Of a stretch of 36,298 nt of DNA, positions 1-36,298 are shown piece after piece. The notes below the pieces were generated by a model. That model was not told the DNA's origin. It made no database searches and saw nothing but the letters and a program-made list of their open reading frames with translations. Each line of letters starts with the position of its first letter. Within the stretch, counting starts at the first letter, position 1. A program made the position numbers and the translations under genes. This DNA is from Tissierellia bacterium (GTDB taxonomy: Bacteria; Bacillota; Clostridia; Tissierellales; Sedimentibacteraceae), in the NCBI GenBank assembly GCA_012519555.1, contig JAAYPY010000098.1:1-36298 (forward strand), given 5' to 3'.

Positions 1-830
1 CTGATGTTTATTGCAATAAATACATGACTTGTTTTAGAAGGTCCGCTCATATCAGTTATGTTTTTTACCTCCCCTGTCATGGAGGTGCCTGTCAAGATTC
101 CCGTCATCAGGTCGATTATCAAGGACAATCCCGAACCTTTCACTCCGCCTATGGGAACTAAACTGCCTTTTAATGCTTCCTCAGGATCTGATGTAGGAAC
201 ACCGTTAACATCCAATCCCCAATCTAATGGTATTTCCTTATTCTGCAAAGCAGACATCCTGATTTTGCCTCTTGCAACCGTGGACATAGACATGTCCAAT
301 ACTATGGGGCTGCAATTCTTGGCAGGAACTGCCACAGTCAGCGGATTCGTACCCAAAAGAGGTGTCTTTGTCCCAAAAGGAGCGATTGCAGGTGAAGCGT
401 TTGTCATAACAAGTCCAATCATATCTTCCTTTAGTGCTAACATTGAATAATAAGATGCTACACCGAAGTGATTAGAATCTTTTACGGCTACCATTCCTAT
501 TCCATAAAGCTTTGCAATCTCCATTGCGCGTTCCATTGCCTTATGCCCTGCTACCTGACCCATGCCGTTATCTGCATCTAAAACTGCAACAGCTGCTGCA
601 TTATTTTGTAAAAACTTCATGTCTGCATTTTGATTAACAAGACCTTTTTCCATCCTTGCTATATAGGTGGGAAGTCTTACAATACCATGAGATTGTACAT
701 TTCTAAGTTCTGCAAACATTAAAGTATCGCTGATTATTTCAGCATCCTTTTGGTCAACACCTGCTTTTATGAACATCTCTATGCAGAATTCCTTTAATAC
801 ATGCAGGTCATAAACTATTGGTTTATCCAT
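1..830 (-). CDS. Malate/L-lactate/ureidoglycolate dehydrogenase family protein, 3' end cut by the window edge
   Basis: NAD(P)-dependent oxidoreductase of the Ldh_2 family (MDH/AllD/YiaK type, not Rossmann-fold lactate dehydrogenase). It should interconvert a 2-hydroxy acid and its 2-oxo acid in the cytoplasm. About 276 residues are visible; the family is usually 330-360, so roughly the last 70 lie beyond the left edge. Family motifs in order are R-N-V-Q-SHG near residues 43-49 (conserved His48), SNHFG near 119-123, TN-SPAIAPFG then GTNPL near 143-154, DMSMSTVARGK near 179-189, and a glycine-rich PIGGVKGSG near 226-234. The ATG at 828-830 is preceded by GGAGAGGAG. A sigma-54 promoter lies just upstream. 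Malate, lactate, ureidoglycolate or diketogulonate could be the substrate; the sequence does not decide between them. Confidence 0.88.
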   Translation of the reverse strand, partial: MDKPIVYDLHVLKEFCIEMFIKAGVDQKDAEIISDTLMFAELRNVQSHGIVRLPTYIARMEKGLVNQNADMKFLQNNAAAVAVLDADNGMGQVAGHKAMERAMEIAKLYGIGMVAVKDSNHFGVASYYSMLALKEDMIGLVMTNASPAIAPFGTKTPLLGTNPLTVAVPAKNCSPIVLDMSMSTVARGKIRMSALQNKEIPLDWGLDVNGVPTSDPEEALKGSLVPIGGVKGSGLSLIIDLMTGILTGTSMTGEVKNITDMSGPSKTSHVFIAINI

Positions 831-873
831 AAATTCTCCTCTCCCGAATATAATTATAGCTATTTATGTATAA

Positions 874-890
874 AGCAATTATTGTGCCAA
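874..890 (-). promoter_or_regulatory. Sigma-54 (-24/-12) promoter of the Ldh_2-family gene
   Basis: On the minus strand this reads TTGGCACAATAATTGCT, which matches the sigma-54 consensus TTGGCAC-N5-TTGCT at every fixed position, with GG and GC separated by exactly 10 bases. The predicted transcription start is near 862, giving a leader of about 30 nt before the GGAGAGGAG ribosome binding site and the ATG at 830. No activator gene is visible in the window for this promoter; it may lie beyond the left edge. Confidence 0.82.
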
Positions 891-1110
891 GTGCGTTTTT
901 AATTTTTAAAAAGTAAATGTTTATAAATTATATGCCTAAATTTCAACAAAAAATAATACAACCTATTTAATATTTTCTATAAGCTCTTGTTTTTTTAAAA
1001 GTTTGTATGCGTTTTCCTTTTCAAATTGTAAAGTTTGGAAAGAATGAAACGTGAAATGAAATACTGTATACTGTAAATAATGTTAATTATTGTAATATTT
1101 TTTAATTCTG
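891..1110. other. AT-rich divergent intergenic region between two promoters
   Basis: No gene is visible. This stretch separates the leftward sigma-54 promoter (874-890) from the rightward sigma-A promoter (1111-1139) and is where activator sites for the sigma-54 promoter would be expected. An imperfect dyad CAAATTGTAAAGTTTG (1022-1037) and a doubled TACTGTA near 1062-1076 are the only structures seen; neither can be tied to a known regulator. Confidence 0.4.
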
Positions 1111-1139
1111 TTGCAAATAATAGCCAATAATACTATAAT
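1111..1139 (+). promoter_or_regulatory. Sigma-A promoter of the YtvI-like permease gene
   Basis: TTGCAA (1111-1116), a 17-base spacer and TATAAT (1134-1139) form a good vegetative promoter. It points at the permease gene starting at 1209 and leaves a leader of about 60 nt. Confidence 0.7.
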
Positions 1140-1208
1140 TGTTTAAAAGGAATGTCCCGGGGTTTTTGACCTAAATGTTTCCAATTCTAAATAATAGAGG
1201 TCTTATTA

Positions 1209-2282
1209 ATGACTGAAGATGTTAAGAAAAAATTTATATTAGATGTTGCTTTTATAGTTACGGCATATGCGGTTCTTTACTTTATCTTTGTTTACATGAT
1301 TCATTGGGTCATGCCCTTTATTGTCGGCTTTTTAATAGCCTTGGCTTTAAGGCCTGTTACAAGATTTGTAAACAGATTTGTCAGGAGTACCGGAAAAGGT
1401 GTTGCTCTATTTGTAATTACAATGTTTTATATTGCTGTGGCATTAGTAATATGGTTTATTGCATCATTTTTAATCACTCAAATCACAGAACTTATTTACA
1501 CAATGCCAAGATTATATTTTAACAAGATAGAGCCCTTGCTTCTTGAGTTTAATGAATGGATTGTTACAAATGCACAAACTGTATCACCCGATGTTGCAAG
1601 CACCATTTCACAAATTATAACAAACGGTATAAATTATATTGCAGATTTTATAAAAAATATATCCATTTCATTTGTTCAATTTGCTACAAAACTAATATCC
1701 AATTTTCCGCTGTATTTAATATCCGTAATATTTACAATTGTTCTTTCGGTATTTATAAGCTTGGAATACGATAATATAACAGCTTTTTTCAGAAGACAGA
1801 TGCCTGAAAAGTTTAATGAAACCTTTGAAGAAGCACGAATATTTGTAACCGGTACCTTGTGGAAAATGATAAAATCCTATTTGATAATCATGGTAATAAC
1901 ATTTATTGAATTATATGCAGGCTTGTCAATATTAAAAGTCAAATATGCACTGCCTATTGCTTCCATAGTAGCAGTTCTTGACATTCTTCCTGTATTAGGA
2001 ACAGGCGGGGTAATTATACCTTGGGCTCTTGTTGAAATAATACTGAGTAACTATTTCTTAGGATTTGGTTTGTTTATTTTATACATTACAGTGACTGTTA
2101 TAAGAAATATTATCGAGCCAAGAATTGTCGGCCATCAAATTGGTTTGCATCCTATAATAACAATCACTGCCATGTATGCAGGATTAAGGCTGTTTTCGGT
2201 TGTAGGTCTTTTAATAGGTCCGGTGGTTGCCATAACAGTTAAATACTTAAATGATGAAGGAAAAATAAGATTATTTAAATGA
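1209..2282 (+). CDS. AI-2E family permease, YtvI-like (sporulation-associated)
   Basis: A 357-residue polytopic membrane protein of the AI-2E/YtvI/PerM family. It has about seven to eight hydrophobic segments: two near the N terminus (residues 12-45), one near 62-90, and a dense C-terminal set from about 155 to 345. The C-terminal family signature is clear: a DILPVLGTGG loop, an I-EPRIVG motif and a GL-IGPV segment. In spore formers the YtvI branch is linked to sporulation; some other family members are Na+/H+ antiporters or auto-inducer exporters, so the transported substrate is uncertain. The ATG is preceded by AGAGG at 8 nt spacing. The gene is a single transcription unit closed by the hairpin at 2322-2348. 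Confidence 0.85.
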   Translation: MTEDVKKKFILDVAFIVTAYAVLYFIFVYMIHWVMPFIVGFLIALALRPVTRFVNRFVRSTGKGVALFVITMFYIAVALVIWFIASFLITQITELIYTMPRLYFNKIEPLLLEFNEWIVTNAQTVSPDVASTISQIITNGINYIADFIKNISISFVQFATKLISNFPLYLISVIFTIVLSVFISLEYDNITAFFRRQMPEKFNETFEEARIFVTGTLWKMIKSYLIIMVITFIELYAGLSILKVKYALPIASIVAVLDILPVLGTGGVIIPWALVEIILSNYFLGFGLFILYITVTVIRNIIEPRIVGHQIGLHPIITITAMYAGLRLFSVVGLLIGPVVAITVKYLNDEGKIRLFK

Positions 2283-2321
2283 TGAGATTAGGCAGTCTCA
2301 TTTATAGAAATGATATTTAAA

Positions 2322-2348
2322 AAAAGCAAGGCTAATAACCTTGCTTTT
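2322..2348. terminator. Bidirectional intrinsic terminator between the permease gene and gdhA
   Basis: A perfect 10-bp stem (AAAAGCAAGG with CCTTGCTTTT) around a 7-nt loop. It ends in T-rich sequence in both directions, so it can serve the permease gene on the plus strand and gdhA on the minus strand. A weaker 6-bp hairpin, TGAGA/TCTCA, directly follows the permease stop codon. Confidence 0.8.
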
Positions 2349-2354
2349 ACTGTT

Positions 2355-2376
2355 TGGGGACATTCCTTTGTCCCCA
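2355..2376. repeat. REP-like palindrome TGGGGACA-N6-TGTCCCCA
   Basis: A perfect 8-bp inverted repeat with a 6-nt loop lies between the terminator and the end of gdhA. Part of it, GGGACATTCCTTT, recurs inverted at 1146-1158, and a half-site-like GTGTCCCCATACC is found at 7489-7501. Palindromes of this GGGGACA type resemble the extragenic repeats associated with REP-associated transposases in Firmicutes. No transposase lies nearby, and that link is recalled, not tested. Confidence 0.5.
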
Positions 2377-2388
2377 CACCTATTATTT

Positions 2389-3654
2389 CTAATACCAGCC
2401 TCTTAACTTCATAACTTCAGCAACCTTCTTAACTGAAATCATGTAAGCAGCCTGTCTGATTGTACATTTTTGTTCTTGGTGAAGATCCCAAACGTCATTA
2501 AATGCTTTAACCATTTTAACTTCTTGTTTTTCTTCTACTTCTTTTTCTCCCCAATAGTATCCTTGCAGGTTTTGTACCCATTCAAAGTATGAAACCACTA
2601 CTCCGCCGGCATTTGTTAAGATGTCAGGAGTAACAGGGATTCCTCTTGCATTCAATACTTGGTCAGCTTCGGGAGTTGTAGGACCGTTAGCTGCTTCACA
2701 CACTAATTTAGCCTTAATTTTTTCTGCTACTTCTTTTGTTATAGCATTTTCTAAAGCTGCAGGAATTAATATATCAACATCTAATTCCCAGAATTCATCA
2801 AGGCTGATCATTTTAGCCTTCGGATAGTCAACTAAATTTCTATGTTCATTGAAATAAGCCAACATATCATTAAAGTCCAAGCCATCTTCGTTGTATAATG
2901 CATATGTACCAACTTTTGGTGCCCATTCTCCAACAGCTACTATTTTGGCTCCTTGTCTTTGAACATTTTTAACTGTGAAACGACCTACATTTCCAAATCC
3001 CTGAATGGCAACTTTCGCTTTTTTAATATCAATTCCGAATTTTTTTGCTGCTTCCCTTGTAATTACTGAAACGCCAAAGCCTGTTGCTTCATTTCTTCCT
3101 TCCGAGCCGCCCCATGCTACAGGTTTTCCGGTTATAACACCTAATGCTGAAGTTCCGGTTAATTTGTTGTATTCATCAACCATCCATGCCATAATTTGTC
3201 CGTTGGTACCTGCGTCAGGTGCCGGTATATCTTCTTTTTCTCCAATGTACTTATAAAGTCTTTGAATATAACCTCTTGAAATTCTTTCTAATTCCCCTTG
3301 AGATAATGTCAATGGATCGCATATAACTCCACCTTTACCTCCGCCGTAAGGAAGTCCCATTACACCGCCTTTAAATGTCATCCAGATAGAAAGGGCTTTA
3401 ACTTCTTCCAATGTTACACCTGGATGGAATCGAACTCCACCTTTTGTGGGACCAACTGCATCATTGTGCATTGCTCTGAAGCCTTTAAACGATTTCATGC
3501 TTCCGTCATCCATTCTAATAGGAATGTTAACTTCAATAACTCTTTGCGGTTCTTTTAAAATTTCATACACAGCAGGGTCTAATCCTAAAGCGTCACAAGC
3601 AGTTTTTACTTGCATTTGAGAGTTTTCCAATGGATTTAAATTCTCTTTTGCCAT
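2389..3654 (-). CDS. gdhA: NAD-type glutamate dehydrogenase
   Basis: Cytoplasmic hexameric Glu/Leu/Phe/Val dehydrogenase of 421 residues, oxidatively deaminating glutamate to 2-oxoglutarate and ammonium. The dimerisation/substrate domain carries K-GGVRFHPGV (70-80), FKGGVMG (95) and the catalytic lysine motif PYGGGKGGV (Lys107), followed by PAPDAGTN with Asp147. The nucleotide domain has GFGNVG (219-224). The second strand ends VAVGEW, with an acidic residue where NADP enzymes usually have none; this pattern and the MKLRGWY C terminus resemble the NAD-specific enzyme of Peptoniphilus asaccharolyticus as I recall it. GGAGG lies 7 nt before the ATG at 3654. It probably feeds glutamate fermentation through 2-oxoglutarate/2-hydroxyglutarate, and a Rex operator upstream suggests NADH control. 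Confidence 0.95.
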   Translation of the reverse strand: MAKENLNPLENSQMQVKTACDALGLDPAVYEILKEPQRVIEVNIPIRMDDGSMKSFKGFRAMHNDAVGPTKGGVRFHPGVTLEEVKALSIWMTFKGGVMGLPYGGGKGGVICDPLTLSQGELERISRGYIQRLYKYIGEKEDIPAPDAGTNGQIMAWMVDEYNKLTGTSALGVITGKPVAWGGSEGRNEATGFGVSVITREAAKKFGIDIKKAKVAIQGFGNVGRFTVKNVQRQGAKIVAVGEWAPKVGTYALYNEDGLDFNDMLAYFNEHRNLVDYPKAKMISLDEFWELDVDILIPAALENAITKEVAEKIKAKLVCEAANGPTTPEADQVLNARGIPVTPDILTNAGGVVVSYFEWVQNLQGYYWGEKEVEEKQEVKMVKAFNDVWDLHQEQKCTIRQAAYMISVKKVAEVMKLRGWY

Positions 3655-3700
3655 TACTATACCTCCAAAATATTGATTTAAGAATTTTATCTCTTAAATA

Positions 3701-3718
3701 TTGTCAACATAATAACAA
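3701..3718 (-). promoter_or_regulatory. Rex operator upstream of gdhA
   Basis: The minus strand reads TTGTTATTATGTTGACAA, 18 bp, against the Rex consensus TTGTTAA-N4-TTAACAA: one mismatch in each half and the exact spacing. It contains a TTGACA that could be a -35 element, so a bound repressor would block RNA polymerase. I see no convincing -10 at 17 bp, so the exact promoter is unsettled. The neighbouring gene encodes Rex itself. Confidence 0.65.
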
Positions 3719-3793
3719 TATTACCGACAATCTATTCTATCATTCTATTAGTATTATTTCAAGGATTAAAAAATTTAATCTCTTTTATTTGCT

Positions 3794-3823
3794 AAAAACA
3801 GAAGCTTTACGGCTTCCGTTTTT
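3794..3823 (-). terminator. Intrinsic terminator of rex
   Basis: On the minus strand ACGGAAGC pairs with GCTTCTGT (one G-U pair) around a 6-nt loop, extended by A-T pairs and followed by TTTTT. It sits just after the rex stop codon and would separate rex from gdhA transcription. Confidence 0.7.
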
Positions 3824-3828
3824 TTGTT

Positions 3829-4473
3829 TTATTTGCTTTCTTTTTTCATCTTATTGTAATAATATGTTAGAGAAAATAAACTTTCATTTAAATGGACATT
3901 TTCCACATATACATCTTCAGGCATTTTTAAATCCTTTGGAGCGAAATTCCAAATAGCTCTTATGCCGCAGCGAACTAATTGCTCGGCAACCTGCTGGCTT
4001 ACACTCTTTGGGGTACAAATAACCGCAATGTCAATATGCTCTTTTTTAAGAAATTCTTCTAAATCATCAGAATCCATTATCAATGCATTCCTGATTGACA
4101 ATCCGATAAGCTTCGGATTTTTATCAAACAAAGCAACCACTTCATAGTCAGCCTCATAAAAGCCTGTATAATTCGCAATTGCCTGACCTATATTTCCTGC
4201 ACCTACAATGATTATTTTATACTTCTTGTCTAAACCAAGTATCTTTCCAATTTCATTTCGCAGATTTCCCACATCATAACCAAATCCCTGCTGTCCGAAT
4301 CCTCCAAAGTTATTTAGGTCCTGTCTTATCTGTGAAGCGGAGAATCCTGTCATATCACTTAATTCCCTTGATGAAGTTTTATTAACTCCAACTTTGTTTA
4401 ACTCCCCTAAATACCTGTAATACTTAGGCAGCCTTCTTATTACTGCTGGTGAAATTCTATCATTTTTTTCCAT
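3829..4473 (-). CDS. rex: Redox-sensing transcriptional repressor Rex
   Basis: NADH-responsive repressor of 214 residues, the usual length. The N-terminal winged helix (about 8-70) includes RRLPKYYRYL, a recognition region ending ASQIRQDLNNFGGFG, and GYDV. The C-terminal Rossmann domain starts KIIIVGAGNIG (86-96), and the domain-swapped C-terminal helix is present (SLTYYYNK). The start is placed at the ATG at 4473 because GGAGG lies 5 nt upstream; the reading frame stays open further upstream, but those codons lack a ribosome binding site and family similarity. Rex of this type represses fermentation genes when NADH is low, releasing DNA on NADH binding. Its own promoter (4528-4556) may carry a weak Rex site. 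Confidence 0.95.
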   Translation of the reverse strand: MEKNDRISPAVIRRLPKYYRYLGELNKVGVNKTSSRELSDMTGFSASQIRQDLNNFGGFGQQGFGYDVGNLRNEIGKILGLDKKYKIIIVGAGNIGQAIANYTGFYEADYEVVALFDKNPKLIGLSIRNALIMDSDDLEEFLKKEHIDIAVICTPKSVSQQVAEQLVRCGIRAIWNFAPKDLKMPEDVYVENVHLNESLFSLTYYYNKMKKESK

Positions 4474-4527
4474 ATGCGCCTCCTGTTGATATATTTTAAC
4501 AATCTTTAAGTAACTTTGCAACATATT

Positions 4528-4556
4528 TTTATAAATAATAGAGAAATTTTTCACAA
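4528..4556 (-). promoter_or_regulatory. Probable rex promoter with overlapping weak Rex-like site
   Basis: On the minus strand TTGTGA (4556-4551), a 17-base spacer and TATAAA (4533-4528) form a plausible sigma-A promoter. The -35 lies within TTGTGAAAAATTTCTCTA (4556-4539), which has one good Rex half-site (TTGTGAA) and one poor half at the right spacing, consistent with autorepression. Confidence 0.45.
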
Positions 4557-4563
4557 TATTTAA

Positions 4564-5187
4564 TTATAGATTTTTCATAATAACACTTTCAATAACATTA
4601 ACGGCTTCTTCGCAAGCATCGCTGCATTTTTCAAGGCGATTGTATGCTATGGTCCATGTCATAATATCTATAGCATCCAAAGATGTGAGATGGAGCTTCC
4701 TCACAATTTCAGTATAAAGGTTATCGCCTTCTTCCTCCAACTTGTTGACATTAATAATTATATTATGGATTTCCTTAGACTTTTTAAAATTTTTAAATTC
4801 TTTGAATGCAGCAATTAATTCTTCGCAAGCGGCTAAAATCAATGCTGAAAACTTTATAGCATCTTCTTTGATGACCCTTACATTGTACATATACATATGA
4901 AGAAGCACATCTTCGATACAATCTGTAATATCATCAATTTTATGAACCAATTGCAGAATATCTTCGCGCTCAATTGGTGTAATGAACTCTTTTGCTAGTC
5001 TTTTAGTTATTTCATGACCTTCTAAATCAGCTGTGTGCTCTATCTCATGCATTGTTACCATGTTTTTTTGCAATGTTTCCTTGTTGTAATTTCGCAACGT
5101 ATCATCCAAGAGTTTTGCAGCCCTATAACTATATTCAGTTAATTTTATAAATCTGTCAAAATAATCAAATCCATTTCTTTTAGCCAT
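4564..5187 (-). CDS. DUF47 family PhoU-like phosphate transport accessory protein
   Basis: A 207-residue, mostly helical cytoplasmic protein of the DUF47/PhoU-related family (TIGR00153-like). The E-HTADLEGHEIT segment and the IDDITDCIEDVL helix are typical of the PhoU-like metal-binding bundle. Members are nearly always encoded next to Pit phosphate transporters and are thought to modulate their activity; that is the case here, where pit ends 13 nt upstream. GAGGTGA lies 4-5 nt before the ATG. It is probably co-transcribed with pit. I see no terminator between it and rex, so partial read-through into rex is possible. Confidence 0.9.
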   Translation of the reverse strand: MAKRNGFDYFDRFIKLTEYSYRAAKLLDDTLRNYNKETLQKNMVTMHEIEHTADLEGHEITKRLAKEFITPIEREDILQLVHKIDDITDCIEDVLLHMYMYNVRVIKEDAIKFSALILAACEELIAAFKEFKNFKKSKEIHNIIINVNKLEEEGDNLYTEIVRKLHLTSLDAIDIMTWTIAYNRLEKCSDACEEAVNVIESVIMKNL

Positions 5188-5200
5188 TTTTCACCTCAAA

Positions 5201-6253
5201 TTAAAATATAATAATAAATAATTTAGCCATTAAATATCCTATTATTCCGCATCCGGGAAAGGTCAAAATCCATGTCATAACCATTTCTTTTACTATTCCC
5301 CAATTTACCGAAGATAACCTTCTTGCTGCTCCCACTCCCATAATTGCTGTAGTCTTTGTATGAGTAGTGCTTACAGGTATTCCTGTCATTGTGGAAATAA
5401 ACAAGCATGTAGCAGCTGCCATATCTGCCGAAAATCCTTGGTATTTTTCAAGTCTGCACATATCCATTCCAACCGACTTAATTATTCTATAACCTCCTAT
5501 TGATGTTCCAAGCCCCATAATCAATGAGCATAAGAGCATCATCCATAAAGGGATTTGAAAATTAGTAATATCAGCTTGTCCCTTAGCTAAAAAGATGCCA
5601 AGCATAAATACGCCCATAAACTTTTGTCCATCTTGAGCACCGTGCATAAATGCCATAGCTGCGCCGCTTAAAACCTGTGCATGTTTGAAAAGTTCATTTG
5701 CTTTTCTTCTGCTCATAGACCTGAAAATTATCTCCACTGACTTTACAACAATCCACCCTGATATAAATCCTAAGAAGGTAGATAATCCTAATCCGTACAA
5801 TACTTTTATCCATTCACTGCCGTTTATCCCGGATAGCCCGTTATGCAAAGCAATGGCAGCACCCGAAATGCCTGCAATCAAAGCGTGGCTTTCACTGGTG
5901 GGTATCCCAAACCACCAGGCTGCAGTTGCCCATGTAACAATTGCAAATAAGGATGCGCACAATGCTACTAATGCATCCTTGGAGTTGCCTCCAAAATCAA
6001 CCATATTGTAGATTGTTTGTGCTACATTTGCATTAATCATGGTCATAATGAAAACGCCTAAAAAATTAAAAATTGCAGCCATTATAATTGCTGAACGTGC
6101 CGAAATGGAACGAGTAGAAACACATGTGGCAATGGCATTGGGCGCATCAGTCCATCCATTGACCAAAATAACCGCCAAGGTAAGAATTGTTGTTATCAAC
6201 AACATGGGGTTATGAGTAATCTGCATTAAAAAATCCGTAAAAGATATTGCCAT
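5201..6253 (-). CDS. pit: Low-affinity inorganic phosphate transporter, Pit family
   Basis: A 350-residue membrane protein of the PiT family that moves metal-phosphate or phosphate together with H+ or Na+. The two inverted family signatures are present: NGWTDAPNAIATCVSTRS near residues 32-49 and GIPVSTTHTKTTAIMGVGAARR near 291-312. About ten hydrophobic segments are visible. A central SESHALIAG and the MAFMHGAQDGQKFMG motif are also typical. A GGAG lies a few bases before the ATG at 6253. Together with the DUF47 gene downstream it forms a standard phosphate uptake pair. No Pho box is recognisable upstream. Confidence 0.92.
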   Translation of the reverse strand: MAISFTDFLMQITHNPMLLITTILTLAVILVNGWTDAPNAIATCVSTRSISARSAIIMAAIFNFLGVFIMTMINANVAQTIYNMVDFGGNSKDALVALCASLFAIVTWATAAWWFGIPTSESHALIAGISGAAIALHNGLSGINGSEWIKVLYGLGLSTFLGFISGWIVVKSVEIIFRSMSRRKANELFKHAQVLSGAAMAFMHGAQDGQKFMGVFMLGIFLAKGQADITNFQIPLWMMLLCSLIMGLGTSIGGYRIIKSVGMDMCRLEKYQGFSADMAAATCLFISTMTGIPVSTTHTKTTAIMGVGAARRLSSVNWGIVKEMVMTWILTFPGCGIIGYLMAKLFIIIF

Positions 6254-6440
6254 CTTATTCTCCGTCCGTTACTAAAATTTACGTGAATTATTTTAGACTT
6301 ACTAAAATCTTTCATACATTACTAATATATCACACTATTTGATAAAATTCTACTAATTTATTAGGTAATAATTAAGAGTTCTGTAACGCTTTATTATCAA
6401 GTTGAATAGTATATTCGTAAGACTATTTTAGGAGGATGAA

Positions 6441-7448
6441 ATGAAAAAAATTATTTCTCTACTTATTGTTGTGTTGCTTATCACATCTGTCCTGTTTACG
6501 GGATGCAGCGAAAAACCTGCGGATTATCAAAAGGTTCGCTTGATAGAAGTAACTCACTCTATTTTTTACACGCCTCAGTATGTTGCACTTGAAATGGGAT
6601 TGTTTGAAAAGCAAGGTCTGAGTATTGAGCTTACTAACGGCGGAGGTGCCGACAAATGTATGGCAGCCATGGTAAGCGGTGAAGCAGATATAGCTTTTAT
6701 GGGACCGGAAGCCAGTGTTTATGTATATCTTCAAGGAAGAGATGACTTGGCGGTGAACTTTGCTCAGCTTACACAAAGGGACGGCTCCTTCATAGTAGGC
6801 AGAGTACAAGATGATAACTTTACTATTGACAAATTAAAAGGTCATACCATTCTTGGCGGCAGAAAAGGCGGAATGCCGTTAATGGCATTGGAATATGTAT
6901 TAAAACAAAACGGATTAACTCCCGGAGTGGATGTTGATGTTAGAACGGATGTTCAGTTTGATATGATGGCGGGAGCATTTGCTTCTGGAGAAGCAGATTA
7001 TACCACACTCTTTGAGCCATTGGCTTCAACCTTTGAACTTCAGGGAAACGGATATGTCGTTGAATCCGTAGGAAGGCTTGCAGGATATATCCCCTATACA
7101 TGCTACAGCTCATTGGAAAGCTATATTGAAAAAAATCCTGAAATTATCCAAGGATTTTCAAACGCTCTATACGAAGCAATGGTCTGGGTAGAAGAACATA
7201 GTGCCATGGAGGTAGCTGAAGTAATATTACCTCAGTTTGCCGATTCAGAAGTTGAATTCTTAGCTGAAATAGTTCAAACCTATAAGGATTTAGATGCTTG
7301 GAATCCTGACCTTGTACTTGGAGAGGATGGTTATAACAGACTTATTGAAATAATGAAGTTAGCAGGTGAAATAGAAGAAGGTGCTCCATATTCGGAAATA
7401 CAGACACCTGATTTTGCAATAAAGGCAAAAGAAAACTACAAGAAATAG
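6441..7448 (+). CDS. ABC transporter substrate-binding lipoprotein, NMT1/SsuA-TauA-like
   Basis: A 335-residue extracytoplasmic solute-binding lipoprotein. The signal peptide ends in a lipobox LFTGC (Cys22). The mature part follows the NMT1/THI5-like pattern of nitrate/sulfonate/taurine/pyrimidine-precursor binding proteins: a HSIFYTPQYVALEMGLF opening, KQGL-IEL, a GEADIAFMG motif, GGRKGGMPLM and GEADYTTLFEP. GGAGG precedes the ATG at a good spacing. It stands alone: there is no permease or ATPase gene on either side, so it must use a transporter encoded elsewhere or act as a sensor. Ligand unknown. The gene ends at the strong hairpin at 7459-7479. Confidence 0.88.
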   Translation: MKKIISLLIVVLLITSVLFTGCSEKPADYQKVRLIEVTHSIFYTPQYVALEMGLFEKQGLSIELTNGGGADKCMAAMVSGEADIAFMGPEASVYVYLQGRDDLAVNFAQLTQRDGSFIVGRVQDDNFTIDKLKGHTILGGRKGGMPLMALEYVLKQNGLTPGVDVDVRTDVQFDMMAGAFASGEADYTTLFEPLASTFELQGNGYVVESVGRLAGYIPYTCYSSLESYIEKNPEIIQGFSNALYEAMVWVEEHSAMEVAEVILPQFADSEVEFLAEIVQTYKDLDAWNPDLVLGEDGYNRLIEIMKLAGEIEEGAPYSEIQTPDFAIKAKENYKK

Positions 7449-7458
7449 ACAAAAAAAA

Positions 7459-7488
7459 TCCGAGGAGCACTTCCTCGGACTTCTTTTT
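7459..7488. terminator. Bidirectional terminator between the binding-protein gene and the gerM-like gene
   Basis: TCCGAGGA and TCCTCGGA form a perfect 8-bp stem with a 5-nt loop. A T-rich run follows on the plus strand, and a run of eight T follows on the minus strand, so it can end both converging genes. Confidence 0.85.
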
Positions 7489-7501
7489 GTGTCCCCATAC
7501 C

Positions 7502-8560
7502 CTAGTACTGGTTAAAGGCTGGTCTTGCATTATTATCATCAAAATACAATCCCGCTGCTTCAAAAGTCAATCCTTCAATGTTGAATTCAACATCTCCTAT
7601 ATCATACTGCTCTAAACACAGGACTACAATTGAACTCATATCCTTAAAATCCTGCTCCGACAGTTTTACTGCTTCAACCCCTAAATTAACAAGAGCCGTA
7701 TCTCCAATAACCTTGACATCCCTTAAATTAATACCTAGAGGTATATTGTTGCTTAGTGTCGTATCAGCAGGAGGCCCTTCAAATAATTTCTCAACAACAG
7801 CCACTACCGGATTGCCAATCTTATCTGCTGAAAATGTTATAGGAACATAGTGCCCCATAACTTCAGTATCGGGTGCTTTGAAATAAACAGTATAATTAGC
7901 TCCATCTGCAGAACCGTATAGATTAATATTTTCTCTTTCGAATCCTTTATTGATCGCATATCCGTTGGAAAGAGAAGTCAATTCCTGACCATCTACCAAT
8001 AATTCAACCTTATCAATTGTCGGGAATTCCGTAAGTGCATATGTAATGGCAGAAATCATGTTTTCTTCCTGCTTAAGTGTGGAAGTATTTAAAATATTTT
8101 TGCTGAAATCTACTCTGCATACACCATCTTTTATTGACATCCCTCTTATTTCAGTACCTTCAGGGATTACGCCATGAAGCCCCGATTGTGCAATTCTTTT
8201 TTCTGTTTCACTTCCCGCTACCATACCTCTAAGTGTTGCTTTTGCAATTCCTTCTTCCCATGGTATTTTAGTGTTAACCGGAACTACAAAGCCGTATTCA
8301 TCTTCATAATATGCCAATATGTTTGTCATTTTAACTTCTTCATTAGGTGTTGTAACAGTTTCAATTACTTCCTCATATGCTTCTTCTCCGATTGTGTCTT
8401 CAACTATTTCAAATTCTGAAAGATCAGACAAATCGGCTATGTCCGGATTATTTTCTTCCTTCAGACCCACCATCATATCTAAGGTGCCGCATGCAGTTAA
8501 GAATGCTGCTATAAAAATAATCAATATCAGAGATATTATTTTATTTTGAGCCAATTTCAT
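7502..8560 (-). CDS. GerM-like lipoprotein with two GerMN domains
   Basis: A 352-residue lipoprotein. The signal peptide ends in lipobox LTAC (Cys24), followed by an acidic low-complexity linker (about 32-75). Two GerMN (Spore_germination/GerM) domains follow: residues about 85-190, with the typical RVDFSKNIL, and about 210-345, with ALVNLGVEAV and the closing V-FNIEG. GerM proteins take part in sporulation and germination in Bacillus, probably at the cell envelope. The ribosome binding site GAGGAGGG is strong but very close to the ATG. It is a single gene; the region upstream shows TATAAT-like sequence near 8580 without a convincing -35, which would fit a sporulation sigma factor but does not prove one. 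Confidence 0.85.
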   Translation of the reverse strand: MKLAQNKIISLILIIFIAAFLTACGTLDMMVGLKEENNPDIADLSDLSEFEIVEDTIGEEAYEEVIETVTTPNEEVKMTNILAYYEDEYGFVVPVNTKIPWEEGIAKATLRGMVAGSETEKRIAQSGLHGVIPEGTEIRGMSIKDGVCRVDFSKNILNTSTLKQEENMISAITYALTEFPTIDKVELLVDGQELTSLSNGYAINKGFERENINLYGSADGANYTVYFKAPDTEVMGHYVPITFSADKIGNPVVAVVEKLFEGPPADTTLSNNIPLGINLRDVKVIGDTALVNLGVEAVKLSEQDFKDMSSIVVLCLEQYDIGDVEFNIEGLTFEAAGLYFDDNNARPAFNQY

Positions 8561-8736
8561 ACCCTCCTCACGCCTTTATATATTATTATATTTAGCATGT
8601 ACCCAGGATATGATAATTATTTAAATATTATTTATATGATGCAGTCTTATATGAGCTGCTTTATTTTCAATAACTGTAACGCTTTTTCCTTCTAAAGCTT
8701 CTGTAACTTTTCATCTATTGATTTGAAAACATTTAT
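8561..8736. other. Intergenic region between oppF and the gerM-like gene
   Basis: No gene. It holds the promoter region of the gerM-like gene and the end of the importer operon. An imperfect hairpin GCAG...CTGC lies at 8642-8660, but no T-rich intrinsic terminator follows oppF, so the importer transcript could run on into the gerM-like gene. Confidence 0.35.
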
Positions 8737-9711
8737 TTAGTTTTTATCCAACAAAAAACATGAAACAAAATGGTCTGAAGAAACCTCTAAAAGGTCTGGA
8801 TCTTCATGTGTACACCTTTCAAAACAATAATCACAACGTTTAGCAAATCTGCATCCGGGTTTTACGTTAATAGGACTGCTTACTTCTCCCTTAATAAGTG
8901 TAAATTCTTCGTCCCTCTTAGAAATATCCGGCTCAGGAATTGCTTTTAGAAGAGCCTTTGTATACGGATGTAAGGGATTGTTGAACAACTCGTCAGATGG
9001 TGCCATTTCAACACACTTCCCAAGGTACATAACCATTATTTTAGTAGAAATGTGCTTTACCACACTAAGGTTATGAGTTACAAACATATATGTAAGCCCC
9101 AGCTCCTCCTCCAAATCCATTAAAAGATTTAAAATTTGAGCCTGAATGGAAACGTCCAATGCTGAAACCGGCTCATCACATACGATAAATTTAGGGTTTA
9201 GTGATAATGCTCTTGCTATTCCTATACGTTGACGTCGTCCTCCATCCAACTCATGAGCATAAGAATTTGCATAACGTCTTGCTAACCCTACCAAATCCAT
9301 AAGCTCTGCTGCACGGTTATAGGTATCAATTCTATTTTTATATACTTTATGAATAAACATATACTCTGCTATTACATCTATAACAGACTTACGTGGATCA
9401 ATGCTTGAATATGGGTCCTGAAAAATTATCTGAATATCCTTTCTCAGCTCCCGTAATTTTCTTGCTTTAATTTTTGTTATTTCCTTGCCATTATAATATA
9501 TTTGACCTGATGTAGGCTCAATCAGTCTTAAAATAGTTCTTCCCAAGGTGCTTTTGCCGCACCCGGATTCTCCCACCACTCCCACTGTTTCTCCGGGATA
9601 TATTTTTAGATTGATGCCGTCTACCGCATGAAGTCTAGCACCGCCATTTAATTTAAACAATTTTTTTAATTCAACAGTTTCTATTAGCGGAGTTACTTTA
9701 TTATTTTCCAT
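8737..9711 (-). CDS. Oligo/dipeptide ABC transporter ATPase, OppF/DppF type
   Basis: Cytoplasmic ATPase of 324 residues, the second of two that power peptide import. It has Walker [15 protein letters not shown], a Q-loop [13 protein letters not shown], signature-like [14 protein letters not shown], Walker [13 protein letters not shown] and the H-loop [10 protein letters not shown]. The signature motif reads LDGGRRQR rather than LSGGQRQR: Ser to Asp and Gln to Arg, a change in a residue pair that contacts ATP. The C-terminal oligopeptide domain with four cysteines ([14 protein letters not shown]) is present, as in the OppD/F families. The ATG at 9711 is chosen because GGAGG sits 5 nt upstream; this start overlaps the end of the preceding ATPase gene by 11 nt, suggesting translational coupling. 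Last gene of the operon. Confidence 0.92.
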
Positions 9712-10705
9712 TTTTACCTCCTGCTTTCCCACATAATTTGTCAGTAAACAAATGACAGAGCAAAGAGTGAGTTCCTTCAGTTATAGTATTTGGATGAACC
9801 TTAGTACATATATCCATGCAATACTTGCATCTGGGAGCAAACACACATCCTTCGGGAAGATTTGTCGGGTCAGGCATCAAGCCCGGTATAGAATTTAGTC
9901 GTTTTGTCCTGGAAGCAAGGTTTGGTATAGAGCCAAACAATCCTTCGGTATATGGGTGATGATTCTCTCCAAGAAATATATCATAAACTGTACCTGCTTC
10001 AACAATTTCTCCTGCATACATAACAGCAACGTCATCACATGTTTTTGCTACGACTCCCAGGTCATGCGTAATCATTAACATTGATGTTCCCAGACGATTT
10101 CTTAGTTCTTTAATCATCATCAGCACCTGTGCTTGTATTGTAACATCCAATGCGGTAGTTGGTTCATCTGCAATAAGAAGCTTTGGTTCGCAGGCAAGAG
10201 CCATGGCAATTACTACTCTTTGTTTCATACCCCCTGAAAACTGATGAGGATAATCTATTTTCCTTGATGGGAGTATTCCAACCATAGTGAGTTTTTCATC
10301 AACTCTTTTTTCTATTTCCTCTTTACTAATTCCTTCATTATGCATAATAATGGCCTCGGCAATTTGGTCACCTACAGTCATAACAGGATTTAGACTTGTC
10401 ATAGGATCCTGAAAAACCATGGCAATTTGACCGCCTCGTATTTGACGCATATTATGCTCGTCCATATCAAGGAGATCGTCACCTTCAAATTTAATACTTC
10501 CGCTTGTTACCTTCCCGGTATTTTCCGGAAGAAGTCTCAATATTGACAAAGCAGTTGTTGTTTTGCCCGCTCCTGTTTCTCCTACCAAACCTAATGTTTT
10601 ACCCTTACCAATTTTAAGGCTGATGCCGTTTACCGCCTTGACAATTTCCAGGTCTGTTTTATAAATAACCGACAAATTATCTATGTCCAAAATCAACTCG
10701 TTCAT
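9701..10705 (-). CDS. Oligo/dipeptide ABC transporter ATPase, OppD/DppD type
   Basis: Cytoplasmic ATPase of 334 residues pairing with the downstream OppF-type subunit. Motifs: Walker [16 protein letters not shown]-loop [13 protein letters not shown], signature [15 protein letters not shown], Walker [13 protein letters not shown] and H-loop [10 protein letters not shown]. The C-terminal oligopeptide domain carries [14 protein letters not shown]. The ATG at 10705 is preceded by GGAAAGGA at 10 nt; a TTG two codons upstream at 10711, only 4 nt from the same ribosome binding site, is an alternative. About 30 nt separates it from the permease gene upstream. Confidence 0.93.
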
Positions 10706-10733
10706 AATCAAACAATCCTTTCCAATTCAGTAA

Positions 10734-11633
10734 TTAAGATTTCAAATGGGGGTCCAGGGCATCTCTTAGGCCGTCACCTATAAGATTTACGGAACATGCA
10801 GTCAAAACAATTGCCATAGCCGGGAAAAACAGCAAGTGAGGAGAGGTACGCATAAACTCTCTTGCTTCGGAAAGCATCAGTCCCCATTCCGGTGCCGGCG
10901 GCGGCATCCCTAAGCCTAAAAAACTTAAGGTTGACTCATACAGTATAATCTTAGAAACATTAAGTGTAGTATTAACAATAATAACTCCCATTGCGTTAGG
11001 CAAAATATGAGATGCTATAATTCGCGCGCTGCTTGAGCCACCTGCCCTTGCAGCTTCCACATAATCAAGTTCCGCAAGATTTAGAACCTGTGAACGAACC
11101 AGCCTCACATAATTTGTAAAATATGCCAAAGTAAGAGCCACCAACAAATTTGTGAAGTTGGCACCAAGTGCAAATACTACAGCCATTGTAAACAGTATAT
11201 CAGGAACAGACATAAAAATATCTAATGATCTCATAATAATACTGTCTATTTTCCCTCCAAAGTAACCTGCAATTGCTCCTAAGGCACTGCCTACTATACA
11301 AGATGAAATAGTGGCTAAAATGGCTATCGATATGGAAGTTCTTCCTCCATGGACTATGCGCGCAAACACATCGCGCCCATAAGAGTCAGTTCCAAACAGG
11401 TGCGTCATTGAAGGACCTTGAAGCTTATTGGCAAGATCCTGCTTTGTAGCAATCGAATAAGGCACGATAACATCTGCAAATAACAGAATTAACAGTATAA
11501 TTGAAAGCATGACCAATCCTATGACAGCACCTTTGCTTTTCTTAAATCTTCGCCATATTTCCTTTGACTGACTTTGTTTTTTAAATGATATTTCGCTATG
11601 TTTCATAGCATTGTTCATTGTTGTATCCTTCAT
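10734..11633 (-). CDS. Oligo/dipeptide ABC transporter permease, OppC/DppC type
   Basis: Integral membrane permease of 299 residues. An N-terminal cytoplasmic stretch ending in RRFKKSKGAVIGLVML leads into the first membrane segment (OppC_N domain), followed by GTDSYGRDVFARIVHGGRTS and then the BPD_transp_1 domain, with the ATPase-contacting EAA loop (EAARAGGSSSARIIASHILPNA). About six membrane segments are visible. It begins 4 nt after the OppB-type gene ends, so the two are tightly coupled. AAGGGA precedes the ATG at 11633; a second ATG five codons in also has an AAGGAT upstream. Confidence 0.93.
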   Translation of the reverse strand: MKDTTMNNAMKHSEISFKKQSQSKEIWRRFKKSKGAVIGLVMLSIILLILLFADVIVPYSIATKQDLANKLQGPSMTHLFGTDSYGRDVFARIVHGGRTSISIAILATISSCIVGSALGAIAGYFGGKIDSIIMRSLDIFMSVPDILFTMAVVFALGANFTNLLVALTLAYFTNYVRLVRSQVLNLAELDYVEAARAGGSSSARIIASHILPNAMGVIIVNTTLNVSKIILYESTLSFLGLGMPPPAPEWGLMLSEAREFMRTSPHLLFFPAMAIVLTACSVNLIGDGLRDALDPHLKS

Positions 11634-11637
11634 AACA

Positions 11638-12579
11638 TTATCCCTTCATTTTGGCATACTTAGCCTTTATTCTCGGATCAATATATGCATATATAACGTC
11701 AACTAACAGCATAACGATTGTAAAACATATAGCAATCAATATTGTCCCTGCAATAATAACAGGCTCGTCCTTGTAGGTTATTCTATCAACAATCAAGCTG
11801 CCTATGCCCGGAATCGAAAACAACTTTTCGGCAACAACAGCTCCTGCTATAAGCATTCCAAGATTTAGGCCTATATTTGTTATAATGGGCAGCATTGCAT
11901 TTTTTAATGCGTGCTTCCATATTACTATATTTTCAGGTGCTCCTTTTGCACGTGCAGTACGTACGAAATCCTGTCTTATTGATTCCAGCATTGAAGATTT
12001 TGTAAACCTCAGGTTCATTGCAGCCGGCGGTATGGAAATGGTGAGCGCAGGCATTATATAACAACTAAAGGAGCTTATTCCGTAGGATGGAAGTAAATTC
12101 AGCTTTAGTGAAAATATAAACAGCAAGATCATTCCTAATACGAATGAAGGTACGGCTGCAATTAAAAATGCAAAAATAGAGGGAACCGTATCCCATAAGG
12201 AATATTGTTTTACCGCAGCGTATATTCCTAATGGTATTCCTATAATCGAAGATAAAACAACACCCATTAAGGCCAATTTTATTGTTACAACATACCTTGG
12301 CCATATTTCTGCAAAAACAGATTGCTTGGTAAAATAAGATATGCCGAAATCCTGTTTTACTATCATATTGTAAATATAATTAATATACTTTTGTATAAAT
12401 GGAAGATCATAACCCAATTCATGATTAAGCTTGTCAATGTCAGCTTGAGGAGCTGAAGAACCAAGCATTGCACGGGCAGGATCTCCGGGAGTTATATTCA
12501 TTACAAAATAAATAATTAAAACAACCCCTAATACTGTGGGTATAAGAAATAAAATCCTTTTAATGATATATCTATACAT
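11638..12579 (-). CDS. Oligo/dipeptide ABC transporter permease, OppB/DppB type
   Basis: Integral membrane permease of 313 residues. It opens with the classic MYRYIIKRILFLIPTVLGV and a PGDPARAMLG periplasmic motif, and has the EAA loop TARAKGAPENIVIWKHALKNA. Six membrane segments are visible. The start is set at the ATG at 12579, where GGAGA lies about 6 nt upstream and family similarity begins; the frame is open for 14 more codons upstream but without a ribosome binding site. A long 16-bp hairpin lies between this gene and the binding-protein gene before it. Confidence 0.93.
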   Translation of the reverse strand: MYRYIIKRILFLIPTVLGVVLIIYFVMNITPGDPARAMLGSSAPQADIDKLNHELGYDLPFIQKYINYIYNMIVKQDFGISYFTKQSVFAEIWPRYVVTIKLALMGVVLSSIIGIPLGIYAAVKQYSLWDTVPSIFAFLIAAVPSFVLGMILLFIFSLKLNLLPSYGISSFSCYIMPALTISIPPAAMNLRFTKSSMLESIRQDFVRTARAKGAPENIVIWKHALKNAMLPIITNIGLNLGMLIAGAVVAEKLFSIPGIGSLIVDRITYKDEPVIIAGTILIAICFTIVMLLVDVIYAYIDPRIKAKYAKMKG

Positions 12580-12603
12580 TCTTTTCTCCTTACTTTCTTT
12601 TCT

Positions 12604-12645
12604 ATTTATGGCATCTCCCAAACATTATAGGGAGATGCCATAAAT
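12604..12645. other. Intercistronic 16-bp hairpin between the peptide-binding-protein gene and oppB
   Basis: Arms ATTTATGGCATCTCCC (12604-12619) and its exact complement (12630-12645) flank a 10-nt loop. It is followed on the minus strand by ATAGAAAAG, not a T run, so it is not a standard intrinsic terminator. Its position just after the first gene of the operon suits a 3'-end stabiliser that keeps binding-protein mRNA more abundant than permease mRNA, as known for other ABC importer operons. The role is inferred. Confidence 0.7.
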
Positions 12646-12679
12646 TAGACAAATAACTTATATGCAAATTACATTTAAA

Positions 12680-14248
12680 TTATTTCCAGCTGAATGTACG
12701 AATTTTATAAAATGATGGAACAGGAGTTCCGATTTCCAAATCCGAAGCCCATACAGTAGGAACAGGCTTAGATAAGCAAGGAAGCAGGGTTGCAGAATCC
12801 ATAACAATTGACCACAACTCTGTGTAATATCCAACACGTTCCTCAATATCAGATGTGGAAACACCAAGATCCACAAGCTCTTCAAGACGTTTCCAGTTAA
12901 AGGGACCGTCCTTGTACTTAACAATATACATACCTACCGATTCGCTATGTACCATCTGTCTTATGTTATTAAAATCAAAGTTATTGGAATCGGCATATAT
13001 ACAAATATCATAATCCTGGTCATATAATCTTGGCAATACCACTGCAGAGTCCATTACAGATACTTCAGCCGTAATTCCTACATCCGCAAGATTTGCCTGA
13101 AGCACTTGTGCCATTTTAGCCTTATCTCCGGTGTTTGCTCCGTAAGTAAGAATGGTTCCCACATCTACTCCATCAGGATATCCAGCTTCTGCTAATAGTT
13201 GTTTTGCCTTATCTTTATTATACTCATATGTTTCAAATCCGTCTTTAGGTGAAGTAGCAACATATTCAGGAGGCATATAGTAAGGGGTTTCTACACCGTA
13301 ACCGTTACATGCTGCAGAGTTCATATCCTTTTTGTTTACAGCATAGAATATTGCCTGACGTACTTTGTCATTAGCAAGAATGTTATTGTTAGTAGGAGAT
13401 AAATAATTTACACCCAAGAACAATACGTCATTGCCTTTTGTTAAGGAGTTATTATCACCTGAAGCACTTAATAGGGCTTCCCAGTCTGTTAAAGGAGCAT
13501 CTTCTAAATAATCAAGCTCATTGTTTTCAAATGCTATAATTGCAGCTGCATCATCAGAAATAACCCTGTACTCAACTTTTTTAACAGCCGGAGCACCTCT
13601 CCAATAGTCCTCGAATGCACTAAGCTTTATGTTTGTTGCCACATTGTATTCTGTTACATAGTATGGGCCTGTACCAGCTTTGTGGGGTATTGTACCAAAC
13701 TTGTCCCCTTGCTCCAAAACTTCTTTCTCGCTAACTATCTTTATACTGAAAAAAGTATGATCAATTGCAGAAAAAGGTGTTTTTAAGGTTACTTTTACAG
13801 TACTGTCGTCTATTTCAGCCACATCTTCAATCATGGATGTAACATAATTAAATCTTGGATTTTTCATTGCTCTTTTGTAACTGAATACAACATCCGATGC
13901 CTTCAAGTCTTCTCCGTTTTGGAATTTAACTCCATCCTGTAGAGTAATTGTATATTCCAATTGGTCATCACTTAAGCTTACATCTTTAGCCAGCTCTTTA
14001 TAATAACCACCTTTTGCCTCATCCATTCCGTAGAGGCCTTCAAACATCTGATGCCACACCTTGACTGCACGTAAACTTGTAGACTGTTCCCAATCAAGTG
14101 ATGGTACAGAGTCTGATACCCTGAGTTTAAGTGTTCTTTCCTCGGGAGTTTGATTGTTCTCCTGTGTTACAGGTTTTCCTGAACATCCCGAAATTAATCC
14201 TGCAACCATTAAAACTACTAAAACGATTGCTACTAATCTTTTACTCAT
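12680..14248 (-). CDS. Peptide ABC transporter substrate-binding lipoprotein (family 5)
   Basis: A 522-residue extracytoplasmic lipoprotein of the SBP_bac_5 family (OppA/DppA type). The signal peptide ends in lipobox LISGC (Cys22). Family features include the opening SVPSLDWEQSTSLRAVKVWHQMFEGLYG, YTITLQDGVKFQNGEDLKASDVVFSYKR, and the C-terminal DYDICIYADSNN. GGAGG precedes the ATG at about 9 nt. It is the first gene of a five-gene operon encoding a complete importer, behind a sigma-54 promoter at 14338-14354. The ligand is not evident; the adjoining RocR-type regulator and guanidino enzymes suggest arginine- or guanidino-containing peptides, which is inference. Confidence 0.93.
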   Translation of the reverse strand: MSKRLVAIVLVVLMVAGLISGCSGKPVTQENNQTPEERTLKLRVSDSVPSLDWEQSTSLRAVKVWHQMFEGLYGMDEAKGGYYKELAKDVSLSDDQLEYTITLQDGVKFQNGEDLKASDVVFSYKRAMKNPRFNYVTSMIEDVAEIDDSTVKVTLKTPFSAIDHTFFSIKIVSEKEVLEQGDKFGTIPHKAGTGPYYVTEYNVATNIKLSAFEDYWRGAPAVKKVEYRVISDDAAAIIAFENNELDYLEDAPLTDWEALLSASGDNNSLTKGNDVLFLGVNYLSPTNNNILANDKVRQAIFYAVNKKDMNSAACNGYGVETPYYMPPEYVATSPKDGFETYEYNKDKAKQLLAEAGYPDGVDVGTILTYGANTGDKAKMAQVLQANLADVGITAEVSVMDSAVVLPRLYDQDYDICIYADSNNFDFNNIRQMVHSESVGMYIVKYKDGPFNWKRLEELVDLGVSTSDIEERVGYYTELWSIVMDSATLLPCLSKPVPTVWASDLEIGTPVPSFYKIRTFSWK

Positions 14249-14337
14249 TATATATTTCCTCCAATATTTTAGTTTTAAATTTTTTGTTACCTTAACTTTC
14301 CTCCTTCTGTAATAAAAATGTTAGCAATATAATCTTA

Positions 14338-14354
14338 TGCAATTTCCGTACCAA
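14338..14354 (-). promoter_or_regulatory. Sigma-54 promoter of the peptide importer operon
   Basis: The minus strand reads TTGGTACGGAAATTGCA: GG and GC with exactly 10 bases between them, differing from the consensus TTGGCAC only by T for C in the -24 box. The start of transcription should lie near 14326, leaving a leader of about 78 nt. The RocR-like activator gene is divergent, 240 bp away. Confidence 0.82.
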
Positions 14355-14507
14355 AAAAAGTGGCAGAAATTTTAAAACTATATAAATAGATATTTATATT
14401 AATTCTGACATAAACAAATCAGAAAAAATATACAATGTCTTTTAACTGCTTTACACATGTTGAAAAAAAGCACCTTTTAATTCTATCATTTTTTTTCATC
14501 TTCTGTC

Positions 14508-14526
14508 ACTGTAAAATTTATACAGT
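14508..14526. promoter_or_regulatory. Candidate operator or enhancer dyad upstream of the RocR-like gene
   Basis: ACTGTAAAATTTATACAGT is a near-palindrome: ACTGTA/TACAGT arms with 7 bp between and further matching in the centre. It lies 14 bp before the -35 of the regulator gene and about 155 bp behind the sigma-54 promoter of the importer, distances suited to autoregulation and to an enhancer site. I found no clear second copy before the guanidino-enzyme operon, so it is only a candidate. Confidence 0.35.
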
Positions 14527-14540
14527 TGATATGCCTTTCC

Positions 14541-14569
14541 TTGACAAACCAACGTTTTTCCTATATTAT
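14541..14569 (+). promoter_or_regulatory. Sigma-A promoter of the RocR-like regulator gene
   Basis: TTGACA (14541-14546), a 17-base spacer and TATTAT (14564-14569): a near-consensus vegetative promoter with a leader of about 20 nt. Confidence 0.8.
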
Positions 14570-14596
14570 TAACCTTAGCACAATTAGGAGAAAACA

Positions 14597-15973
14597 ATGT
14601 TGAGAAGATATGTAGAACAAATTTTAAGTATATATAATTATATAGACGGTATTTTGGTTACCAATAACAAAGGAATAGTAGAGTATTACACAAACTATAG
14701 GCCGGACATAAACAATTTAAAGGAAAAGGATGTAGTTGGAAAACACGTATTAACCGTATATCCTACACTAAATGAAAAAACAAGCAGTGTTATGAGGGCA
14801 CTAAAAACCGGTAAGTCCATATTTAACGAATTTCAATCTTTAGTTTCATATAAAGGACAAACAATAAATGCAATTAATTCAACACTTTTAATAAAGCATA
14901 ACGAAGACATCATAGGCGTTGTGGATGTTTCCAGATATGTGGATGACTGTTACCAACGTCAGGATATAGTTCTGTCAATTAAAAGCAATGAGCAAAAAAA
15001 GTCCTTATATACTGTTGATGATATTATTACTGATTCGATTAAATTAAACAATATTAAAGAAAAAATCAAAAAAGTTGCACAAACAGACTCTACGGTATTA
15101 ATTTATGGAGAAACAGGAACAGGAAAGGAATTGGTGGCACAGTCCATACACACGAGCAGCAACCGTAAAAGTAAACGCTTTGTATCACAAAACTGCGCTT
15201 CCATACCATCAACACTGTTGGAAAGTATCCTGTTTGGAACAGTAAAAGGAAGCTATACCGGAGCGGAAAACAGACCCGGATTGTTTGAATTAGCCAATGG
15301 CGGAACCCTGTTTTTAGATGAAATAAACTCAATGGAAATAAATGTCCAAGCCAAAATACTTAAGGCAATCGAAGAAAAGAAAATTACCAGAATAGGCGGA
15401 ATTGAACCTATTGATACAGATGTAAAAATAATCTCTGCAATAAACGAGGAGCCTTCAGTATGTTTAAAAGAAAAAAAGCTTAGAGAAGACTTATTTTACA
15501 GGCTTAGCGTTGTTCAGTTAGATTTGCCTCCCTTAAGAGAAAGAAGGCAGGACGTAAATTACCTAACAAAGTATTTTATTGACTATTTTAACAGCAAGAT
15601 GAACAGAAATATAATTGATATATCCGAAGATGTAGAAGATATTTTTCAAAAATACTCCTGGCCTGGGAATGTCAGAGAACTAAAAAATATAATAGAAGGT
15701 GCCTTTAACTTAACTTCATCTCGTATTATTCAAAAAAAGGATTTGCCTGAATATATTTATAGAATTCCGGTAAATAACTCAAATTTTGAGATAAATGAAG
15801 ACATTTCACTCAGTGAAGCAGTTAAAAATTATGAAAAAAAATTAATAATTAATGCAATAAAAAGCACGGAAAAACTTACCGATGCTGCAAAAAAACTTAA
15901 AATAACAAAACAAAATCTCCACTATAAAATGGAAAAATACGAAATAGATAAGAATAATATTTATTTTCAGTAA
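14597..15973 (+). CDS. Sigma-54-dependent transcriptional activator, RocR-like
   Basis: An enhancer-binding protein of 458 residues, close in length and layout to Bacillus RocR (arginine/ornithine-responsive). A PAS-type sensor occupies about residues 8-118. The AAA+ domain follows: Walker A GETGTGKE (171-178), Walker B GGTLFLDE (235-242), arginine fingers in PPLRERRQDV. The sigma-54 contact loop reads GSYTGA (218-223) instead of GAFTGA. A Fis-type helix-turn-helix ends the protein (about 415-450, LTDAAKKLKITKQNLHYKM). The stretch ILFGT-KG-TGA-RPGLFE is shared with RocR as I recall it. AGGAG precedes the ATG. It sits between two outward-facing sigma-54 promoters and probably activates both; the effector may be arginine, ornithine or citrulline, which is inferred. 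Confidence 0.9.
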   Translation: MLRRYVEQILSIYNYIDGILVTNNKGIVEYYTNYRPDINNLKEKDVVGKHVLTVYPTLNEKTSSVMRALKTGKSIFNEFQSLVSYKGQTINAINSTLLIKHNEDIIGVVDVSRYVDDCYQRQDIVLSIKSNEQKKSLYTVDDIITDSIKLNNIKEKIKKVAQTDSTVLIYGETGTGKELVAQSIHTSSNRKSKRFVSQNCASIPSTLLESILFGTVKGSYTGAENRPGLFELANGGTLFLDEINSMEINVQAKILKAIEEKKITRIGGIEPIDTDVKIISAINEEPSVCLKEKKLREDLFYRLSVVQLDLPPLRERRQDVNYLTKYFIDYFNSKMNRNIIDISEDVEDIFQKYSWPGNVRELKNIIEGAFNLTSSRIIQKKDLPEYIYRIPVNNSNFEINEDISLSEAVKNYEKKLIINAIKSTEKLTDAAKKLKITKQNLHYKMEKYEIDKNNIYFQ

Positions 15974-15986
15974 AATATTACTTTAC

Positions 15987-16019
15987 AAATTAGTAAAATT
16001 ATTTTTACTAATTTTTTTT
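15987..16019 (+). terminator. Intrinsic terminator of the RocR-like gene
   Basis: AAATTAGTAAAA pairs perfectly with TTTTACTAATTT around the tetraloop TTAT, followed by a run of T. It insulates the regulator gene from the downstream sigma-54 operon. The remaining sequence to 16196 is AT-rich with no gene; ATGTATTTACAT near 16070 is a small palindrome of unknown meaning. Confidence 0.75.
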
Positions 16020-16196
16020 ATCTCTTTTGCAGCCTTAATTTTTTTTAAATCAAATTTATAAACATCACATGTATTTACATTTTTTTATTATTAATTAGGT
16101 ATTCTGATATTTTGCTTTTAATCTAAATCTCCTTGGTAATTGTAACCTTTATTGCTAACAGTTCCAAAATTAGTTCCTTGCTTGTCGCTATATATG

Positions 16197-16212
16197 TGGC
16201 ACAAGAATTGCA
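16197..16212 (+). promoter_or_regulatory. Sigma-54 promoter of the tandem guanidino-enzyme operon
   Basis: TGGCACAAGAATTGCA matches TGGCAC-N5-TTGCA exactly, with GG and GC 10 bases apart. Transcription should begin near 16224, about 35 nt before the ATG at 16258. Confidence 0.85.
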
Positions 16213-16257
16213 AGAAATGAAGTCAAGCATAAAAAGATAGTATAAGGAGCTGAAATA

Positions 16258-17214
16258 ATGAATAAAGAAACGGTAAAAATAGATATCGACGCTATTGCCG
16301 GAGAGCGCTGGTTCCCAAAAGAATCAAATTTTGAGGATGATATGGAGCTTTATTGGGGAGAATGGGGTGTGTGTTCTGAAGTAGATGACCTTAAATCAGT
16401 GCTGATGTACAGACCGGGAAAAGAAGTAGAAAGTTTTAACGCAAATGAAGTTAGATTTTCAGATGAGCCTATCGATGTTGAATTAATGAGAAAGCAACAC
16501 GATAACCTTGCACAAATATATAAGGACCACGGTGTTAAAGTATATTATGTGGAAGAGCAGAGAGAAGACAGACCCAATGCTGTTTTCTGCAGAGATTTAA
16601 TGTTTATGACACCTGAAGGAGCAATTGTTACAAGACCTGGTATGTCTGCCAGAAGAGGAGAGGAAAGATATATCGCGCAAGCTTTAGCTAAGCTTGGTGT
16701 TCCGATATTAAGAACAATTAACGGAGACGGCATATTTGAAGGTGCCAACGCCATGTGGGTTAACAGAAAAACCGTCGTTTTATCCACCAGCAGCAGAACA
16801 AATAGAAGTGGTTATGAACAAGTAAAATACGAGCTTGAAAAAATGGGAGTAGAAAATATTATACCTATGCAAATCCCTTACAGCAATATACATATAGACG
16901 GTATTATGAATATGGCAAGTGAAGAAATAGTTTTTATTCATGCATCACAAATACCTTATGATGTATGCGATGCTCTTAAAAAATGCGGCTGCAAAATATT
17001 AGAGGCTCCCTCTACAACGGAAGTGCGAAATACATTTGGCTGCAACTTTGTAGCATTGAAGCCGGGTTTGATTGTTATGCCGGAAGGAAATCCAAGATGC
17101 CAGGAGCTTTTGGAAAACAACGGCATTAAGGTTATAACTGTCGACGTGTCTGAAATAATGAAAGGTAAGGGAGCAATACACTGTGTTACTGCTTTCTTAA
17201 AAAGAGGACAGTAA
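16258..17214 (+). CDS. Amidinotransferase/DDAH-family guanidino enzyme, copy 1
   Basis: A 318-residue cytoplasmic enzyme of the guanidino-group modifying superfamily (PF02274: arginine deiminase, dimethylarginine hydrolase, amidinotransferases). Likely active-site elements: Asp113 in FCRDLMFMTPEGA (guanidinium binding), Glu161 in IFEGAN, His212 in IHIDG, and the nucleophile Cys309 in GAIHCVTAF near the C terminus. An ARRGEER motif (131-137) is also present. It is shorter than true arginine deiminase (about 410) and lacks its long helical insert. The start ATG is preceded by AAGGAG. It is first in a two-gene operon with a close paralogue, behind a sigma-54 promoter and beside a RocR-like activator, so arginine or a modified arginine is a reasonable but unproven substrate. 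Confidence 0.85.
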   Translation: MNKETVKIDIDAIAGERWFPKESNFEDDMELYWGEWGVCSEVDDLKSVLMYRPGKEVESFNANEVRFSDEPIDVELMRKQHDNLAQIYKDHGVKVYYVEEQREDRPNAVFCRDLMFMTPEGAIVTRPGMSARRGEERYIAQALAKLGVPILRTINGDGIFEGANAMWVNRKTVVLSTSSRTNRSGYEQVKYELEKMGVENIIPMQIPYSNIHIDGIMNMASEEIVFIHASQIPYDVCDALKKCGCKILEAPSTTEVRNTFGCNFVALKPGLIVMPEGNPRCQELLENNGIKVITVDVSEIMKGKGAIHCVTAFLKRGQ

Positions 17215-17242
17215 AAGAGATTTTATGAAAAGGAGCCGTAAT

Positions 17243-18193
17243 ATGAATACAAACGCAACAAAAATAGATATAGATGCTATACCGGGTGAACGCTGGTTCC
17301 CGGCAGAAACAAACTTTACAGACGAGATAAATCTTTACTGGGGAGATTGGGGAGTAGCCTCCGAAGTTGACGATTTAAAAGCTGTTCTTATGAGAAGACC
17401 CGGTAAAGAAATAGAAAACTTTGACTATAAGGAAGTAAGATTCAAAGGTCCTATCGACGTTGACTTATTTAGAAAACAACATGATAATTTAGCCAAAATT
17501 TATACAGATCACGGAGTTAAAGTTTATTACGTCAAAGAGCAAAGAGAAGACCGTCCAAATGCTTTGTTTATGAGAGACCTGGTTTTTATGACCCCTGAAG
17601 GAGCCATAGTAACAAGGCCGGCTATAGCTGCCCGAAGAGGCGAAGAAAGATTTGCTGCCAAAGCACTTTCTGATTTGGGTGTGCCTATTCTTAAAACCAT
17701 AACAGGAAACGGAACCTTTGATGGAGCTATGGGATTGTGGATTGACAGAAAAACTGTTGTATTAGCGTCAGGAGTAAGATGCAACAAAGACGGATATCAG
17801 CAAGTTGAAGGTGAATTAAAAAGAATTGGCGTGGAAAATATTATACATATGCAAATTCCATACGGTCATGCACATATTGACGGATTATTGAACATTGCAA
17901 GCAACGACACAGCAATGATACATGCCTCTCAGGTTTCTTATGATGTTTGTGATGCTTTAAAAAGAAAAGGCTTTAAGCTTTTGGAAGCACCATCTCAAAC
18001 TGAGGCAAAAGAAACCCTTGGAATCAATTTTGTAGCAATTAAACCGGGACTGGTTGTTCAACCTGAAGGAAATCCAAGATGCAAAGAGTTATTGGAGAAA
18101 AACGGTATTAAGGTTATTTCCATTGATTTTTCAGAAATACTAAAAGGCTGGGGCGCTATTCACTGTGTTACTGCTTTTTTAAAACGGGGTTAA
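17243..18193 (+). CDS. Amidinotransferase/DDAH-family guanidino enzyme, copy 2
   Basis: A 316-residue paralogue of the preceding protein, clearly from tandem duplication: most blocks align without gaps apart from a single residue near 68. The catalytic elements Asp112 (FMRDLVFMTPEGA), His211 (AHIDG) and Cys308 (GAIHCVTAF) are kept, but the acidic residue is Asp160 (TFDGAM), where copy 1 has Glu. Both kinds occur in the superfamily: mammalian DDAH uses Asp, bacterial enzymes often Glu. This points to altered chemistry or substrate rather than loss of function. The start is placed at the ATG at 17243 because AAAAGGAG lies 8 nt upstream and the copies align from there. It begins 28 nt after copy 1 and is surely co-transcribed. 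Confidence 0.85.
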   Translation: MNTNATKIDIDAIPGERWFPAETNFTDEINLYWGDWGVASEVDDLKAVLMRRPGKEIENFDYKEVRFKGPIDVDLFRKQHDNLAKIYTDHGVKVYYVKEQREDRPNALFMRDLVFMTPEGAIVTRPAIAARRGEERFAAKALSDLGVPILKTITGNGTFDGAMGLWIDRKTVVLASGVRCNKDGYQQVEGELKRIGVENIIHMQIPYGHAHIDGLLNIASNDTAMIHASQVSYDVCDALKRKGFKLLEAPSQTEAKETLGINFVAIKPGLVVQPEGNPRCKELLEKNGIKVISIDFSEILKGWGAIHCVTAFLKRG

Positions 18194-18231
18194 TATTATT
18201 AGCAAATCAATTTCTGTGAAATTTTACTTAG

Positions 18232-18255
18232 CAGCATCCTGAAATCAGGATGCTG
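18232..18255. terminator. Hairpin between convergent guanidino-enzyme and pgeF genes
   Basis: CAGCATCCTG and CAGGATGCTG form a perfect 10-bp stem with an AAAT loop. The T run after it is weak (TCATATTACTTTTG), so termination may be inefficient or aided by Rho. The position between two converging genes supports a terminator. Confidence 0.65.
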
Positions 18256-18260
18256 TCATA

Positions 18261-19067
18261 TTACTTTTGTTTCATCATTATAATACCTGACATTAATCCT
18301 CTTTTTCCTTTTTGTCCTCTGTGAGAAAAGAATAAATCATTGCGGCATTTAGTACATAAGCCTGCAATTTCAATATTTTTTTCGTTCATTCCCTCTTTAA
18401 TCATATTGAATTTATTAATTTCCCACAAATCAAAATGATACTTCTCTCCCATTGTGACCATAAATTCCTTATATTTAATATCCGTAGAGATAAACAACTC
18501 TGCAACATCCTTATCTACTTCAAAGCAGCACCGGCCTAAGGATGGGCTGATTGCGGCCTTAATATCAGAAGGATTGCTTCCAAGTTCTGTCAATGCCTTT
18601 ACCATTTTCCCCGTTATATTAGACATGGTCCCTCTCCATCCAGCATGGCTCAGCCCGATTAATTTTTTCACTGGGTCATAAAAAAACACTGCATTACAGT
18701 CTGCATGAAATGACATCAAAGCAAGATTTTTCTTGTCTGTATAAATACCGTCTATATCCGTATACTTAGGATCCTTCATGGCCCTGCCCTTATGATTTTC
18801 GTCCACATACATGATATTATTGGTATGGGTTTGGGCTGTTTCAACAATATCCTCTATATTAATACCTAACCTTTCAAACACTATCAGATTGTTTTTTCTG
18901 ACATTTTCTTCGTCATCTCCTGTACCAAAGCCTATGTTTAAGGATTCATAAGCACCTTTGCTGACACCGCCCTTTCTTGTAGTGAAGCAGTGCACAAGGT
19001 CATCATATTCATCCAAAATGGGAAATGTTAAATATATAAAATTTTCTATTTCATTTAATTTATACAT
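18261..19067 (-). CDS. pgeF: Peptidoglycan editing factor PgeF / YfiH family (multicopper polyphenol oxidase domain)
   Basis: A 268-residue cytoplasmic protein of the Cu-oxidase_4/YfiH (DUF152) family. The metal-binding and catalytic motifs are present: SFHADCNAVFFYDP and LSHAGWRGT, together with SLGRCCFEV, plus the opening CFTTRKGGVS. Members have been shown to act on purine nucleosides (phosphorylase or deaminase activity) and, in E. coli, to prevent misincorporation of serine-containing peptidoglycan precursors. The start is the ATG at 19067, preceded by AGAGGAA; longer starts lack a ribosome binding site. It is a single gene divergent from the MocR gene; nothing nearby links it to a pathway. 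Confidence 0.9.
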   Translation of the reverse strand: MYKLNEIENFIYLTFPILDEYDDLVHCFTTRKGGVSKGAYESLNIGFGTGDDEENVRKNNLIVFERLGINIEDIVETAQTHTNNIMYVDENHKGRAMKDPKYTDIDGIYTDKKNLALMSFHADCNAVFFYDPVKKLIGLSHAGWRGTMSNITGKMVKALTELGSNPSDIKAAISPSLGRCCFEVDKDVAELFISTDIKYKEFMVTMGEKYHFDLWEINKFNMIKEGMNEKNIEIAGLCTKCRNDLFFSHRGQKGKRGLMSGIIMMKQK

Positions 19068-19257
19068 AATAATTCCTCTCTTAATAAGTTCATTATGGAA
19101 TTTATATCTATCGAGAAAAATGTAATACATTTCATTTATTATACCATAGCTATATAAAATTTTTATATGATTTTATAAAAATATATGTTAAAATAATTGT
19201 GTACCTTTGCACCTAATTAAAACAACAAAAAACAACCAAGACAGTCAAGGAGGTCAT

Positions 19258-20625
19258 ATGATTATTTCGCCTGTTTTTGATAAGGAGAGCAGTAAACCCC
19301 TGTACATACAATTATATGAATATATTAAGACAGAAATAACCTCAGGTTTATTAAAGCCTGATTCAAAGCTGCCTTCTATCAGAGAAGCTTCCTCCACATT
19401 GAAGCTAAGCAAGACAACAATTGAAAATGCCTACAGCCAGTTAGTGGCGGAAGGTTATATAGACAATTATCCTAAAAGAGGTTACTTTGTATGTGATTTA
19501 AGCGAATATAATTTTGATATAGAGCGAGTATACAAAAATACCATGGAATTCCATGATGAAATAATATATATAAATGATGGTATCGATAAAGAGAGTTTTG
19601 ATGTTCCAACCTGGAAAAGGTTGTATAATAAAGCGATTTCTGATCCGAAAACAAAGATTTACAACAGCTGCTCAACTCAAGGAGAGGAATTCTTAAGAGA
19701 GGAAATAGCAAACTTTGTAAATACTATGCGAGGAGGTCACACTAGTGCTCAGCAGGTTATTGTAGGAGCTGGAGTTCAGTATTTGTTGGGGATACTTATA
19801 GGGATAATTGAGGAAGACTATAATACTCTTGCCATTGAAAAGCCGGGCTTTAACAAGGCAGAATTTGTCTTTGAGGACTATAACTTCAAGATCAGGCACA
19901 TTGAAATTACTGATAATGACTTTCCTGTTTCACGACTAAGAGAAAGTGATGCCAAAGTAATATACATCAGCCCCTCTCACCAATATCCCCTTGGCACCAT
20001 AATGCCTGTTAATAAACGAATGGAATTGTTGGATTGGGCTTACAAAAAAAACGGTCTTATAATCGAGGATGATTATGATTCCCTGATTAGATACGGCGGG
20101 ATGCCCATACCAAGCCTTCAAGGTCTTGACAAAAATGATTGTGTTGTATATTTAGGTTCCTTTTCAAAAATGCTGCTTCCATCCCTAAGGATAAGCTTCA
20201 TGGTTATACCGAAAAAGCTTCTGCCTAAATATAATCGAATAAAGGCCCGTTACTCACAGTCAACCTCTAAAATTGACCAAATTGTTCTTGCAAACTTTAT
20301 GAAGGATGGTTATATGGTTAAACACCTTCGTAAAATTAAGCGTATTTACAAAAAGAAAAATGCTTCTCTTATATCCAATTTAAAAAATCTTTTCGAAGAT
20401 AAGTTGGAAGTTAAAAGTTCTGATTCCGGTCTTCATATTGTATGTGAAGCTAAGACCAAAAAAGATAAATCGGCTATAATGAAAGATGCGCAAAGTTTAC
20501 GCATCCTTATAAATATAATCCGTATCAAAAACAACAAGCTTATGTTTTCTTTAAACTACAGCGGTGTAGACTTAAATAAAATAACTGAATTTACCAAACT
20601 TTTAGAGAAAGTGTTGTTTGAGTGA
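19258..20625 (+). CDS. MocR/GabR-type PLP-dependent transcriptional regulator
   Basis: A 455-residue fusion of a GntR winged helix (about residues 10-75, KLPSIREASSTLKLSKTTIENAYSQL) with a fold-type I aminotransferase-like domain (about 110-450). The PLP lysine motif SFSKMLLPSLR is present, as is the IIEDDYDSLIRY aspartate motif that holds the pyridine nitrogen. These regulators usually bind PLP and respond to an amino compound such as GABA or a PLP precursor; the target here is unknown. The ATG at 19258 is chosen because GGAGG sits 4 nt upstream. It is transcribed divergently from pgeF, which it might regulate. Its last 24 bp overlap the end of the convergent Ca2+-ATPase gene. Confidence 0.92.
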   Translation: MIISPVFDKESSKPLYIQLYEYIKTEITSGLLKPDSKLPSIREASSTLKLSKTTIENAYSQLVAEGYIDNYPKRGYFVCDLSEYNFDIERVYKNTMEFHDEIIYINDGIDKESFDVPTWKRLYNKAISDPKTKIYNSCSTQGEEFLREEIANFVNTMRGGHTSAQQVIVGAGVQYLLGILIGIIEEDYNTLAIEKPGFNKAEFVFEDYNFKIRHIEITDNDFPVSRLRESDAKVIYISPSHQYPLGTIMPVNKRMELLDWAYKKNGLIIEDDYDSLIRYGGMPIPSLQGLDKNDCVVYLGSFSKMLLPSLRISFMVIPKKLLPKYNRIKARYSQSTSKIDQIVLANFMKDGYMVKHLRKIKRIYKKKNASLISNLKNLFEDKLEVKSSDSGLHIVCEAKTKKDKSAIMKDAQSLRILINIIRIKNNKLMFSLNYSGVDLNKITEFTKLLEKVLFE

Positions 20626-23322
20626 CTTTGATTCTTTGTTCTTAAACAAATCTTTGTACAGCTCCCCTACCAACAAGGGTATGAATGAAAATGCAGTTAT
20701 TAGCTGCCAGTCGAGAATAGTGAGGGCCACTACATCGAATACTTCGTTCAAGGCAGGTATGTATAAAACCACAATGGTAAGCATGAAGGATGCAAAAACT
20801 GCCTGAATCATTCTTATGTTGGTGAAAAATCCTATTCTGAACAAGGTATAATTCTGTGACCTTGAAGAAAATGCTCTTAAAAGCTCCGACAAAATCAATG
20901 TTGTAAAAACTACCGACCTTGCATGAATCAAACCTCTTCCCGTACCATACATTTTCATTGCCCAATAGTATGACAGTAATGACGCAAATGATATGGCAAG
21001 TGCCTGAAACACAATTCCTCCAAGCATTTCCTTGTCAAGTATTGCTTCCTTTGTACTTCTCGGGGACTGCTTCATAATGCCCGGCTCTGCACTTTCAACT
21101 CCCAATGCCATTGCAGGAAAGCTGTCCGTGACAAGATTCAGCCACAAAAGCTGTATGGGAAGGAGGGGAACCTCCCAGCCTAATATGATGCTTATAAAAA
21201 CTAAGAGAATTTCTCCTATGTTACAGCTCAATAAAAAGAATACAAACTTCTTAATATTGGAGAATATTGTTCTTCCTTCTTCCACAGCATTTACTATGGT
21301 TGCAAAATTATCATCAGTGAGGATAAGATCTGCTGTGTTTTTAGCCACATCCGTACCTGTAATTCCCATTGCAACCCCTATGTCTGCCTTTTTAAGAGCA
21401 AGAGCATCATTGACTCCATCACCGGTCATGGATGTAATATGACCGTTTTCCTTTAATGCTGTGACTATTCTAACCTTATGCTCAGGCGACACCCTGGCAT
21501 AAACCTTGATTTTCTTTACAATTTCTTTTAACTCTTCATCCGAATAATTATTTAGGTCTTCACCCATTATGGCCTGTCCTTCATTCTCTACCATTCCTAA
21601 TTCTTTTGCAATGGCATAGGCTGTTTCCTTATAATCTCCTGTAATCATTACAGTTTCAATTCCTGCTTGTCTGCAATGAGCTATGGACTCTTTAACCTCA
21701 GACCTTGGAGGGTCAATCATTCCCACTAAACCCACAAATATCATGTCACTTTCAACCTGCTCAAAGCTAAGTTGTTCCGGTAGTCTGTCCCATACCTTGT
21801 AGGCAGCAGACAGAACTCTTAATGCTGAACGTGCAAATTTAGTGTTTACCGACAGTACCTTGTCCTTTAATTCTTTGTTGAAATCAACAATCCTACCGTT
21901 AATGGCTATTTTGCCGCATTTACTTATAACAATGTCAGGAGCTCCCTTTGTGAAGGAAACAACCTTTCCTTCAATATAATCCGAGTGAAAGGTCGTCATC
22001 ATCTTTCTTCCGGAATCAAAGGGAAGCTCAGCAATTCTTGGATAAATCATGTTGAGCTGCTCAGAAGTTTGACCTAACTTGCCGGCAAAAGCAAGAATAG
22101 CTCCTTCCGTAGGGTCACCGATGATTTTATAGGTCCCTGTGGAATTATCAAGCTGAGCATCATTTGACAGTGTGCCAATGGACACTAAGTTTCTTAAATT
22201 AGGAAGCGAGTTTATTCCGATACTCCTTCCCTTAAGCTTTACATTTCCCTTTGGCTCATATCCTATTCCTTCAACATCCAAAACTCTGTCATCAACATAT
22301 GCTTTTACTACTGTCATTTCATTTTGTGTCAGGGTTCCGGTCTTATCTGAACAAATAACCGATGTTGCGCCTAATGTTTCAACTGCCAAAAGTTTTTTAA
22401 CAATAGCATTTTTGCCGGCCATTCTGTTCATTCCGATAGCCAAAACGATTGTAACAATTGCAGGAAGCCCCTCAGGTATTGCTGCAACTGCTAAACTTAT
22501 GGAGGTTAAAAGCATATTTAAAGCTTGTCTTTTTTGATACATGCCCACTATAAATACTATAATGCAAATGGCAATTGTTAATGTTCCAAGAACCTTCCCC
22601 AATTGATTTAATTTTATTTGCAGAGGTGTATCTTCTTCGTCGTATGTCTGTATCTTTACTGCAATATTACCGATTTCAGTATTGTGTCCCGTTGATGTTA
22701 CTACCCCCTTGCCTCTGCCATAGGTTACTATTGTACTTGAAAAACACATATTATGCCTGTCTCCGATTCCCACAGTACCTACTATTTTTGCTTTGGCATC
22801 TTTTTCAACGGGAACTGATTCCCCGGTTAAGGATGCTTCCTCAATTTTTAGATTTGAACTTTCAAAAAGTCTTAAATCAGCAGGAATTATATCGCCTGCT
22901 TCCAATACCACTAGATCTCCGGGAACAATATCTGAAGCAGGAATTACTGTTAAGTTGCCGCCCCTTACAACCTTGGCATTTGGCGCACTCAGCTTTTGCA
23001 AGGCTTCTACTGATTTCTCTGCCTTCCCTTCCTGATAGATTCCAAGAGCTGCATTTATAACCACTATTGCTAAAATTATTATCGCATCTTCTTTCTCACC
23101 TACAAAGGCAGATACCCCTGCTGCTATAAGCAGAATGATGATTAAAAAATCTGCAAACTGTGCTGCAAACTTAGATAAAAAACTTTTTTTTGCCTGTGCT
23201 TCCAGTTGATTTTTTCCATAGGTTTCAATTCGCCTTTTTGCTTCCTCTTCACTGAGACCTATACTTAAATTTGTGTTTAGTTCCTTTAAAATTTCATTTT
23301 TGCCTTTGTTATACCATTCCAA
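20602..23322 (-). CDS. SERCA-like P2A-type Ca2+-transporting ATPase
   Basis: A 906-residue membrane P-type ATPase. Actuator motif SLTGES, phosphorylation motif CSDKTGTLTQ (near 330), KGAPD in the nucleotide domain, and hinge MTGDGVNDALALKKADIGVAMG. Ion-binding positions look like those of SERCA: PEGLP in M4, NIGEI in M5, NLVTDSFPA in M6 and SELLRAF in M8, so both calcium sites may be present. About ten membrane segments. It would export Ca2+ from the cytoplasm. The start codon is TTG (23320-23322), 8 nt after GGGAGG; no ATG fits better, and similarity begins here. It overlaps the MocR gene tail to tail by 24 bp and has no terminator in between. Confidence 0.93.
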   Translation of the reverse strand: MEWYNKGKNEILKELNTNLSIGLSEEEAKRRIETYGKNQLEAQAKKSFLSKFAAQFADFLIIILLIAAGVSAFVGEKEDAIIILAIVVINAALGIYQEGKAEKSVEALQKLSAPNAKVVRGGNLTVIPASDIVPGDLVVLEAGDIIPADLRLFESSNLKIEEASLTGESVPVEKDAKAKIVGTVGIGDRHNMCFSSTIVTYGRGKGVVTSTGHNTEIGNIAVKIQTYDEEDTPLQIKLNQLGKVLGTLTIAICIIVFIVGMYQKRQALNMLLTSISLAVAAIPEGLPAIVTIVLAIGMNRMAGKNAIVKKLLAVETLGATSVICSDKTGTLTQNEMTVVKAYVDDRVLDVEGIGYEPKGNVKLKGRSIGINSLPNLRNLVSIGTLSNDAQLDNSTGTYKIIGDPTEGAILAFAGKLGQTSEQLNMIYPRIAELPFDSGRKMMTTFHSDYIEGKVVSFTKGAPDIVISKCGKIAINGRIVDFNKELKDKVLSVNTKFARSALRVLSAAYKVWDRLPEQLSFEQVESDMIFVGLVGMIDPPRSEVKESIAHCRQAGIETVMITGDYKETAYAIAKELGMVENEGQAIMGEDLNNYSDEELKEIVKKIKVYARVSPEHKVRIVTALKENGHITSMTGDGVNDALALKKADIGVAMGITGTDVAKNTADLILTDDNFATIVNAVEEGRTIFSNIKKFVFFLLSCNIGEILLVFISIILGWEVPLLPIQLLWLNLVTDSFPAMALGVESAEPGIMKQSPRSTKEAILDKEMLGGIVFQALAISFASLLSYYWAMKMYGTGRGLIHARSVVFTTLILSELLRAFSSRSQNYTLFRIGFFTNIRMIQAVFASFMLTIVVLYIPALNEVFDVVALTILDWQLITAFSFIPLLVGELYKDLFKNKESKSLKQHFL

Positions 23323-23452
23323 ATTGTTTTCCTCCCCTAGTAATTTCTTGTTATTAACATTGGTATAATATATTGGCGATTTATTAATTTATTCCAACTT
23401 TTGCAGACAAACTTTATCTTTGCTTTTGGGAATGTTATAAGTGATTCCTTAT

Positions 23453-23481
23453 TTGTAAAGAAGTGATTTTTATGTTAAAAT
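23453..23481 (+). promoter_or_regulatory. Sigma-A promoter of the EFR1 ferrodoxin gene
   Basis: TTGTAA (23453-23458), a 17-base spacer and TAAAAT (23476-23481). The start of transcription should be near 23488, a short leader of about 20 nt that still contains the GGGGAGG ribosome binding site. Confidence 0.6.
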
Positions 23482-23507
23482 ATAAATAATTAAGGGGAGG
23501 TGTTACT

Positions 23508-24320
23508 ATAAAATATAAGATTAATGCTGTATATTTCAGTGCAACCGGTACAACCAAAAAAGCAGTAAAAAAGCTTGCACATGAATTAGCGAAACACTTT
23601 AAGGAAGAAACAATTAATTATAAGGATTTTACTTTACCCTCCGGAAGAAAAGAATCTTTGCATTTTGCCGGCAATGATATAGTGATTCTAGCAGTTCCTG
23701 TGTACGCAGGCAGGGTACCAAATGTATTGTTGAATTACTTGAAAAGTGTGAAGGCTGATGGGGCAAAGGCTATAGCAATGGTGCTTTACGGCAATAGGAA
23801 TTATGACGATGCACTGTTAGAATTAACAGACATATTGAGGATGAATGGTTTTAATATTAGTGCAGCAGGAGCTTTCATTGGCGAACATTCATTTTCCAAA
23901 ATTTTAGCCAAGGACAGGCCCGATGAAAGCGATTTGGAAAAGATAAGTGAATTTGCCAAGCAGATATATTTAAAAATATCTTTAAAAACAGAAGAAGAAC
24001 CCCTTATACCCGGTAACAAGAAATACAGAGACTATTATAAGCCAAAGGATAAAAGAGGAGATCCTGTTGATATAAGGAAGGTTACACCAAAAACCAATAA
24101 CGGCTGTACTGATTGCAAACTCTGTGTTTCAGTTTGTCCTATGGGCTCCATTGACTACAATGATGTTTCAAAACTTAACTATATTTGCATTAAATGCGGT
24201 GCATGCATCAAAATTTGCCCTGTAAATGCAAAGTATTATGATGATGAGAATTATTTAAATCATAAGTATGAATTGGAAATTGACTTCGCAGAAAGAAAAG
24301 AACCGGTGACATTTTTATAG
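23508..24320 (+). CDS. EFR1-family flavodoxin-ferredoxin fusion with probable ATA start
   Basis: A 270-residue redox protein joining an N-terminal flavodoxin-like FMN domain (phosphate loop FSATGTTKK near residues 10-18, VPVYAGRVP near 63-71) to a C-terminal 2[4Fe-4S] ferredoxin (CTDCKLCVSVCP and CIKCGACIKICP). Members are called EFR1 ferrodoxins and probably shuttle electrons between ferredoxin and flavin partners. The frame closes upstream at a TAA (23487-23489), and no ATG, GTG or TTG occurs before the FMN loop; the first TTG is at 23655 and the first ATG at 23658, both too late. ATA at 23508 lies 7 nt after a perfect GGGGAGG and gives the expected N terminus, KYKINAVYFSATGTT. ATA initiation or a base error are the options. 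Confidence 0.85.
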   Translation: MKYKINAVYFSATGTTKKAVKKLAHELAKHFKEETINYKDFTLPSGRKESLHFAGNDIVILAVPVYAGRVPNVLLNYLKSVKADGAKAIAMVLYGNRNYDDALLELTDILRMNGFNISAAGAFIGEHSFSKILAKDRPDESDLEKISEFAKQIYLKISLKTEEEPLIPGNKKYRDYYKPKDKRGDPVDIRKVTPKTNNGCTDCKLCVSVCPMGSIDYNDVSKLNYICIKCGACIKICPVNAKYYDDENYLNHKYELEIDFAERKEPVTFL

Positions 24321-24347
24321 TGGAGTGTACCATATTTCGTGTAAATG

Positions 24348-24378
24348 GATTTGCCCGAGGAATTTCCCCGGGCAAATC
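24348..24378. terminator. Hairpin after the EFR1 gene
   Basis: GATTTGCCCG pairs with CGGGCAAATC over 10 bp around an 11-nt loop, between the EFR1 stop codon and the end of the convergent S-layer remnant. The following T run is interrupted (TTTGATTTATTT). Confidence 0.65.
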
Positions 24379-24384
24379 TTTGAT

Positions 24385-24573
24385 TTATTTACCTATAGCT
24401 TTTAATATTTCATCTTTAGCCCAAGAATCTTCAATATCTGTAAATCTATTATTATCCAACATATCTAAATTCAATCTGTCCCCTAATAGTCTGTTAAGTA
24501 TAACAACCATTTCTGCTCTTGTAATTTCTCTATCCGGTCTAAATGTTCCATCAGGATATCCGTTTATCAGTTT
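24385..24573 (-). pseudogene. Remnant of an S-layer homology (SLH) domain protein, C-terminal end only
   Basis: The minus strand encodes K-LINGYPDGTFRPDREITRAEM and then FTDIEDSWAKDEILKAIGK before a TAA at 24385, i.e. the end of one SLH repeat and the start of a final one. SLH domains anchor proteins to secondary cell wall polymers. Upstream of the GYPDG motif the similarity stops abruptly at about 24571, where a histidine kinase sequence begins on the opposite strand. There is no start codon or ribosome binding site belonging to it; only about 60 residues survive. Confidence 0.75.
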
Positions 24574-24990
24574 TGAAATGGAAAGTATCAAAGTTAATTT
24601 TAATGTAAATGTAAAACCGGAACTCTTAAAATTAGCTGAGAAAAGTTCATTACAAATAAAGGTTAATTTACAAAGTATAGATCGTATTATTACAAATTTG
24701 CTTGGTAATGCAATTAAATTTACTCCGGAAAATGGCTGCATAAGTTTGCAATTCGATTTATCAGCTGACATGAAATATTTGATAATTCAGGTTTCTGATT
24801 CCGGTATTGGAATCTCAGAAAAGGAATTACCGCATATTTTTGATAGATTATATAGGAACTTTAGAGCATTTAATAACAAAAGTAAAAGCAACGGTTTAGG
24901 TCTTGCTATAGTACAAGAGCTTGTGGAGTATCATGATGGCGAAATTTGGGTAGAAAGTGAAATTAATAAAGGAAGTGATTTTTTAAAAGT
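24572..24990 (+). pseudogene. Remnant of a sensor histidine kinase (ATPase domain only)
   Basis: The plus strand encodes the catalytic ATP-binding domain of a histidine kinase: N box NLLGNAIKFTPENG, G1 box VSDSGIGIS, F box ELPHIFDRLYR, G2 box GLGLAIV, ending YHDGEIWVESEINKGS. The sensor, membrane segments and H box are missing. The frame stays open further upstream but that part is antisense to the SLH remnant, so a 243-codon frame from 24320 to 25051 is a chimera, not a gene. It joins a response-regulator fragment at about 24980. Confidence 0.8.
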
Positions 24991-25185
24991 CCGGATAAAG
25001 TATACAGTAATGAAGAATTATTTAATGAATTATGGGGAATTGAAAGTTTAAATGATTATAGGACAATTATGGTTCACATAAGCAACATCCGAAGAAAAAT
25101 TGATATAGATAATAATAAACCTTCTTTTATACAAACTGTAAAAGGGGCCGGTTATAGATTTAAGACACCAACCTTTAATAAATGA
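24979..25185 (+). pseudogene. Remnant of an OmpR/PhoB-type response regulator (winged-helix domain only)
   Basis: In a different frame from the kinase remnant the plus strand reads KSPDKVYSNEELFNELWG, then the recognition helix region TIMVHISNIRRKID and the wing FIQTVKGAGYRFKT, ending at a TGA at 25183-25185. This is the DNA-binding end of an OmpR-type regulator. The receiver domain is gone, and an in-frame TGA at 24976-24978 precedes it. The order kinase then regulator, both truncated at the joint, fits a deletion that removed the end of one gene and the start of the other. Confidence 0.78.
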
Positions 25186-25213
25186 AGCGAGAATATTCTG
25201 TATAGATTGGATG

Positions 25214-25248
25214 GCACCTTAGGCTGATTTAATTACAGCCTAAGGTGC
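25214..25248. terminator. Strong hairpin after the response-regulator remnant
   Basis: GCACCTTAGGCTG and CAGCCTAAGGTGC form a perfect 13-bp stem with a 9-nt loop, between the regulator remnant and the end of the convergent FAD gene. The T run is modest (TCTTATTAT). Confidence 0.7.
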
Positions 25249-25276
25249 TCTTATTATAAAATTATTTTGACATTCC

Positions 25277-26683
25277 TTAAGGTTTTTTCCCTAATATTTG
25301 CCCCATACGCACTCCCATAAGAGAAGACATCATCAATCCTCTTGTCCAGCCGCTGGCATCCCCCAAACAGTATAAGTTTTTGACATTAGTTTCAAATTCA
25401 GTACTGATTTCAACCTTGTTGCTGTAAAACTTTACCTCAGGTCCGTAAAGAAGAGTTTCAGTTCCTGCAAAGCCTGGCACCACTATGTTTAATGCCTCTA
25501 TAAAATTCAAAATATTCGTCATTGTTCTGTAGGGCATGGCTGAAGTAATATCCCCTGCAATCGCATCCGGCAATGTAGGTCTAACATTTGACCTGGACAG
25601 TTCATGCTGCCATGTTCGTTTACCGTCCAAGATGTCGCCGTATCTTTGGACTAAAATTTTTCCGTCTCCAAGCATATTTAAAAGCTCAGCTACCTTAGCG
25701 CCATACTTAATAGGCTCATTAAAGGGAGTCCTGAAATTATGCGAGCTTAAGATTGCTAAATTAGTATTGTTTGTTTTCCTGTCCTTATAGGAATGCCCGT
25801 TAACAACTGCAAGATTGTTGTCATAGTTTTCTTGGCTTACATAGCCTCCGGGATTTTGACAGAAGGTTCTTACCTTGTCCTTATAGGGGCTGGGATAACC
25901 GATTAACTTTGATTCATATAAAATATTATTTACTCTTTCCATTACTTCATTTCTTACTTCCACCCTCACACCTATGTCAACAGTGCCTGCCCTGTGGTCT
26001 ATCTTATGCCTTACACAAATTGATTTGAGCCAGTCTGCTCCCTTTCTGCCTGCAGATATAACAAGCTTATGGGCGTAGATTTCTTCATTGTTCTTTTTCT
26101 TTGATGAATCTGTTACAATAACACCTTTTATTGCACGATCTTCGACTATGATATCGACTGCTTCTGTGTTAAACCTGATTTCAATTCCTTTGTCGATTAT
26201 ATAATCTTCAATTCTCTGATAAATTTCTTGTGCTCTTTCTGTACCTAAATGTCTTATGGGGCAATCCACAAGCTTTAGTCCTGCTTCAATGGCCTTTCTT
26301 CTTATTTCTTTGATTTCTTCCTTGGCTTCGACACCTTCAACCTTGCTGTCAGCTCCAAATTCAAGATAAATTGCATCAGTGTATTCAATCAGCTCCTGTG
26401 TAAAGTCATATCCTATCAATTCAGGTAAATCTCCCCCAACCTCCGGGCTTAAGGATAATTTACCGTCAGAAAATGCTCCTGCTCCTGCAAAGCCTGTTGT
26501 AATATTGCAATAGGGCTGGCAATTGATGCATTTCTTGGTTTTATCCTTAGGACAATTTCTCTTTTCAATTGCCTTTCCCTGTTCAATTATCAGTATTTTT
26601 TTATCGGGGTTTCCTCTGATTAGCTCTAAGGCTGTAAAGATCCCTGAGGGTCCTGCCCCTACTATTATTAAATCGTATATCAT
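25277..26683 (-). CDS. FAD-dependent dehydrogenase, COG2509 type
   Basis: A 468-residue flavoprotein of the uncharacterised COG2509 NAD(P)/FAD-dependent oxidoreductase family. It opens YDLIIVGAGPSGIFTALEL (FAD-binding GxGxxG), followed by a cysteine cluster CPKDKTKKCINCQPYC (about 50-65) and GFAGAGAFSDGKLSL. The C-terminal FAD loop LYCLGDASGWTRGL is present. The reaction is unknown; the conserved cysteines might hold a metal or a disulfide. The start is the ATG at 26683, preceded by GAAGGGA; the frame is open for 25 more codons upstream, but that region is an intergenic palindrome and is not conserved. It follows the ABC exporter genes by 74 bp and may be co-transcribed. Confidence 0.85.
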   Translation of the reverse strand: MIYDLIIVGAGPSGIFTALELIRGNPDKKILIIEQGKAIEKRNCPKDKTKKCINCQPYCNITTGFAGAGAFSDGKLSLSPEVGGDLPELIGYDFTQELIEYTDAIYLEFGADSKVEGVEAKEEIKEIRRKAIEAGLKLVDCPIRHLGTERAQEIYQRIEDYIIDKGIEIRFNTEAVDIIVEDRAIKGVIVTDSSKKKNNEEIYAHKLVISAGRKGADWLKSICVRHKIDHRAGTVDIGVRVEVRNEVMERVNNILYESKLIGYPSPYKDKVRTFCQNPGGYVSQENYDNNLAVVNGHSYKDRKTNNTNLAILSSHNFRTPFNEPIKYGAKVAELLNMLGDGKILVQRYGDILDGKRTWQHELSRSNVRPTLPDAIAGDITSAMPYRTMTNILNFIEALNIVVPGFAGTETLLYGPEVKFYSNKVEISTEFETNVKNLYCLGDASGWTRGLMMSSLMGVRMGQILGKKP

Positions 26684-26720
26684 AATTTTTTTCCCTTCTT
26701 TCATTCCGAAACGCATCATT

Positions 26721-26746
26721 CTGAGGCTTAAGCTTTGCTGCCTCAG
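26721..26746. repeat. CTGAGGC palindrome of REP-like type
   Basis: CTGAGGC (26721-26727) and GCCTCAG (26740-26746) form a 7-bp stem in the gap between the adaptor gene and the FAD gene. The surrounding CATTCTGAGGC...CCTCAGGGTGACA resembles the dispersed extragenic repeats of the CATTCTGAGG...TGACA kind seen in many bacterial genomes. Only one copy is present in this window. Confidence 0.45.
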
Positions 26747-26757
26747 GGTGACACTCA

Positions 26758-27933
26758 TTATACTATTAAAACTATGTCATTCTCCTTAAGTCCAGACAAT
26801 ACTTCCACATTGATATCATCTTCAAGACCGGTTCTTATTTCAATTTCTGTTTCATTATTCCCCTTTATAAGGGTCACATACTTTTTATTCTCCTTTTCAT
26901 AAACAGCATCCTTGTCAACCAATAATACATCATTTTTCTCCTGTAACACAATCTCTATATCCACCTCCGAACCCAATTTATAGTTTGTATCGTCCAAATC
27001 TGCCTCAATTCTGATGCGTTTTTGTTCAACTCCAAGGTCGGAAAGCTTAGATTGCGCTTTTGGATAAACCCTGCTTATCAATAATTTCTTAACCACTTGG
27101 TCATCATCCACTATATTAAAATCCATTCCTTTAATAATTTCCATAGCATCTTCGGCCAACACTTCCACATAGATACCTAAATTTGAGTCATCCTGAATTT
27201 CAACAACAGGAACGCCTGCCTGTGTCATGCTGCCTTGATGAACATTTAACTCTGTAATCACTCCGTCAAATTCAGCCCTGATTGAAGACTGCTCCATATT
27301 CTTCTCCAATATTTGTTTTTGTATGACTACTTCATCAATTTGAGCTTCATATTGTTTTTTTACATTTGATGAAACACCCTGAGTAGACAAGCTGTAGTTG
27401 TTGTTTGCTTCTTGTAGCTGGTTTTCCAAGACTGTAACCTTATTTTTAGCTTCATCGTATTCTACTTGACTCACGGCATTATTTTCAAATAAGGTTTCAA
27501 TTTTTTCAAGATTGCTTCTTGCATAAGTGAGATTAGTTTCAATGGTGCTTATGTTAAGCTTTAAATTCGAAATTTCCTGAAAATCAGCTCCTTTTATGGA
27601 TTCGTTGTAAGATGCGATAATTGCCTCAATTTGCTTGTTTGCCCTTTCGATTTCCAAATCATAGTTGTTTTCATAAATTAAAATTATGTCTCCCTTTTTT
27701 ACCCTGTCTCCCACAGACACATTAAGAGTTTGGACTCTTTGACTCATATCCGAGTAGAAGGTATTAACTCTTTTTGAAAATACCGTTCCCGTTTCCTCCA
27801 CTGTTTTTTTAATACTCCCTAATTTAACCTGAGAAGTTTCAAGTTGGTCTGTCTGCCCTCCCAACAATAATGAGGCTATGATGAAAACTATTATTATTAC
27901 CCCGATTGTTATAAGATATTTTTTCTTTTTCAT
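26758..27933 (-). CDS. HlyD/MacA-like membrane fusion (adaptor) protein of an ABC exporter
   Basis: A 391-residue protein with one N-terminal membrane anchor (about residues 5-25), a split biotinyl-lipoyl domain (VSVGDRVKKGDIILIYENN and DGVITELNVHQGSMTQAGVPVVEI), a long alpha-helical coiled-coil hairpin between them (about 90-215) and C-terminal beta-barrel domains. In Gram-positive bacteria such adaptors work outside the membrane with MacB-type ABC permeases. GGAGG lies 4 nt before the ATG at 27933. The gene follows the permease gene by 12 nt, so the three genes form one exporter operon. Substrate unknown; peptide, lipid or drug export are all possible. Confidence 0.9.
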   Translation of the reverse strand: MKKKKYLITIGVIIIVFIIASLLLGGQTDQLETSQVKLGSIKKTVEETGTVFSKRVNTFYSDMSQRVQTLNVSVGDRVKKGDIILIYENNYDLEIERANKQIEAIIASYNESIKGADFQEISNLKLNISTIETNLTYARSNLEKIETLFENNAVSQVEYDEAKNKVTVLENQLQEANNNYSLSTQGVSSNVKKQYEAQIDEVVIQKQILEKNMEQSSIRAEFDGVITELNVHQGSMTQAGVPVVEIQDDSNLGIYVEVLAEDAMEIIKGMDFNIVDDDQVVKKLLISRVYPKAQSKLSDLGVEQKRIRIEADLDDTNYKLGSEVDIEIVLQEKNDVLLVDKDAVYEKENKKYVTLIKGNNETEIEIRTGLEDDINVEVLSGLKENDIVLIV

Positions 27934-27945
27934 ACTTCCTCCACT

Positions 27946-30297
27946 CTAAGTAATCCTGCTTTTCAGTGCTTGCATAAAATCCAATTTTTTAATTTTCACA
28001 TATGTCATAAGCTGTGCCGAAATAATAAACAATATAGTTAAAATTATTGCTGTAATTATGTCCTTTGCTGAAACTATACCTCGTAAAGTATATATGTCCG
28101 TATTGAAGGTGTTGCCCACATAATCCACCAGCCGCTTGCCTAAGGGTATGCCTGTCATTATACCGATGACTGACATAACCATGTTCTCCTTTATAAGCAT
28201 TCTAAATATTTCAATTTTAGTAAAACCCATTACTCTTAATGATGAAAATTCCAAAGTTCTTTCATTGATGCTCATGAGAGTCATGCTGTATAATATTACA
28301 AAGCCCAAAATGCCCGAAAAGATAACCATAGCTCCCATGAATACCATTATCAGTCCCGTAAATTCCTCGAAAACGTTCTGCATTTCCTCCTGTGACTGAA
28401 TTGATATAATATTATTTATGTCATCCAATTTAGCCTTAACATTATCGTCTGAATTAATATATACACCATTAATAATTCCTTTATCAAGAAACTTGCGGTT
28501 GAGATAATTAATATTCATATAACCGTTTATTCCTAAGCTTTGCTCTATTACACCTTTTACTGTTACATATTCTCCATCCCTGTCAGGTATAAAGCTATCC
28601 AACAGTATCCTGTCACCCTTACCTGCATTGAGAGAGTTTGCTAAATTCGAAGAAATCAATATTCCATCTTTAGGAACTGTAAGTTTTTTCCCATCCAAAT
28701 CTCGAAAATCATAAAACTCGGTATTTTCTTCAAGGCCTATTACATTGGCTGTTTTAGAATATTTACCGTTCTTTATTTCAAAGGGTAACTCAATCCTTCC
28801 CTCCATGTGATTATAGCTTATATTTTCTTTTATTTCATTAAGAACTCTCTCATCCTCAAAATCTCTAAAGCTTAGGTTGTACTCAATTTTCATGAATTCG
28901 GAATAATGTTTTATGAACATGACATCCATTATTTCATTCATCCACATGGTCATAATCATCAGACTGCAGGTTATGGAAACAGCTGCGGCAATAAATAAGA
29001 ATTTTTTCTTTTCCCTGAATATATTTCTGTAAACCATCCTCCAGGAAAATGTAAGTTTATTCCATACAAATTTTATGTTTTCAAGGATAATTCTTTTGCC
29101 CTGCTTTGGGGATTCAGGCTTCATTGACTCAGCAGGATTAATTTTAATTATGTTTTTGATTCCCCAAAAACCTGAAACTAGGCAAAATATGAATGATAGT
29201 ATTACAGAAACAATAATTCTGTAATAGTAAACTTGTACAGTCAGCATGGGAATATTAAAGAATTCCAGATACAAATTCGTCATTGCTCCTGAGGCTAAAG
29301 TTCCTATTATTGCGCCTAAAAAACCTCCTATTATTCCTACAGATGCAGCATATTTCAAATAATGAAATATTATTTCCTCATCCAAGAAACCTACAGCTTT
29401 TAAAACTCCAATGGAAGTTCTATCCTTTTTAACAATACGTGACAGCATGACAGATAGCATTATCCCTGCAAAAAGCAAGAATATAAGGGGCATTGACTTA
29501 GATACGGTCTCAAGACCTGAAATCTCTTCGTTCAACATGCTGTTGCTCAATTGCTCATCTCTGTCAATAACGCGCATCACTCCGTATTTCTCTAATTCAT
29601 CTTCCAAATAATCCTTTGTTTTATCAATTTTATCCTGATTATTTACACCTATTACCAACTCATTGAAAGAGCCGCTGCCGGATATTTTTCGCAAATAATC
29701 TTCTTCAATATAAACTACTCCGAAGTTTTCATAATCCGGAAGAAGCACCTGTTCATTTTCCATCAAGTAGACATATTCGGGACTTGAAACAATTGCGGAT
29801 ACTATGAACTTAAATTTTCTGCCCTTTATGTCAAGGTTTATTTCATCACCTATATCAAGACCCCTTGCAAGGGCAAACTGATCAATGACCATAACTTCTC
29901 TTTCGGTTATAGTACGCTTACCCTTTTTTATGAATAGCTCATTTAGCTTATTCTCTTTCCTGTCAACGGACACGACCCTTACATTAACTCTGTCATCATC
30001 ATTATCGGTAATAAATCTGGTATCCAGAGACAGTCTAACATCCGCCTGCCTAATATTTTCATATCCTTCCAACTCCCTTTCCAGTCTTTCCGGAATAGCC
30101 GCCGCAGTAATGAAAATATCGGCAAAATTTGTTGTATCATAATAATCATCCAAGGTATTTCTTAAATTCACGGCAGAATTGCTGACTGCGGTGAAAATAA
30201 AAATACCCGTAACTATTATTGATAAGACGGCAATATATTGACCCTTTGTATTTTTTATCATTCTGAAAAGTCTTAAATCTAGCTTTTTCATCACCAT
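27946..30297 (-). CDS. ABC transporter permease with two FtsX domains
   Basis: A 783-residue membrane protein. An N-terminal anchor (about 18-40) is followed by a large extracellular region, then an FtsX core of three membrane segments (about 265-390), a second anchor (about 425-445), another extracellular region and a second FtsX core (about 655-775). The two halves are tandem repeats of the MacB/LolC type, as in Gram-positive lipoprotein, peptide or bacteriocin exporters. The ATG at 30297 overlaps the end of the ATPase gene (a TGATG junction); a second ATG at 30291 is an alternative start, 10 nt from AAGGA. Translation is probably coupled to that of the ATPase. Confidence 0.9.
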   Translation of the reverse strand: MVMKKLDLRLFRMIKNTKGQYIAVLSIIVTGIFIFTAVSNSAVNLRNTLDDYYDTTNFADIFITAAAIPERLERELEGYENIRQADVRLSLDTRFITDNDDDRVNVRVVSVDRKENKLNELFIKKGKRTITEREVMVIDQFALARGLDIGDEINLDIKGRKFKFIVSAIVSSPEYVYLMENEQVLLPDYENFGVVYIEEDYLRKISGSGSFNELVIGVNNQDKIDKTKDYLEDELEKYGVMRVIDRDEQLSNSMLNEEISGLETVSKSMPLIFLLFAGIMLSVMLSRIVKKDRTSIGVLKAVGFLDEEIIFHYLKYAASVGIIGGFLGAIIGTLASGAMTNLYLEFFNIPMLTVQVYYYRIIVSVILSFIFCLVSGFWGIKNIIKINPAESMKPESPKQGKRIILENIKFVWNKLTFSWRMVYRNIFREKKKFLFIAAAVSITCSLMIMTMWMNEIMDVMFIKHYSEFMKIEYNLSFRDFEDERVLNEIKENISYNHMEGRIELPFEIKNGKYSKTANVIGLEENTEFYDFRDLDGKKLTVPKDGILISSNLANSLNAGKGDRILLDSFIPDRDGEYVTVKGVIEQSLGINGYMNINYLNRKFLDKGIINGVYINSDDNVKAKLDDINNIISIQSQEEMQNVFEEFTGLIMVFMGAMVIFSGILGFVILYSMTLMSINERTLEFSSLRVMGFTKIEIFRMLIKENMVMSVIGIMTGIPLGKRLVDYVGNTFNTDIYTLRGIVSAKDIITAIILTILFIISAQLMTYVKIKKLDFMQALKSRIT

Positions 30298-30998
30298 ACA
30301 ATCCTTTCAGGTGCAATAGGGGATTCATTTTTGATAATTTCGGTTATATTTCCGCTTCTCATTCTAATTACCTTATCTGCCATTTGTGCAATAGGCGAAT
30401 TATGAGTAATTACCATTACAGTATTCTTATATTTCACGTTTACGTCTTTAAGAACCTTTAATATACTAATTCCCGTTTCGAAATCAAGGGCACCTGTAGG
30501 CTCATCACACAGCAAAATCTGCGGAGTTTTAGCAACAGCTCTGGCTATTGCGACCCTTTGCTGCTCACCGCCGCTCATTTGAGAGGGAAAATGATCTGTT
30601 CTGTCATAAAGTCCCACTGCTTCCATTACTTCATCTATATCAGCAGTACTTTCGGTTATTTCAGCAACCAATTCTACGTTTTCCTTGGCTGTAAGGGTAG
30701 CCATCAAATTATAGAACTGAAAAACAAAGCCAATTTTATGTCTTCTGTACATGGTAAGCTCTTTGTCAGTAAAATTAGTAATCTTTTCACCATGAAAATA
30801 AACATTGCCGCTTGTTGGAGTATCCATTCCCCCAATAATGTTTAGAAGTGTGCTTTTGCCTGAGCCGCTGGGGCCCAAAATAACAACGAATTCGCCTTCT
30901 TCAACTTCAAAAGAGACATCTTCCAAAGCTTTGACCGTTACCTCTCCCATTTGGTAATACTTGCTTAAGTTTTCAACCCTTAATACAATTTCACTCAT
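30291..30998 (-). CDS. ABC transporter ATPase, MacB/LolD type
   Basis: Cytoplasmic ATPase of 235 residues. Walker [19 protein letters not shown]-loop VFQFYNLM, signature [14 protein letters not shown], Walker [13 protein letters not shown] and H-loop VMVITHNS. The GALD and Q-F-NL motifs place it in the MacB/LolD/FtsE branch, which partners FtsX-type permeases. GGAGT precedes the ATG at 30998. It is the first gene of the exporter operon. A TATAAT-like -10 lies in the short gap upstream (near 31034-31039) with only a weak -35. Confidence 0.93.
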
Positions 30999-31062
30999 AT
31001 TGTCACTCCTATAATAGGAATATTTTCTTTATTATAACATTTTTCACTAAATAAATAAACAT

Positions 31063-31096
31063 AAAAAACCCGTATGACATATTTACTATCATACGG
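31063..31096 (-). terminator. Intrinsic terminator after the FAD/Fe-S protein gene
   Basis: On the minus strand CCGTATGA pairs with TCATACGG around an 11-nt loop, followed by GTTTTTTA. It closes the aldehyde oxidoreductase operon before the ABC exporter promoter. Confidence 0.8.
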
Positions 31097-31116
31097 ATTT
31101 CTATCTAATACTTATA

Positions 31117-33333
31117 TCAAGATATCATTATTCTATGACTATAAACATTGGTAATCTCTAAAAATTCATCATGCTTCTTATATTGAATCCAATAGGTTAT
31201 TATCCCTATCTGCAAATGACCGGTATATATTTTTGTTTCTTTATTATATATAGTTTTATTACTCTCTTGGCAATGCTCTGCAACCTGGTATACATCTTCC
31301 TCGGATATATGAAGTCTGTCCATTTTATCATATACTTCTTCAGAAATTTTCAATTTAACCATATATTTTTTTTCCATAATTTCAAAATTTTCTCCCCATA
31401 TGTTTTTCAGCATTTTCTTTTTAAGTTTAAGCCTGTTTTTTCTCAGTTCAGATATATGAAAGGGCTTTTTTAACGGCTCTAAGCCGAATACTCCATCCAA
31501 TATGTGCCTGGTGTTTTTACCTGCTGACAAGAACAGATTTCTGCAGTTGGTACAATATGAGATATAAGGCAGATCCGAGCTGTTTACGGAAGCATTCAGC
31601 ATCTTACGAAATACCTCCGGATTTGAGGGATAAATATGACCTCCCATTCCGCAGCACCTTGCTTCCTTTTTACTGTCCCTGATTTCAATTAGCTCTGCAC
31701 CTAGCTTTCTAGACAGGTCACGTACCGCATCCTGCATTTGAGGAAAGTTCCTGCTTGAACAGGGGTCAAACACCACCCATTCACCGGCAAAATAATCTGA
31801 ATTATCCGGCATTCCATTATTATTGATATATTCATAAAGAGATATTACTTCAAGTTCAGGAAGATACTCAGCAAATGTCTTGGTGCATGTTGAGCAGGCA
31901 GTTACAATTTTGGGCTTTCCAAAATTCAACCACTCCTTTTTAATCTGCATAAGTACCTCATTAAGCAACTTGTGATTTCCCGCCCATAAAGCAGGTACAC
32001 CGCAGCAGCCTAAAAGCAAGGCCGTGTCAGGGTTCTTACTAAGGATGTAACTATAAGCCTTTTCCACATGTTCTGTTCCCGATGCAGTCATCTGGCATCC
32101 GGGGAAGAACATATATGAAGCCTTGTCAAAACCCGGGGCAGCTTTTGCAAGATAAGCATCAGTTAAAGCAAGTACCATGTCTCTTATATAAAAATCATGA
32201 AGGGCTGGAGGAAAATGTCCGCTTTCATAAAGGTATTTCTTGCTTTCGATTAAAATATCTTCAACATTAATATTTTTAGGACACACTGAGCCGCAGAGAC
32301 CACATACGCTGCAAGAAACAATCATTCTTGTGCCTACTCTTTCAAAGAGGCCTTCATCTGCTGACCTTGCCATTTGAGAGTCGCTTTCAACCTTTCTTGG
32401 GAGCAAATCCATATGCTGCAAAAATTCACATCTGTCCTTGCATTTAGTGCAGTCACACAGAACACAGCGAAGGGCTTCTTCAACTGCTTCTTCTTTTGAA
32501 AAATACTCTCCGTTGGAAGGAATCACGGATTCAGATGTTGGTGCTTCCTCTTTTATGGGAATTTTGCATTCAGTATTCAAATATGTTTCAGGCTGACCAC
32601 TCATGCTCCCGACTTGAATATATTTTTCTATGGAAGCTGCTGCAATCATTCCATGCATAAGTGCCGCCATATGAGAGCATCCGGAAATTCTGCCCCCTAA
32701 AAAAACACCAGCTTTTTCCGTTGCAAGGCTTTCACTGTCCCATGAGCTCAATAAACCGAAATCATTGCCGCCTTCACCGGTTGCAATATATACTGCATCA
32801 TAATTTAGTTTGTCCAAATCCAATATTTCTTCATTAATTAATACATAATTTATATATTCAAACTGAAGGGTAAATTCATCATCCAATATTTTTTGGTCTA
32901 TGATATCCTTCAGACTTCCGCCTAATTCACTGTCCTTTTCATATAGGGTTACCTGATATTTTCTTGTAGCAAGTCTATGTGCACATGCCATACCGGAAAG
33001 ACCTCCGCCGATTATGGCTATTTTTTCTTGTCGCTCAGGCAAATTATAATTAATGGGTGATTTTCTTGTTGCATATCTGACAGCAGCTTTTTCAAGTTCA
33101 ATGACCGATATTTTTTCAGGACAAATACCAATGCAGTCTTGAGGGCATATTAATGAAACTATGCCCGGAAAAATAACATTTTGGGCATAGTCTTTATAGG
33201 CAGAATTGAAATTGCCTTTTTGAATTTTTTTTATAAAATTCCTTGTTTTAAAATTAATGGGACATGCAGAAGTACAGGGCGGATTGCTGCCCTGTACACA
33301 TTCGTAAGTATATGAATAACTGTTATCAATCAT
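31117..33333 (-). CDS. Multidomain FAD/iron-sulfur electron-transfer protein (GltD-like plus HdrD/GlpC-like)
   Basis: A 738-residue cytoplasmic fusion. Residues about 10-75: two [4Fe-4S] sites of the Fer4_20 type (CTSACPINF; CPQDCIGICP). About 103-250: an NAD(P)/FAD module with AIIGGGLSGMACAH. About 290-360: further cysteine clusters (CVLCDCTKCKDRC; CSVCGLCGSVCPKN). About 405-605: two CCG domains as in heterodisulfide reductase D/GlpC (GCCG; CSTC; DPCSS; RCCGMGGH; CTNC). The last 85 residues form a separate alpha/beta domain (YWIQY...SHRIMI) that I cannot name. It lies 23 nt after the aldehyde oxidoreductase gene; GAGGT precedes its ATG. It most likely takes electrons from that enzyme and passes them to NAD(P)+, ferredoxin or a disulfide/quinone-like acceptor, which is inference. 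Confidence 0.82.
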   Translation of the reverse strand: MIDNSYSYTYECVQGSNPPCTSACPINFKTRNFIKKIQKGNFNSAYKDYAQNVIFPGIVSLICPQDCIGICPEKISVIELEKAAVRYATRKSPINYNLPERQEKIAIIGGGLSGMACAHRLATRKYQVTLYEKDSELGGSLKDIIDQKILDDEFTLQFEYINYVLINEEILDLDKLNYDAVYIATGEGGNDFGLLSSWDSESLATEKAGVFLGGRISGCSHMAALMHGMIAAASIEKYIQVGSMSGQPETYLNTECKIPIKEEAPTSESVIPSNGEYFSKEEAVEEALRCVLCDCTKCKDRCEFLQHMDLLPRKVESDSQMARSADEGLFERVGTRMIVSCSVCGLCGSVCPKNINVEDILIESKKYLYESGHFPPALHDFYIRDMVLALTDAYLAKAAPGFDKASYMFFPGCQMTASGTEHVEKAYSYILSKNPDTALLLGCCGVPALWAGNHKLLNEVLMQIKKEWLNFGKPKIVTACSTCTKTFAEYLPELEVISLYEYINNNGMPDNSDYFAGEWVVFDPCSSRNFPQMQDAVRDLSRKLGAELIEIRDSKKEARCCGMGGHIYPSNPEVFRKMLNASVNSSDLPYISYCTNCRNLFLSAGKNTRHILDGVFGLEPLKKPFHISELRKNRLKLKKKMLKNIWGENFEIMEKKYMVKLKISEEVYDKMDRLHISEEDVYQVAEHCQESNKTIYNKETKIYTGHLQIGIITYWIQYKKHDEFLEITNVYSHRIMIS

Positions 33334-33356
33334 ACACTGACCTCACATAAATAATA

Positions 33357-36209
33357 TTAATGGTCATCTCCTTTAGACTTTCCGCCTATAGGATTTTCTA
33401 ATATGTCATCCAAAACTTCATGGAAATCAGGTCCCAGATAGTAAGGTTCAGGTTTAATTTCTCTGCCTTCAGCTTTCGCTTTAAAACCTTCTAATATCTT
33501 CTCAGGTTTAGCAGGAATTTCATAAATTCTCACTCCAACAGCATTGTATATTGCATTTAATACAGCTGCGTGAGGACTGCTCTGATACCCTTCAGAAGCC
33601 CCTGATGAGCCAAATGGACCGTTCTTTCTTGGTGTTTCAATAAATTCAAACTCAACATCATCCGGCATCTGGTTGCACTGTAAGGTTCCGCAGGCTATCA
33701 TATTTTCATACTTTTTCTCTAAATCCGAGTAATCTTCCTGTAAAGCAAAGCCTATACTGTGCTGTAATCCGCCTAAGGCCTGACCTAAGTTTGTAAGTTT
33801 GTTTCCAATTACTCCCGTATCAACTACCGAACGTGAAGCAATAACATCTACCTTTCCTGTTTCTGTATCTACTTCTACCCTGACAACTACTAGGTTGTGG
33901 TTATGGGACTGCATAGGATCTCCTACCCCTGTATTAGGGTCAAGAGCTTTGTGCTCGCCAACAGATGTCCAAACTCCTTTATATAATGTAGGTATGCCCT
34001 CAGCCACCATTTCATCATATGTTCTGTATGTGCCATCAGGTTTTCTCATTGCATCCAACAACATGTTAGCAGCAACAATGTGGGCCCTTCCTGAAGCAAT
34101 TTGGCTTCTGCTTCCCGATGACCCTCCGTGGAAAGGTGCCTTGCCCGTGTCATCTTTTACTAATTTAACCATATCAGGGGTTATTCCCAATGGTTTTAAT
34201 GCCTCGCAGGTAAGGGCAATCGAGCCTATATCCGCACCTTGGCCTATATCCTGCCAGCAGTTGTAGTCTGTTATTGTTCCGTCAGGATTTAATTCCAGCC
34301 ACACTTCACATTTATCGGTGTCATTGCCTGAATGGAAACCGCCGAGAGCAATTCCAACGCCACGCTTCTTGCCAGGTGAGCTTGCAGGCTGCTTCGCCCA
34401 TTCCAATGATTCTAAATAATAAGGTCTCATTCTGTCCATCATTTCAACAACAGGATATACATGATAGGGATAGCTGTTGTTGGTAGTATCTCCGGGTCTT
34501 GCAGCATTTATATATCTAAATTCAAATGGATCCATACCGGCTTTTTCCGCCAACATATCAATCAATTGCTCACTGAAGGTATATGCCTGAGGCGAGCCGT
34601 AAGCACGATATGCAACACCGTAAGAGTTATTGCTGTATCCTCCTCTTACCAAGCCTCGAATATTGGGAATGTTCAAGCCGTAGCCGGGGAAACGAATGGT
34701 TCTGATTTCAAGACTTCCCCCTGTTTCCGGATATGCTCCGTGCTCTAGAGCCACATCAAATTCAATTGCAGTTATTTTACCGTCCTTATTGCATGCAAAG
34801 CGTGCGTTGCTGTAGGCGGGAGATCTTTTGCCCGTGAATAATTGGTTCTCTCCGTATGACATAGTCAAGGTAACAGGTCTGTTAAGCGCTAAAGTTGCAG
34901 CTGCAACCAATGCAGGAGCATCTGATGCCATGGAAAGGCCAAATGAGCCTCCGACGGCGTTGTCTATAACTCTTATTCTATCTTGCGGATAATTTAAAGC
35001 TTTGCTCAAAGGTGCTATTACTGAATGAAGTGACTGTGATTTACAATGAATAGTCAATACCCCTTCATCATCAACATAAGCCTGCATTGCATGTGGTTCA
35101 AGAACAAGATGGGGCTCTCTTGATGAGTAAAAGCTTCCTTCTACAACATAGTCAGATTTTTCTATTATTTCTCTGGTATCCTCGCCTTTAAATACAGGAA
35201 CGTGAAGCCATTCATTTTCCGATTCTTCGTGAATCCTCACTGCTCCCGGCAATACTGCTTCAAGATAGTTAGCATAAACCGGAAGCGGCTCTATTTGAAC
35301 CTTTACGTGCTTTGCAGCTGCACGTGCATGCTCTCTTGTATCAGCAGCAACCAAAGCGATAACATCACCCTTACGATATACCTTTTTATCGCACAGAATG
35401 GGTCTAACCGGAAAGCCGGCTTTGCTTCTTGCATGGAAGTTCGTTTTGCCGATATTGTTGTCTCCCTTAATGTCCTTGGCTGTAATTACCTTAACAACAC
35501 CGGGCATTTTTTCTGCTTCCGAAAAATCAATGCTTTTTATTATTCCATGTGCAACATCCGGCATTACAACTGCAAGCTCAAGTGTTCCTTCGGGCATCTT
35601 GCATGCAAGGTCATCTCCATATTCGGCAACTCCCATTACTCTTGACAAAGCATAGGGGCGAGGATGAGCAGTGCCGTAAACCCTCTTGTCTTCAGGAAGC
35701 TTGTAATCAAGTTCTTCCATTGTCATTTCGCCTCTCATTACTTTTGCGGCAGCCATTACCGCATCAACCAAAGGTTTGTATCCCGTACAGCGGCATATAT
35801 TCTTATGTGAAGTAAACCATTCACGCACTTCTTGGCGTGTCGGATTTAAGTTTTTGTCTAAAAGCCCCTTAGCAGACATTATAAAACCGGGGGTACAGAA
35901 TCCACATTGTACTCCGCCGTGAACAATCCATGCAAGCTGAAGAGGATGTAAATTTGTTGCGGTTCCTAATCCTTCAATAGTATCAATCCTTGTATATTCA
36001 GGTATGCTGCCGACCTTTTTAACGCATGAGCGAACCGGCTCACCATTTATCAGCACCGTACAGGCACCGCAGACTCCTGTACCGCATCCTACCTTAACAC
36101 CCGTAAGACCGATTCTCCTAAGCATTTCGGAAAGTCTTTCTTTTTCAGGATCGCTGATAACCATGCGTTCTACACCATTTATTATGTACATTAACTTCTT
36201 TAACCCCAT
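33357..36209 (-). CDS. Mop-type molybdenum aldehyde oxidoreductase (xanthine oxidase family)
   Basis: A 950-residue enzyme with the same domain order as Desulfovibrio gigas Mop: plant-type [2Fe-2S] domain (Cys42, 47, 50, 62), second [2Fe-2S] helical domain (Cys102, 105, 139, 141; CGFCTPGF and CRCTGYKPL), then the two molybdopterin domains from about residue 175. It would oxidise an aldehyde to a carboxylic acid at Mo with water as oxygen source. It has no FAD domain, so electrons must leave to a partner, plausibly the next gene product. The catalytic Glu is kept in GPFGSSGASEG, where Mop has GVGE. AYRAYGSPQ replaces AFRGYGAPQ. The ATG at 36209 has GGAGG 6 nt upstream; a longer in-frame start at 36245 lies inside the promoter and is rejected. 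Confidence 0.92.
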   Translation of the reverse strand: MGLKKLMYIINGVERMVISDPEKERLSEMLRRIGLTGVKVGCGTGVCGACTVLINGEPVRSCVKKVGSIPEYTRIDTIEGLGTATNLHPLQLAWIVHGGVQCGFCTPGFIMSAKGLLDKNLNPTRQEVREWFTSHKNICRCTGYKPLVDAVMAAAKVMRGEMTMEELDYKLPEDKRVYGTAHPRPYALSRVMGVAEYGDDLACKMPEGTLELAVVMPDVAHGIIKSIDFSEAEKMPGVVKVITAKDIKGDNNIGKTNFHARSKAGFPVRPILCDKKVYRKGDVIALVAADTREHARAAAKHVKVQIEPLPVYANYLEAVLPGAVRIHEESENEWLHVPVFKGEDTREIIEKSDYVVEGSFYSSREPHLVLEPHAMQAYVDDEGVLTIHCKSQSLHSVIAPLSKALNYPQDRIRVIDNAVGGSFGLSMASDAPALVAAATLALNRPVTLTMSYGENQLFTGKRSPAYSNARFACNKDGKITAIEFDVALEHGAYPETGGSLEIRTIRFPGYGLNIPNIRGLVRGGYSNNSYGVAYRAYGSPQAYTFSEQLIDMLAEKAGMDPFEFRYINAARPGDTTNNSYPYHVYPVVEMMDRMRPYYLESLEWAKQPASSPGKKRGVGIALGGFHSGNDTDKCEVWLELNPDGTITDYNCWQDIGQGADIGSIALTCEALKPLGITPDMVKLVKDDTGKAPFHGGSSGSRSQIASGRAHIVAANMLLDAMRKPDGTYRTYDEMVAEGIPTLYKGVWTSVGEHKALDPNTGVGDPMQSHNHNLVVVRVEVDTETGKVDVIASRSVVDTGVIGNKLTNLGQALGGLQHSIGFALQEDYSDLEKKYENMIACGTLQCNQMPDDVEFEFIETPRKNGPFGSSGASEGYQSSPHAAVLNAIYNAVGVRIYEIPAKPEKILEGFKAKAEGREIKPEPYYLGPDFHEVLDDILENPIGGKSKGDDH

Positions 36210-36244
36210 AGTATTCCTCCATAAATATTTATATATTAATAACA

Positions 36245-36260
36245 TGCAAGTATTATGCCA
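36245..36260 (-). promoter_or_regulatory. Sigma-54 promoter of the aldehyde oxidoreductase operon
   Basis: The minus strand reads TGGCATAATACTTGCA: GG and GC are exactly 10 bases apart, with TGGCA and TTGCA boxes and a single departure (T for C at the last -24 base). Transcription should begin near 36234, about 25 nt before the ATG at 36209. The activator is not in the window and may lie beyond the right edge. Confidence 0.75.
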
Positions 36261-36298
36261 TTTGGAATTTCATTGATATGCTCAGCAAATAAAAAAAA

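Follow-up and report, generated by a model that had tools for sequence, protein, structure and literature searches.

AguA is a guanidino-modifying deiminase. In the agmatine regulon of Clostridium the operons aguDA, aguBC and aguQT are controlled by AguQ, a sigma-54 enhancer-binding protein (EBP) (PMC6615313, Table 1). The same source lists an ornithine regulon under sigma-54 control, that of OrdR with nhaC, and in Bacillus subtilis RocR is a SigL-dependent activator of the catabolism of arginine metabolites (PMC4348106).

We analysed a 36,298-nt stretch of DNA (the window) from a Sedimentibacter-like anaerobe, in which five Opp/Dpp genes, a sigma-54 EBP gene and two genes for compact PF02274 enzymes form a cassette. 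This cassette is a conserved module. It is probably a sigma-54-controlled catabolic module for an arginine-like guanidino compound.

Genes and promoters of the cassette

ORF calling and Pfam placed the five-gene importer, the EBP gene and the two PF02274 genes where a first-pass annotation of this DNA had put them (Table 1). The two -24/-12 sites likewise have the positions and sequences that it gave, and their outward orientation is supported. The importer set is complete by Pfam: binding protein, two permeases and two ATPases.

Table 1. Features of the cassette in window coordinates
Feature	Coordinates	Strand	Basis
OppF/DppF-type ATPase	8737..9732	-	Pfam ABC_tran and oligo_HPY over cut-off
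OppD/DppD-type ATPase	9701..10711	-	Pfam ABC_tran and oligo_HPY over cut-off
OppC-type permease	10734..11633	-	Pfam BPD_transp_1, OppC_N
OppB-type permease	11638..12621	-	Pfam BPD_transp_1, BPD_transp_1_N
OppA-type solute-binding protein	12680..14248	-	Pfam SBP_bac_5; nearest NCBIfam model GsiB, under its cut-off
Sigma-54-like promoter of Opp operon, TTGGTACGGAAATTGCA	14338..14354	-	score 23.5/25.5
Sigma-70-like promoter of EBP gene, TTGACA-17-TATTAT	14541..14569	+	11/12 match
Sigma-54 EBP	14597..15973	+	Pfam Sigma54_activat, AAA_lid_14 and HTH_8 over cut-off
Degenerate second dyad, two mismatches	15971..15986	.	22 nt from exact dyad
Candidate enhancer dyad GTAAA-N6-TTTAC, GTAAAATTATTTTTAC	15993..16008	.	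187 nt upstream of -24 box
Sigma-54-like promoter of enzyme operon, TGGCACAAGAATTGCA	16197..16212	+	score 23.5/25.5
Enzyme A, compact ADI-like guanidino-modifying (FEGAN, IHIDG, AIHCV)	16258..17214	+	PF02274, 87.3 bits
Enzyme B-like paralogue (FDGAM, AHIDG, AIHCV)	17225..18193	+	PF02274, 72 bits
Terminator-like stem 3' of enzyme operon, 11 pairs	18231..18256	+	longest of 7 stems (6.1 expected from shuffles)

The -24/-12 scores come from a weighted consensus with weights that we set ourselves and a maximum of 25.5. All 17 bases of the Opp promoter are identical in S. hydroxybenzoicus (L024), where the surrounding intergenic stretch has diverged, and the boxes TGGCAC and ATTGCA of the enzyme promoter are identical there as well. 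OppF shares 88.8% amino acid identity with its counterpart in that species, at a dN/dS of 0.076. The assembly contains rpoN. Across related loci, 28 of 78 enzyme genes had a sigma-54-like site upstream, whereas other genes did so in only 13 of 664 cases. In a scan that found 47 sigma-70-like promoters, where shuffles gave 35.5 (sd 5.5), the one assigned to the EBP gene was among the two best; most of the stretch around it is conserved in L024.

The activator has an AAA+ domain (208.7 bits) with the Walker A motif GETGTGK, the GAFTGA variant GSYTGA and a Fis-type helix-turn-helix (HTH_8). It had been described as a RocR-type EBP. Pfam bore out the EBP architecture, but at E<=0.001 it placed neither the N-terminal PAS sensor of a RocR-type EBP nor any other domain within the first ~140 residues, and the best NCBIfam model was PrdR, at 350.7 bits against a cut-off of 795. 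The RocR-type label is therefore presumptive, its basis being architecture.

Conservation in related loci

Synteny was counted in 69 of 77 sources, those in which an enzyme of at least 250 aa was called; L051, L061, L062, L077, L078, L082, L124 and L132 were excluded, and 37 short loci (L084–L120) lay outside the counts. Three of 20 added stretches (L128, L129 and L138) overlapped known loci and were dropped. The loci are not all independent, since L047 and L064 have identical enzymes and L033 and L064 are on one contig. The gene caller was crude, placing reverse-strand ORFs over likely genes in L078 and L057. Louvain clustering at first divided the enzyme family, and a second clustering took its place. 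Related records with the enzymes include Sedimentibacter, Emergencia, Anaerovorax and Acidaminobacter.

With an HMM built from 14 EBPs of this assembly, 42 of 69 loci had an EBP gene no more than three genes from the enzyme, whereas only 1 of 223 genes lying more than six genes away was an EBP; a limit of six genes raised the locus count to 47. EBP, Opp and enzyme genes all fell within six genes in 12 of the 69, so the synteny of the three parts anticipated by the first-pass annotation is found in related genomes. A strict EBP motif missed many activators, giving 28 loci at any distance and 26 within three genes, with 0/223 in the background. No EBP gene was found within six genes in 22 loci. 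Fewer than six genes are visible on one side in 14 of these, and the eight not so cut are L039, L050, L052, L067, L069, L074, L126 and L140. By clusters, 20 of 69 loci had none of EBP, Opp and NhaC.

The importer is exchangeable. Opp genes, counted as permease plus binding-protein clusters (and thus not in L069, where inspection by eye shows ATPases and a binding protein of oligopeptide type), occurred in 14 of 69 loci and NhaC-type carriers in 21.

The enzymes had also been thought to replace arginase or a classical arginine deiminase (ADI). This is not borne out: besides a classical ADI with OTC, the same assembly encodes proteins of DDAH-like and arginase-family type. Among 47 relatives, full-length ADI was present in 20 of 27 with the enzymes versus 6 of 20 without, the latter being a subset of 220 genomes without a match.

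Active site, family and fold of the enzymes

Both enzymes exceed the PF02274 cut-off of 22.8 bits and so belong to this guanidino-modifying superfamily. They were earlier called short, which is right for their length (318–322 aa, versus ~406 for ArcA) but not if it implies that they are incomplete. Enzyme A has equivalents of all the ADI catalytic residues (D113, E161, H212, D214 and C309). Enzyme B keeps the Cys, His and Asp, with Asp replacing Glu at the E161 position, so that the full Cys-His-Asp-Glu site with H-x-D is found in A only. The replacement was seen in the window and L024; B-type rows from other genera retain Glu.

H-x-D is kept wherever covered in 79 enzyme rows, with the partial L082 row as the one exception, and ADI has it likewise. 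We take this motif to speak against methylated guanidines and to hint at an unsubstituted guanidine. The enzymes also retain the ADI residues that presumably hold a free alpha-amino and carboxyl group. Judged by these residues, the active site is arginine-like and of guanidino type.

Neither enzyme reached the NCBIfam cut-off of a curated ADI, DDAH, arginine dihydrolase or CtlX model. For A and B respectively, TIGR01078 (ArcA) gave 89.9 and 70.4 bits of 489.1, and the DDAH models NF045660 and NF045658 gave 98.5/85.0 of 340 and 77.4/53.1 of 450 bits. Matches to the arginine dihydrolase model were weak (A 37.3, B 27.1 bits), and CtlX matched A only (23.7 bits). A predicted model of enzyme A (pLDDT 85) found PDB matches by Foldseek, its fold resembling NnhA, ADI and DDAH with TM by query of 0.70–0.81.

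The enzymes are of two types, A and B, which differ beside the catalytic motifs. In a tree of 97 of 98 rows, the A clade had 39 rows and the main B clade 25. The B of the window fell outside that 25-row clade, joining Halobacteroidaceae at a node with 91/91 support that was not starred, and at 13 of the 20 positions that distinguish the types its residue is that of B. The types usually occur together, with 22 of 25 B-bearing loci also having A. The module points to an unassigned branch of guanidino-modifying enzymes; a literature search returned no biochemical study of any member enzyme among the matches listed.

A candidate enhancer

Just upstream of the enzyme genes, in 33,490 of the 1,245,597 nt searched, lay 19 of 23 exact copies of the dyad GTAAA-N6-TTTAC. 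Among 99 other same-letter dyads used as controls, GTAAA with gap 7 and AGTAA with gap 8, both variants of this dyad, reached 7, and no other exceeded 2. Dyads with zero or one mismatch and a measured distance were 47–112 nt upstream of the -24 box in 21 of 24 cases, and copies were often spaced about 22 nt apart. The degenerate second dyad is weak alone, as the window has 38 dyads with two mismatches.

In L031 a gene other than an EBP precedes the dyad and enzyme, so the dyad cannot simply be the terminator of an EBP gene. Exact dyads occur at three places in this assembly, one being the window copy, and at 10 in S. hydroxybenzoicus; reversed controls occur at 8 and 16. Being rarer than its control in both genomes, the dyad alone predicts nothing. 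A UAS was sought for the Opp promoter too, and no exact or one-mismatch dyad was found beside it. This counts against our inference that the promoter may respond to the same EBP.

Discussion

We propose that the sigma-70-like promoter drives expression of the EBP, whose N-terminal domain would sense the compound or its product. Bound to tandem GTAAA-N6-TTTAC dyads, the EBP would activate transcription of the enzyme pair by opening its -24/-12 promoter, and import of the compound would fall to the Opp operon, which has a -24/-12 promoter of its own. With its ADI-type Cys-His-Asp/Glu site, enzyme A would attack an amino-acid-like substrate by hydrolysis of its guanidino group; the residues next to the catalytic His and Glu are different in enzyme B, which may act on a second related substrate or catalyse the next step.

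The first-pass annotation proposed as substrate a small arginine- or methylarginine-containing peptide that Opp would import and whose side chain the enzymes would modify. A Sedimentibacter strain degrades cyanophycin, and cyanophycin dipeptides were considered for this reason and then set aside. Peptides would suit the Opp genes, the related binding proteins of 8 sources and the M28 peptidases of 11 of 69 loci. But NhaC-type carriers, which are commoner than Opp, the amino-acid permeases near the enzyme in 4 of 69 loci and the amino-acid ABC importers of L048 and L140 better fit a free guanidino amino acid, and the residues that we take to bind a free alpha-amino and carboxyl group speak against a peptide; the H-x-D motif, as we understand it, argues against methylarginine in particular. 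We regard a peptide as unlikely. It is possible, if doubtful, that the two enzymes add a further arginine deiminase/dihydrolase for free arginine, with A converting arginine to citrulline and B citrulline to ornithine under a control unlike that of arc-type ADI. The arginine-type residues and the weak dihydrolase and CtlX matches would agree with this, as would NhaC, a predicted arginine/ornithine carrier under sigma-54 (PMC6615313). However, ADI and OTC are already in the assembly, the enzymes accompany full-length ADI in relatives rather than replacing it, and the hydrolase partners would be left unexplained.

Partners handling amino acids or amides agree with the preferred reading: besides NhaC and M28 they are Amidohydro_3 proteins (10 of 69 loci), a polysaccharide-deacetylase fold (7 of 69, with a PuuE-allantoinase model among its weak matches), the alanine-dehydrogenase family (4 of 69) and aminotransferases. 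The Amidohydro_3, deacetylase-fold and alanine-dehydrogenase proteins also raise the possibility of a modified arginine (a glycation-type adduct, an opine-like compound or a cyclic ureide) that the amidohydrolase or deacetylase-fold partner would open, after which A and B would yield citrulline together with an amine, for instance alanine. An Asp/Glu/hydantoin racemase family protein in L063 fits this, as do ArgH-cluster genes, which adjoin the enzyme match in L078 and lie three genes off in L136 and seven off in L073 and L075 (L075 being the one tested). Yet each partner is in a minority of loci and none is in the window, the alanine-dehydrogenase proteins tested were below the cut-off of that model, and H-x-D presumably favours an unsubstituted guanidine; for glycation products, no bacterial pathway was found among the literature matches listed. 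We consider a modified arginine quite improbable. We think it very unlikely that the B of the window lacks activity or serves A only as a partner subunit: its Glu-to-Asp change is shared with L024, but its Cys, His and Asp are kept, B-type rows in other genera have Glu, and its dN/dS of 0.037 is not above that of A (0.047).

Our preferred reading remains the module for an arginine-like guanidino compound. A bolder form of it, to which we give rather little credence, would have A and B act as a two-enzyme pathway not yet described, whose substrate is a guanidino nutrient distinct from free arginine, such as an arginine adduct or one of its acylated or cyclic derivatives. That pathway would possess a sigma-54 activator and an enhancer code of its own, and its importers and ring- or amide-opening hydrolases would be swapped between species. 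Activator, enhancer, promoters and enzymes, all predicted, constitute a testable sigma-54 regulon in anaerobes. With base-level predictions of the enhancer and promoters, a reporter screen of inducers could quickly reveal the substrate.

Among known enzymes, ArcA (TIGR01078) is alike in fold and arginine-type active site, but the enzymes here are without the ~80 residues that separate its first two aligned blocks. DDAH has a similar fold (TM 0.86–0.89 to P. aeruginosa structures), whereas the DDAH-like protein of this assembly reads HLK where these enzymes have H-x-D. The top two Foldseek matches were to NnhA (TM by query 0.81), yet identity is only 18–19%, and NnhA is named 2-nitroimidazole nitrohydrolase for its nitroimidazole substrate.

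The system itself was not named among the literature matches listed. RocR of B. subtilis differs in its targets, rocABC, rocDEF and rocG, and the passages describing them name no ADI-like pair or Opp (PMC4348106). None of the 39 rows of Table 1 of PMC6615313 names a PF02274 pair with Opp, nor does its main text mention Sedimentibacter, Emergencia, Anaerovorax or Acidaminobacter. No Opp operon is named there for AguQ; OrdR serves an ornithine pathway, in a row without a guanidino enzyme, although its NhaC-type carrier has counterparts in 21 of the 69 loci here. The cassette appears to be a new variant among sigma-54-controlled catabolic systems, similar to the regulons published for AguQ and OrdR.

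Conservation of the module

The first-pass annotation had placed a sigma-54 enhancer-binding protein (EBP) gene between Opp importer genes and two compact PF02274 enzyme genes, A and B, with a promoter before each operon; all were found where it put them by ORF, Pfam and site checks. The source assembly is 2.43 Mb in 248 contigs, 88% complete and 4% contaminated, and the window is one contig. The module is not an assembly artefact, because gene order and strands are identical in Sedimentibacter hydroxybenzoicus DSM 7310 (locus L024): Opp operon (-), EBP (+), two enzymes (+).

Features of the window (a dyad is a candidate enhancer, GTAAA-N6-TTTAC)
Feature	Position	Strand	Remark
Module	8737-18193
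Opp operon		-
Opp sigma-54-like site	14338-14354	-
Dyad with two mismatches	14382-14397
EBP gene	14597-15973	+
Candidate dyad	15993-16008		187 nt upstream of -24; degenerate partner 22 nt away
Enzyme sigma-54-like site	16197-16212	+
Enzyme A gene	16258-17214	+
Enzyme B gene	17225-18193	+
Ldh_2-family dehydrogenase gene	3-830		runs off contig end
Third sigma-54-like site	874-890	-	TTGGCACAATAATTGCT; 24 of 25.5; 43 nt before Ldh_2 gene
Molybdopterin-dependent aldehyde oxidoreductase and partner	31117-36245

Between the window and L024 the eight module proteins are 88–95% identical, with dN/dS of 0.02–0.08. For the two genes that follow on the right, protein identity was 64% and 74%; their silent-site estimate was undefined and taken as saturated. 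Nucleotide identity was 83% across 8736-16019 and 78% across 16191-19068; beyond that it fell to 73% and 72% on the right, and a short piece on the left gave 77%. This points to either exchange of the module between the two Sedimentibacter species or stronger constraint on it. The closer match of the module proteins than of their right-hand neighbours hints at lateral exchange.

The aldehyde oxidoreductase at the far end of the window (NF045668) and its adjoining pyridine nucleotide-disulfide oxidoreductase/dicluster-binding protein (NF045663, 'diclust_near_Sec') both score over their cut-offs.

Two enzyme clades

Neither enzyme reached a curated-family cut-off, though both are PF02274 proteins, and five relatives behaved alike. 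Scores for A and B were 98.5 and 85.0 bits with the DDAH model (cut-off 340), 89.9 and 70.4 with the arginine deiminase (ADI) model (489.1), and 37.3 and 27.1 with the arginine dihydrolase model (450). Aligned with structurally characterized ADI and DDAH proteins, enzyme A retains Asn107, Arg112, Asp113, Arg132, Glu161, Arg180, His212, Asp214 and Cys309, all but Glu161 invariant across 14 aligned members. The predicted fold of enzyme A (pLDDT 85) resembles NnhA, ADI and DDAH.

A tree of 97 proteins resolved an A clade (n=39, support 100/95) and a B clade (n=25, 100/99), separated at 20 positions that include 128, 164, 176, 181, 209-211 and 310, which adjoin catalytic motifs. Of these 20, the window's A enzyme matches the A clade at 17. 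The window's second enzyme falls outside the B clade, with the B state at 13, the A state at six (including 181) and neither at 310. A-clade genes accompany B-clade genes in 22 of 25 loci; by clade, A occurs without B in 17 loci, the window included. This habitual pairing, with differences next to the catalytic His and Glu, suggests that A and B serve two substrates or two steps.

The same assembly also encodes a classical ADI, which scores 539 bits (over cut-off) and comes with OTC; an arginase-family protein; and a DDAH-like protein at 374 bits, short of the 450 cut-off. Full-length ADI (E below 1e-140) was sought in 47 genomes of a related family: 20 of the 27 that have the enzymes carry it, as do 6 of the 20 that lack them, counts that ignore kinship. 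The enzymes therefore add to ADI. The DDAH-like gene of this assembly is followed closely by an ORF judged transporter-like by eye and by a gene for an Ala_racemase_N protein (L142:79-3501); the three may be a methylarginine operon.

Enzymes of this kind are patchily distributed: 4 of 27 genomes in the window's family (E<=1e-40), 2 of 391 in a class sample (E<=1e-60; one the window's own), and 27 of 247 in the family of genome G123, which takes in genomes that match Emergencia loci and where one genome may have as many as seven matches.

Gene neighborhoods

Within six genes of the enzyme in 69 loci we counted EBP (47), an enzyme pair (27), NhaC-type (21), Opp (14), M28 peptidase (11), Amidohydro_3 (10), deacetylase fold (7), class I aminotransferase (7), amino-acid permease (4), alanine-dehydrogenase family (4), DegT (3) and ArgH (1); EBP, Opp and NhaC were all absent from this range in 20. 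NhaC is predicted, in PMC6615313, to carry arginine/ornithine under sigma-54. Single loci have an amino-acid ABC importer (SBP_bac_3; L048, with relatives in L140), an aminotransferase over the PRK07324 cut-off (L075; next models GntC and VioD) and a decarboxylase of ornithine/arginine/DAP type (L069). Taken together, these partners suggest as substrate an amino acid resembling arginine, or a derivative of one that in some species requires amide hydrolysis. A protein of ~1170 aa lies directly 3' of the Opp genes in L123, L124 and L126; for that of L124, neither Pfam nor NCBIfam gave a match at the thresholds applied.

An EBP lies within three genes of the enzyme in 42 of the 69 loci and within four in 46, compared with a background of one in 223 genes situated more than six genes away. 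It was absent within six genes in 22 loci, 14 of which show fewer than six genes on one side; the other eight do not. The window's loop motif is GSYTGA; GSFTGA, GAYTGA and similar variants still permit activation, according to PMC6615313. EBP length and N-terminus vary, from ~460 aa in the window to 600–625 aa (L121-L123, L125) and 678–717 aa (L072, L073, L075, L133-L136, L139); therefore either sigma-54 control was joined to the enzyme family more than once, or the EBP sensor was swapped. Two adjacent EBP genes lie near the enzyme pair in L036, L038, L043, L046 and L049; in the last three, one of each has an altered loop (GGFTNA, GGYTDA) and may be unable to contact sigma-54 alone.

Promoters and a candidate enhancer

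Both module -24/-12 sites are good consensus matches conserved in L024, and the EBP gene is preceded by a good sigma-70-like promoter. Across 60 sources, sigma-54-like sites (score >=21 of 25.5 within 250 nt, consensus weights set by hand) precede 28 of 78 enzyme genes vs 13 of 664 other genes outside named clusters; named neighbors gave 1/37 (EBP), 2/8 (OppA), 5/5 (amino-acid permease), 2/14 (NhaC) and 0/9 (M28). No activator gene adjoining the third site or its Ldh_2 gene was seen within the window.

The dyad came from a search for dyads shared among the regions, at most 220 nt long, that precede 40 sigma-54-like sites: it is present in nine regions, while the highest count over 20 shuffles was 3. 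Of 23 exact copies in 77 sources (1,245,597 nt), 19 fall inside the 33,490 nt that make up the 350-nt stretches before enzyme genes. Among 99 other same-letter dyads (gaps 4–8), two exceed 2: GTAAA gap 7, which differs from the candidate in spacing, and AGTAA gap 8, which differs from it in register. Where distance was measured, 21 of 24 copies (0–1 mismatch) sit 47–112 nt upstream of -24, and neighboring dyads are often ~22 nt apart; the L024 copy is at 70 nt. A role merely as EBP terminator was ruled out, because the gene in front of the L031 dyad is not an EBP.

A single match in the window is unremarkable (0.14 expected; 13 of 100 shuffles contain one). Genome-wide we found no excess: 3, 10 and 4 places in this assembly, S. 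hydroxybenzoicus and G123, where the reversed control dyad gave 8, 16 and 5. Fifteen of the 17 places were taken on as loci, and of these only the three enzyme loci and L155 pair a dyad with a sigma-54-like site (score >=23, <=210 nt). In L155 (S. hydroxybenzoicus genome G003, outside the module; 1300 and 1501), the two are 201 nt apart, the dyad on the downstream side.

No exact or one-mismatch dyad was found beside the Opp promoter; there is a two-mismatch copy, but the window contains 38 of that kind. Opp may be under joint control with the enzymes, perhaps via the dyad 1.6 kb off.

Comparison with known regulons

No description of this system appeared among the papers that the literature searches listed. 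By analogy the module would be, in kind, a sigma-54 amino-acid-catabolism regulon, like the predicted AguQ and OrdR regulons of Clostridiales (Table 1 of PMC6615313). Its novel elements are the branch to which the enzymes belong, the pairing of A with B, the candidate enhancer motif and the way importers are exchanged.
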